NCBI GenBank assembly: GCA_947044365.1
Contig: OX345636.1
Span: forward strand, 59,523,537-59,587,536
DNA length: 64,000 nucleotides
DNA from: Petrosia ficiformis
Lineage: Eukaryota > Porifera > Demospongiae > Haplosclerida > Petrosiidae
Reading direction: 5' to 3'
Shown one piece after another: positions 1 to 64,000 of the stretch. Position numbers and translations under genes: made by a program. The notes beneath the pieces were generated by a model. It saw only the letters and a program-made list of their open reading frames with translations, did no database searches and had not been told where the DNA came from. Numbering within the stretch: position 1 is the stretch's first letter; each line of letters starts with the position of its first letter.

Positions 1-79
1 GAAAATAGTCGCTAATATAGCAATAGTGATGTTAGTGACTGCTCTTACTATTGTTAGTGACAGTAGTGACTATTGTGAT

Positions 80-1190
80 TATTAATTGACAGAGCTCCCT
101 GTATTTAATAATTTTCTTAACTATAAATGTAAATGTGTAAGTGATACAAGCGTAATTGTGTATAAGGACCATGGAAAGTAGGTGTTCAATGTACGTGTGA
201 GATGAGTTCTCTGACCATAGGAAAGCATGTGGAAATGCTATATGTATGTTCACACATGTATATGTACATACACAAAACCTCTAGTCACTTCATTTTTGGG
301 AATAATTTCCTTTTGGCGTTTGTCACACATAGATTAATTACTGTCTTTTTTCTTTTTTCATCAATATTACTGAAGTGTTACATGTACACTGTACATGTAG
401 ATGTATTTAACGAGTTCAGACTTGTTTTAGCTCTAAAATTTAGTATTTTACACATCAGCTTTTATAAAACCAACATAATGAGCAGGGTTGGGGCTGATTA
501 CACAAGTGTGATTACGATTATGATTATGATGACCCAGAAAAGTTTCTGAATAATTATGATTACGATTACATACCAAAACTTCAGATTATGATTATGATCA
601 TGATTACTGTAGCGTGATTACACTATGATTATACTATACCACTGCATTCATTTTCAGAAGTGAAGTGTGTTTGGTGATTGTCTTATTCAAACCAATAATG
701 TCAATTCTTTTCATAATTGCACCGTATAAACATCAGTTTTTCAAAAAGGGTGGATTAAGTTAAACATTAAGTACAACTACATGTACCTGTGTTTGCATGA
801 TTACATTTTATCGTTGGAATGATTACAGTACTGGTTTAATGGGATTATGATTATGATTATGAATACGCCAATTTCAAGTGATGTGATTATGATTATCATA
901 TAGTAAAAAGTGTAGTCGATTACAATCGATTACGATTATAATCGCAATCGGCCCCAACCCTGAATTAATGACTATTCTCACTTTCATTGAACTTGCACAC
1001 AAGCATAGGGTGTCTTATTATATCGGTCACATTCTCTGGTTATGAATATACATGTGTACATGTAGAATATACACATGTACATGTATGACTTTAGTGGCAT
1101 GTCAAATGTGATGTTGGACAAAAGAAAGTAACATCCTACCACGCCTAAATGTAGTAACCAGTAACCACACACCATTTGGGCAGACCCAAC
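80..1190. repeat. Left arm of a nested inverted repeat
   Basis: Positions about 80-420 and 985-1190 reappear as reverse complement at about 1745-2040 and 1575-1765. Examples are the stretch around GGTTACTGGTTACTGC near 1610 and its partner near 1150, and the CCAGAGAATG motif near 1705 and 1905. The arm is split by the MITE at 483-962. No gene is seen here; the short ORFs are fortuitous. Confidence 0.7.
483..962. mobile_element. GATTA-rich MITE with 12-bp terminal inverted repeats
   Basis: The element starts CAGGGTTGGGGC and ends with its exact reverse complement. The similarity continues imperfectly inward. The interior is full of GATTAY and GATTATGATTA runs. The CAGGG terminus and size suggest a non-autonomous hAT element, but I could not find a clean 8-bp target duplication, so the superfamily is uncertain. 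Confidence 0.65.
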
Positions 1191-1480
1191 CCCCTGATGC
1201 TATTTAATGACAATAGGTATACAGTTTATATTTCATACAATTTTTTACATGATATTCATCAAATATTTCATGGTCATTTATAAAAACAGGTTGAATTGGA
1301 TAATAAAAGGTGTTTAATGACATGTATAGTACATGTACATACAGGAAAGATGTTTATTACAATAGATACAATATAGAAGCTGTACTCACTTTATAATATT
1401 ATATATTATACTAATAAGATTATGATACGTAAGTATATTATACTGTTTATCTAAACCAATAATAGAGTGTAATTATAATG
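1190..1480. repeat. Second inverted-repeat arm (partner at 2340-2900)
   Basis: The stretch containing AATAGAGTGTAATTATAATG near 1460 is found reversed near 2355. The part around ATGATATTCATCA near 1250 is found reversed near 2850. The partner arm was later split by the MITE at 2429-2703. Confidence 0.65.
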
Positions 1481-1574
1481 GTTACGTGTACATGTATGTA
1501 TACTGAATTGTGGTGTTGGACATGTATGTCCTTTCTTTAAGAGTGAATATAATTATAATGATATTCATTGTAAC

Positions 1575-2040
1575 ATCAAGTGTCAGTTGGGTCAGTCCAA
1601 AGGGGTGTGGTTACTGGTTACTGCATTTGGGTGTGGTTTGATGTTACTTTCTTTTATTCATCATCACATTTAACATGCCTCTAAAGTCATAAATGTATAT
1701 TCATAACCAGAGAATGTGACCTATATAGTAAGATAAAATTAATAACACTTCAGTAATTGATGAAAAAGACAGCAATTGATGTACAAGTATGTGTGACAAA
1801 CACAAAAAGGAAATTGTTCCCCACAATAAAGGGACTAGAGTTTTTGTGTATGTACATGTACACATATAGTGTATATAACATTTCCACGTGCTTTTCTATG
1901 ACCAGAGAATCCATCCCACATATGCATTGGACATTTAATTTCCATTGTCCTTATATATAATTACACGTGTATTACATTCATGTATAGTTAAGGAAATTAT
2001 TAAATTCTGGAAGCTCTGTCAATTGATAATCATTAAATAT
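1575..2040. repeat. Reverse-complement arm of 80-1190
   Basis: Inverted partner of the left-edge arm, lacking the 483-962 MITE. The pairing is visible by eye over several hundred bases with scattered mismatches and small indels. Confidence 0.65.
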
Positions 2041-2339
2041 AATAAGTAGGAAATGTTATTATAATTATAATTTCCAACACCACAATATTTATATTATTAC
2101 TGACTCAACCTCCTGATGTCATATACTTATATATGAATAGTAGTATATAGATAATAATGTACATGTATAGTGAGAAGAATTCAATATCTGTGAATATAAA
2201 GACATACATGTACCCACATGTTCAAACCATACTCACATACATGAAACACACTCCATTGGTCTTGTGTTCTATACTCAGACTGTGAATATAATGACCTTTA
2301 ATTTCTTTGTGTATGTAAATATTTACCCAAGTCATTATA

Positions 2340-2900
2340 TACATGTAACCATTATAATTACACTCTATTACTGGTTTATGTAAACTGTATAATATACTTA
2401 TGTATCATAATTTTCTAACTATAATTATTAGGGCGGGGAATTGGCTCAGATTCTGAAATCGATTATCACTAACTTCCAATCGATTCATAATCGATTAAAA
2501 TCAGTTGAAGTAATTAGGCCAATTAAGTCAATTAATACAGGAAATGCCTCCCATTTGATGATCAAAAAGGCTTCCTGTCACTTCCATATTGAACATTATT
2601 TGCCATCACATGCTTGAAAAGTATGTCTTCTGGAATAATTAGCATAATTGATATCACAGACTATCAATATCAATTGATTAATCAATTAATCGTCCCAGCC
2701 CTAATAATTATTATAAAGTGAGTACACAGCTTGTATATTACATGTATGTATATCTATTACAGTAAACCCCTTTTACATGTACATGTACATGTATTTCCTT
2801 AAACAGCTTTTTATTTCAAATTCAACTTGTTTTTATAAATGTGATGATGAATATCATGTAACAAATTGTATAAAATCTAAACTGTATACCTAGTCAATTC
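2340..2900. repeat. Inverted partner arm of 1190-1480
   Basis: Reverse-complement similarity to 1190-1480, interrupted by the 275-bp MITE. The rest of 2040-2340 and 2900-3120 is AT-rich with no recognisable feature. Confidence 0.6.
2429..2703. mobile_element. hAT-type MITE with perfect 8-bp TSD
   Basis: The termini are TAGGGCGGGGA and the inverted TCCCAGCCCTA. Both sides are flanked by ATAATTAT, a perfect 8-bp target-site duplication typical of hAT elements. The interior is rich in ATCGATTA. Sister copies lie at 14597-14875 and 18175-18453. The element is too short to encode a transposase. Confidence 0.85.
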
Positions 2901-3120
2901 TAAATGATATACACAATGTACATATAAATCAGAGATTTCTACGAGCTTTAACATTATCTACCCGACAAGTTTACAATCATTCACATTTCTGCTTTTCTGA
3001 CAGTAATGAAGCTTGATATCAGCTTTTATCTCTTCATTATGATACAGTTGTTGTTAATATATACATTGTACATGTACATGTATATCAGGATGATGTATTA
3101 ATACTCCACTCTCTATACAG

Positions 3121-3225
3121 AATATGAGGATCTTTTGGGCGATTCAGTATGATGATGAGAGGGAGGTGGAATCACTAATTAGTGATTCCAAAACAGATAT
3201 AAACTGGACTAACGAAGCTTTTTCT
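3121..3225 (+). CDS. Ankyrin-repeat exon 1 of the ANK-GTPase gene
   Basis: This 35-codon exon is bounded by a TATACAG acceptor and a GTAAGT donor, with both borders in phase 0. It reads NMRIFWAIQYDDEREVESLI and then ends in DINWTNEAFS. This looks like the first, capping ankyrin repeat: an A-helix (IFWAIQYDD), a second helix (REVESLI) and a D-I-N-W loop. An ATG is the second codon (3124), so this may be the first coding exon after a 5' UTR intron, or an internal exon. The sequence cannot decide. It is the 5'-most exon I can support. The next exon, 7 kb away, joins in frame and starts with the expected W-S-L-L-H repeat opening. Confidence 0.72.
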
Positions 3226-4342
3226 GTAAGTGTCATTCTATACATTAATACCTAAAATGTCATGTTTTTATGATTTTAATTAATAGTTATTATGATTTAA
3301 TAATTATTATTGAATATCCATTCTATTATGATGGTATATACTAGATATTATTATGAAATGTTATTTGTGGTAATTTGATTGTGGATATACTGACAAGGAA
3401 TATTTCATTATTATGAACATTGTCTTCATTATTTATGTAAATGTCTTATGAAGTTCCTTAACAATGTTTAATATTACTATTTTCGTTTCTCCCTCCCTAT
3501 GATTGGTTCCATGATCAATGGTATAGACAGGAAATTATTGTTTGGGGAGGGGGAGAGGGGCTTACAAAAGGAGATAGGCATACATAGTGTACTGTACTGC
3601 AATTTTTAGCTTATTAGTTATTCATGAGGGCATGCTTTTCACTACAAGCTGGTAAATTAATCCATGTACAATAATTATAATCTATTGAATTATGACACAA
3701 ACAAACCAAATCAACATTATAATTGATGTATGTTATTATAAGAATTCAGTGTTTGGCAAAATGTTCATTTTAAATTAATTTATTAACCTCATAGTCTACT
3801 GTTTCAACTACTTGTAATTGTTTAGGTCAAATATATGATATAATCTAGTATTTATTCATACACACATTACCTTTATTGTCTCACTAACATAAACACATAC
3901 ACTCACAGGGGTGGATACAGGATTTATTGTATGGTGGGGTTGATTCATAAAGGGCGTGGTAAATTAATTAACGAAAGAAAAAGGTCCTCTAACATCGATT
4001 TCTGGAAGATGCGCCTCAAATGTTGTTAAATGAAAGCCTTCAAAATGTCTTCTACTGGAATTCTCTCCTGGTAATGCATAGCTATCACAGCCATGTCTGA
4101 AAAGTGTTCTTCTGTGAATGAGGATCGTGTGTAAGTCTTTCAAAGTTCAAATGTTTGGGGGGGTTGCAACCCCACAAACCTCCCCCCCCCCCTAAATCCG
4201 CCCTTGACTCCTACAAACATGTATTTACAAACATACATACTCACAGAAACATAATTCACACAAATATATACATACACATTGTCTATTCCTTTAATGATAT
4301 AAAGGACCAATATACAATGTATCCATAGAGGTGTTAGGATTG
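3226..4342. other. Intron 1, 5' part, with a possible MITE
   Basis: AT-rich intron. At 3906-4206 a segment starts CAGGGGTGGATACAGGATT and ends in the roughly inverted CTAAATCCGCCCTTG. This resembles hAT-type MITE ends, but without a clear target duplication. Near its right end lie runs of G (4156) and C (4184). Confidence 0.45.
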
Positions 4343-5506
4343 GGTTTAACAAAATTTCCTGTACACTGGCTACCTCAATTACATAAAAATCCTTACAGAA
4401 AGAGATTTATTGCTGCTTCACATAAGTGTACCACTAAGGCATTATCTAAACTTCTTACCACATGTCTTACTACTATAACTACTCATTTTAAAGAATATTG
4501 CCATGGCATTTATAATAATACCGGTGTTAACTGTTTTTGGATAATTAATAATTCACAACAGGTCCTTGATAAACTTCACACAATTAATCACTTTTCTAAT
4601 GCAAAAAAATTTGATAGCTTTGATTTTTCTACACTGTATACTAGTATTCCACATATCTCTTTAAAATTGGCACTTACGGCTCTCATACAGGAAGCATATA
4701 GAGTTAGAAATTGCATATACCTAGTTGTAAATACGTTTTGGTAAAGCATATTGGTCAGACATACATGTACCATCTAAATCTAGTTGTAGCAAAAATATTA
4801 AAGAGGATAAACTGATAGAAATGCTGGAATTCCTGATAGATAACATTTACATTAAAGTAGGTAAAGAAATATTTAGGCAGCAAGTAGGAATTCCGATGGG
4901 TACTGATTGTGCTCCTTTTTTAGCTAATTTATTTTTATTCTATTATGAATATAACTATATGAAAGATCTTATCAAAAGTAATATACACTTAGCTAAACAG
5001 TTTCCTTACACTACCAGATATATTGATGATCTTTTAACATTAAATAATAATAGATTTACAAAAGTTATTCCTAACATATATCCTCCTGAGTTAGAACTCA
5101 AAAGAACTACTGAGAGTCCCACTATGCTATCCTATTTAGATATATTAATTACAATAGAAAATGAGAAATATCACACTACCATTTTTGATAAAAGAGACAA
5201 TTTTGGTTTTAATATAGTTAACTTTCCACATTTATGCAGTAATATTCCCACTAAACCTGCTTATGAAGTGTATATTTCACAATTAATTAGAATTGGTAGG
5301 ATATGTGATTCCTTTAAAGATTTTGCACACAGACACTATAAGTTAACTAGTCATTTAATACAACAAGGTTTCTGGTATGCTAAGCTATGCTTTACATTTA
5401 AAAGGTTTACAAAATACATGCACCTATTTTTTCTAAATTTAAATGTAATGTACGCAAGCATATAGAGGAAGGTATTTATCTGCCGGTTAATGTAAGACTG
5501 AACAAC
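4343..5506 (+). pseudogene. Frameshifted reverse transcriptase of a retroelement
   Basis: Two reading frames together cover most of a reverse transcriptase. The first (to about 4735) has W-L-P-Q-L-H-K-N-P, a cysteine-threonine-rich segment and the finger motif FDFSTLYTSIP. After a frameshift near 4735 the second has the IPMGTDCAPFLANL motif and the catalytic YIDDLL box (about 5020-5037). It then has an ELELKRT segment and a conserved tail (DKRDNFGFNIVNFPHL, SQLIRIGRICDSF). A second shift near 5415 restores similarity up to a stop at about 5506. The N-terminal part is missing, as in 5'-truncated copies. No endonuclease domain is visible. It resembles the intron-poor RT elements common in cnidarians and sponges, possibly Penelope-like, but the clade is not resolved. 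It lies in intron 1 in the host gene's orientation and is inactive. Confidence 0.85.
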
Positions 5507-5910
5507 TAGAAATGTGACTATTAGACGTGCTAGACATTGATTAGTACTTATTAGTGCTTTTTCACAATTATAATCAGTACTAATCAGTACTTCTTTTGTG
5601 TGTTGCATGGGTAGACAGTGATGGCCAGCTGCTTTTGTAAGAGCAGGTGCTTAGCTTAGTGTGCCTCACTGATCTCAAACCTTGCATATGTGACCAACTT
5701 GGGTTTGCGGCAGCTCTATGCTTCTCTTCTTGGTTTGTGAGTCGCATTATGTTGTGTACTTGTTATTTAAGTGTACTATTTTTATTCAGTGTTATTATTG
5801 TTATATGGACGCTGGATGAGTGGGGAGAGTTGGCTAGCCATCAGAGATCTTTAACCCACCATTCCCGGTTCTCAAGACTGGGCATTCAGTGTTCAATTTT
5901 ACCATATTTT
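5507..5910. other. Probable 3' untranslated part of the RT element
   Basis: Less AT-rich than its surroundings and directly after the RT stop. It contains an inverted repeat (GATTAGTACTTATTAGTGCT near 5540 against AATCAGTACTAATCAGTACT near 5572). No coding similarity is recognised. Confidence 0.4.
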
Positions 5911-6083
5911 TCTAAGCCATTGTGGCAGTTCCTCTTCTAAGCCATTGTGGCTGCTTATTTTCTAAGCCATTGTGGCTGCTTATTTTCTAAGCCATTGTGG
6001 CAGTTCCTTTTCTAAGCCATTGTGGCTGCTTATTTTCTAAGCCATTGTGGCTGCTTATTTTCTAAGCCATTGTGGCTGATTAT

Positions 6084-6085
<2 letters not shown>
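5911..6085. repeat. 25-bp minisatellite, seven units
   Basis: Starts of TCTAAGCCATTGTGGC occur at 5911, 5936, 5961, 5986, 6011, 6036 and 6061, an exact 25-bp period. Units come in two spacer variants (AGTTCC and TGCTTA), ordered A A B B A B B by spacer type. Two degenerate AAGCCAT units follow the TA run (6120, 6152). It may be the tail of the upstream retroelement. Confidence 0.9.

Positions 6086-6115
<30 letters not shown>
6086..6115. repeat. (TA)n microsatellite
   Basis: Uninterrupted TA run placed between canonical and decayed units of the 25-bp minisatellite. Confidence 0.9.
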
Positions 6116-6118
<3 letters not shown>

Positions 6119-6449
6119 TTAAGCCATAGTAGCTGCTCTAATGTTTAATGAAGCCATTGTGGGTGCTTGTTTGTTTGTTGTGTGTGTGTTTGTTTGCACC
6201 TTTTGCTAGCATGCTAGACACATGAATTTTCATGTAATTAATTAATGACTTACAGGTTAGTTAGAGTCTTAAAGATAAATCACTCACACATGTAGCCCCT
6301 CCCACTATTTAACTACTATACTATACTATTACTATTGTATCACTAACCTGTGTAAAGTAATTAATTATAAAGCATAGTTATGTGTTGTATTTTATAACTA
6401 TTTCTGTTACAATTAGTGATATACTGAATCAGTATTTAATATGTTATGT

Positions 6450-6666
6450 TGTTTGGAAGCATGGGCCAAATTGGCTCAACAATGATTACTATATATGCCA
6501 TTGAGAATACATCTTGAAGCAATTAAGTTAATGCTGTTAGTGACATTATAATAATAATTACACATGTAACTGTGCCATCTGGCCTAAAGAGAGAACTATG
6601 CAGTGCATGCCAAATAAGAAGCTCTTTTGGCCAATGGTGCACCATATAAGCTTATCAAAAACACTG
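6450..6666 (-). mobile_element. About 220-bp MITE, family with CAGTGTTTTTGATAAG end
   Basis: Read on the minus strand this copy starts CAGTGTTTTTGATAAGCTTA and contains the shared core around CATTGGCC and AAGAGCTTCTTAT. Other copies are at 12915, 33040, 35224 and 52273, and an isolated terminus is at 11778. The two ends of the best copies form an imperfect inverted repeat of about 18 bp. Confidence 0.7.
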
Positions 6667-7802
6667 ATATGTTATATTTATAGCATAGATCTCCCTGTGT
6701 TATCATGTTAGAGTACATGTTAGAGTTGTACTTATACTTGTATAGGTACATGTACATGTATAGGTGCCTCGGGTACCATGGTATAGGTAAATATATGTAT
6801 AGGCAAGTAGTATAGGGGCGGATACAGATACTTTACAGACCAAGTTTTGAAACTTTATAGTACTATTTTACTGTTTTAGAAAAAGACTGATACAACAGTC
6901 AGAATCATATATTTTAAGCTATTTCCATCTTTTCTAGTAATTTGTGAGTTTCATTTCAAACAGAAATGGCTATATAGAGCAGTGCTAAAAATTAGTGATG
7001 CACATGAACATAAACTAGAAAAAGCAGTGAACACATACATTGTGTACATACATGTAGGAATAGGTATAGGTATAGGCAGTTTTAGTTGCCTATAATATCT
7101 GTATCTGAATTACAGGCAAAACCTAGTATAGGTACAACACTAGTACATGTATGTACATGTGTATGTATACATGTACATGATTGATCAATGTTCATATCTC
7201 CATATAGCCCCAGGTCATACATGTATAATATCATTAATCATTGAATGTGTATATACATGATAACACATACAGGTCAGTGATTTGTACTGTGGAAGCCATA
7301 TAGAATTATGTGATCACCTTGTGGGATACTATGATATCTAAGATCAACAATTTCTTTGGTGTGTACGTGTATTGCCCAGACTCCCCTAGTAATTGGTACA
7401 TGGTTTGTCTGTTGTGATATTCCAATATACAGATGTATCAATAAAAACTGATATAATAATCTACATTGTAGTTACTTCTCTCAGAGATTGATTATCAGTC
7501 AATCATGATATGACACATGCTGATCATATACATATACACACACTTAGTTCAAGAAGCAAGATTTGAGTGTATTTTGGTTTTAAAAGATGAGAAAGCTGGT
7601 TAGGTACATTGTAGTTGATGATATAATGTGTTGTATATGTGTTTATCATTGTGTTATGAGCTTCAAAACACACAACATAATTACATTGTTGATCATATTG
7701 CAGTATGGATGGGCTTTGATTCAGTGATACTATACCTGTATCAATTGTATTGAAATGATTCAAAAAATCATGGAAATTCCAGTAGCGATATTCAATCCAT
7801 AA
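6667..7802. other. Intron 1, no identified feature
   Basis: AT-rich with scattered TACATGTA words and GTATAGG variants near 6740-6830 and 7060. No coding signal is seen. Confidence 0.5.
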
Positions 7803-8811
7803 CAAGATATATAGAGATAAAAAACATCCCTATGATTGCTTTACAAGTTTAAGTGAAGATAAAAGTATCCTTATGACTGCTTTGTGGTGTCCAGCATTCA
7901 GTAATCATGGCTGACTTCATCAAGCACATGATGGAAGACAACAGCTTATTATAGTTATTATTTTGATTATCTACTCTCCTGACCTTTCTTCTTCAGTCTC
8001 CTCACTGACACGTACATTAGCACGTTGACTCAAGTCAGCAAGACGACTGGTCCTTTCTTCTTCAGTCTCCTCACTGACACGTACATTAGCACGTTGACTC
8101 AAGTCAGCAAGACGACTGGTCCTTTCTTCTTCAGTTTCCTCATTGACACGTACAGTAGCACGTTGTCTTAAATCAGCAAGACGACAGGATCTTTGTTCTT
8201 CAGTCTCTACACTGTTACGTGTAGAAGCTCTTTGTCTCATTCTTTCCAAACGTATTATCTTTTCTTGCGGAGTTTCAGATTGTAGACGTCTACGGTCAAG
8301 TACCCTTTGTTTATTCAATCGGATACTACGCTGCTCATCTGTTTCATTTTGTTTTCTCAGTCTTTCTCTATCTCTCTTCCTCCTTAAGGGTTCTTGGCCT
8401 CCATTGTTGTGGGAGGAGCTACAAGAATTGTCTGGGTTGTGAAGAGGTAGTTGGACAGCTGTACAGGTCTCAGAATTTGTTAGACGAGGTAACTTTGGAC
8501 TACATGAACCACTTGCATGCTGCTGGACCAAACCACTCGTACTTTCCATACTATATAAATTCTCATCACGTACTCGTTTACATGGAGCACGCTTTGCTTT
8601 CCTATTCTCCATACTAACAGTAGACATACTAGTAGTAGTAAGCTACCAGGTGTAAGAACAAAGGTGAACAGCTGGACGCACAAGTTTCCATTGCTACAGG
8701 ATTTCCCAGACGATAGAGAGTTCCCAGCACGCTTCTTTATTGGTTCCGCCCCCGGGAATGACGTAACTTCCTTAACAACGTATACAACGCATACTCGCGT
8801 AAGTGACACAA

Positions 8812-8845
<34 letters not shown>

Positions 8846-8897
8846 ATACATCGAACCCGTGGGAAAGCAATCATAGGGATGGCCCTACGGGCCATAA
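7803..8897. mobile_element. Hairpin-ended DNA transposon, long copy carrying an STPR ORF
   Basis: The left end (AACAAG, then CATCCCTATGATTGCTTT) and the right end (AAAGCAATCATAGGGATG) are inverted copies of each other over about 18 bp. The right end closes with the hairpin ATGGCCCTACGGGCCAT followed by AA. A (TA)n run lies inside. At least six other copies share these ends (17263, 31895, 41067, 44172, 60048, 61796), and 41067 gives a precise empty-site comparison. This copy carries a protein-coding middle (7985-8740) that the 41-kb copy lacks. The subterminal inverted repeats, terminal hairpin, internal microsatellite and A-A insertion site recall Helentron-type rolling-circle elements. That assignment is inference. 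Confidence 0.75.
7971..8627 (-). CDS. STPR-repeat DNA-binding protein fragment of a transposon
   Basis: This 218-codon ORF has a basic N-terminal region (about residues 1-40), a Ser/Pro-rich linker to about 75, then tandem 23-residue units from about residue 103 to the end. Each unit has the pattern R-L-x-x-x-R-Q-R-A-x-x-R followed by E-T-E-E-E-R. The 23-residue period and R/E pattern match the score-and-three-amino-acid peptide repeat (STPR) DNA-binding fold described in FMBP-1. The last two units are nearly identical 69-bp DNA repeats. The ORF ends abruptly (EERSGE) where the sequence joins the left arm shared with the non-coding copy at 41 kb, so the product is probably truncated. Related repeats occur, as I recall, at the start of some Helitron-type transposases. 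It runs antisense to the host gene. Confidence 0.75.
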   Translation of the reverse strand: MSTVSMENRKAKRAPCKRVRDENLYSMESTSGLVQQHASGSCSPKLPRLTNSETCTAVQLPLHNPDNSCSSSHNNGGQEPLRRKRDRERLRKQNETDEQRSIRLNKQRVLDRRRLQSETPQEKIIRLERMRQRASTRNSVETEEQRSCRLADLRQRATVRVNEETEEERTSRLADLSQRANVRVSEETEEERTSRLADLSQRANVRVSEETEEERSGE

Positions 8898-10209
8898 AAA
8901 CTTGTATTGCAACAGGTCTAGTTATCATGTATAATATACACATTATTATTTTAATACACTGTTAAAATGTACTCTCCACTTTTCATTCACTTCCTATCAT
9001 CCTGAATTATAGTTATATTTCATTTACACTTGTATCTACATCAATACATTACCTATACTCTTATACAACTATAACAAGAAGTTGAGTTAACTGATTCTTA
9101 TAGTTACAAACAAGAGAAACTGATGTTGTATAAACAGTCCATAGAATTTGAGCTCAACTACACATTTAATAATCATAAACATTTACCTCACCATACAAAT
9201 ATTTTATTATCATAATGTATTTTGTTAATTATTCTAGCTCCTTTTTGTTTATGCCAAAATTCTACTCAGAATACAGTTAGGATCCATTTCATTATGATTT
9301 CATATTCTGTATTCTGACTTGAGCACTATAAGTAATTGTGTATAGTAATTAAGACTATAATTATCTGTAATTATAATTAGTAATTATAGTAATCATTATG
9401 ATAATATAAAGATTGTATGTAAAATACTTTTATTCATAAATAAATGCATAATCAAAATCATTAATGTCCAGCTTTGCCAACAAAGTGTTATGAATATCAT
9501 TATGTGGTTGATTTGGGAGTCTTTGATGGCAATCCTGGACAGAATTGAGCAAACAGATTATATGTAACTTCTGAACATACTACATAACACGATTTAAAAC
9601 TATATCAATGCATAGAAACCCACAACTACCAATGTAGCAAACTTTGAAAACGTGCATATTTAATAAGTGAACATTGAAATTGTTTGTTTGATACTTAGCA
9701 ACTATTTAACATACACTTGTCCCTAGGGAACGTATTCAACGTAGCAGTCTAGCAGAAGCCAACAACAAAAGAAACATTAACGTTGGGAAAACGTGTGTAG
9801 ATACTGTAAAAAACGAAATTTTAAAATTATACAGTTTGAACAGGGTTTCTATGGCGTTTTATCGTAGTACAGTTTGTACTACGGTCGTAGTACAAAGACG
9901 AAACATGAACTTTTTTTTGTTGTCTACTGTATATTCATTATTATTGATAATATCTAAATGATGAAGTATATGTGTCTATGTGTGTATAAAATACTTGTTT
10001 GTCTAATTGAACCACTCTCCTGATTCATAAATAATGAAGTCAAGTATGGATATGACATGATTTTATTATACACATGTGATAAGTATTTGTATATGTATAG
10101 TATCAATTGATATTATTATGAATAACATTTACCAGTGAAACTATTAATTATTACTAGTTTGTATAGTGTTTATTACATGTACATGTATTGTTGTTATTTC
10201 ATTATACAG
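8898..10209. other. Intron 1, 3' part
   Basis: No gene seen. A short inverted repeat (TTGTACTACG, then CGTAGTACAA) lies at 9879-9903. Confidence 0.5.
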
Positions 10210-10305
10210 AAATGGAGTTTACTGCATCAAGCAGCTTATTGTAATAAAGTCAGTATAGTAGACCTGATTATAAAACATGGATGTGACGTGAACATAAAGG
10301 ATCGT
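10210..10305 (+). CDS. Ankyrin-repeat exon 2
   Basis: A 32-codon phase-0 exon between a TATACAG acceptor and a GTAAGT donor. It encodes one ankyrin repeat: K-W-S-L-L-H-Q-A-A opening, the IVDLIIKHG second helix and the CDVNIKDR loop. These match the T-P-L-H-x-A-A, L-L-x-x-G and D-V-N-x-x-D consensus positions. The exact one-repeat-per-exon phasing with the neighbouring exons supports a spliced gene rather than a chance ORF. Confidence 0.88.
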
Positions 10306-12239
10306 GTAAGTGATTATATATTAATTGTTATACACATGTAATATAATGGTTATAATATACAATTGAATACAATCATTAAGGTTACGGTACATACATGTAT
10401 ATACGAAAATCTGATCGTATTTATTTAAATGTAATATTAGAATAATATTTCAACTGACCAATGGCTGATGCTAGCACTATATACATGTAGTTATAAATCA
10501 AAAATAAGTTCATCCAATACATATTTTGATGTGATCTCCAGGTAAATATTTTCTATAAAGCTATAGCTACATGTAGGCCATCATGTGACATTTTTATTTT
10601 GCTAAACATTCAAGAGAAGCAGCAAATCATGATTATTCATGATTTGTATCTCGTAACCTTCATGACAAAAAATTCCAAACAAACTTTAACTATTAATTCG
10701 GTCAGTCAATCAGTTCACAAACTTAAAACTAATATTAAACTTTATGGTTTCATTTGTTACTTGAAAGTTTATAAAAATAATGTATACATGTTATTACAGG
10801 ATTTCCATAAATTAGTCTCCTCTCCAGACTCCATAGTGCAAAATAGTCTGGTAATTTTGGCCAACATTCCTGTCACATGTAGTGACATAGCCAATCAGAT
10901 CCCTCAGTTTATTAATTGATCACATGATTTTTTTTTAATTCAAAAATGTCATATTAAAACCTGTAATAAACAAATCTGTAACAAAGGTTGTGAAGCATCC
11001 CAGATATCAGCCTTCTACTATCATATGGAGAGTATGATTTAATTCAAGTAACAAACTTGTAGATTCAAATATTTGTTAAGTACAAGTAGGTTGAGTTAAT
11101 CATGTGACAGTCACCCGATTAGGACATCGTTGTGCCAACCATTGTGGAATATTTTGTTCTACAGTGGGAATGGCAATCTGGGAATGTGACTATCTGTAAA
11201 TAGTGTCATACTATAAGAGTGCTGTAACATTGTGGGGTGAGCCTGATAGCAAATTGTTCAGATAATTTCTGAGTATGCTGCTAAATAGAATACATGTATG
11301 TGGTATTATGTACGACATATACACATGTACATGTACATATAGAAGGATTTCAGTACCAACTCCCTAGTGTGGGAGTCACTCGTGCTTACCCCAATTATTA
11401 GATAGTATTTATACTTGTAACCCCATCATGACAACAGTTACAAGTATTACTAAACACATGTATTATAAACATGTATATTAGTGATCATATGATTATATGT
11501 ATAGTAAACTAGTAGTTGATATAATCTCACAAGTTAATAGATTGTCTTGTACTGATATAATCAGCTTTTTCCTTCTTTATGCAGTACTTGTACATGTAGT
11601 TTATAAAGTGTCAAATATAATGTCAATTGAAATGTATTGTAGCCATTTATTCCAGGCCATCCATTTTTAATTTCGTAAAACATTATTGGTTACAATTGTG
11701 GTTATACAATCTACACCCACTTGATTTGAAAGTGTTATGATGGACAATGTTTCTTTTGTATCTGGTTCTTGTATATGAGCTTATCAAAAACACTGATGTT
11801 CAATATATTGTATTATCAGTACCTGACATTATTAAGTTCACATACTATCACAGTGTACTTTGTGAGTGAAGTACACTGTACTTCAAATGTACTACACCAT
11901 ATTTCACATAAGTACTATGCTATCACATACAAATGTAATGGGAATTAACACACAACTATGATTACAGTACAATGTAGTACAACTATATATTATTATACTA
12001 ATTAGGAGTGCAGTTGACTATCACCTTATTAAAGTGTAGCTCCCATCATAGTATGTAAACTTAATTAAGTCAGGTACTACATGTACATGTATACATGTTG
12101 ATATTATAATACCTCTAGTATACATGTATGTACATGTACATGTGGTATGTATAATACATGTATGTACATGTACATAAAAATGATGTTCACGTGCATTGTA
12201 CATGTAGTATGTTACATGTACATGTATTATACATTTACA
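10306..12239. other. Intron 2, old diverged repeat copies
   Basis: Positions 10925-11030 resemble 22960-23040 and 40680-40760. Positions 11100-11490 resemble 20430-20860 and 45030-45480 (for example the stretch around GACAACAGTTACAAGTATTA). These are older, more diverged members of the intron-wide repeat blocks. An isolated MITE terminus is at 11778-11795. Positions 11980-12480 are extremely rich in TACATG. Confidence 0.6.
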
Positions 12240-12697
12240 TGTACATACTTGTACGTGTACTGTAATTAATACACATGTACATGTGTACATACTATAGTAT
12301 GTACATGTACGTATACTGTACATGTACTTCTTCACTATAATTATTACACCTACATGTACATACATGTACAATAATACATGTTAATACTATACATCATCTT
12401 CATACTATAGTACATATTAGATGTACATGTATATATACTATGGTACTTCTACATGTACATGTACAACTACAGTAATGTTATAATACAGTATATAATCTGT
12501 ACTCAAAATTAAATGTGGGAAACATTGGCCACACCCACCATTAATTAATTAAACACTAATGCAAAATCTACAGACTCAGAGAATTCTAAAACTTTCATAA
12601 ATGCTTTTGAAACATTTCTAAGATGTTCATGCATGTACTATTACTTGACTGTCTATTACTATCCCATGTCTGAGTTCACCTAACTACATGTTACATG

Positions 12698-12857
12698 CCT
12701 TGCTTTGGCAACAAAATTAAATACCACTTCCTCATAACAACCGTACATAAGTATATATAGCTAGAGTAAAGGCAAAACACAAAGAAGCAATACTTACATG
12801 TATGCATGTATGGTTGTTATATGGAAGTGGAATTTAATTTTGTTCCCAAAGCAAGGC
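12698..12857. mobile_element. Foldback MITE
   Basis: The first about 50 bp (GCCTTGCTTTGGCAACAAAA onward) is nearly the exact reverse complement of the last about 50 bp. Related copies are at 35018-35178 and, longer and more intact, 58957-59199. Confidence 0.75.
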
Positions 12858-12914
12858 ACCATCCCAATCTTGTTCCTGTGCTTTTTTGGTTTACATATAA
12901 TTTTATTATTATAT

Positions 12915-13113
12915 CAGTGTTTTTGAAAAGGCACCATTGACCCAAAGAGCTTCTTAATTATTTAGCACTGCACAGTTCTCTCTTTGGGCCCACATGGTGC
13001 AATTAATTATGATTACATTGTCACTAACAGCTTTGTTAACTGGGTCAAGATGTTTCCAATGACATAACACTCTAACCATTGTTGAGCCAATTTGGCACAA
13101 GCTTCAAACTTAT
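12915..13113 (+). mobile_element. MITE of the CAGTGTTTTTGATAAG family
   Basis: Starts CAGTGTTTTTGAAAAG and carries the shared core (CATTGACCCAAAGAGCTTCT, then TTGAGCCAATTTGG), ending in CTTATCAAAC. Confidence 0.7.
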
Positions 13114-14269
13114 CAAACCCTCTAATCCCCACATACTTTAAAAAAAATGTTTTTATTATATAATCACAGTATAATAATTATTATTATTGTCAAGTATTGT
13201 CTCAATTATTTTCTTATCAGTTCTGCACTGTGAGTGCATTCATTAAAATAATAAGGCCCTTAATTAATCCTTACACAACTGTTGTTGAATATATGAGACA
13301 TTTGGTACCATATTGCATTTATGATCATGATATAGCATTCCAAGTGTCATGTTTGTCCTCAGTAGCAAGTCCTTATTAAATTAGAGAAAATCATGACAAC
13401 TATTTGAGCTGAAAATGGACTGACAAGGATTTTTAATGGATATCTCCATTTGTTCAGCATTCATAAGGGCAGCACCACATTGATACTTAGGTTTTCATGC
13501 ATTTGAGAGGGTAGGTAGAATATTTGTATTTATACATGTATCTTCTTGAATGAACGTATGTACATGTACATGTATATTCTGGTACATGTAGATGGTGTCA
13601 GGCTGTTAGCACCATCAAGATAGGAGACAAAATGACGGATGTAATACATTAAATATCCTCTATCCATTTTAGTATATTGTACATGTCAGTACAATGTCTC
13701 CATAAGTTACATGTACTGTACAACCTCTTAGAAGCAGTGCACATGGTAAATTTGAAAATATTTTCAGTCACTATTGATTTCATAGGCATAGCCAGACTTT
13801 TAAGATTGGGTGGGCCAGGTAAAGCATAGATCGGCACGCAAAGCATGCCAAAACATTTTAGCGTTAATAAATTCATGATAAGCGTAGTCTACCATTCGTG
13901 GCCAGGCAGACAAGTTGAGTTGGAGCTAGTTCAATTGACCCTAGCTGAATCTGCCATTGCATGCTGGTTCCATCATCTTTAATACACATGAACATCACTA
14001 TATACTTGAGAGCATTCAAACTCTCTGATGATCGCCGAGTATACGTATACGAGTGATTTTCACCTACACATGTATGAATAATTAATGAGAAAAGTCCCAA
14101 CTCAACACGAACGGACTTTAGTCGCCGTTTTTTTTCAACTGCACATGCGTATACCATATCGATATAAACAAATGTTATATCATATCGTATCGTGGCTTAT
14201 TACATGTATATCGTGATATGTCGATATATAGATATATCGTGGGAGCACTATCACAAATATACATGTACA

Positions 14270-15800
14270 TGCCCCAAATAATTTTTATTAATATAAAATT
14301 ATATTATATCATAGACAATTGATTAATAATAACTTACTACTTGACTTTAATGATATCTGTCAGCCATCTTGAAGATCGTGTAGACACTTGATAACAATAA
14401 ATACATGTACATGTATGTGCTTATGAAGGCATCTTCATCTATGTATATATTGGCAGTTATCATTGTAATATAATATTATAGCTACATGTATGTACATGTA
14501 CATGTATCTATGAATAATGTAATATTGTAATTCTTGTAGACTTATTGTGTCTGTTAGTCCTGATTTTATAATGCAGTCTGTTACTATTCTTAAAAGTAGG
14601 GCTAGGAATCTCCTGAGATTCTGAAATCGATTATCAAATTGATTGATAATCAATTAAAATCAGTAGAAGTAATTAGGCCAATTAAATACATTAATACAGG
14701 AAAATCCCCCATTTGATGATAAGGGTTCCTACGTATCACCTACATATTGTAGATTACTTGATATCACATGCTTGAAAAGTATATCTTCTGGAATAATTAG
14801 CATAATTTATATCACAGACTTATAATCGATAATTTTCAATATCGATAGATTAATTGATTAATCATCCCAGTCCTACTTAAAAGTCTATTTATAGTAACAT
14901 CATCCGTTTTGTATAAATTATAAGTATTGTGTACATTTGTATTTTGTAATCTTACTGATCTGTCCATTCAACAATAAACTGTTAACACTACAATTTATTG
15001 GGTTCTGTCTTCATGTAACCATTGTGGGATTATGTCATCATTATAATTATCATAACATTATTCTATACAGTATCATTGTTAGTATTGGGTGTGGTTTTAT
15101 ATTTTATAGAATCAAATGTGTTTCTATTTATAATAATGAATGGTTACATGAACAAACTGTCAGTTAACATCTCATTTGTAATGTATAATGTATGGATTGC
15201 CATCTTTTCAAGCCATCCTCTGAATTAATTCACATATTTTATGATCAATACATTTTCAGTGATCCTAATGGTGTGGATGTTCCATTGTATATTGTGTTAT
15301 ATTTGGTGTTTATTATGTCATTTTATTAGGTTACAAAAAGCTTTGCGGCCGCATAAACTGATCTTCAGAAGTGCTATTTTAGGTAAAGTTTCATTGTTAT
15401 CCAATCTTTATATGTCAAATCACAAAGAACTGGATAATCATTCTCTTAGGTTAATTGCTTTGGAGCATAATGGATCACATACAATTGAAACTAGACGTAA
15501 TGCTTACCTTCAATTGAACTACAAACTGTTCAGTTCACTTTTCTACTTACATGTAGTTTTGTATTGTCATTATAGTGACAATTGCCACTACAAGCAGTGG
15601 AATTCCCACTCTCTGTAGCAACATCTGGACAAAATGGTTAGAACAAATGATGGGCAGATACTTCCACTGTGAAATATGGAGGTCATATGTTGTACACATG
15701 TACAGTATATTAGAACAGAGCAATATGTACCAAACTCCTCCTATACATTTTAGCTTCATTAGTCTTGTTATATGTAAGAGAACAAACATTCCAGTAATCA
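14270..15800. repeat. Repeat block B (partners 17850-19070, 38220-38700, 43170-43310)
   Basis: Collinear, same-orientation copies. All share the stretch around TAACACTACAATTTA or the one around CCATCTTGAAGATCGT. The ORFs at 15022-15228 and 38320-38526 are copies of the same hydrophobic AT-rich reading frame. I treat them as non-coding repeat sequence. Confidence 0.75.
14597..14875. mobile_element. hAT-type MITE with perfect TSD CTTAAAAG
   Basis: The termini are TAGGGCTAGGA and the inverted ATCCCAGTCCTA. Both flanks are CTTAAAAG. Sister of 2429-2703 and, at the same target within block B, of 18175-18453. Confidence 0.88.
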
Positions 15801-16075
15801 AATATTTGTGATGTAAAATGTGTAAAGTAATGAATAACAGTAAGTACTATTAATTATTGAAATATGTATCCGTTAGATCACCATCTTAAATTTAGACTCT
15901 TTTTGTAATCTCTACTAGTCAAAGTGTACACTACCACATTTCTTAGCTACATGTACATACAACAAAGATTTGTACTGATGGGATTTCATTAAAATTATAA
16001 GTCAAACTTGTAAATTATATTGTAAATTATTATATGAATTATTTAATCTGTTGTATTTTCTTATATATTCTTTAG
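15801..16075. other. Intron 2, last part before exon 3
   Basis: AT-rich. Positions 15950-16000 resemble 40540-40590. The polypyrimidine tract and TTTAG acceptor end at 16075. Confidence 0.5.
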
Positions 16076-16165
16076 GATCATCAGACTCCGCTATTTTTTT
16101 GTCGAACTTTTGAAGCTACACAGTTACTATTGGACAAAGGGGCTCGAGTGGAGCATAAGGATCGG
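16076..16165 (+). CDS. Ankyrin-repeat exon 3 (shortened repeat)
   Basis: A 30-codon phase-0 exon from a TTTAG acceptor to a GTGAGT donor. It encodes D-H-Q-T-P-L-F-F, a short first helix, the EATQLLLDKGA second helix and RVEHKDR. The T-P-L, L-L-x-x-G-A and D-R positions fit an ankyrin repeat three residues shorter than usual, with F-F in place of the normal H-x-A. In frame with exons 2 and 4. Confidence 0.85.
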
Positions 16166-16182
16166 GTGAGTATATTATTATA

Positions 16183-16416
16183 GATGTTAAATATGGTTCA
16201 GTATGATAATTATGATGATAGAACATATAAATTATGTGAGTGTATAATTATACATGTAGATGTTAAATGTGGTTCAGTATGATAATTATGATGATAGAAC
16301 ATATAAATTATGTGAGTGTATAATTATACATGTAGATGTTAAATGTGGTTCAGTATGATATGATGATAGAACATATAAATTATGTGAGTGTATAATTATA
16401 CATGTAGATGTTAAAT
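16183..16416. repeat. 76-bp intronic minisatellite next to the exon 3 donor
   Basis: GATGTTAAAT starts at 16183, 16259, 16335 and 16407, giving periods of 76, 76 and 72. Each unit carries a GTGAGTG that copies the context of the real exon 3 donor (GTGAGTATAT at 16166); the copies are at 16236, 16312 and 16384. The array probably grew from a piece including the donor's downstream sequence. Confidence 0.9.
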
Positions 16417-17262
16417 TTAATATTATTACAATGATTTCATAGAAAGGTTTTGATTAAGCAATTCCTAAACACACATACCATATACTGTAGAGCAGGAATT
16501 ATTGTGATTGAAATAGGAAATATTGGACAATTGCTAAATGCAAAGTTTGAATCCACACATAGAACCTTTGTGAATGTGATTTAGTATCTACATTTCTACA
16601 GTACCTCCAGCTACTGTGTTAGTGAAAGCTAGCTAGTTATTTTAAGCAGGTAAGTCTAGAGAAAAAGTTACTTTTAAAAGTTGTGTGATAGCCAGATTGA
16701 AGTGGTCTGTTGTCACACATTAATTAGTAAAGCTATGTAAGTCAATTATATTTAATGTACTCTATAGCTATTAACAAGGTGTTGGAATATCTTTGAGAGT
16801 TTTCCAGTTACGCAGGTTTCACTGAATCTGTAGAATATTAAATTTGCTGCATTTAACATTTTCAATATGCATACTTTAGCAGACTTGCCTTTATGTATGT
16901 AATTTCCTCACTACATGTAGTTGCCAATAATTTCCTCTATACAGTATCAAGATGGTTGAACAGGTATTCATTTTGGTGGATCATGCATTACTCAGAATTA
17001 GTTTAGTCTTATTAACTATTTCCACTATTATATTATCATCATATTAAAAAAGGAAAAGGATCAATGTTTGTATAATAACTGTCTTAAAACAAGAATGAGA
17101 CTTTGTATATAGTATATAATATATAGCCCCTCTGCCTCCCTGTTTTCTTCCCTATTCATACATGTACTTTTTACTTGTATATGATTATCTTATCACTTTA
17201 AAAGCAAAGCAGTTTATTATATTAAAAATATCAAACATAACACCAATTGAAATATACAAATA
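16417..17262. other. Intron 3, unidentified AT-rich stretch
   Basis: No coding signal or recognised repeat beyond short TACATG words. Confidence 0.5.
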
Positions 17263-17658
17263 TTATGGCCTGTAGGGCAATCCCTATGATTTCTTTCCGC
17301 GAGGTTTAATGCATATAAATTATTTTATAATTATGTTTGTGTAACATATATAACTATGTGTTGTATACATAGTTGTGTCATTCTGGGTGTCTCGGTCAAT
17401 TAAGAAAGATTAGCAGAAAGAAAGCAGCTTGTAGCTTACATAGAAACTGGTACTAATAGCTATTCTACCTGAAATATATTCATAAAGTTCTATAAGATCT
17501 TTTAAAAAGTAAGAAGAGTAGATAATGAAAATAATAACTATAATAGGCTGTTGTGTTTCAAACATGAGAAAGTCAGCCATGATTACTGAATGCTGGATAC
17601 CACAAAGCAATAATAATTGTAAGGATACTTTTATCTCCGTAATTATACATGTATCTTG
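17263..17658 (-). mobile_element. Hairpin-ended element, reverse copy
   Basis: Starts TTATGGCCTGTAGGGC (hairpin end), then ATCCCTATGATTTCTTT, and runs through the shared interior (AGCTTGTAGCTTAC, GTAGATAATGA) to the other end near CTTG at 17658. No coding capacity. Confidence 0.75.
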
Positions 17659-18174
17659 TTTCCCAGTCCATCTTACAGATAGGGTACTACATAATTATCT
17701 AAACAATTGACTATAAATGAATAATATTGCCTGGGCCATGACCCAGGCTAGCCCTGTGCTTGCTACACCTATGATAGATTTCTCATCAATCCTTGTAGTG
17801 ACTAACTCTCTAAAATAAGGACACCTTGCTGTTATGTAAAGCAGTCACGAATATACATGCCCCAAATAATTTTTATTAATATAAAATTATATGATATCAT
17901 GGACAATTGATTAATAATAACTTACTACTTGACAATTATCTACTTTAATGATATCTATCCGCCATCTTGAAGATCGTATAGACACTTGATAATAATAAAT
18001 ACATGTATGTGCTTATGAAGGCATCTTCATCTACGTATATATTGGCAGTTATCATTGTAATAGAATATTATAGCTATGTACATATACATGTATATATGAA
18101 TAATGTAATATTGTAATTCTTGTAGACTTATTGTGTCTGTTAGTCCTGATGCATTCTGTTACTATTCTTAAAAG

Positions 18175-18453
18175 TAGGGCTGGAAATCAGTTGAGATTCT
18201 GAAATGGATTATCAAATTGATTGATAATCAATGGAAGTAATTAAGCCAATTAAGTAAATTAATACAGGAATCTCCTCCCATTTGATGATTAAAAAGGTTT
18301 CCCGTAACTTACATATTGTACATTACTTGATATCACATGCTTGAAAAGTATATCTTCTGGAATAATTAGCATAATTGATATCACAGACTTATAATTGATA
18401 ATCAGAAGAATTTTCAATATCGATTGATTAATAGATTAATCATCCCAGTCCTA
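18175..18453. mobile_element. hAT-type MITE, third copy, TSD separated by a CATGTA insertion
   Basis: Starts TAGGGCTGGAAAT after CTTAAAAG and ends AGTCCTA. The right CTTAAAAG is displaced by six bases (CATGTA, 18454-18459), unlike the sister copy at 14597. Confidence 0.85.
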
Positions 18454-18591
18454 CATGTACTTAAAAGTCTATTTATAGTAACATCATCCTGATAAGCACA
18501 TTGATTTAAAAGATTGCACTCTGGCTCTGTAATGATATTCATAACTCTTATTAATTTTAAAAACATATTTCAGCTACATGTACATAAACAG

Positions 18592-18766
18592 CAGTGTTTC
18601 TCCCAGGATAAATATTAAGTGTGAGGGAGTGCATCAGTGGTACATGACATTTGGGCAACAATGTTCAATCAGTGTTGTAAAACAGTGTTTTTAAAATTCA
18701 AAACTAAATGGTAGGGGAGCAAGACTGATATAGCGCCATGGTACCACCCTTTATGGGGGAAACACT
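18592..18766. mobile_element. Short hAT-type MITE
   Basis: The ends CAGTGTTTCTCCCA and the inverted GGGGGAAACACT are flanked by ATAAACAG and AAAAACAG (7 of 8 bases match). The paralogous block near 15350 shows no such insertion. Confidence 0.75.
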
Positions 18767-19132
18767 AAAAACAGGTCTTCAGAGAAGTGCTTGTTTCAGT
18801 TAAAGTTTTGTTTTTATCCAATTCTTATATGCCTAATCACAAAGAGCTGGATAATCAAACTCTTAGGTACACTGTACATTTCTCTGGAGTGTAATGGATC
18901 ACATACAATTGAAACTACACATGCATGTACTTGTACATGTAATGATTAACTACAAACTGTTCAGTCCACTTTCCTACTTACATGTAGTTTTGTATTGTCA
19001 CTATAGTGACAATTGTCACTACAAACAGTGGAATTCTCACTCTCTGTAGCAACATCTCGTATATGTATTGATGTTCATGTTTTGCAGGTCATCCTACATA
19101 GAGGGTGTATGCAACCATATCTAAACATTTGC

Positions 19133-19170
19133 TTAACCCTTAGAGGACTGATGTCACATATATGTGACAT
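19133..19170 (+). mobile_element. Possible piggyBac-like terminus at TTAA
   Basis: TTAA (19133-19136) is followed by CCCTTAGAGGACTG and a perfect 20-bp palindrome ATGTCACATATATGTGACAT (19151-19170). TTAA plus CCCTT is the style of piggyBac-like element ends. No matching right end (AGGG next to TTAA) was found, so this would be a truncated copy. Confidence 0.4.
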
Positions 19171-20189
19171 TTCACTCCTACGTGGTTCGCCGTCTGTTCC
19201 TAGCTACACGAAGCTGTCCAAATGGTTGTAATTGGCGTCAGGCACAAGTTGATGAACCTGGCTAAAAAATTTGATGGTTTTCTGGCCACCTTTTGGCCTA
19301 AATAACAATCATGGGGGAAATTTTAAGGGGGGGTGTCCCCCTGTTAATGCGGGGGTTCGAAGTGGGTGCAGCCCTCTCGCTGCCGACGAATTTTGCATTT
19401 TTTGATCATGCCCACGTTGTCTGGTGGGTACCTGAGGCATTTTCCTTGCTGTGAAACCTGAAATCGTGGGTGTAGCTGGTGCCAACATGCAGTGGGGTCA
19501 TTTTGTTAGCCCCAGTTCCAGTCAAAAGAAGGAGAGCACTGCATTTGATTTGATCCTACGAAGTGCTTGGGGACTTTCTTGACTTTTTTGAATGGTCATT
19601 CTAATTATTTGCTCGGAAAATGGCCGATGGCCGACTGTAATATTGTACACTGCAAGGGCATTATTAAGTGTAGCTGCTGATTTTATAATAGTGATGTGGT
19701 AGTTCATTACATTTGTTTATCACATCAGTTTAGTTTGACTAACTCCGTCTGTATCTATTCTGAAGGAGGAGAGCACATGCAACTCAAATTGACCTTAATA
19801 TAAAATAGTTATGAATTAATTGAAATAATTGAATATAGTAACACAAAGTGTGACTTGTATAATATACTATTTGTGATGTAATTTTCGAAAGACACATTTT
19901 CCCCAAAAATAATTCAATCCAATGTTTATCTTTAATCACTTGCTTTTATGCTATTTAATACAATAACATTTGTTATCAGGAAGAGCTATTATTAATCTTC
20001 TTAAAATATTGAATTTCATTAATTTCCAGTACAAATGGTGGACTTATGAGCTAATTATTAATTTGATCAAAATTATTTTGCAGGAAGTGTCCTTTTCCTA
20101 ACATTAGATCACATGTTGTATGATAGTTATATTTCATGTACATATATATTTTGTGGAATACACTTTTTCTACATAAGATATAACTGCTC
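19171..20189. other. Intron 3, unique stretch with higher GC
   Basis: 19170-19520 is more GC-rich than its surroundings (for example the G-rich run at 19327 and GTTCGAAGTGGGTGCAGCCC). It probably belongs to the element whose end is at 19133. No reading frame is recognisable. 19880-20100 resembles 21900-22140 weakly. Confidence 0.4.
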
Positions 20190-22866
20190 CACACATGTAT
20201 ACACATGCTTTAATAATTCCTAAGAAGTTTTGTGATAATAACAATTAAACAATGATTACGATACCCTTCCGCCTACTCTTCGCAGCGAGGGTAACAACAG
20301 TACATAACCAGACTGTTTTTTGCCGTAGTGCTTGGAAGTCTGGAGACGAGACTAGCCACTATTGGAGACTGTGCCTCACCACAGATAACATATACACATG
20401 TAGATTGGAATATTTGTAATACACGTAGGTTGAGTGAATCAGGTGACAATCACCTGATTATGATTATCACTGATGATCATCAGGAATGTTAGACAAATTT
20501 GGCAGACTGTTTTTCTCCATGGGGCATGGTAGTATGGGGATAAGACTTTCTGTAAAAAATAGTCTCATATTAGAAGAACGCTGTGACATTGTTGGGTGAG
20601 CCTACATGATGGTGACAATACAACATGTGGTATTACTTACACAGCTACATGTAAATAGAACATGTGGTATTACTTACAGCACATACATGTACATGTACAA
20701 CATGTACATTTAGAGCGATTTCAGTAGCAACTTTCTAGTGTTGGACTCACTCAGGCTCATCCCAATTATTTGTACTTGTAACCCCATCATGACAACAGTT
20801 ACAAGTATTACCACATGTTTTATGAACATGTATTAATGTGTATTAGTGATCACATGATTATAAATATACATTTATATGTTTAAGTAAATTATATTACATG
20901 TACATACATGTTAATACTATAGTGCATACATGTATTATATATTCAGTACATGTACATACTATGGTAATGTTATAATATATAAATTGTTTTATACTTATAT
21001 ATTCTGCTTTTTATGTTTCGGTTCAAATTACATGTAATATAAGTAATCAGTAACAATTAATAATTGCTTAAGGTAAGAATATTGAAAGAATACTTCAGTT
21101 TCATTAAAGATCTGTGTACCTAGACTACAGTTGCATGCACTTTGTAAATTTGGGGTGGGACTGTAGCCTCCCTGTTTTCTTCTCCCTCCATAGGAATACA
21201 TTTTTTCTCTGTATATGACTATATTGATTTTCTTTATTATTACTATGAAAATCAAAACATTGTGAAACAGTTTATAAAAGTATCAAACATAATGTCAATA
21301 GAAATGTATTGATGGCCATTTTTTTGCAAGCCATCCTATATACATGTACAGTACATGTAGATGGTAGTACCATTATTACTGTAGTATGTACATTTACATG
21401 TACTACATGTACATGTATTATAGTATTATAATAATAAGTACAAGTACTAATATGTACGTATGTATATTATACATACAGTATGAACATGTACAGTAGTCCT
21501 TAATAATAAGTTCACATAGCATTGTTGTAGTACACAAGTAGTACTCTACACTCCATAAAACACTGAAAGAGCATATTATTATGCATACTACACTTAATAA
21601 AATAATAAACAGCAGTGACATTTGAGCTCCACCTTCTACTACTAACTAACTAACCTTTCTTTACCTCTACATGTATAACTCTCCCATTTTATATAACTAG
21701 AGTCTGTAACTTACATGTACTTTGGTGGAAAGAAGAGTTGTTAAGAAAGCTATACATGTATAAATGTTAAATGTATGTATGATGCACTATCAGCAGGAAG
21801 ATAGCAAGGCACATATCACGCCCCCATTGATATTATAAGATACAAAAACCACTCTATATTGCCATTTAATTTCCTTAATAAGCATGAGCAAAATGCAACA
21901 GTTCATGAGTTGGTTTTGGTTTTAGAGCAACAGGAACTCACAAAACTAGTACAACTAGTACAACTAGTACAACTGTACTCCAAAAATACTTTAGATGAAA
22001 CACTTCCTTCAATTGCTCATTTAATAACATTTGGTATCAGGAAGAGCTATTATTAATCTTCTTAGATACTGAATTTCAGTACAAAATAGTGGACTTACGT
22101 ATGAGCTATTAACATTAATTTGATCAAAATTGTTTTACAGGAAAGTGTCTCTTTCCAAAAATTAGGTCACATATTGCATGGTAGTTATATTTCATGTACA
22201 TATATATACATGCTTTTTCTACATAAGCTATAACTATTCCTCTACATGTAATCACATATACACATAGTCACACACATGCTTTTATTGCTTTAACAATTCC
22301 TAAGAAATTTTGTGATAATAATCAGATATGGGTTCACTTACAATTACAATTGTAATTGAGGTCAATTACAATTACAATTATGTAGTTGTAATTGTACTGT
22401 AATTGAAACATTTGTATTGATGCTATTTTTAATCATAAGGATTTTACTTTCATTCATTCATTCTATACCAAATTATTAAAATGTAATGGTTATTATACAT
22501 GTAGACACTTTCATTTTAGAATTTATGCTACCGGCTTAGAGATATTGCTGTAATTATATTGTAATTGCATGCGACTGTACATGTAATTGTAGTTGAATGT
22601 CACAATTGTAATTGTAATTAACCAGTGGTAGCTACACTGACAATAATTGAAGCTGTAATTGTAATTGGCCTTTTGTAATTGAACCCAGACCTGGTACACA
22701 TACATGTAGATGTACATAACCACTATTAATTAATTTATATTCAAATGTCACCTGAAATAATTGGAACAGAGTGTTTGTATAAATGTAGCATTGTTAAGTA
22801 AATTCTTAGCTTGATACACCTACTATTATTACACTATATATAAGAGAACAACTACATTTTGTATTT
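20190..22866. repeat. Duplicated block C, copy 1 upstream part (partner 44790-48310)
   Basis: Collinear and same orientation, with few substitutions. The copies differ by indels. Copy 1 lacks about 610 bp present at 46475-47088, and lacks the MITE at 47186. The boundary at 22866 falls inside GTATTTAG, where the next block begins. Confidence 0.88.
22323..22694. mobile_element. AATTGTAATT-rich MITE
   Basis: The ends ATGGGTTCACTTACAATTAC and the inverted TTGTAATTGAACCCAGACC are imperfect inverted repeats. The interior is dominated by ATTACAATTACAATT. Copies within the same duplicated block are at 27249-27622 and 47772-48144. Confidence 0.75.
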
Positions 22867-22929
22867 AGCACACGCAGTGACATCCCATTCCTTGAATTTG
22901 TAATGTATAATCATATAACTCAGTGTATT

Positions 22930-24240
22930 ACATGTAATTGATGACATGACTGTGTGTATTTAAAAATGTCATATCAAAATCCTGTAATAAAACAAACGGT
23001 AACAAAGGCTATATAGCATCCCAGATACCATCATTCCTAATCTAATCAGACTTGTTTGGTCATGTGACTAACTTGTTGAAATATTTGACACAAATTATGT
23101 AATAATAGAAAAGAAATTAATAATAGATTATATAATTATTACATGCATGTGTACATACATGTAATTTATATAAATGAATATCAGAGCATTGTTCCCCCCT
23201 TGCCATCCTTTGGCCAGCATTCCTACTACAGCGACGTTTATTATCTCAATCTTGTAATTTCCAATCTGATTGCTCAGTTTATTAATTGATCATATGACTT
23301 GGTATATTCTAAAAGGGCATATCAAAATTAATTAACAACTAATAGCGAGGGCTGTGAAGCGTCCTGGATGCCAACCTTCTACCATTATCTGGAGACTGTG
23401 ATTCACCACGGTAATAACAAAGATTCAAATACATGTCAATCAGGTGACAGTCACCTGATTATGATATCAATGCATCAGGAATGTTCACCCAAGTTACAGA
23501 CTTTGTTTCGCCGTGGTGCGTGTCAGTCTGTAGACGAGACTAGCCACCATTGGAGACTATGCTTCACCACAGATGTAACATATAGATTAGAATACAAAAA
23601 CACATGTATTTGTAATACACATAGGTGGAGTGAATCAGGTGACTGATTATGACATCACTGATGACGCGTTTGGCTGTTAACTTGCGTCTAATCAGCACTG
23701 TACATGCACTTACTTCTTGTACATACATGTATATGTATTAGATGTTCATACTGTAGTACATATACACACTATGATATTGTTATAATATTTATATAGATTG
23801 CCGATATAAATTCGGGGTGGGACTGGAGCCTCCCTGTTTTCTTCTCCTGTACTTGTGCTGTACATACTATATAAGATACATGTACATGTACATGTTCATA
23901 CTGTGTATGTACATGTATATTAGTACTTACATGTATACTTGTTATAATGCTTGTTGATTATAATACATGTACATACCATGTATAATACATGTACATGTAC
24001 ATACATGTAGTACATTTACATACACATGTACAAACAGTGTATACCGTAATACATGTATATAGTACATATACTATTGTAAATTTTGTAACTAGCACACACC
24101 TACATACATGTACAATAATTGTTAATACTATAGATCATTTTCTTACTATACTACATATTAGATGTACATAGGATAGTACATGTACATGTACATACATGTA
24201 GGATAGTACATGTACAAGTACACAATATAGTTATGATATA
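22930..24240. repeat. Duplicated block D (partner 40660-42470)
   Basis: Same-orientation copy. The partner contains a hairpin-ended element at 41067-41543, and here the intact target (ATCAAAATTAATTAAC, near 23331) is preserved. 23860-24300 is nearly pure TACATG-type sequence. Confidence 0.88.
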
Positions 24241-25164
24241 TTATGTGAGCATCAACAATACTATAGCCACCAAACTACATGTACATGTACATGTTATTTA
24301 TGGTATCAGCTGTGTTTGTATGTACTACATGTATTAATTCAGCTATGATAATTTATGATTATAATATTATTCAAGCCTTTCAAATGTTGATTGCTAACAC
24401 GTCAAGGATGCTGTGATATCAATATAGTTTTATAGTGACAATATTATAATTATACTCACCTGTACAGATTCATTATTTGATAATGTACAGTGTAGGTCAC
24501 ATAGGAAAGTGTAATTTCACTCCATTGCTTTATTCATATACATATTCATATACCTGTACATAGTGGAATAAAAACAAGAAAATGAATTTTTAGTAATAGT
24601 TGGTACTATACAATATTCAAAATTAAATGAATCTGTATAAATAATAATACATGTAATTCTCCCCCTTTTATACAAGTCATATTCCCACCTGATTATCTAA
24701 TGATCCAGGTAACATGTTCACTTTCAGTTGGTACATAGTCTGGTAATTATAGTGTATTTATTAACTGACATACAGTATAATTATATCAATAAAAAGTCAC
24801 CATACAGTGCAGTAATTACTCAGTTTCTACAGTATATTAAAAGTGGTTTGACAGTAATTGGTGTACTTATGAATTACTGTAATTACTGTACTATACTGAC
24901 AGTAGAAATAAGGTAATTATTGTTACTGTATGATGACTTTTTATTGACATGTATGGTACGTTTATGTAAAAGTCATTTTTAAAACTAATTTTTAAATAAA
25001 ACCTGTTCTTGTTATGCAAGCTATGAAAATACATGAAGTTTGATTAGTGTAGTTGTGAGAGACATCAAGCTGATAATTATATACCAATGCTAATTAATTA
25101 ATTAATTAACCATTATATAGATGACATCAAATACACGTATATGTAATTATTACACTTACAGTCA
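24241..25164. other. Intron 3, unidentified
   Basis: AT-rich. Contains ATTAATTAATTAATTAA at 25091. No gene. Confidence 0.5.
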
Positions 25165-25760
25165 CTATCCTAGCATAATGTTTGTGTTCAGTTGCAAGCT
25201 CTTAAAAGTCAAATACATGTGAATAATTTTGCCCCATTTTTGGCTAAATGTTATAGACATGTACATTCTGTATTTATTATAATTATGGATAGCGACATTA
25301 CCCTCATGATAAGACACAAACTGACTGAATGTTATACGTACATTAAACATCTCTCCTGATACAATACATTGGCTATTCATAAATAAATCAAGTCTACCAT
25401 TCTATTGTAAGCATTACTAGTATACAGTGTTCTCAACAGGATTTTAGCACTTGGTAGTGCCTGTAAAACTAAGATTTATTAGGTGTGACTAAGTTTCTTG
25501 AATCAGGCCACAAGTTAGTAGGAAAATAATGAGTGATAGTAGTGTAGGCTTAATCCCAGAGCTGAAATGATGGACCAGCACCACCACTAAAAAGCCTAGT
25601 GAGAACATACCCTGCTAGTATATTGTCTAATATATCCATAAATTAGACATGCTATGAGACCTTTTAAAGTGGACAATTTTCAGTCTCAATTGACCTCTTG
25701 CTAGTCGTTTTAGTTAAACACCCTTTATAATATAAGAACAGCTTGCTATTCTGTAAAGTA
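25165..25760. repeat. Repeat block E (partners 37560-38220 and 42480-43170)
   Basis: Three same-orientation copies sharing the stretch around TTAAACATCTCTCCTGATAC and the one around AGCCTAGTGAGAACATACCC. Confidence 0.8.
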
Positions 25761-26929
25761 GCCACTAAATGTCCCAAATAATATCTTTACTAGAGAATGC
25801 TTGCATGCATGCAGTCATTGTGGGGCAAGCCTGAGAAGGAATAACCAAATGAGCAAAAGCAAGCAGAAGGGAAGAAGAGCAAAATGCCACAGTTCATGAG
25901 TTGGTTTTGGTTTTAGAGCAACAGGAACTCACAAAACATGTAGATCAGTTTATCAGTACTATCAATCCAATCTCTCCTCTTTAGTCTCTCCAGTTTGTCT
26001 AGCTCTGTCCCTCTCTCTTCTTTTCATCGATCTCTTTTCATCCATAGCTATCACACAATGACACACATGTAGCTTTGTTAATTAATTAATAAAACGTTTT
26101 AGTATTTCAACAATAAGATATTTGCGAAATACATACGTACATGTACCAAAAATTTATTGAAAAGTCAACACGGTTTAATAGAACATACGGAATCATGTAT
26201 AATACATACACGTGTACATACATGTACATACATATATACATAAAGAAAATTCTCAACCAACTCCCTAGTGTAGGGCTCTCTCAGGCTCGTCTCAATTCAA
26301 ACAACAATACATAAATAATATTACATGTATATATTATGGGCAATAGATTGATACTAATATAATATAATTGATATAATACTTGAACATTCTCTACATTAAT
26401 GATGTCTGTTAGCCATCTTGAAGATCTTGTTAATTGTATAGACACTTGATAACAAATGATATGTGGTTATGAAGACATGTATGTCAATTAGCAGCAGTGT
26501 TGTATTATTATGACAATGATGAGCACTATTAGTTATAGTATGACTAGTTTATCACTAGTTATGATTTAATTATCTATAATAATATAGGCTTACTAAAAGG
26601 GTTTTAATTTTAGATAACTAACTAAAATTCCCAATTATTGGTGAATTTTGATTTTAGTTAATTATAGTTATTTCATCAGACCTGTAATTTACGTAGTTAT
26701 AGTTTAGCTAAAAGTCATAATGTCTTTAATGGAAGGGGTTTTAGTTATAATTATGTTTAATTAAAACAACACTAATTGGTAGTTGTCATTTTGTAGCATA
26801 ATATAGTATTATAGCTATATACATGTATGTATGAATAATGTAATATTAATTTTAAAAGTTAACACAATGGTATTATAGTACAGTATACAAGAAAGAAGTG
26901 TGACTTACATCATAATATATGTGATGTAA
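25761..26929. other. Intron 3, mixed repeat fragments
   Basis: 25875-25935 repeats the CATGAGTTGGTTTTGGTTTT stretch of block C. 26230-26480 is a diverged relative of block B (GCCATCTTGAAGATCTTG). 26540-26770 is rich in TTAGTTAT and TTAATTAT. No coding sequence. Confidence 0.5.
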
Positions 26930-27248
26930 TTTTCAAAAACGGACACTTCCCAAAAATTTGGTATCAGGAAGAGCTACAATATTAATCTTCATATTAATTT
27001 TCAGTACAAAATGGTAGACTTATGAGCTATTAACCTTAATTTGATCGAAATTGTTTTACAGGAAAGTCTCCCTTTCCAACCATTAGATCACATGTTGATG
27101 TTAGTTATATTTCATGTACATATATATACATGTACATTCTTTTTCTACATAAGCTATAACTATTCCTCTACATGTAATCACATATACACATAGTCACACA
27201 CATGCTTTTATTGCTTTAGCAATTCATAAGAAATTTTGTGATAATAAT

Positions 27249-27622
27249 CAGATATGGGTTCACTTACAATTACAATTGTAATTGAGGTCAATTACAATTA
27301 CAATTATGTAGTTGTAATTGTACTGTAATTGAAACATTTGTATTGATGCTATTTTTAATCATAAGGATTTTACTTTCATTCATTCATTCTATACCAAATT
27401 ATTAAAATGTAATGGTTATTATACATGTAGACACTTTCATTTTAGAATTTATGCTACCGGCTTAGAGGTATTGCTGTAATTATATTGTAATTGCATGCGA
27501 CTGTACATGTAATTGTAGTTGAATGTCACATAATTGTAATTGTAATTAACCAGTGGTAGCTACACTGACAATAATTGAAGCTGTAATTGTAATTGGCCTT
27601 TTGTAATTGAACCCAGACCTGG
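27249..27622. mobile_element. AATTGTAATT-rich MITE, second copy
   Basis: Same element and same relative position in block C as 22323-22694 and 47772-48144. Confidence 0.75.
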
Positions 27623-28123
27623 TACACATACATGTAGATGTACATGTACATAACCCCACTATTAAATAATTTATATTCACATGTCACCTGAAATAATTGG
27701 AACAGAGTGTTTGTATAAATGTAGCATTGTTAAGTAAATTCTTAGCTTGATACACCTACTATTATTCCACTATATATAAGAGAACAACTACATTTTGTAT
27801 TTAGTAATAACAACTATTGATCTTCCAGATAATAAATTCTATCATCTTTTATAATTAATAATGAAGATTTTAATAATAATCATTTGTTTCATGTAGATAT
27901 TCTCTTTTGTATACATTATACACATGTATCATGTACTTTTATATCTTCATTGTATCTAATTCAGATTATAAAGAGTATCACCATACCATTGTGTATACTT
28001 ACATAATCTTGTTTGAATTCTCATTAGTTTATATCTTATAATTCAGTTACATTCCTCCCTACTTAATCAACATGATGTTAAATGTAGTATCCTATCAAGA
28101 CACTAAATTGTTTAATATAATTA

Positions 28124-28658
28124 ACCCGAGCGCGTAGGCAGAGGGTTATAGTAGTCTTCTGGTGTGTGTGTGTGTGTGTCTGTGTGTTACCGCTTGATCT
28201 CCACAACTGCAAGGTCTTACTGTATTCTGAGCATATCTGCAGAATACTGGTATAATGAAAGGTAAGAAATAAAAGCGATTTGTTCTGAATTAGTCATGTT
28301 GCAGAGAAACAGCCGTGCAAATACTCGTCGATCTGTCGCCATCTTGAAATTTTATTGTTTTTGCTGATGTCAGCAGGAAACACTGAACACTAACTTTTGT
28401 CTCTTTGAAGTTTTGTTTCTTAAGCTTTGTCTATCGTCCTAACGAGTGTTTATACAGCTATTTGTGAAGTTTTGTCCAGAAATTCGCTAGTTCTCAAGAG
28501 ATCTCATGGCCATGCTATCTTCATAATTTGCATATTCATGATGTACTACTGAATGGGGGTGTTCCTGGCTGTTGCAATAGGTTACTTAGGCAAAGTTGTT
28601 CTAAAGCCATGCTGTTTTTGCAAGCTAGCGAGGGTTCTGCACTTTAGTGCATTCATTA
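28124..28658. mobile_element. 535-bp insertion in intron 3, absent from the paralogous intron
   Basis: Alignment to 48601-48660 shows a clean insertion starting ACCCGAGCGCGTAGGC and ending in AGTGCATTC, flanked by ATTA on both sides (4-bp duplication). It contains a (GT)n run. It has a start (CGAGCGCGTAGGCAGAGGGT) and end (GCTAGCGAGGGTT) that recall the CGCAGCGAGGGTAAC motifs at 20283 and 44876. No ORF; non-autonomous. Class unknown. Confidence 0.75.
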
Positions 28659-28742
28659 TGATTAGTAATTGAGTCATGCATTTCTAATATGAATTGATTG
28701 TACAAATTCTAAAGAATTACTTTTATTATTTCTTTTACATAG

Positions 28743-28841
28743 TATGGACGGACACCTACTCATCAGGCTACTATTAACAACAGTGTAGATGCACTATCTG
28801 CACTAATACGTCATGAATCAAAATTGGACACACAGGATAAG
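28743..28841 (+). CDS. Ankyrin-repeat exon 4
   Basis: A 33-codon phase-0 exon from a TACATAG acceptor to a GTTAGT donor. It encodes Y-G-R-T-P-T-H-Q-A, a first helix, the VDALSALIRHES second helix and KLDTQDK. It deviates from the ankyrin consensus (T for L at position 6, E-S for G-A in the turn) more than exon 5. It sits in a segmental duplication whose other copy holds exon 5. The introns match almost perfectly but the two exons differ at 35 of 99 bases and 18 of 33 residues, with divergence starting and stopping at the splice sites. Confidence 0.85.
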
Positions 28842-29100
28842 GTTAGTTCTAATAACACACTATACTATAATATTCATTATTTTATTGTACTAATTCCGGT
28901 GGTAATACATATTTTCATTAGTAATTGAATTTTGTGATTATAAAGAAGGGCTAATCTACTATACAGATCTGTGTTATAATATATAAATACCTTGTATGAT
29001 ATAACAGTGTCACAAGTATGATATTTACGTAGAATATGATTTACATTAGTCTCCAGTAATATAATGTAAATGAATTAATTGTAAGTACTCTCTGTCTTTT

Positions 29101-30800
29101 ACCATTTTGATGACATGATTATTATTATCCTTTCCAAATAATTATATTGGATAAACACATCATGAGATTCATGAATATATACACATAAAAACCAGTTATA
29201 AATGTCTTGTTTTGGTGTATATGTGGGTAACATGTACAGTAGTCATCAATAAAATGTTCACATAGCATTGTTGCAGTACACAAGTAGTACTCTACACTCC
29301 ATAAAACACTGAAAGAGCATATTATTATGCATACTACACTTAATAAAATAATAAACAGCAGTGACATTTGAGCTCCACCTTCTACTACTAACTAACCTTT
29401 CTTTACCTCTACATATATAACTCTCCCATTTTATATAACTAGAGTTTCTAACTTACATGTACTTTGCTGGAAAGAAGAGTTGTTAAGAAAGCTATAGATG
29501 TTAAATATGTGATTCACTATCAGCAAGAAGATAGCAAGAAGATAGCAAGGCGAATGCTTACAAGTTTAGTATACCAAAGGGCAACACCCACACCTTTACT
29601 TACCTGTATAACTTACTCATTTTACAGTTTATATAGACTACTAACTTACTTACAGGGGAGCTTCTAACAAAGTTGTAGATACCAAATACATGCTTCATTA
29701 GTCAGAGGAAAGCAGCAAAGGGAGTGTTTGAAAGTGCAGTGGTCAGTACCAACAGCCACGAGGCTATAATAGTGCACTATGTGTTGTACATGTACGTATG
29801 TACAGTGTACATATTAAAATTAAAATGTTACCATAGTTAGTAGTTAACATGGTGCAACATACTTAGTACATACATGTACATGTACGTACTACAATAACAC
29901 TGTGTGAACTTTTTATTGAGGGCTACTGTATACAAGAATGTGTACACATGTATGTGTCTAGTAATTACATGTAGTCTGATGGCATTGCCTCTTCACTGGT
30001 AGGAGGAAGGGTCTGGGACATATATGTACATACACATGTATATAATACATGTACTATAATACATGTACCAGATTACTCCACTTCAAACCACAAGCTCCAC
30101 ATCACATGTAACAAATACAATGTTCAATGTGAATAATATTGTTTGTATTATACATTATAACTGGTATAACAATTGAGAGGGTATAAAACCCAGAATGGAA
30201 TGAAACTGAATGTGGAATGGAATGGAACGGAACTGGAAGTTGATAACTATTATTATATGGTTGGTAATTGAATTTATTAAGTAATTTTAATATTATATCA
30301 TGCACAAAAAAAACCAAACAAAGTCTGTACCTTTATTAGTGGAATATTTGTCTACCAATAATGATCAATCTCAATATTGACATACAACCATACAAAAGTA
30401 GTTACATCATATATAGTAATTTATTAAGTAACTTAACAAGTGCATAGGTAACAAAGTATCTACATAAGTGATATATAGCAACTCATTATAAATAAATAAG
30501 TAACTTCATATGAATAGTCTCATCACTAGAATCTTTACATTTGGTAGATGAATCTTCCAAGATATACACTTAGATATTTTGAATGGTGGTGGTGATGAAG
30601 ATGATGACAGAGAGTCATACTCATCGCTACAAATTAAAATGAGTTCAGAAGTCATTCCTCTCTTGCTTCCACATTTGTCTTTTTGCACATACTAATAATA
30701 TTAAGATTAAATAATTTTATTTAATGTAGTTATTAATTTCCGGTTCCGTTCTGTTCCAAGTTTTCTACCTACCCATCAAAATTATATTATACATGTAACC
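29101..30800. repeat. Repeat block H-like copy (partners 33300-34600, 46130-46960, 49040-49560, 52540-53880)
   Basis: Shares the stretch around ATAAACAGCAGTGACATTTG, the one around GGGGAGCTTCTAACAAAG and the GGAATGGAA-rich tail. All copies have the same orientation. The short minus-strand ORF seen in several copies (starting MSLLFIILLSV) has different C-termini in each, so it is not a conserved gene. Confidence 0.8.
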
Positions 30801-31064
30801 AAATTTTATTAAACACTTACCTTTAGTCAGTCACTATTCAGCCATTTTGTACAAGAAGCCAACAAAATGTGGAATTAATGATATCTCATCCTGGATACCA
30901 AATTCGATTGACTTCCTGTACAAAATAGCGGAGCTAACCATTTGATCAAAATTATTTTGTGGTAGAGTACAACTTGTTCATTTTTGTAATTCAGTCACTA
31001 TTGCCCAGCCCTAATTAATACACACTTACAAAGCAAGTAACCCCACCTCAATCAACCTTCCAGC

Positions 31065-31576
31065 TTGTAAAAGTCTGATATACATGTACATGTATACACT
31101 TGTCCTCAGACCACTTCCTCATATGTAAAGTGAGTGGTAACACCAGACTATCTAGTAATTATACAATGACACCTTAGCTCACTATGTAGTTGATAATAAT
31201 CTTTTCACTGAGTACATACATGTACATTACTCAATGAATGAGTCTTCCAAGTAGATTCTTAATCTCTCATACATGTACATACATGTAGTGTTGGGCGATT
31301 ATGAGAATTGATGATATGATACACATGTAATCATACAGTAGATATTCACGATTATCACGGTTATAATCAAAGAGATTTGTAGTATTCCCACCTTTGGCTT
31401 GGACTGATTTTTTACACTTGTAACAAACGGGCCTCTTGTTCTGACTCAATCATAATACAATCTTCTGTTGCCTGTAGTCCCAAGTAAGTCCAAACACAAC
31501 TTTTTGTGTTTTTTTTTCTTTACAACATTCATTCCCTGAGCTTGATGTAAAGCCATCTTTTTACTTAAGACACTTT
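31065..31576. repeat. Duplicated block G (partners 50300-50783 and partly 57010-57195)
   Basis: Near-identical to 50300-50783, starting around CACTTGTCCTCAGACCACTT and ending inside the hAT element that follows. The 57-kb copy stops where a 33-bp minisatellite begins. Confidence 0.85.
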
Positions 31577-31715
31577 TGTGGTCTAACACAATAATCGTGC
31601 ATGCGCGATAATCGTGCAAATCAATAATCACCTCAAACAAAAATGTAACGGTTTGATTATTGTTTATTATAAACACCGTGATTTAATCGTCAAACTGGTT
31701 AATCGCCCAACACTA
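31286..31715 (-). mobile_element. hAT element with 16-bp TIRs and a decayed BED zinc finger
   Basis: Perfect 16-bp terminal inverted repeats TAGTGTTGGGCGATTA are flanked by CATACATG and CACACATG (7 of 8 match). The minus strand encodes pieces of a BED-type zinc finger, split between frames. One frame has an aromatic K-S-C-V-W-T-Y-L-G-L segment (about 31470-31510). Another has the C-Y-K-C pair with NTTNLF and a decayed His end (about 31340-31440). BED fingers are the usual N-terminal DNA-binding domain of hAT transposases. The catalytic part is absent and the element is dead. Confidence 0.82.
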
Positions 31716-31894
31716 CACACATGTATACATGTAATTATAAATTATTGTTAATGTACATTGAGCTAACCTGTAGTATTGAGCAATTATTGAATATTCTAAT
31801 AAATGAACATCTTTAGAGAGTTCAATTTATCATGTACTATATGATACAAAGATCATGATGATCAACTGAATAAAGAGTGTGTAACATATAAAAA

Positions 31895-32424
31895 CAAGTG
31901 TACATAGAGAAAAAAACATCCCTATATTTGCTTTGTGATGACTATGTATTAAGCATTGCTGATGGCACTAGTGTCTCTACCTTTCTGTGTACTCCTGAAG
32001 ACGTAAGTGTAAGCCTAATTGCAGTCTAAATACACAGATGTCTGATGAACTGACTGAGGTACTCCTTCAAGGTTCTAAATGATGACTTCCTCGTGTCTGA
32101 AACTCAACAACTTATCATACATACTTGTTAAAGATTCTTGCATAATATCTATACTGTTTCTCTGCTATATACAACAGTTATTAGCAGTTTTACATACTTT
32201 TTGAATCTTCCTGGCTGGTCTGTAGCTCAAACGCGCGTTCTTTTACGCGCCACGCCCATTAATTGACCGAGCCCCCGGGAATGACGCAACTTCCTTAACT
32301 ACATATACAACGCATAGTCGCGCAAGTGACACAAGAATATATATATATAATTATATATATATATATATATATATACATTAAACCCCGTGGAAAGCAATTA
32401 TAGATATGGCCCTACGGGCCATAA
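31895..32424 (+). mobile_element. Hairpin-ended element, second subfamily
   Basis: Begins CAAGTGTACATAGAG and then CATCCCTATATTTGCTTT. Ends GGAAAGCAATTATAGATATGG with the hairpin GGCCCTACGGGCC and ATAA. It has an internal (TA)n run. Its interior matches 60048-60569 rather than the 41-kb copy, so two subfamilies share the same ends. Confidence 0.78.
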
Positions 32425-32829
32425 AAAAGAAGGGCTAAGCAATACTGGATATTATTTGTTGTACTTGTATTTTATAACTACACATAGTAGCCACATTCAT
32501 TAGTGATAATAATTATCTTAACTAATAAGTTCTAGTGTTGCTTAGACTTTCTCATGTAGTCTGTTCTCTTGTATTTCAATCTTCATTCACTGGATCATCA
32601 TTCTGTTTAAATTAAGTTTCTGATGATCTACTTTATTATAATATTTAGTATATGATCAATGATATAACAAAACATTCACATATTATCCATTGACTACATT
32701 ACTGATATGAATGTACACTTGAATTGAGCTAATTATAAACCTGATACTATTTAAATATCATTAAAAGCTAGGACATTGTTTGTATAAATTATAATTATAT
32801 TATGTATAATAATTATCTCTTGGTAGAGA

Positions 32830-34600
32830 TATAATAAACCTATAAAATGTTTTCAAAATCTCGCTCATGCAGTGTCATGGGAATTCATCAATTAATTGAC
32901 ATTATTCTGGACTATTACATTCTTGTTTGAAACAAATTGCATCACAGTTTCCCCAGATGCTTCCTCATTTTATCAATATAATTATCAGCCATGCAAGACT
33001 ATTATATACTATATACATTTAGTATGTATACAAGTACATCAGTATTTTTGATAAGCTTATATGGCGCACCATTGGCCCAAAGAGCTTCTTATTTGGCGCT
33101 GCACAGTTCTCTATTTGGGCCAGTGGTGCAGTTAATTATGATTATATTGTCAGTAACAGCATTAACTCTTTGTTACTCGGCTCAAGATGTATTCTCAATG
33201 GCACACACACTAACCATTGTTGAGCCAATTTGGCCCATGCTTCAAAACTTATCAAAAACTCTGAAGTACATGTGTATGTATTAATTTACAGCCTATAAAG
33301 GAATTAGTCTCAATGTAAGTACTCTCTGTCTTTTACCATTTTGGTGACATAATCCTTTCCAAATATATTGGATAAACACATCATGAGATTCATGAAGAAA
33401 AATGACCTTCTTAGTTTCCATGCATGACTTAAAACTTTTAATAGAAGTTTATATTTCATTCCACCATATAAACATTATGTGTACATGTAGGTAGTATTTT
33501 AATACAGACATGTTTATATACACATAAAAACCAGTTATAAATGTCTTGTTTTGGTGTATATGTGGGTAACATGTACAGTAGTCCTCAATAAAGTGTTCAC
33601 ATAGCATTGTTGTAGTACACAAATAGTACTCTACACTCCATAATACACTGAAAGAGCATATTATTATGCATACTACACTTAATGAAATAATAAACAGCAG
33701 TGACATTTGAGCTCCACCTTCTACTACTAACTAACTCTTTACCTCTACATATACATGTATAACTCTCCCATTTTATATAACTAAAGTCTGTAACTTACAT
33801 GTACTTTGGTGGAAAGAAGTGTTGTTAAGAAAGCTACACATGTATAGATGTTAAATGTATATGTGATGCACTATCAGCAGGAAGATAGCAAGGCAGGTGC
33901 TTAAAAGTTTAGTAGTCTAAAGGGCAACACCCACACCTTTGCTTATACCTGTGTAACTTCACATTTTACACAACACAGACTTCTAACTTCCTTAATTAGA
34001 CAGGGGAGCTTCTAACAAAGTCGTAGATACCAAATACATGTATATGTACATGTACATGCTTCGTTAGTCAGAGGAAAGCAACAAAGCAAGTGTTTGAAAT
34101 AGCAGTGGTCAGTGCCAACAGTCATGAGGCTAATGTGCTATGCGTTTTACATATAATTATGTACATATTATAATTAAAATGTTGCCGTAATTAATATAGT
34201 GGAACATACTTAGTGCATACGTACTACAGTAACACTGTGTGAACTATTTATTGAGGGCTACTTTAATACAAGAATGTGTACACATGTACGTGTCTAGTAA
34301 TTACATGTAGTCTGATGGCATTGCCTCTTCACTGGTAGGAGGAAGGGTCTGGGACATACATGTACATGTACATGTATATTACCAGATTACTCAACCTCAA
34401 ACCACACTCTTATAAGCTCCACCTCACATGTAACAAATACAATGTTCAATGTACTGTAAATGGGGAGGGTATAAAACCCAGAATAGAATGAAACTGAATG
34501 TGGAATGGAACGGAACGGAACGGAACGGAACCGAACTGGAAATTGATAACTATTATTATATGTTTGGTAATGGAATTTAATATGTAATTTTAATATTATA
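32830..34600. repeat. Duplicated block H (partner 52060-53870)
   Basis: Collinear, same orientation, highly similar (for example the stretch around CATGGGAATTCATCAATTAA). Includes the MITE at 33040. The partner lacks one TACATG unit at 52711. 34610-34820 is TACATG-rich. Confidence 0.88.
33040..33263 (+). mobile_element. MITE of the CAGTGTTTTTGATAAG family
   Basis: 224 bp with ends CAGTATTTTTGATAAGCTTA and the inverted CTTATCAAAAACTCTG. The 97-codon ORF across it is also open in the 52-kb copy but lies entirely within repeat sequence, so I do not call it a gene. Confidence 0.75.
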
Positions 34601-34609
34601 TCGTGCGCA

Positions 34610-36700
34610 ATCGTACGTGTGTACATGTATACTGTACATGTACATGTACTTCTTAACTGCATGTATAATAATTATTACATGTACATACATGTACATGTAC
34701 AATAATACATGTTCATACTATACGTCATCTTCATACTATAGTACATAGTAGATGTACATGTATATACTGTGGTACTTCTACATGTACATGTACATGTACA
34801 ACTACAGTATATAATCTGTACTTAAAATTAAAAATTTGGGATATTTGAATTAAACATTGGCCACACCCACCATTAATTAATTAAACGAATGCAAAATCTG
34901 CAGACTCAGAGAAGCCTAAAACTTTCTTGAAACATTTGTAAGATGTTCATGCATGTACTATTACTTGACTGTCTATTACTATCCCATGTCTGAGTTCACC
35001 TAACTACATGTTACATGCCTTGCTTTGGCAACAAAATTAAATACCACTTACTCATAACAACCATACATAAGTAATAGATAGAGTAAAGGCAAAACACAAA
35101 GAAGTGATACTTACATGTACGTATGTATGTATGGTTGTTATATGGAAGTGGAATTTAATATTGTTGCCAAAACAAGGTACCATCCCCATCTTGTTCCTGT
35201 GCTTTTTCAGTTTTGATATATATCAGTGTTTATGAAAAGCTCATATGGCGCACCATTGACCCAAAGAGCTTCTTAATTATTTAGCACTACACAGTTCTCT
35301 CTTTGAGCCACATGGTGCAGTTAATTATGATTACATTGTCACTAACAGCTATGTTAACTGGCTCAAGATGTTTCCAATGGCATAACACTCTAACCATTGT
35401 TGAGCCAATTTGGCCCAAGCTTCAAACTTATCAAACTCTCTCATCCCTACATACTCCATTTCATTTTTTAAAATGTTTTTATTATATATATAATATAATC
35501 ACAATATAATAATTATTATTATTGTCATGTATTGTCTACAATTATTTTCTTATCAGTAATTATTGTTCTGCACTGTGAGTGCATTCATTAAAATAGTAAG
35601 GCCCTTACTTAATCCTTAGACAACTGTTATGGAATATACAACAGTGTACATGTATGTGACATTTGGTACCATACTGCATTCATGATCATGATATAGCATT
35701 CCAAGTGTCATGTTTGTCTTCAGCAGCAAATCCTTATAAATTAAAGAAAGTCATGACGTTTATTTGAGCTGAAAATAGACTTAGACGGATTTTAATGGAT
35801 ATCCCCATTTGTTCAGCATTCATAAGATCAGCACCACATTGATACTTGGGTTTTCATGCATTTGGGATACTTCTTGAATGAACCATGTACATGTACACTC
35901 TGGATGTATATATATATATGTACATGTAGATGGTGTGAGACTATCAGTACCATCATGATAGGAGACAAAATGACTGATGTAATACATTAATTATCCTCTA
36001 TCCATTTTAGTATATTGTACATGTCACTACAATGTCTCCATAAGTTACATGTACTGTACAACCTCTTAAAAGCAGATGCACATGGTAAATTTGAAAGTAT
36101 TTTCAGTCACTATTGATTTCATAGACATAGCCAGACCTTTAAGATTGGATGGGCCAGGCAAAGCATACATGTACATGTACATGTAGATCGGCGTGCAAAG
36201 CATGCCGAAACAGTTTAGTGCTAATAAATTTTTGATGGGCATGGTCTACCATTCGTGGCCAGGCAGACGAGTTCAGTTGAAACTACTTCAACTTTGGGAT
36301 GGGCGATTATGAAAATATGAATCAATTATTATTATATGTGCAAGTATCACGATTATTGCCATTATTGGTTACCTTACATACAATGTACATGTATGTATGT
36401 AGATTTCATTGAACAATCAAATTGATACCTTTTATTAGTTTAGTAAACAGTGTTGAAAAACTGATTTAGATGTGATAGTACTGAAAACCTGAAGTTATGG
36501 CACAATAATCATTATTTTTGTGACCACGATATGGCCAACATCATTATCACAGAAAATTTTAATCACGATTATCAAAATATTCCCCATCCCTACTTCAACT
36601 GCATGACCCTAGTTGAATCTGCTGGTTCCATCATCTTTAATACACATCTTCATAACTATATCCTTAAGAGCATTCAAACTCTCTGATTTTCTCTAAGTGA
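34610..36700. repeat. Duplicated block A, second copy
   Basis: Partner of 12240-14030, containing its own foldback (35018-35178) and MITE (35224-35440), plus one private hAT MITE (36294-36592). Confidence 0.85.
36294..36592. mobile_element. hAT-type MITE with perfect TSD CTTCAACT
   Basis: CTTCAACT at 36286-36293 and 36593-36600 brackets a 299-bp element. Its ends (TTGGGATGGGCGATTATGAA and, inverted, TAGGGATGGGGAATATTTTG) are imperfect inverted repeats. The paralogous site near 13928 lacks it. Confidence 0.85.
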
Positions 36701-36984
36701 AAAAACGATATTTATCACACAATAATTATAGTACAATTTACCTTACACTACACCTCCTAATTATGTGAATAATATTGCCTGAGCCACAGCCCAGGCTGGC
36801 ACTGTGCTAGCTACACCTATCCTTGCAGTGACTAACTCTCTAAAATAAGGACACCTTGCTATTATGTAAAGCAGTCAGAAATATACATGCCACAAATATT
36901 TTTTCTTAATTTATTGAAGGACAAAAAAATTTTAACACAAAGCGAAAAACATCATCTGATCTTTCAATATGGTACCATTGGTGG

Positions 36985-37520
36985 CAGTCTATTGGAGAAA
37001 GAAGAGTAATCAAACATATACAGCAGTTTTCATCGCTGCCTTGCTAACGAAAAGAATTTACCTTTTAGTATATATACTGAAGGACCTCGAATTTACAAGT
37101 TCTAGAGAGAGTTTAAAGCATCACGAAAGATGCTGAAGAAACAAGGCAAAGGAGATCGTCCCCAGGCAGTAATGTCTTTATCTAATGAGGATATTGTAGC
37201 AAACTGGTGCACGGGGCTGTTCGAATCCAGAACCTTTAATGCATACTGTATGGTTTCGGGTATATTACCACATTGGTGTGCGAGGAAGGGATGAACCAAA
37301 AAAATATTGTTTTGGAGACTTCACAATTTAGTCCGCATCTGATGGAAGGAAATACATAGAATACACCAGTGAACAAGACACAAAAACAAGATCTTGAGAG
37401 CATGAATATGATCATCGCTCTTTCAAGCCCAAAATGTGGGCTACTCCTGAATGTCCCAAGAGGTGTCCTGTAATCATTTTTGAGCATTTTATCCAAGACC
37501 GACCAGAAAGTGCATGTACA
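36985..37520 (+). pseudogene. Decayed Crypton / DUF3504-like tyrosine recombinase
   Basis: Translation in two + strand frames gives a recognisable C-terminal part of the KIAA1958-like/DUF3504 family. One frame has MLKKQGKGDRPQAVMSLSNE (from about 37129). After a frameshift near 37240 come TVWF, HIGVRGRDE, a C-F-G-D-F segment, then GRKYIEYTSEQDTKTRS and FKPKMWATPE, ending near P-V-I-I-F-E-H-F. In this family these segments belong to a tyrosine-recombinase fold carried by Crypton DNA transposons and domesticated relatives. In-frame stops (after GDFTI, after KTRS) and the frameshift show it is dead. No terminal repeats were found. The minus-strand ORFs across this region are shadows. Confidence 0.75.
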
Positions 37521-37559
37521 TGTATGTGCAAACCAATGTCTCCATTTTACTTAGCCATC

Positions 37560-38220
37560 AACGGACTACTATTGGTTGCAAATAGTATAAGATAATGATT
37601 TTGCCTCTTTTTTGGGTAAATGTAATTGAAGGGGAAAGTATGTACTATTTTCAGACTTGCATGAGTTTTCTGGGATCCAGTAAACCCACACATGTATAAT
37701 TGTACATGTATTCAAGAGGGTATTTGAAAGTGTAGCTGTAGTATTTCTCTTCCTGAATGAATGTATATCTGATAGTGACATTACCCTCATGATAAGACAT
37801 AAACAGACTGATTGTTATACATTAAACATCTTTCCTGATACAGTCCATAGACTATTCATAAATAAATCAAGTCTACCATTCTATTGTAAGCATTACTAGT
37901 ATACAGTGTTCTGAACATGATTTTACTATTTGTGGTACATGGATTAATTTATTAAAAGATTTAATAGGTGTGGCTAAGTTTCTTGAATCATGGCAAAAGT
38001 TAGTAGGAAAACGATGAGTGATAGTGATGTAGGCTTAATTCCAGAGCTGAAATGATGGACCAGGACCGCTACCAAAAAGCCTAGTGAGAACATACCCTGC
38101 TAGTATATTGTTTAATATATATGTATCTGTACGTTATAAGCGAGAACACACGGTTAAGGAGGACAATTTTCAGTCCCAATTGGCCTCTTGCCAATCTTTG
38201 TAGTTAAAAACCATCATCCT
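37560..38220. repeat. Repeat block E, second copy
   Basis: Collinear with 25165-25760 and 42480-43170. Confidence 0.8.
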
Positions 38221-38700
38221 TTTTGAATAAATTATAAGTACTGTGTACCTTACTGAACTGTCCGTTCAACAATAAACTGTTAACACTACAATTTAATGGG
38301 TTCTGTCTTCATGTAACCATTGTGTGATTATGTCATCATTATAATTATCATAACATTATTCTATACAGTATCATTGTTAGTATTGGGTGTGGTTTTATAT
38401 TTTATAGAATCAAATGTGTTTCTATTTATAATAATGAATGGTTACATGAACAAACTGTCAGTTAATATCTCATTTGTAATTTATAATGTATGGATTGCCA
38501 TCTTTTCAAGCTATCCTCTGAATTAATTCACATATTCTATAATCAATACATTTTCAGTGGTCCTAATGGTGTGGTTGTTCCATTGTATATTGTGTTATAT
38601 TTGGTGTTTATTATGTTAATAATTATGTTAGTTGAATTAGGAACTGATAGGCACATTGATTTAAAAAATGGCACTCTAGCTTTGTAATGATATTCATAAC
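38220..38700. repeat. Repeat block B, third copy
   Basis: Matches 14880-15330 (AACAATAAACTGTTAACACT onward), including the hydrophobic but probably non-coding frame. Confidence 0.75.
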
Positions 38701-38820
38701 TTTTATTAATTTTTAAAAACATATTTCAATTACATGACAGCATAGTTTCCCCAGTATATATAGTATTGCATATCGCTGCCAAAAATATTGTGATACGATA
38801 TATTTGAAATAACTACATGT

Positions 38821-39441
38821 TAGGCCTGTGCGATAATCGCGATAGGTCGATAATCGCGAAAAGAAATTGTTATCGCGATAACGATAATGTTGACATTCTT
38901 ATCGTGATAATTTGCGCATGCGCACACTGCTCACACGTGATCACACGTTATCGCACGTTGTTCAATCAATACACTTACAAGCATCTCGTCGAGTAACGAT
39001 GGCTTCTAATTTTGAATACCTACCTTTAGAGAAGGCCAAAAGTCCTGTTTGGAAATATTTCGGGTTTCTAGCACAAGAGGGGAAATTTTTGGAGCCGGAT
39101 AAAAAGAAGAGACAGACAGTTCACTGTGTTTTGTGCTGTCTTACAAAGAAAATACCACTAACTTGATTGTCCATCTGCAATACAACCATAAAGATGAATA
39201 TGATAGTGTTTCGTTTTAAATAGCTACTAGTTCCATATGTCTGAACTGTCTAAACCAGGTCAGCGCTCAATAACAGAGGCATTTGAGAATCTTACTCCTT
39301 AATAATAATTTAACTTTTATTCATTGAATTGAAATTAAATAAATATGTTATTCAGTTATTCTTGAAATCAAATTATCGTGATAATCGTGATAGTTGGGAT
39401 TATTATCGTGATATAGGTTTTTTCATTATCGCACAGGCCTA
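38821..39441 (+). mobile_element. hAT element, 17-bp TIRs, perfect TSD CTACATGT
   Basis: Starts TAGGCCTGTGCGATAAT and ends with its exact reverse complement. Both flanks are CTACATGT (38813-38820 and 39442-39449). The interior has CGCGATAATCG-type palindromes near the left end and a BED-finger coding remnant. At 621 bp the catalytic domain is missing. Confidence 0.92.
38999..39220 (+). pseudogene. BED zinc finger fragment of a hAT transposase
   Basis: From ATG at 38999 the frame reads through a KSPVWKYFGF segment (aromatic signature of BED fingers) to C-V-L-C. It then loses frame near 39155; the next frame supplies TNLIVHLQYNH, completing the C-x2-C and H-x4-H zinc ligands. A further piece, QRSITEAF, typical of the linker after BED fingers in hAT proteins, appears near 39260-39290. 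It is a non-functional remnant. Confidence 0.8.
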
Positions 39442-39449
39442 CTACATGT

Positions 39450-40655
39450 ACATGTAGGTGAATGCAGGGTATTGAAAGTACACTTGTAAGTGTTAGCACT
39501 GAGCAGTTATATAATTCCATGGTGATGGTGGTAGGTTGCATTATTGAGATTTAAAAGGCTGTTTCACAGTGACATATATACATGTACATGTATATCCAAT
39601 AAGGTTGTGTACTGGCAGTCTCTTATGCTATTGTCTTCACAATTGAATGCTATACAGGTGTTTTCTACTCAGTCGCTAACAAATGCAGCCCAGAAGAATT
39701 TGAGATGCTCAGTGCTATCTCTCTCTGTATGCATATAATATTATAATTATGTAGCTCTGACTTCAAGTAGTCTTGTTGTAGGTCATTCTTCTCATGATGT
39801 CATATCTCTTCATTGAGATTCACACGTATGTATTTTTACAGGTGTATTTTTATTATGATCGATAATATAAAAAGCATACCGTACATGTAAATACACAATG
39901 TAAAGAGAATATAAATTATTATCGTCAATAATATAAAATGCATTTACAGACAAACACACTTGACTTATTAGGTTAAGGTCACTAATGCTCACAATAATAG
40001 TAGTATTTATAATATATTTATATTTCATTAATCATGTGTGAATAGAATACTTTGAAATGGCTATGTTTAGTTTCAGCTATTAAACAATTCTGTTTGTTTA
40101 ATTCACTATGTACATGTGTATATGAATAAAATAATAGAGTCAAATTATATTTTCACATGTGACCTATACTTTCAAATGAAATAAGTAATGAATCTGTATA
40201 GGTGAGTATATCCTATAGTCACTATAAAACAATCATGATATCACAGAATCCTTGACTTGTTACTACAAATGCAATCAAAATGTGGAAGGCTACATCACTT
40301 GAATGATAAAATGATAGATTTTCATAGCTTAATTAATAGTTTTTACAAAGCAGCTGACTATTAAAATAACATGTTTATGTAGTTTGGTGGTTACAGTATT
40401 ACTTGCTTATCCATGTGTACTGTAATAAACTATTACTGTAGAGTGTAGAATCATTCTTGGTATATGTACATCTAATATGTACTATAGTAAGAATATGACC
40501 TATAGTATTAACATGTACCTATTATACATGTATGTAGATACAACAAAGATTTGTACTGATGGGATAGCATTATAATTATAAGTCAAACTTGTAAATTGTA
40601 ATGGAATAATTTCATTACTTATTTCATTACTTATTTCATTACTCCCATTACAATA
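39450..40655. other. Intron 4, unidentified
   Basis: AT-rich, no supported gene. A triplicated TTATTTCATTAC motif lies at 40617-40644. Confidence 0.5.
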
Positions 40656-40659
40656 TATA

Positions 40660-42470
40660 AGTTTGATCACATGACTGTGTGTATTCAAAAATGTCACATC
40701 TAAATCCTGCAATAAAACAAACTGTAACAAAGGCTATATAGCATCCCAGATACACATGTATATACCATCCTTCTACAACCTTCTAATCTAATCAAACTTG
40801 TTTGGTCATGTGACTAACTTGTTGAAATATTTGACAGAAATAATGTAATAATAGAAAAGAAATTAATAATAGATTATATAATTATTACATGCATGCATAT
40901 ATAATTTATATAAATGAATATCAGCGCATTGTCCCCCCTTGCCATCTTCTGGCCAACATTCCTACTACAGTGACGTTTATTATCTAGATCTTGTAATGTC
41001 CAATCTGATTGCTCAGTTTATTAATTGATCATATGACTTGGTATATTCCAAAAGGGCATATCAAAACAAGTGTACGTATATAGAGAAAAAAAACATCCCT
41101 ATGATTGCTTTACAAATTTAAGTAAAGATAAACGTATCTCTATGACTGCTTTGTGGTGTCCAGCATTCGGTAATCATGGCTGACTTTATCAAGCATGAAA
41201 GACAACAGCTTATTATTTTGATTATCTACTCTCCTGACATTTCAAAGGACCTTGTAGAACTTTAGGAATATATTTCAGGCAGAATAGCTAGCTATTAGTT
41301 CCAGTTTCTACATAAGCTACACAGATTTCTTTCTGCTGCTGTGTAGAGCTTGATCAATGATCGCGCGTTCTTTTACGCGCCACGCCCATTAATTGACCAA
41401 CCCTGCGGGAATGATGTAACTTCCTTAACTACGTATACAACGCATACTCGCGTAAGTGGACACAAGAAAATATATATATATATATATAAACATACATCGA
41501 ACCCGTGGGAAAGCAATCATAGGGATGGCCCTGCGGGCCATAATTAATTAACAAGCTATAGCGAGGGCTGTGAAGTGTCCTGGATGCCAACCTTCTACCA
41601 TCATCTGGAGACTGTGATTCACCACGGTAATAACAAAGATTCAAATACATGTCAATCAGGTGACAGTCACCTGATTATGATATCAATGCATCAGGAATGT
41701 TCACTCAAGTTACCAGACTGTGTTTCGCCGTGACGCATGTCAGTCTGTAGACAAGACTAGCCACCATTGGAGACTGTGCTTCACCACAGATGTGACATAC
41801 ATACATGTAGATTAGAATATTTGTAATACACATAGGTGGAGTGAATCAGGTGACTGATTATGACATCACTGATGATGCACGCAGCTGTTAACTTGCGTCT
41901 AATCAGCACTGTACATGCACTTACATGTACTTCTTGTACATACTTGTATTAGATGTTCATACTGTAGTACATGTACATATACACACTATGATATTGTTAT
42001 ATTATTTATATAGATTGCCGATATAAATTTGGGGTGGGACTGGAGCCTCCCTTTTTTCTTCTCCTGTACTTGTGCTATACATACATTATAAGATACATGT
42101 ATATGTACATGTTCATACTGTATGTATATTAATACTTACATGTATACTTGTTATAATGCTTGTTGATTATAATACATGTACATGTACATGTACCATGTAT
42201 AATACAGTAACATGTACATACATGTATATACATGTACATGTAGTACATTTACATACATACAGTGTATACTGTAATACATGTATATAATACATATGCTATT
42301 GTACATTTTGTAACTAGAATACATGTACATGTACATACATGTACAATAATTCATGTTAATACTATAAATCATTTTCTTACTATACTACATTCATGTACAT
42401 GTATTAGATGTACATAGGATAGTACATGTACATGTACATGTACACAATATATTATGTGAGCATAAACAAT
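40660..42470. repeat. Duplicated block D, second copy
   Basis: Partner of 22930-24240, enlarged by the hairpin-ended element at 41067-41543 and by several extra CATGTA units. 41900-42470 is nearly pure TACATG-type sequence. Confidence 0.88.
41067..41543 (+). mobile_element. Hairpin-ended element with exact empty site in the window
   Basis: The 477-bp insertion between ATCAAAA and TTAATTAAC is absent at 23331, where the two flanks are directly joined. It begins CAAGTGTACG and CATCCCTATGATTGCTTT, and ends AAAGCAATCATAGGGATGG with the hairpin GGCCCTGCGGGCC and ATAA. Either there is no target duplication or only AA is duplicated. It is non-coding. Confidence 0.85.
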
Positions 42471-42479
42471 ATACATATG

Positions 42480-43310
42480 TAGCTTAATATTTGTGTTCAG
42501 TAGTAGCTTTTATGAGTCAAAAACATGAGAATGATTTTGCCCCTTTTTTGGGTAAATGTATATAGACAAAGTAATGGGAATATTGAAAGGGTGTCCTCTT
42601 CCTTTTGAGGATTTAAAGGAAGGGGAAAGTACATATATGTACTATTTTGGGTTTTCTGGGATCCAGTATACCCACACATGTACATGTATTCAAGAGGGTA
42701 TTTGAGACGGTAGCTATAGTGTTTCTCTTCCTGAATGAATGTACATTGTGATAGTAACATTACCTCATGATAAGACACAAACAGACTGAATGTTATACAT
42801 TAAACATCTCTCCTGATACTATACATAGACTATTCATAAATAAATCAGTGTACAGTGTTCTCAACAGGATTTTAGTATTTGTAGTACATGTAGAAAAATG
42901 ATTAATTTATTATAAGATTTAATAGGTGTGGCTAAGTTTCTTGAATCATGTCACAAGTTAGTAGGAAGACGATGAGTGATAGTGGTGTAGGCTTAATTCC
43001 AGAGCTGAAATGATGGACTAGCACCACAACCTAAAAGCCTAGTGAGAACGTACCCTGCTAGTATATTGTCTAATATATGTACAGGTATACGTTACAAGTG
43101 AGGACACACGATTAAGGAGAACAATTTTCAGTCCCAATTGGCCTCTTGACAATCTTTGTAGTTAAAAAACATCATCCTTTTTATATAAATTATAAATACT
43201 GTGTACCTTACTGATCTGTCCATTCAACAATAAACTGTTAACACTACAATTTAATGGGTTCTGTCTTCGTGTAACCATTGTGTGATTATGTCATCATTAT
43301 CATTATCATA
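42480..43310. repeat. Repeat blocks E and B, further copies
   Basis: 42480-43170 matches 25165-25760 and 37560-38220. 43170-43310 matches the start of block B. Confidence 0.75.
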
Positions 43311-44171
43311 TACAATACTTGTTGTGTGTAATATTTGTATCTATGGATTTTCTCCTTGTCTTGGAAAGGTAATCGAGTGTTTCAACTGTTAATTGTAGAA
43401 CTCCAGCATTTCTCATAATGGCACTGTGGTCAGTGTTAATATCGTAGATGTATAGTTGAGGTTATACCACATGCTGTATGTAAACTACACTTGACAGGTG
43501 TGGTGTAACTAGTAGTTGTGTGAAGACAAGCTAACTAATGTTGGGTTGTTGTAACTTGTTGCAAAGCAAAAAGTGGTTATTTGGACAAGTGGACAAGTGT
43601 TAATTTGTAGTCCTAAGTGAAATATCAATTTAGATACAATTGTTTCTAAATTAATATAATTACTACATGTCATGTGATATTGTAATTTGAAAACAATGGG
43701 ATCCAAATTTACCTTGAAATGTCACGTGGAAATCACATACATGTAATAGTATTACATAAGGAATCATTTTTGATAATAGTATTACATAAGGAATAACCCA
43801 ATCCACAACCCACTTAGTTTATCTTAAATTACATGTATTATATAATTTATAGTGAGTGTACTGTATAGCTGTTTTTATTCATGGTAAGAGAAAAACTGTT
43901 CCATTACCGACGTACATGTATTTCACACACACGATTGTGGACAATTGAAGAACACGTAAATACATTTCCGCAAACTGTTATTTACACATTCTTCAATCTA
44001 CTGCGAAATTAAGGGAAAATAAACTCCCCTGGAAAAACACCCACTATATGGTACAAGTGTATATAAAATCATTTCCCTATGCACCTAATTGCTAATTACA
44101 TGTACTGTATGTGCCTTAATAGTCATGAGGACAGAGGAAAAGATATAAACATGAAAAGTGTATAAAACATT
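43311..44171. other. Intron 4, unidentified
   Basis: No gene seen. A short direct repeat GATAATAGTATTACATAAGG-like lies at 43746 and 43771. Confidence 0.5.
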
Positions 44172-44545
44172 TTATGGCCTGGCCTGTAAGGCCATCCCTA
44201 TGATTGCTTTCCCACGGGTTCGATGTATGCTTATATATATACATGTATATATGTTTGTGGCCACTAATGCAATTATGGGTTATATACGTAGTTAAAGAAG
44301 TTACATCTTTCCGGGTACTCAAGCGCTCGGTCAATTAATAGGTGTGGCACGTAAAAGAACATGCGCTCGAGTTCTACAGACCAGCAGAAAAAAAGCTGTG
44401 TAGCTTACTTAGGAACTGGAACTAATAGGTAGCTATTCTTTCTAAAATATATTTCTAAAGTTCTACAAGGTCCTTTAAAAGGTAAACAGAGTAGATAATC
44501 AAAATCATAATTATAAATAGGCTGATGTGTTTCAGGCACGATAAA
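44172..44545 (-). mobile_element. Hairpin-ended element, reverse copy, truncated
   Basis: Starts TTATGGCCTGGCCTGTAAGG and CATCCCTATGATTGCTTTCC. The interior shares GCTGTGTAGCTTAC and GTAGATAATCAAAAT. The far end is lost. Confidence 0.72.
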
Positions 44546-46956
44546 AGTGTATGAAACGTTTTACCTAAGTCATTTCAGTGGGTGTGGTCAGTTATTTTAT
44601 GTTCTTAACTAAGTTATGTATTCTAGTAAAGAGAATTTAGTTGAATCAGCTGTACTTTCAAATCATAGGCTATTGTTGTTAATTCAGTTTCATCAGTCAA
44701 AGATTTGTGGACAAGCAGTGCATGATTTCATTCCGGGGCCCTACTTTTCAATCTAATTCATTATCTTATCAATACAATGAAACTTTCATAATGTACACAT
44801 GCTTTAATAATTCCTAAGAAGTTTTGTGATAATAACAATTAAACAATGATTACCATACACTTCCGCCTACTCTTCGCAGCGAGGGTAACAACAGTACATA
44901 ACCAGACCGTTTTTTGTCGTGGTGCTTGGCAGTCTGGAGACGAGACTAGCCACTATTGGAGACTGTGCCTCACCACAGATAACATATAGATTGGAATATT
45001 TGTAATACACGTAGGTTGAGTGAATCAGGTGACAATCACCTGATTATGACATCACTAATGATCATCAGGAATGTTAGACAAATTTGGCAGACTGTTTTTC
45101 TCCATGGGGCATGGTAGTATGGGGATAAGACTTTCTGTAAAAAATAGTCTCATATTAGAAGAACGCTGTGACATTGTTGGGCGAGCCTACATGATGGTGA
45201 CAATACAACATGTGGTATTACTTACACAGCTACATGTAAATAGAACATGTGGTATTACTTACACAGCTACATGTAAATAGAACATGTGGTATTACTGAAT
45301 TACAGCACATACAACATGTACATTTAGAGCGATTTCAGTAGCAACTTTCTAGTGTTGGACTCACTCAGGCTCATCCCAATTATTTGTACTTGTAACCCCA
45401 TCATGACAACAGTTACAAGTATTACCACATGTTTTATGAACATGTATTAATGTGTATTAGTGATCATATGATTATAAATATACATTTATATGTCTAAGTA
45501 AACTATGAATGTAGTACATGTAGTATTGTACATGTACATGTACGTTTGATAACTATATTACATGTACATACATGTTAATACTATAGTGCATACATGTATT
45601 ATATATTCAGTACATGTACATACTATGGTAATGTTATAATATATAAATTGTTTTATACTTATATATTCTGCTTTTTATGTTCCGGTTCAATTTACATGTA
45701 ATATAAGTAATCAGTAACAATTAATAATTGCTTAAGGTAAGAATATTGAAAGAATACTTCAGTTTCATTAAAGATCTGTGTACCTAGACTACAGTTGCAC
45801 GCACTTTGTAAATTTGGGGTGGGACTGTAGCCTCCCTGTTTTCTTCTCTTGTCCATAGGAATACATTTTTTCTCTGTATATGACTATATTGATTTTCTTT
45901 ATTATTACTATGAAAATCAAAACATTGTGAAACAGTTTATAAAAGTATCAAACATAATGTCAATTGAAATGTATTGATGGCCATTTTTTGCAAGCCATCC
46001 TACATACATGTACAGTACATGTAGATGGTAGTACCATTATTACTGTAGTGTGTACATTTACATGTACTACATGTGCATGTATTATAGTATTATAATAACA
46101 AGTACAGGTACTAATATGTACGTATGTATATTATACATGCAGTATGAACATGTACAGTAGTCCTCAATAATAAGCTCACATAGCATTGTTGTAGTACACA
46201 AGTAGTACTCTACACTCCATAAAACACTGAAAGAGCATATTATTATGCATACTACACTTAATGAAATAATAAACAGCAGTGACATTTGAGCTCCACCTTC
46301 TACTACTAACTAACTCTTTACCTCTACATATACATGTATAACTCTCCCATTTTATATAACTAGAGTCTGTAACTTACATGTACTTTGTTGGAAAGAAGAG
46401 TTGTTAAGGAAAGCTATACATGTATAAATGTTAAATGTACATGTATGATGCACTATCAGCAGGAAGATAGCAAGGCAGGTGCTTAAAAGTTTAGTAGTCT
46501 AAAGGGCAAAACCCACACCTTTGCTTATACCTGTGTAACTTCACATTTTACACAACACAGACTTCTAACTTCCTTAATTAGACAGGGGAGCTTCTAACAA
46601 AGTCATAGATACCAAATACATGTATCTGTACAAGTACATTCTTCGTTAGTCAGAGGAAAGCAACAAAGCGAGTGTTTGAAATAGCAGTGGTCAGTGCCAA
46701 CAGCCATGAGGCTAATGTGCTATGTGTTGTACATATATGTACATATTAAAATTAAAATGTTGCTGTAATTAACATGGTGGAACACACTTAGTACATACAT
46801 GTACGTACTACAATAACACTGTGTGAACTTTTTATTGAGGGATACTGTATACAAGAATGTGTACACATATATGTGTCTAGTAATTACATGTAGTCTGATG
46901 GCATTGCCTCTTCACTGGTAGAAGGAAGGGTCTGGGACATACATGTACATGTACAT

Positions 46957-47094
46957 TAGCTGACACCTCCCAATAGCGGACACCTCTCTAAGACGGACAC
47001 TTTCTTGCAATCCCAAACACACTTCCATAGATGCCCATAGATTGGAACCCTCTGAAATACGGACACCTCGCTATTTCGTATACCGGACACATAT
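46957..47094. repeat. GGACACCTC-type repeat fragment
   Basis: Contains GCGGACACCTCTCTAAG, ACGGACACTTTC, ACGGACACCTCGCTA and CCGGACACA at roughly regular spacing. It is probably a fragment of a longer dispersed element. Confidence 0.5.
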
Positions 47095-47185
47095 CACGCC
47101 CCCATTGATATTATAAGATACGAAAACCACTCTATATTGCCATTTAATTTCCTTAATAAGCATGAGCAAAATGCAACAGTTCATC

Positions 47186-47349
47186 CAGGGGTGTGGAAAT
47201 AGTGAGCCAATTGCCGAACATTCTGGCTTGTTTTCACTACTTTTGTCCTGCTCCCCATGTACTTTGTATACAGTTCAGTTTTAATTTACCGGACATTCAC
47301 TAGATTTATCGGACAATGTCCTGCATGACTGGGTGTTTCCACACCCCTG
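47186..47349. mobile_element. 164-bp hAT-type MITE with empty site in the window
   Basis: The ends CAGGGGTGTGGAAA and the inverted TTTCCACACCCCTG are flanked by AGTTCATC and AGTTCATG. At the paralogous position 21896 the uninterrupted CAACAGTTCATGAGTTGG is present. Confidence 0.9.
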
Positions 47350-47771
47350 AGTTCATGAGTTGGTTTTGGTTTTAGAGCAACAGGAACTCACAAAACTAGT
47401 ACAACTAGTACAACTAGTACAACTATACTCCAAAAATACTTTAGATGAAACACTTCCTTCAATTGCTCATTTAATAACATTTGGTATCAGGAAGAGCTAT
47501 TATTAATCTTCTTAGATACTGAATTTCAGTACAAAATAGTGGACTTACGTATGAGCTATTAACATTAATTTTATCAAAATTGTGTTACAGGAAAGTGTCC
47601 CTTTACAAAAATTAGGTCACATATTGATGGTAGTTCTATTTCATGTACATATATATACATTCTTTTTCTACATAAGCTATAACTATTCCTCTACATGTAA
47701 TCGCATATACACATAGTCACACACATGCTTTTATTGCTTTAACAATTCCTAAGACATTTTGGGATAATAAT

Positions 47772-48144
47772 CAAATATGGGTTCACTTACAATTACAATT
47801 GTAATTGAGGTCAATTACAATTACAATTATGTAGTTGTAATTGTACTGTAATTGAAACATTTGTATTGATGCTATTTTTAATCATAAGGATTTTACTTTC
47901 ATTCGGCATTCTATACCAAATTATTAAAATGTAATGGTTATTATACATGTAGACACTTTCATTTTAGAATTTATGCTACCGGCTTAGAGGTATTGCTATA
48001 ATTATATTGTAATTGCATGCGACTGTACATGTAATTGTAGTTGAATGTCACATAATTGTAATTGTAATTAACCAGTGGTAGCTACACTAACAATAATTGA
48101 AGCTGTAATTGTAATTGGCCTTTTGTAATTGAACCCAGACCTGG
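47772..48144. mobile_element. AATTGTAATT-rich MITE, third copy
   Basis: Same element and block position as 22323-22694 and 27249-27622. Confidence 0.75.
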
Positions 48145-48725
48145 TACACATACATGTAGATGTACATAACCACTATTAATTAATAATTTATATTCAAATG
48201 TCACCTGAAATAATTGGAACAGAGTGTTTGTATAAATGTAGCATTGTTAAGTAAATTCTTAGCTTGATACACCTACTATTATTACACTATATATAAGAGA
48301 ACAACTACATTTTGTATTTAGTAATAAAAACTATTGATCTTCCAGACAATAAATTCTATCATCTTTTATAATTAATAATGAAGATTTTAATAATAATCAT
48401 TTGTTTTATGTAGATATTCTCTTTTGTATACATTATACACATGTATCATGTACTTTTATATCTTCATTGTATCTAATTCAGATTATAAAGAGTATCACCA
48501 TACCATTGTGTATACTTACATAATCTTGTTTGAATTCTCATTAGTTTATATCTTATAATTCAGTTACATTCCTCCCTACTTAATCAACATGATGTTAAAT
48601 GTAGTATCCTATCAAGACACTAAATTGTTTAATATAATTATGATTAGTAATTGAGTCATGCATTTCTAATATGAATTGATTATACAAAATCTAAAGAATT
48701 ACTTTTTTATTTCTTTTACATATAG

Positions 48726-48824
48726 GTTGGTAATACACCCCTTCATCAGGCTGCTAAAGGGAATAATAAAGATGTGGCAGATATACTATTGCGTCATGGA
48801 GCAAATGTGGATACACAGGATAAT
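48726..48824 (+). CDS. Ankyrin-repeat exon 5
   Basis: A 33-codon phase-0 exon from a CATATAG acceptor to a GTTAGT donor. It is a near-consensus ankyrin repeat: V-G-N-T-P-L-H-Q-A-A-K-G-N opening, KDVADILLRHGA second helix, NVDTQDN loop. It is the counterpart of exon 4 in the other copy of block C. Fifteen of 33 residues are shared, mostly consensus positions plus the R-H and D-T-Q-D motifs. The surrounding introns are nearly identical. Confidence 0.9.
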
Positions 48825-49120
48825 GTTAGTTCTAATAACACACTATACTATAGTATTCATTATGTTATTGTACTAATTCCGGTGGTAATACATATTTTCA
48901 TTAGTAATTGAATTTTGTGATTATAAAGAAGGGCTAATCTACCATACAGATCTGTGTTATAATATATAAATACCTTGTATGATATAACAGTGTCACAAGT
49001 ATGATATTTACATAGAATATGATTTACATTAGTCTCCAGTAATATAATGTAAATGAATTAATTGTAAGTACTCTCTGTCTTTTACCATTTTGATGACATA
49101 ATGATTATAATTATTATCCT

Positions 49121-49560
49121 TTCCAAATACAAAATGACTTTCTTCCTACAAACAGTTTTCATGCGTCACTGAAAACTTTTTACCACATTGTACATGTGTG
49201 TACATGTAGTATTACAATAATATTGTTTAATGTGGACATTTTTATATACTCAGAAAAACATGTTATAAATGTCTTGTTTTAGTATACATGTGGTTAACAT
49301 GTATACAAGAATGTGTACACATGTGTCTAAGTAATTAGTCTGGTGGCACTGCCCCTTCACTGGTAGGATGAAGGGTCTGGTACATATTTTACCAAATTTC
49401 TCTTATGAGCACCACCTCAAAAGTAAAAAATACAATGGTCAATGTATATTATGAATGTTATTTATTGTATTATACATGTACATTATAACTAGTATAACAA
49501 TTATATTATACATGTAATTTATAATAAGGGACCTTGTTCAGCAATTAAACACTTACCTTT
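49121..49560. repeat. Diverged copy of the block H family
   Basis: Shares GAATGTGTACACATG, CCTTCACTGGTAGGATGAAG and the following region with 29935-30160 and other copies, with more differences. Confidence 0.65.
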
Positions 49561-50299
49561 AATGAGCGCCATCGGGATGCAACCCTTGCCTATGTGGCAA
49601 AGTAATACAAAGCACTACAATTTTTTTGAAAACATAATAAAGTTTGTTTATGAAACAAACAATACTTTTGTTACATGGAATACACATATATATAAATTTG
49701 AAAAACATTTATGGGCATTAATTAAAACTGTTATAACTTTATATCCTAAAAGACAAAATAAGAATATCAATGAAAAAAATGTATAATTTGTTTATGTATC
49801 TTATATCTTATTCTCTGTTTTCCTTCGAAAAACAATGAAGAAGTTCTCAAGTCTACCTCTAAAATCTCCAACGTGAGAAAACGTATTGAATCACCTGTTT
49901 AGTACATGACGCTTTGCAAGCATGCACGTGCACATACCTGTAGGTGGAGCTAGGTAGCTCTCTATCTTGCATCAATGGCGGTATAGTAGCAACCATTACC
50001 TCAATTGTTTTTGGTTTGAAGTGTTTCTTGGCTAGTGACAGCCATGAAACAGGATCACTTGTGTTTTGTGTGTCCATATTTACTCTCGCTATTGCCCTCG
50101 TTTCATCTTAAAGTCGTGAAACGGTAGCTGTGAGTTATAAAAATTGTCATAACTTTAGAACCAAAAGGTTTTAGAAGAATTCCTACGTTATTTTTTTCCT
50201 TGTATAATTTGAAGTCTACCAGTACCCCGTTTGAAATGTCAATGTTTATATTTTTCCAGAAAAATTACTAACAGACTCACAGACACACAGACAAAATGA
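49561..50299. other. Intron 5, stretch outside the duplicated blocks
   Basis: A somewhat higher-GC region (49860-50130), probably part of an unclassified element ending in ACAGACTCACAGACACACAG near 50271. The minus-strand frame 49859-50077 has no recognised domain. Confidence 0.4.
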
Positions 50300-50783
50300 T
50301 TACCGTACATGTATACACTTGTCCTCAGACCACTTCCTCATATGTAAAGTGAGTGGTAACACCAGACTATCTAGTAATTATACAATGACACCTTAGCTCA
50401 CTATGTAGTTGATAATAATCTTTTCACTGAGTACATACATGTACATTATTCAATGAATGAGTCTTCCAAGTAGATTCTTAATCTCTCATACATGTACATA
50501 CATGTAGCGTTGGGCAATTATGAGAATTGATGATATGATAATCATACAGTATATATTCACGATTATCACGGTTATAATCAAAGAGATTTGTAGTATTCCC
50601 ACCTTTGGCTTGGACTGATTTTTTACACTTGTAACAAACGGGCCTCTTGTTCTGACTCAATCATAATACAATCTTCTGTTGCCTGCAGTCCCAAGTAAGT
50701 TCAAACACAACTTTTTGTGTTTTTTTTTCTTTACAACATTCATTCCCTGAGCTTGATGTAAAGCCATCTTTTTACTTAAGACA
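50300..50783. repeat. Block G, second copy, with truncated hAT/BED element
   Basis: Matches 31065-31576 including the first about 280 bp of the hAT element (from GCGTTGGGCAATTATG at 50507). It stops at CTTAAGAC, where the 66-bp array begins, so the right half and terminus of the element are missing. The same BED-finger remnant lies on the minus strand around 50560-50720. Confidence 0.82.
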
Positions 50784-51660
50784 TCATTACTGTAGTGTGT
50801 ACATGTACATGTAGATGGTACTACAATCATTACTGTAGTGTGTACATGTACAAATGAACATCTACTACATGTACATGTAGATGGTACTACAATCATTACT
50901 GTAGTGTGTACATGTACAAATGAACATCTACTACATGTACATGTAGATGGTACTACAATCATTACTGTAGTGTGTACATGTACAAATGAACATCTACTAC
51001 ATGTACATGTAGATGGTACTACAATCATTACTGTAGTGTGTACATGTACAAATGAACATCTACTACATGTACATGTAGATGGTACTACAATCATTACTGT
51101 GGTGTGTACATGTACAAATGAACATCTAGTACATGTACATGTACATGTAGATGGTACTACCATCATTACTGTAGTGTGTACATGTACAAATGAACATCTA
51201 CTACATGTACATGTAGATGGTACTACCATCATTACTGTAGTGTGTACATGTACAAATGAACATCTACTACATGTACATGTAGATGGTACTACCATCATTA
51301 CTGTAGTGTGTACATGTACAAATGAACATCTACTACATGTACATGTACATGTAGATGGTACTACCATCATTACTGTAGTGTGTACATGTACAAATGAACA
51401 TCTACTACATGTACATGTAGATGGTACTACCATCATTACTGTAGTGTGTACATGTACATCTACTACATGTACATGTACATGTAGATGGTACTACCATCAT
51501 TACTGTAGTGTGTACATGTACAAATGAACATCTACTACATGTACATGTAGATGGTACTACCATCATTACTGTAGTGTGTACATGTACAAATGAACATCTA
51601 GTACATGTACATGTAGATGGTACTACCATCATTACTGTAGTGTGTACATGTACATGTACT
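50784..51660. repeat. 66-bp minisatellite, about 14 units
   Basis: ATCATTACTGTA(G) starts at 50784, 50826, 50892, 50958, 51024, 51090, 51162, 51228, 51294, 51366, 51432, 51496, 51562 and 51628. Most spacings are 66 bp; two are 72 bp from one extra ACATGT. The first five units follow CTACA and the later ones CTACC, so homogenisation was regional. The 66-bp (22-codon) period keeps frames open on both strands, which explains the long ORFs; they are not genes. A single unit exists in block C at 21358 and 46025. Confidence 0.93.
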
Positions 51661-52059
51661 ACATGTACAGGTATTATAAAGTCAACAAGTTTTATAATAA
51701 CAAGTATAAGTACTAGTATATATGTATACAGTGTATACATGTATATTATACATACAGCCGGTATAAACATGTAGTCATGTACTTAGTCTCATGTGGCTAA
51801 CATGCATTGTATCATAAAATGAGGCAACATCTGGGGAAAATGTAACATTTCTGCTGGAAGATTTATCACAGAGCCAATCAAATTTGTTTGGTCATATGAC
51901 TTTCACCAAAAGAAAATGTATTATAGTGTAACTGGAGACTATACAGAACATTCAGACACTAGCCTTGCTGTATTGCAATAACAAACAACCATTCTGGTTT
52001 CTATGGCTTTATTAAATGATCTTCTATCCAACAAAGTAAGTTAGAATTCTGAATGTGTT

Positions 52060-53870
52060 CAAATTTTAAAGATATAATAAACCTATAAAATTTTTTCAAA
52101 ATCTCGCTGATGTAGCGTCATGGGAATTCATCAATTAATTGACATTATTCTGGACTATTACATTCTTGTTTGTATCACAGTTTCCCCAGATGCTTTCTCA
52201 TTTTATCAATATAATTATCAGCCATGCAAGACTATTATATACTATATACATTTAGTATGTATACAAGTACATCAGTATTTTTGATAAGCTTATATGGCGC
52301 ACCATTGGCCCAAAGAGCTTCTTATTTGGCACTGCACAGTTCTCTATTTGGGCCAGTGGTGCAGTTAATTACGATTATATTGTCAGTAACATCATTAACT
52401 CTTTGTTACTTGGCTCAAGATGTATTCTCAATGGCACACACACTAACCATTGTTGAGCCAATTTGGCCCATGCTTCAAAACTTATCAAAAAATCTGAAGT
52501 ATATGCGTATGTATTAATTTACAGCTTATAAAGGAATTAGTCTCAATGTAAGTACTCTCTGTCTTTTACCATTTTCGTGACATAATCCTTTCCAATTATA
52601 TTGGATAAACACTTCATGAGATTCATGAAGAAAAATGACCTTCTTAGTTTCCATGCATGACTTAAAACTTTTAAAAGAAGTTTATATTTCATTCCACCAT
52701 ATAAACATTATGTGTAGGTAGTATTTTAATACAGATATGTTTATATACACATAAAAACCAGTTATAAATGTCTCGTTATGGTGGGTAACATGTACAGTAG
52801 CCCTCAATAAAATGTTCACGTAGCATTGTTGTAGTACACAAGTAGTACTCTACACTCCATAAAACACTGAAAGAGCATATTATTATGCATACTACACTTA
52901 ATAAAATAATAAACAGCAGTGACATTTGAGCTCCACCTTCTACTACTAACTAGCTAACCTTTCTTTACCTCTACATATACATGTATAACTCTCCCATTTT
53001 ATATAACTAGAGTCTGTAACTTACATGTAGTTTGCTGGAAAGAAGAGTTGTTAAGAAAGCTACACATGTATAGATGTTAAATGTATATATGATGCACTAT
53101 CAGCAGGAACATATATAGCAAGGCGGGAGCTTAAAAGTTTAGTAGTCTAAAGGGCAACACCCACACCTTTGCTTATACCTTTGTAACTTCACATTTTACA
53201 CAACACAGACTTCTAACTTCCTTAATTAGACAGGGGAGCTTCTAACAAAGTCGTAGATACCAAATACATGTATATGTACATGTACATGCTTCGTTAGTCA
53301 GAGGAAAGCAACAAAGTGAGTGTTTGAAAGAGCAGTGGTCAGTGCCAACGGTCATGAGGCTAATGTGCTATGCGTTTTACATATATGTACATATTATAAT
53401 TAAAATATTGCCGTAATTAACACGGTGGAACATACTTAGTACATACATACTACAATAACACTGTGTGAACTATTTATTGAGGGCTGTATACAAGAATGTG
53501 TACACATGTACGTGTCTAGTAATTACATGTAGTCTGATGGCATTGCCTCTTCACTGGTAGGAGGAAGGGTCTGGGACGTACATGTACATGTACATGTATA
53601 TTACCAGATTACTCAACCTCAAACCACAATCTTATAAGCTCCACCTCACATGTAACAAATACAATGTTCAATGTACTGTAAATTGGGAGGGTATAAAACC
53701 CGGAACAGAATGAAACTGAATGTGGAATGGAATGAAACGGAACGGAACCGAACTGGAAGTTGATAACTATTATTATATGTTTGGTAATTGAATTTAATAT
53801 GTAATTTTAATATTATATCGTGTGCAAAAAAAAACAACAAAGTTTGTACCTTCATTAGTGGAATGTTTAC
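52060..53870. repeat. Duplicated block H, second copy
   Basis: Partner of 32830-34600, including the MITE at 52273-52496. 53690-53750 carries a GGAACGGAAC-type purine run, as at 34480 and 30190. Confidence 0.88.
52273..52496 (+). mobile_element. MITE of the CAGTGTTTTTGATAAG family
   Basis: Copy of 33040-33263 at the same place in block H. Confidence 0.75.
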
Positions 53871-54589
53871 CTACCAAATGTGAAGATTCTAGACTGAACA
53901 AGTGTACATGTATAAAGATGAGAGGTGAACAGCTCATTATTCTTTGTAACAATAATCAATATGGACATACAATGAAACAAAAGTAGTTACATCATATATA
54001 GTAACTTATTAAGTAACTTAACAAATACATGTACAGTACATAGGTAACAAAGTATCTACATAAGTGACATATAGCAACTCATTAAGTATCACTTACAATG
54101 TACATTGTGTAAATAAATAAGTAACGTCATACAAGTAGTCTTGTCACTGGAATCTTCACATTTGATAGGTGAATCTTCCATCAATAAAGGTACACACTTA
54201 GATGTTTTGAATGGTGGTAGTAGAGGTTGTGGTGATGAAGATGATGACAGAGAGTGATATTCATCGCTATAAATTAAAACGAGTTCAGACGTCATTCCTC
54301 TCTTTCTTCCTTGTTTGTCTTGTTGCACTTTTATACTTGTAACCAAATTTTATGTACCTTTAATAACTTACTATTCAGCCATTTTGTACAGGAAGCCAAC
54401 AAAATTTTGAATTCATGATACATGTATCTCATCCTGGATATCAAATTTGATTGACTTCCTGTACAAAATGGTGGAGTGGTTAGCAATTGTAGCTAATCAT
54501 TTGATCAAAATTATTTTGTAATAGAGTACAACTTGTCCATTTTTGTAATTTCAGTAGTTTATTAACCAATGATCTAAAGTTATTAATAC

Positions 54590-55085
54590 TAGGGCCGGGC
54601 GATAGTGATGGCTGTCTGACTATTAATTGTTATCGTCAGCACTATTATTGTGATAGTGATAGTCAAAATTCTCTATCACAATAGTAAACGTGTGGGATTG
54701 TGCATGCACATGTGCACACTAATCACCACACCCACATTGCAACTTGTGGGAGAAGTGTAAATAAAATAGCAACTGATTCTACAAGTGACGTAGTTCTAGA
54801 TTGTGAACCAGAAGATCTTCCATTGGAAGGTTCTAAGCATAAATAAATTAAATTGTTCCATCGGGGTGTAAAATTAGGGCACAAATGGGTTAAACCTGAT
54901 AAAGTCAAACCCTAATCATGGTGTAGAATTAGGGCAAAATGGCATCTGATTCTACAAGTGACGTAGCTCTAGATTGTGAACTAGAAGTTCTTCCATTGGA
55001 AGGTTCTAAGCATAAATAAATTAAATTGTTCCATCGGGGTGTAGAATTAGGGCACAAACGGGTTAAATCCAATAAAGTCAAACCC
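54590..55085 (+). mobile_element. Truncated hAT element with 173-bp internal tandem duplication
   Basis: Starts TAGGGCCGGGCGATAGTGAT after ATTAATAC, the same start and flank as the element at 56014. Its coding part (ATGGCATCTGATTCTACAAG type) is duplicated in tandem (54763 and 54936). The right end is lost where block-H-type sequence resumes near 55085. Confidence 0.7.
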
Positions 55086-56005
55086 TAAACAAATGCAATG
55101 TTCAATGGAGATATTATGCTTTGTATTTTACATTATAACTGGTATAACAAATAGGAGGGTATAAAACCTGGGATGGAATGAAACTAAATGTGGAATAGAA
55201 CAGAACTGGAAGTTGATAACTATTATTATATGGTGGCGATTGAATTTATTAAGTATTATATCGTGCCCAAAAAAATAACAAAGTCTGCACCTTTATTAGT
55301 GGTTTATTTGTACCTACCAAATTTGAAGATTCTAGACTGAAGTGTACATGTATAAAGAAGAGCGGTGAACAGGGGTTATACAGGTAGTTACATCATATAT
55401 AGTAACTTATTAAGTAACTTAACAAATATCTATTCAGTGACAAAGTATCTACATAAGTGATATAGCAACTCATTATAAATAAATAAGTAACTTCATATGA
55501 ATAGTCTCGTCACTAGAATCTTCACATTTGGTATATAGGTGAATCTTCCATTAATAAAGATACACACTTAAATATTTTAAATTGTGGTGGTAGAGGTTGT
55601 GGTGATGAAGATGATAACAGAAAGTCATACTCATTGCTAAAATGAGTTGAACTCATTCCTCTCTTTCTTCCACATTTGTCTTTTTGCACATGCTAATAAT
55701 ATTATTATTAAATTAATTTAATGTAGCTATTAATTTCTGGTTCCCTTCCATTCCAAGTTTTATACCTTCCCACCAAAATTATATTATACATGTAATCAAA
55801 TTTAATTAAACACTTACATTTAACACTAACTATTCATGTACAGGAAGCCAACAATATCTGGAATTAATGATAGCTCTTCCTCAATATCAAATTTGATTGA
55901 CTTCCTGTACAAAATGGTGGAGTGGTTAGCAATTGTAGCTAATCATTTGATCAAAATTATTTCAGTCACACAATAAGAGCTGTTATTAACCAATGATCTA
56001 AAGTT
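55086..56005. repeat. Diverged copy of the 30100-31020 and 53640-54590 region
   Basis: Shares GGAGGGTATAAAACC, the GTGGTGATGAAGATGA stretch and the CAGGAAGCCAACAA region with the other two. This looks like a local duplication of about 1.4 kb (53.65-55.08 against 55.09-56.5 kb). Confidence 0.65.
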
Positions 56006-56159
56006 ATTAATGCTAGTGCCGGGCTATAGTGACGATAGTCTGACTATTGTTATCGTCAGCATTATTATCGTGATAGCAAAAATCTAAATTCTCTACTGCG
56101 ATAATAAACATGTGGGATTGTGCTTGTGCATGCATGCACTAATCACCACACCCACATTG

Positions 56160-56560
56160 GGGTAGCTAGAAAACGCGGACTGTGGATCATGGAATACCAA
56201 TCAAATGAGCTATGAATTTTGTTTAAATCATGTGATAAGCAGATAATAAATGTCATTTAAATTAGCTTTATTGAATTATTACAATCAAGGTGCTAGGAAC
56301 GAGCACACAGCACAAACCCTCCATAAAGGTTGCTAAATCCCTCTAGCTATGTACTGAGTACAACGAGGCAGTATTCTCATCATTTTTAGGGTTCAATCAC
56401 TATGTGGTGAATCCATGTTTTCTTGTTTTCCGTTTCCGTTTCTCCATTTGTTTCTATAACCACCCAAGCAATATAACTGTCACATGATGCCTAGCAGTGT
56501 CACATGACATACATGTAAGTCTGTAATCTGTGATCTGCAGCCCGTGTTTTCTATCCACTG
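56160..56560. mobile_element. Nested element with 9-bp TSD, MULE-like
   Basis: CCCACATTG occurs at 56151-56159 and 56561-56569. Between them lies a 401-bp element whose ends (GTAGCTAGAAAACGCGGACT and, inverted, GTGGATAGAAAACACGGGCT) are imperfect inverted repeats. The related hAT copy at 54731 has one uninterrupted CCCACATTG. A 9-bp duplication suggests Mutator-type, but the family is not proven. Confidence 0.8.
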
Positions 56561-56604
56561 CCCACATTGCCACATGTGTAAACTCTAGGAGAAGTGTAAA
56601 TAAA

Positions 56605-56835
56605 ATGGCATCTGATTCTACAAGTGACATAGCTCTAGATTGTGAACTAGAAGTTCTTCCATGGGAAGGTTCTAAGCATGATGTTTAGCAGTATTTCTGT
56701 TTACCTGTAATAGAAGGAAATTTGCAGAACCAGATAATCCTACATGTAGTGTGTGAATATAAAAAGAAAATCAAATATTCTGGAAATACTTCCAATATGA
56801 GATTCCATTTACTGCTATGTCAAAATTACAGACTC
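56605..56835 (+). pseudogene. BED zinc finger remnant of a hAT transposase
   Basis: From ATGGCATCTGATTC the frame gives a short acidic N-terminus. A W-to-stop change in the aromatic box follows (D-V-stop-Q-Y-F), then CLPVIEG. After a one-base shift comes C-E-Y-K-K-K-I-K-Y-S-G-N-T-S-N-M-R-F-H-L. The order (aromatic box, Cys pair, S-G-N-T-S-N, His) is that of BED fingers. Disrupted and not functional. Confidence 0.78.
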
Positions 56836-57009
56836 CTAGTAGCAAAATAGTAAACAGAAATCTACTGAATCAAAAAAGCTGTCCCTTGAATCTCATACTA
56901 CTATACCAAGAAACTAACAAATTGAAAGGAATTGTGTTTATTAAAATGTTATGATAGTATTCACTGTCGTTTCAGTAATTACTATATAACTATCATGATA
57001 ATAAAAAAT

Positions 57010-57195
57010 TCTCTATTGTCCAGCCCTAATTAATACACACTTACAAAGCAAGTAACCTCACCTTAATCAACCTTCCATCTTGTAAAAGTCTGATATACAT
57101 GTACATGTATATACTTGTCCTCAGACCACTTCCTCGTATGTATAGTGAGTGGTAACACCTTAGCTCACTATATAGTTGATAATCTTTTCCCTATG
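57010..57195. repeat. Block G, third partial copy
   Basis: Matches 31020-31210 and 50310-50430 and ends where the 33-bp array starts. Confidence 0.7.
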
Positions 57196-57941
57196 TACTA
57201 TGTAATACATTATATGTAATACACAATGTACTATGTAATACATTATATGTAATACACAATGTACTATGTAATACATTATATGTAATACACAATGTACTAT
57301 GTAATACATTATATGTAATACACAATGTACTATGTAATACATTATATGTAATACACAATGTACTATGTAATACATTATATGTAATACACAATGTACTATG
57401 TAATACATTATATGTAATACACAATGTACTATGTAATACATTATATGTAATACACAATGTACCATATAGTACATTATATGTACTACACAATGTACTATGT
57501 AATACATTACATGTAATACACAATGTACTATGTAATACATTATATGTAATACACAATGTACTATGTAATACATTATATGTAATACACAATGTACTATGTA
57601 ATACATTATATGTAATACACAATGTACTATGTAATACGTAATACACAATGTAATACATTATATGTAATACACAAAGTACTATGTAATACATTATATGTAC
57701 TACATAATGTACTACACAATGTACCATGTAATACATTACATATAATACACAATGTACTATGTAATACATTATATGTAATACACAATGTACTATGTAATAC
57801 ATTATATGTACTACATAATGTACTACACAATGTACCATGTAATACATTATATGTAATACACAATGTACCATGTAATACATTATATGTAATACACAATGTA
57901 CCATGTTGTACACAATGTACTATGTAATACATTATATGTAA
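57192..57941. repeat. 33-bp minisatellite, about 22 units
   Basis: The unit GTACTATGTAATACATTATA plus TGTAATACACAAT repeats with a 33-bp period. Internal variants (CCATGTAATAC, GTACTACACAAT) are themselves re-duplicated near 57700-57850, giving higher-order structure. The period is a multiple of three, so several frames are open; the ORFs are artefacts. Confidence 0.93.
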
Positions 57942-58560
57942 GGCGATGTTATGTGGTAGTCTGAAGGCCTGCAATAAAGGAAAGGCAGCACAATAGATGT
58001 TGAGACTCCATGCTGTTGGAAGGAGGGCACATCTATGTGGTTAGCATAAGGCTTGATGTAGGGATATAGGCAAGGTCGGCGCTGTACATGTACTTATTTG
58101 TCCCCAGTCTCCCACCACAACCCTGAACACTGCCAAAGGGGTTCTCAGCAGTGCTGCTGTTGAATGGTGGGTTGCGAATATAAACATGGGCTGGAAGCAG
58201 CCATCGTGCAGTGTCTCCAGGCGCTGGGGTATGTCCCTAGGCTTAGGGGCTTCAATATCGGTTTAGGGACCCGGGTATGCAATTGAATAACAACAACAAC
58301 AACAACAGAATTTGTGGAAGTAATGCTTTCGTCAACTGGAGGCACTGTTTGGAATCTCACAGCCCGTCTATAATTAACTCAAATGGCATAATACCTGCTG
58401 GGTTAAGTAACTCGGTTGTTGGGGCCTCAGATGTGGTTGGCACTGGAGGGCTGTTAAGCGATGACCCCCACCCACCCCGAGGTGACCTGTGGGTGACTGG
58501 AGTCCTTGGGCCTCTTCCTTGTGACTTACTCCACTGTTAACTGTCTTTAAACCTGCCATC
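57942..58560. other. GC-richer island, probable retroposon fragment
   Basis: Distinctly higher GC than the surroundings, with an (AAC)n run at 58289-58306 that could be the tail of a retroposed element. No RT or tRNA-like promoter boxes recognised. The overlapping ORFs here have no known domain. Confidence 0.4.
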
Positions 58561-58956
58561 TAACATTCATATTATTATTTATCATTAAAAATAAATCAAC
58601 TGTGATGATTATCTGGATTCCAATTTTGTTTGTAATGTATCATGATAACAACTATCATTGCTAGTAAATTCTTTTTGCTCATAAGTTGTATTTAATTGCA
58701 CATCAGTATAAAAGATGTAAATTATTTTGAGTTTTATTATATAATCATAATAATGTGGTATTGGAAGAACACACATATAAGATTGTATGTAACTAGTGTA
58801 TTGAATTGTGATTAGCTAAATATCTCCTGACATTAACATTATAATTATTATAATAGTTTGATAACTTGATCATAGAAGAATAATCCTTAGCTCAATAGTA
58901 TGTATTTCATAAAAGCTGTAGAAGCTACCACTAAAATTTCAAGTATAGTAAATTCA

Positions 58957-59199
58957 TATCAAAATGAAAAAAGCACAGGAACAAGATGGCTTTGGCAACA
59001 AAAGTAAATACCACTTTCACATTAAACACAACTTGCACATAACAACCCTATGTAAGTGTATATAGCTAGAGTAAAGCAAAACACAAAAAAGCGATACTTA
59101 TGTGCGGTTGTTATGTGGAAGTGGTGTTTAATGTGAAAGTGGTATTTCATTTTGTTGCCAAAGTTATCTTATACCTGTGCTTTTTTCGGTTTTGATATA
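58957..59199. mobile_element. Foldback MITE with about 85-bp arms
   Basis: From ATCAAAATGAAAAAAGCACA the first about 85 bp is closely the reverse complement of the end (up to GCTTTTTTCGGTTTTGAT). This is the most complete member of the family seen, in part, at 12698 and 35018. Confidence 0.85.
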
Positions 59200-59440
59200 T
59201 ATTCCCACATACTCATTCATTTAAAAAATTTTTTTCTGTAGCTAATTAATTTATGATTGTAGCTATAGATTAACACTGTAGTATACTGGACAACCATTTC
59301 ATTATGAAAATTTAATAATCATTACTATTATGCTCGGTATTGGTGTAGTGATATATTGTAATTCAGACTTAATAATTTATAAGTGTGTTCTTCCTTACAA
59401 AATATGACTGGTGTATTCTATATGATTATCTTTTTTTCAG

Positions 59441-59539
59441 TGGAATCAAACACCACTTCATGTAGCAGCAGATAATGGACACAAAGATGTCATGGAGGTA
59501 TTGATAAGACATGGAGCCAGAATGGATGTAGTTGATATG
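59441..59539 (+). CDS. Ankyrin-repeat exon 6
   Basis: A 33-codon phase-0 exon from a TTTTTTTCAG acceptor to a GTAATA donor. It is close to consensus: [14 protein letters not shown], the [12 protein letters not shown] second helix, RMDVVDM loop. Of the exons here it has the clearest ankyrin signature (T-P-L-H-x-A-A, N-G-H, L-I-x-x-G-A). Confidence 0.93.
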
Positions 59540-60047
59540 GTAATATTTATAATAGACTAATGTCAGTACTGTTCAACATCCTTTTACTTGAAAGTCATGT
59601 GTGATGATATTAGCTGTTGTAATCATCATTAATTTTACATTATAATTGAACGATTTTAATTTAGACTGAGACTTATTGGTAACACTAAAAGACACATGCT
59701 TTTGTAAATACATAATGTTTTCAATTACAACTAATTAGCCCATAGCAATTGCAATTAGCTTTAAAGAGCATTATTGTGAAATAGATAAGCACAATGTGGT
59801 TGTATTGTATGACGAGCACTGGACTCTACCCAACAATCTGTATCATTCATTTAATACTGTAATTTTCACTTTCGTGTTACAATGCTTGAGTGAAAAACAG
59901 TGCATATATGCATTTCTGGTCATTTTCTTATATATGAAAAGGAAAAAAAGACAAGAAATGTGTGCATGAGCAATCACTCAGCCACCCAAGTACATTGTAT
60001 CAGTGAGATTATTGCATGCTCCCTGCCTGTTAATTATAGACCTCAAA
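59540..60047. other. Intron 6, 5' part
   Basis: AT-rich, no recognised feature. Confidence 0.5.
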
Positions 60048-60569
60048 CAAGTGTATATAGAGAAAAAAATACATCCCTATATTTGCTTTGTGATGACTAT
60101 GTATTAAGCATTGCTGATGGCACTAGTGTCTCTACCGTTCTGTGTACTCGAAAGCTGGGGCCTGAAGAAGTAAGTATATAAGCCTGACTGCAGTCTAAGT
60201 ACACAGATCTTTGATGAACTGACTGAAGTACTCCTTCAAGGTTCTAAATGATGACTTCCTCATATCTGAAACTTAACAACTTATTATACTTACTTGTTAA
60301 AGATTCTTGCATAATATTTATACTGTTTCTCTGCTATATACAACAGTTATTAGCAGTTTCTGAATCTTCCTGGCTTGTCTGTAGCTCGAAGAGCCTCGAA
60401 CGCGCGTTCTTTTACGCGCCACGCCCATTAATTGACCGAGCCCCCGGGAATGACGCAACTTCCTTAACTATGTATACAACGCATAGTCGCGCAAGTGACA
60501 CAAACATATATATATATATACATTAAACCCCGTAGAAAGCAATTATAGGGATGGCCCTACGGGCCATAA
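60048..60569 (+). mobile_element. Hairpin-ended element, second subfamily
   Basis: Very similar to 31895-32424 throughout. Begins CAAGTGTATATAGAG and CATCCCTATATTTGC. Ends GAAAGCAATTATAGGGATGG, hairpin GGCCCTACGGGCC, ATAA. Contains (TA)n. Confidence 0.78.
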
Positions 60570-61449
60570 TAATAATCGCTTGGAATTCTTTGGCATAATC
60601 ATAATAATTATTATGTGTAGAAGTTTTCATCTGTCCAGGGTAGAACATTTTTGCTGGCTACTGTACTGGCGGCATAATAAAAAATCCTAGAATCTGTTAT
60701 TGCTGGCAGGCTGACAAGAGACACATTCTTAAACTATAGACAATGATAAAACAACAACTCTTGTACTCTAAGAGTAGGTGATACTCTCTATGTAGGGTTG
60801 ATGCAGAACGAAAGGAATATCTAATTTTATTATGATGTACAGCCACACATCTGACTGGGGATTGAATTGTTCAATCCCAAGTCAGATTCATGACTCTTTC
60901 AGTTTTCACTCATTCCTGCCTGCACATCATAATAATGCTTTGCATATATCAATTTATATGCAATCAATCTTGTGTCTAATAGTTTACCAAGTGCAAGTAA
61001 TGTGTTATGTACAATTCAGTTAATGTACTACTTTATGATTGAATGGGAGAGTCTATGGTATTTCCGGTCATACATGGATAATAATAATAAATAGTCATCA
61101 TGCAAAAGGGGATGGTTCTAGTTGTGTGTTTGTATGAATGTTTCAGGCCTTTTGCAATCATTTCATATCTAGTATATAAACCCCATGGCTCTAATTATTG
61201 AGTTCAAGACAATAGGATAGTTCAAATATTATTCATGTCTGCCAAAGTTTTTAACATTGCTCAAATTCTATTGATTTAAAGTTAATGGTGTTATTAAAAA
61301 TCATTGACAGGGAGGAGACAGACTACATATAGTCTACTTAAATTATCTATACAGTGAACATTTGAATCCAACAATGAAATGTATTTCTGTTTACAATCTT
61401 TCCTTTAACATTGTATATGTACTTATATATCTAATTGTTTTATTTCAAG
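60570..61449. other. Intron 6, 3' part
   Basis: No gene. An imperfect inverted repeat lies at 60848-60890 (ATCTGACTGGGGATTGAA, then TTCAATCCCAAGTCAGAT). Confidence 0.5.
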
Positions 61450-61515
61450 GGCGGAGAAACACCTGTGGATTTATTACGTGATACCAAAGCTCGTAAAGCT
61501 GTTGAAAAAACCTTT
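61450..61515 (+). CDS. Exon 7, C-terminal half ankyrin repeat
   Basis: A 22-codon phase-0 exon from a TTTCAAG acceptor to a GTGAGT donor. It encodes G-G-E-T-P-V-D-L-L-R followed by DTKARKAVEKTF. E-T-P-V-D-L matches the start of a terminal ankyrin repeat, where the normal L-H-x-A is replaced by V-D-L and the second helix is charged. It closes the repeat stack before the linker. Confidence 0.82.
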
Positions 61516-61581
61516 GTGAGTTTGTTGAATTTGTTTTTAAACAAAAAAAACAGATTTGATCAACATTCTTTTTCTTCACAG

Positions 61582-61627
61582 GAAAAACATGAAAAACATG
61601 AAAAACATGAAAAGAGAAAGAGGAAAG
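61582..61627 (+). CDS. Exon 8, charged EKH-repeat linker
   Basis: A 15-codon exon plus one base, from a TTCTTCACAG acceptor to a GTATTT donor (phase 1). Three tandem GAAAAACAT units give EKHEKHEKHEKRKRK. It links the ankyrin stack to the GTPase exon; its phase-1 end matches the phase of exon 9 (G plus AT gives Asp). The 9-bp repeat could vary in copy number. Confidence 0.72.
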
Positions 61628-61795
61628 GTATTTTCAGCACTGGTACTGACTTTTACTCATTTGGCTTAAATTTGCTTGCAATTAAAAAGACATACTTAGT
61701 GTGTCATTAGCTTCTGCATTTGTATTACTAATTTACTACAAATTGTTTATAATACTGCAGAAATAGCTAATGTTAACAAATGCTTTTCAATTTTG

Positions 61796-62552
61796 TTATG
61801 GCCTGTAGGGCCATCCCTATGATTGCTTTCCCATGGGTTCGATGTATGTTTATATATATATATATGTGTGACCGGCTCTGCGAAACCAGTCTTATGGATC
61901 AAAATATAATTTGGAGATATGATCGAAAATAGACAGTTCTGAATTATTTAGGCGATCACTGTTTTATAACATAAAAAGCTTCACAAATGTCTTACCTGTC
62001 TTTTGATACCTTTTGCAAGTCTTAGAGACCTCTCTGTACTTCGCTAGCCACTGCTAACTAATCAATTAATTTAGTTTCGTTTTTCTCGTATTTATGACTA
62101 CCATGGTTTAATCGCTCGCTGTAGCTTTGTCGTTTACATGATTGGGATGTATAATATCATTCTAAAGCTAATTTAATGCTCTATTCAGGTAAAACAAAAA
62201 ATCAATTTTGAAATCTTGATCCATAAGACTGGTTTTCGCAGAGCCGGTTACATATATATGTGTGCGCAAGCATGCAATGTATACGTAGTTAAGGAAGTTA
62301 CGTCATTCCGGGGGACATGTACTCGAGCTCTACAGACCAGCAGAAAGAAAGCTGTGTAGCTTACGTAGAAACTAGAACTAATAGCTAGCTATTCTATTGG
62401 AGATATATTCCTAAAGTTCTACAAGGTCCTTTAAAATGTAAACAGAGTAGATAATCAAAATAATAACTATGAATAGGCTGATGTGTTTCACGCACAATAA
62501 AAATTACTAAATGCTGGACACCACAAAGCAGTCAAGGATACTTTTTTTTCTC
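61796..62552 (-). mobile_element. Hairpin-ended element, reverse copy, with nested MITE
   Basis: Starts TTATGGCCTGTAGGGCC and ATCCCTATGATTGCTTTCCC. Its interior (GCTGTGTAGCTTACG, GTAGATAATCAAAAT, GCTGGACACCACAAAGCAGT) matches the 41-kb subfamily in reverse. The far end is truncated. A MITE (61867-62252) sits in its TA run. Confidence 0.75.
61867..62252. mobile_element. 386-bp MITE nested in the TA run
   Basis: The ends TGTGACCGGCTCTGCGAAAC and, inverted, TGTAACCGGCTCTGCGAAAA agree over about 36 bp. Both flanks read TATATATG, an apparent 8-bp duplication, although the TA-rich site weakens this. Confidence 0.85.
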
Positions 62553-62862
62553 TTTTCAAACTTTCACATTTTGCGAAATCGTCACCCATTTAGTGTGTTT
62601 CCCCTAAATTGAATCAGTGAAGTGATTCCATTATTGATTATGATATGAACTAGATCATGCTTGTTTGCAAATAAAATGCATTATGAAATAATTATAATTC
62701 ATGATTGTAATTATAGTTTTAATACATTTTGTTTGGAAACAATGTAATGAAATAAAATTAATGACATGCTACTATGGCATGTTTGATTCCACCCTCAAAT
62801 CAAAAAGATATAGTTACAATACATTTTTCAAAGATTTCATAATTGTTATGTTTGCCATTTAG

Positions 62863-64000
62863 ATCAAATGGATATATTCATTAGAGAATGCGAAAAAAAT
62901 GGCATCGTAGATTTTTTTCCCATGAAATGCCTTTTTACTGGCCTTCCTGGTGTTGGAAAAACATCGTTTCTTCAAAGATTGCAACGAAAGAAGACAAAAA
63001 CAGTACAATCACTTTGTCAGGAAGAGATGACCATACCCAGCACAGGGTTTCAACGTCCAGTTACAGTTACTGTCAAAGAAGAAGCTACCACTATTACTGC
63101 AACAGCCATCACCAAAGGCCAGTGGCTAACAACTGACAACATCATCGAACAGGGCCGTCTTTTATTACAATCTGTAAAACATCCAGCCCACCTCTGTGAA
63201 GACTCGACTGCTTTACAGTCCTCTCGTATCCCTGATTCTGCTAACAAAACAAGGAATGTTGCTCCTCTTCCTCACACAAAGCCTTCGAGTAATGTTGTTC
63301 CTCCTCAAGTAAATCCCCCTAACACTTCATCACTCACTACATTTTTGAAATCTGCTTCTAAGTTTTTTCGTTCAAAATCACAACAGCTTTTACCAGCCCG
63401 TGAGTTTATGAATGAAGTATTGAGTAGCAGGGGAATGCAGAAGCTTGAGGACTTAGAGGAAACAACTACCATATATTTAATGGATACTGGTGGACAGCCA
63501 GAATTCCACGAGTTACTTCCCCCTCTTTTACGTGGCCCTGCGCTTCACTTGATATTTTTCAATGCTGCACATGATCTTACTCTACCAGTGGAGGTATGCT
63601 TTCGTCACAAGGATAGGGGAATGTCTTTGACATATAAAACTAGCTCTTCCTCTATTGAGATTGTCCATCAGCTGCTGTCCAGCCTTTATTGCCTAAGTCT
63701 TGACGATGGCACCCAACGCTCAGTGTCTGTACTTTTGGGAAGCCACATCGATCTTTTGAGTGCAGACAAAGAAGAGCGTTCAAAGCAGATCCAGAAAATC
63801 AGCAATTTTATCCTGAAACACATTGAGAACACATCCTTCTACAAAGATGGCTTCGTCACATTTCCAAAATCTGAAGGAGTTGAGAGTAGCCCAATTTTCC
63901 TACCCCTAGATAATGTTACCGCATCTGAAGTCGAGCTGGAAGATATTCAAACCTTCTTGTTGAAGGTGATAAAGGAACGCTTCAAACCAGCATCCATTCC
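62863..64000 (+). CDS. Exon 9, Roc-like GTPase domain (continues past the window)
   Basis: Open throughout from a TTGCCATTTAG acceptor (joined to the last base of exon 8) to the window end, about 379 codons. The P-loop GLPGVGKTS (62940-62966) binds nucleotide phosphate. About 170 residues of Thr/Ser/Pro-rich, poorly conserved sequence follow. Then come I-Y-L-M-DTGGQPEF (63483-63506), a Walker-B/switch-II motif, and the strand L-H-L-I-F-F-N-A-A. V-L-L-GSHIDLL (63741-63752 for SHID) sits where Ras-like proteins have N/T-K-x-D; Roc domains such as LRRK2 use T-H-x-D there. This order fits a Roc/STAND-type GTPase module; a COR or death-type domain may follow outside the window. A long insert between G1 and G3 is unusual. 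Fused to ankyrin repeats it is probably a cytosolic sensor or scaffold; the function is inference. Confidence 0.88.

Follow-up and report, generated by a model that had tools for sequence, protein, structure and literature searches.

How can two ankyrin exons differ at 35 of their 99 bases, without gaps, inside introns that are nearly identical? The question is raised by exon 4 and exon 5 of a 64,000-nucleotide stretch of chromosome 1 of the sponge Petrosia ficiformis, referred to here as the window (Table 1). In a MAFFT alignment of window positions 26930-29170 with 47450-49160, the translated exons differ at 18 of 33 residues, whereas the 5' flank of exon 4 differs from its exon-5 counterpart at 2 of 87 positions (plus 3 gap columns), the 3' flank at 5 of 278 (plus 6 gap columns) and the upstream intron (27100-28120) at 24 of 1008 (plus 13 gap columns). 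These values reproduce the hand counts of a preliminary description, namely the base and residue differences in the exons, 3 differences within 130 bases after the donor, and 2 sites plus small indels in about 85 bases before the acceptor; divergence also begins and ends close to the splice sites, as had been claimed. Silent change in the exons does exceed that in the introns, but the earlier figure of about 15% was too low: the Nei-Gojobori method gives pS = 0.298 (7.0 of 23.5 silent sites) and pN = 0.371, with a purely silent difference in four codons only. Homology between the two copies falls into two blocks because a stretch of approximately 530 bp is missing from the exon-5 copy. The exon-4 acceptor lacks an AT dinucleotide that is found in the exon-5 acceptor.

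Table 1. Features of the window, with positions counted from its first nucleotide.
Feature	Position	Strand	Basis
First (conserved) ankyrin exon, 96 bp, phase 0	10210..10305	+	Pfam Ank E 5.6e-7 for 10222-10305, above cut-off; AG/GT splice sites
Upstream intron block common with 47476-48640	26953..28123	+	94.8% by BLAST; alignment
Stretch of ~530 bp specific to the exon-4 copy relative to the exon-5 copy	28124..28654	.	MAFFT alignment
5' flank of exon 4, near-identical to that of exon 5	28655..28742	+	2/87 differences
Exon 4, type A ankyrin exon, 99 bp, 33 codons, phase 0	28743..28841	+	Alignment; Pfam Ank (19.4 bits, just below cut-off 21.1); copy set
3' flank of exon 4	28842..29119	+	Alignment
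5' flank of exon 5	48637..48725	+	Alignment
Exon 5, type B ankyrin exon, 99 bp, phase 0	48726..48824	+	Pfam Ank above cut-off; alignment
3' flank of exon 5, homologous to 28842-29119	48825..49108	+	Alignment
Last ankyrin exon, 99 bp, phase 0	59441..59539	+	Pfam Ank E 5.2e-9 (59444-59539, above cut-off)
Probable linker exon (GGETPVDLLRDTKARKAVEKTF)	61450..61515	+	Splice sites
Start of P-loop/ROC/COR-A exon, continuing beyond the window	62863..64000	+	Acceptor position predicted

The two exons had been described as lying in two copies of one segmental duplication. Copies they are, but two of at least 101. Each of the 101 collected exon-plus-flank units holds an open 99-bp, phase-0 ankyrin exon without a stop, preceded by AG in 100 copies and followed by GT in all 101. 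The set is biased to intact exons because 61 copies were found by searching with the exon included; a donor pattern list supplied the remaining 40, about a dozen of which were also among the exon-search hits. The donor 28-mer itself occurs at 105 sites with up to three mismatches, versus none for the reversed control. A and B are two old exon lineages, with sub-lineages in B: 52 copies belong to A (the exon 4 type), 36 to B (the exon 5 type) and 13 to neither, and a single branch of the exon tree, with support 99, separates A from B. Exon 4-like and exon 5-like exons each occur in dozens of copies in the genome, which is compatible with the earlier suggestion of exon replacement from a divergent donor. 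Relatives of exon 4 (exon alone) show 91-98% identity, relatives of exon 5 (with near flanks) 83-97%, and matches to the 3' flank of exon 4, itself included, 97-100% in 40 scored candidates out of an initial 157.

A and B exons occur in many numbers and orders across 35 clusters, whose presumed gene limits rest on first-exon matches. Fifteen layouts were found: A, B, AB, BA, BB, AAA, ABA, BAB, BAA, BBA, ABBA, BBBA, BABAA, BAAAB and a longer one that is probably merged. On C1, matches to the first ankyrin exon are 88-100% identical (40 scored of 58 candidates), and 35 of them sit 7.9-21.7 kb ahead of a cluster's first A or B exon. The 88 A and B exons contain no indel (P = 2e-8 under the flank indel rate); the lack of stops in them is a weaker test (3.3 expected, P(0) = 0.033).

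Divergence was compared in the 45 A and 36 B copies with clean flanks, which form 1620 A-B pairs. Flank p-distance is 0.0264 within A, 0.0275 within B and 0.0287 between them, whereas the corresponding values at silent exon sites (codons 1-24) are 0.020, 0.126 and 0.326. Over all codons, silent divergence is 0.286 between types and 0.051 within A, where the excess over all 33 codons lies in an exchanged 3' end. Divergence of the exon exceeds that of the flank in 1620 of 1620 pairs; this contrast is far beyond chance, and the window pair is not special, with a flank divergence (0.0228) at the 37th percentile. In one A-B pair (L005-L034), 3108 BLAST-aligned flank bases contain 1.16% mismatches, whereas the exons differ at 37 of 99 positions. 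When nine flank blocks of 90 bp, covering about -550 to +276, are followed across 53 loci together with three more sampled at greater distance upstream, only the exon departs: the median A-B distance never exceeds the larger of the two within-type values, and the mean does so in one block (d1, 0.026 vs 0.024). The introns are thus alike whichever exon type they enclose, a result compatible with intron homogenisation, which had also been proposed, and A and B have stayed distinct within them. It had also been proposed to test whether related genes show the same exon-only divergence. In the paralogous C2 array of seven exons, close pairs do carry replacement-biased exon changes, but across the two main flank classes flanks differ by 14-15% and exons by 9-17%. 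Extreme decoupling of exon and flank is therefore not universal, as flanks of different C2 classes diverge as much as the exons.

Within each lineage, amino-acid changes cluster at binding-surface codons, and the frame is kept without stops or indels. At the positions randomised in designed ankyrins, which we take to be codons 1, 3, 11, 12, 31 and 33, amino-acid diversity is 0.454 versus 0.114 elsewhere in type A (p = 0.002) and 0.631 versus 0.223 in type B (p = 0.0005; both by position permutation). At surface codons pN is 0.267 in A and 0.425 in B, against 0.026-0.028 for the flanks. A counting test and position permutation both detect diversifying selection at ligand-facing positions, and the place of the variable codons fits a reading in which the genes would supply a repertoire of sensors.

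The flanks bear traces of exchange. The flank tree needs 16 changes of exon type, and the flank stretches scored contain no fixed A-B difference, ten polymorphisms common to both types, 6 found in A only and 11 in B only. Among the common sites, 32 of 36 pairs fail the four-gamete test. We infer from this common polymorphism that introns have been exchanged among copies. The last five codons of the exon have also been exchanged between types, with GATACACGGAATAAT present in 7 of 45 A and 8 of 36 B copies. Exchange is nevertheless incomplete, because the 16 type changes fall under the shuffled range of 22-29 (20 shuffles), exon and flank distances are significantly correlated (0.13-0.34), flank site -43 is associated with exon type (r2 0.24) and an AU test against a type-A flank clade gives a marginal rejection (p = 0.047). 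Mean r2 among common flank sites is low (0.055), yet above the permuted value of 0.011; such low linkage disequilibrium could come partly from recurrent mutation or star-like expansion, and singletons make up 72 of the 143 polymorphic flank columns.

Downstream of the repeats, the ROC region contains the P-loop GLPGVGKT. Roc (PF08477) scores under its cut-off (E 1.6e-4, 22.3 bits, cut-off 27) and full-length COR-A (PF16095) just under (E 2.1e-8, 34.7 bits vs 35.3); in the 120 homologues listed of 197, PF16095 was found in all 120 and PF08477 also in 3. The P-loop/ROC/COR-A exon spans L069 51-2300 and is followed at L069 3939-4373 by an ORF with a Death domain above cut-off (E 1.3e-6). The DNA order of ankyrin exons, ROC-COR and Death matches an ankyrin-ROCO-Death (DAPK-like) layout, with joining in one transcript predicted; to count as DAPK itself, a protein would also need a protein kinase domain. 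Eight C1 copies of the ROC-COR exon are 98-100% identical to that of the window, and eight C1 copies of the last ankyrin exon (94-100%) each have a ROC-COR exon approximately 2.9-3.8 kb downstream, start to start. A ROC-COR exon lies within 40 kb past the last A or B exon in 8 of 35 clusters, and a search of the 20 kb downstream of two of the other 27 found none. Many clusters may be truncated or end otherwise, as 27 of 35 are without a nearby ROC-COR exon.

Taken together, these observations favor a reading to which we give a probability of roughly three in four: exon shuffling and ectopic gene conversion keep the introns uniform, the old lineages of exon survive, and the ankyrin binding positions are diversified by selection. 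Each 99-bp exon is a complete ankyrin repeat bounded on either side by a phase-0 intron and can therefore be duplicated, lost, reordered or swapped with the frame intact. The family of approximately 35 or more clusters on chromosome 1 has expanded recently by duplication, and its introns would have swapped sequence among copies via ectopic recombination or short-tract gene conversion. The flanks are uniform (2-3%) with any exon, presumably because the introns have exchanged sequence. A and B were probably kept apart because a divergence of 36% blocks conversion of the exon core and selection favors difference. Introns may be converted around an exon, or a short tract holding the exon may be exchanged into an intron already in place; both routes are exchange via common introns. 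The likely products are ANK-ROC-COR-Death proteins with an ankyrin surface built from shuffled, diversified repeats, and they are probably intracellular sensors for defence or self-recognition.

An alternative possibility, which we consider unlikely, is that a B exon was placed, or the introns homogenised, once in a single ancestral gene, followed by a star-like burst without further exchange. The expansion is indeed recent, given the near-identity of the eight C1 ROC-COR exons and the 2-3% divergence of the flanks, and a star-like burst by itself would yield uncorrelated segments; the singletons and the deficit of type changes relative to shuffles also agree with it. Such a founder does not account for the polymorphisms common to A and B and their four-gamete failures, for B sub-lineages that are older than their own flanks (pS 0.126 vs 0.0275), for exon orders that differ among clusters, or for exon 3' ends common to both types. 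Much less probable still is that regulatory or splicing function constrains the introns and the exons evolve at the neutral rate. Although the donor 28-mer is identical in 80 of its 105 sites, divergence of approximately 0-4% (medians) extends about 1.1 kb upstream in the aligning part of the copies, the ROC-COR coding exon is equally young in eight C1 copies, and type A silent sites (codons 1-24) are as young as the introns.

Positive selection on the exons alone after ordinary segmental duplication, rated a poor fit from the outset, would explain a surface-codon pN far above the flanks. Selection on amino acids, however, does not lift silent divergence so far, and between A and B it is about ten times the flank value whether codons 1-24 or all codons are counted; we regard this explanation as highly improbable. 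An assembly artefact, whether repeat collapse or chimera, is about equally improbable: the region is large, tandemly duplicated and on one chromosome, but the pattern repeats in every A-B pair, the frame is open in every copy, and the PacBio assembly has a contig N50 of 3.95 Mb and a QV of 62.8 (PMC12648040). Least probable of all is targeted hypermutation, DGR-like or deaminase-like and confined to the exon bounds, which had been suggested at first. The onset and end of divergence near the splice sites and the concentration of variable codons would suit it; type A silent divergence (0.020 at codons 1-24), however, is not above the flank value of 0.026, and the A-B differences are inherited across dozens of loci, as the single split of the exon tree indicates. 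Hypermutation of the whole exon is thus unsupported.

With exchange through common introns as the preferred reading, the locus is a clean natural case in which intron and exon have separate histories, the exon holding old diversity while the intron is homogenised. Strings of exons in uniform introns look like a way to build varied sensor proteins. Sponges distinguish self from non-self and host dense microbial communities. More tentatively, and with the odds somewhat against it, the near-identical introns might serve as handles through which a chromosome-wide pool of approximately 100 interchangeable ankyrin exons recombines, with individuals carrying different exon strings and a polymorphic ANK-ROC-COR-Death repertoire for sensing symbionts, pathogens or self. 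This would be the animal equivalent of exon shuffling in brown algae. Ongoing exchange could then perhaps be seen when parents are compared with offspring, or one haplotype with another. Two questions become testable: the exclusion of exchange from exons, and the existence of individually different receptor sets in sponges.

Several known systems share part of this pattern. In snake venom gland PLA2 and related genes, introns are more conserved than exons, and the paralogues, like the sponge copies, have exons that diverge faster than introns; the snake excess is at replacement sites, whereas sponge A-B silent sites are also raised, to about ten times the intron level. Snake small serum proteins have KA/KS above 1 in two pairs with low intron divergence (PMC6609765). 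A ciliate LRR system likewise has single-length repeat exons, by the thousands, in one intron phase, and resembles the sponge in that unequal crossing over spreads exons and exon-intron units expand clonally; the ciliate expansion is, however, called clonal, whereas in the sponge exons and introns have histories that are uncoupled. The WD40 repeats of Podospora anserina hnwd, het-d and het-e sit in one coding array, and we know of no intron involved in their exchange. They can be likened to the sponge exons in their variable repeat number and role in self-recognition receptors. Like those exons, they also combine concerted evolution of the repeats with diversifying selection (PMC1805685, PMC2873952, PMC12222747). 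Adjacent gene parts with different histories also occur in European badger MHC class I, because recombination homogenises some parts and selection keeps the binding domain diverse; there, the homogenised parts are the alpha2/alpha3 coding exons, with no single-repeat exon shuffling reported (PMC3434948).

The closest known case is exon shuffling in the LRR-ROCO genes of the brown algae Ectocarpus and Saccharina (PMC11378527; Zambounis et al., 2012, as cited there). These resemble the sponge genes in their ROCO-type C-terminus, one repeat per exon of fixed length and constant intron phase, exon shuffling, selection at ligand-facing positions, candidate role as immune receptors and additional repeat-only loci in the genome (PMC11378527). 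They are not known to show exon-only divergence within near-identical introns, and their repeats are LRRs of 72 bp in phase 2, versus ankyrin repeats of 99 bp in phase 0 in the sponge (PMC11378527). Further differences are the Death domain of the sponge genes and their introns, which measure from kilobases to tens of kilobases and are homogenised across both old lineages of exon. One repeat per exon of constant length and phase (101/101) and variable exon number and order (35 clusters, 15 layouts) are found in the sponge, with repeats that are ankyrin by Pfam and not leucine-rich; for this reason the sponge system works like the brown-algal type and is not a member of it. If its products are sensors, an early-branching animal would use swappable exons of one repeat each to make its binding repertoire, much as brown algae use LRRs.

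The old divergence in this family belongs to its exon lineages, and the introns and the ROC-COR exon are young. In the window (C1:59523537-59587536), exons 4 and 5, two 99-bp phase-0 ankyrin exons, differ at 35 of 99 aligned bases with 0 gaps, and the two copies of the adjoining intron are nearly the same: 2 differences and 3 gap columns in the 87 aligned bases 5' of the acceptor, 5 differences and 6 gap columns in the 278 bases 3' of the donor, and 24 differences and 13 gap columns in the 1008 bases further upstream. The preliminary description had counted the exon differences (35/99 bases, 18/33 residues) and those in the first 130 bases past the donor (3) correctly, while its estimate of silent divergence was too low, with pS at 0.298 and pN at 0.371 (Nei-Gojobori). 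From splice sites and reading frame, the ankyrin, linker, ROC-COR and Death exons are predicted to join into one gene.

Features of the window gene, with positions counted from the start of the window
Feature	Position	Strand	Remarks
Ankyrin exon	10210-10305	+	First of the gene, before exons 4 and 5
Exon 4	28743-28841	+	Ankyrin exon, type A
Exon 5	48726-48824	+	Ankyrin exon, type B
Ankyrin exon	59441-59539	+	After exon 5; small linker exons next
Large exon after the linkers		+	P-loop, weak ROC match, COR-A match slightly below cut-off
ORF with Death domain		+	3' of the large ROC-COR exon

Several other features were observed in the window. At 28124-28654, about 530 bp of the exon-4 intron are missing in the exon-5 copy; this stretch looks like an inserted element, and its start is by eye GC-richer than its surroundings. 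Two overlapping ORFs in different frames lie at 4298-5465, the first with no match in a Pfam search and the second with a sub-threshold similarity to reverse transcriptases (RVT_1, E 0.0042). Minisatellites with periods of 66 bp and 33/99 bp occupy 50800-51654 and 57193-57906, respectively. The 66-bp repeat is also found downstream of other clusters (L110, L112), where long simple satellites follow (L111, L113).

Copies of the exon were collected by DNA searches with exon 4 (best 40 of 110 candidates scored), exon 5 (best 40 of 112), the 3' flank (best 40 of 157) and the bare exon-4 sequence (best 40 of 54), and by a 28-base donor pattern, which has 105 sites when as many as 3 mismatches are allowed (80 match exactly); the reversed 28-mer, used as a control, has 0 sites at the same threshold. 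The collection amounts to 101 copies, the first 58 distinct copies included, with 98 in the 50-62.5 Mb interval of C1. In every copy the exon is open and precisely 99 bp long, followed by GT in 101 and preceded by AG in 100. The sole copy with an altered acceptor (ATAA), L036 at C1:59910602, has the same exon sequence as L032 and L034. Relict introns without the exon were rejected: the exon is present at 100 of the 100 donor sites listed (of 105), and site 60630162, outside those 100, is probably among the copies from the exon searches. Clustering yielded 52 copies of type A (the exon-4 lineage), 36 of type B (the exon-5 lineage) and 13 others, which were excluded from the A/B statistics. Seven of the 88 A/B copies, all type A, had unalignable flanks, leaving 45 A and 36 B with clean flanks. 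A/B exons are usually spaced by kilobases to tens of kilobases. At L067 (C1:61369513-61370003), exons of types B and A are far closer, ~284 bp donor to donor, perhaps an ancestral compact layout or the result of rearrangement.

Among the copies with clean flanks, exon and intron record different histories. Flank p-distances are 0.0264 for AA, 0.0275 for BB and 0.0287 for AB pairs, whereas exon pS is 0.051, 0.130 and 0.286 over all codons and 0.020, 0.126 and 0.326 over codons 1-24. Exon divergence exceeds flank divergence in 1620 of 1620 A-B pairs, and the window pair is ordinary among these, at the 37th percentile of flank divergence. The clearest example is the pair L005-L034, with 1.16% mismatches over 3108 BLAST-aligned flank bases and exons that differ at 37 of 99 bases. 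By median, AB distance never surpasses whichever of AA and BB is greater, either in nine flank blocks of 90 bp or in three others taken further upstream (53 of 56 long loci used). One branch (support 99) splits A from B in the exon tree; the flank tree needs 16 type changes, compared with 22-29 over 20 shuffled replicates, and a type-A flank clade is marginally rejected by the AU test (p 0.047). Scoring of the flanks stopped roughly 12 bases short of the acceptor and resumed past the sixth base after the donor; the stretches covered hold 0 fixed A-B differences and 10 polymorphisms that occur in A as well as B, and the four-gamete test is failed by 32 of the 36 pairings of common flank sites. 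An AT indel at the acceptor itself is associated with exon type; alignment column -1, an artefact of this indel, was dropped from the final site count. The type-bound core of the exon begins at the acceptor and extends to around codon 24, and the last codons are common to both types: the median AB distance is 0.417 in codons 1-24 versus 0.185 in codons 25-33, and the 3' end GATACACGGAATAAT occurs in 7/45 A and 8/36 B copies.

Several explanations of this difference between exon and flank can be weighed against these data. A local duplication of exons 4 and 5 alone is rejected because their flanks are not mutual nearest relatives: the nearest to that of exon 4 belongs to L002, a type A copy (distance 0.0091), and for exon 5 six copies, four of type B and two of type A, are nearest at 0.0091, with the window pair itself at 0.0228. 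Hypermutation of the whole exon is unsupported, since type A silent sites in codons 1-24 are no older than the intron, and the exons are therefore not hypermutable. Selection on amino acids alone is insufficient, as A-B divergence at silent sites is roughly tenfold that of the intron, which bears out the doubt already voiced from the sequence about positive selection alone. Assembly error seems unlikely given the 1620 A-B pairs, the 101 open exons and the quality of the PacBio assembly; odPetFici3.1 was built with PacBio and Hi-C and is reported at 191.25 Mb in total, with a chromosome 1 of 63.28 Mb, a contig N50 of 3.95 Mb and QV 62.8 (PMC12648040).

Old exon lineages together with young introns and a young ROC-COR exon thus point to intron homogenization or exon swapping. 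Introns may have been homogenized around exons already standing, or exons may have been swapped into introns already standing. Correlations of segment distances across versus beside the exon, which bear on exchange-tract ends at the exon, do not separate the two routes; this comparison is uninformative because adjoining 90-bp intron segments are themselves mutually uncorrelated (r -0.06 to 0.10).

The exons have also been under selection. Indels are found in 0 of 88 A/B exons (P ~2e-8 given the flank indel rate), and stops in 0 of 88 versus 3.3 expected (P 0.033), which is weaker evidence; most copies were reached by exon-bearing queries, which biases these counts toward intact exons, and all 100 sites listed (of 105) by the donor-pattern search, which is blind to the exon, are also open. 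Replacement differences are concentrated at surface codons 1, 3, 8, 11, 12, 14 and 33, seven positions picked from the copies' own data. Six exon codons (1, 3, 11, 12, 31 and 33) are presumably the positions randomized in designed ankyrin proteins, and diversity at them versus the rest is 0.454 versus 0.114 in type A (p 0.002) and 0.631 versus 0.223 in type B (p 0.0005). Searched by itself, exon 5 has designed ankyrins among its top PDB hits, a match of sequence only.

The A/B exons are arranged in clusters behind a first ankyrin exon, or head, of which there are at least 40 copies (best 40 of 58 candidates scored, so that gene limits are partial). Among these 40, 35 heads sit 7.9-21.7 kb 5' of a cluster of one to five A/B exons, in 15 different layouts; a six-exon ABABAA cluster of 157 kb is probably two or three merged genes, and two heads, at 58.789 and 59.643 Mb, are followed by another head with no A/B exon in between. 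The 35 clusters account for 78 of the 101 exons. Of the rest, 22 fall beyond the range or strand considered, being below 55 Mb or, for one copy at 61.14 Mb, inverted, and 1 is on C18. Eight clusters, the window's included, continue into a last ankyrin exon and a ROC-COR exon, and this exon has eight copies at 98-100% identity among the matches scored (best 60 of 474). In the other 27 (C1, 55-62 Mb), no ROC-COR exon lies within 40 kb past the last A/B exon, although the exons are still open, and the 20 kb downstream of two of them hold intron sequence and satellites with no ROC-COR match. These clusters may be truncated, have other C-terminal ends or serve as reservoirs, a role suggested for the LRR-only loci in Saccharina (PMC11378527). 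ROC-COR-like exons, with the best 60 of 474 first-look candidates scored, occur on C1, C2, C3, C5, C7, C8, C9, C11, C12, C13, C15 and C17, and some on C1 (37.2 Mb), C2, C7 and C8 have one or two stops.

A paralogous array on C2 has a ROC-COR exon 89% identical to the window's and exons of the last-ankyrin kind, spaced at 1.9-2.6 kb in its dense part. In L114-L120 (C2:4631440-4653110), two alternating exon-intron units of this kind are repeated. Differences in close pairs among the seven copies read are mostly replacements: L115-L117 differ at 8/99 exon bases (6 residues) and 2/279 flank bases, L114-L116 at 4/99 (4 residues) and 3/280, and L116-L118 at 1/99 and 3/273, and L115-L119 are identical. 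Between the two main flank classes, exons (9-17%) and flanks (14-15%) diverge together; the remaining copy of the seven, L120, falls in between, with exon and flank at 13-17% and 7-8% from one class and at 8-10% and 14% from the other. The exon-only divergence that was to be looked for in related genes is matched here in its replacement bias and not in the decoupling of exon from flank, and the extreme decoupling is seen only in the C1 family.

No sponge report of such a system appears among the titles and opening lines of abstracts listed; most subscription literature lies outside this scope and absence is unproven. Passages on Amphimedon TRADD-N and ankyrin expansions (PMC8195603) offer no direct match. 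Closest among described systems are the brown-algal LRR-ROCO genes, in which each 72-bp exon encodes a single LRR, exons are shuffled and sites on the concave face are under selection (PMC11378527), and next come the Tetrahymena LRR exons, given as 90 bp (PMC6564038). The sponge family on C1 works like both, but with another repeat, another phase and an animal host, and it adds a measured separation between old exons and homogenized introns.
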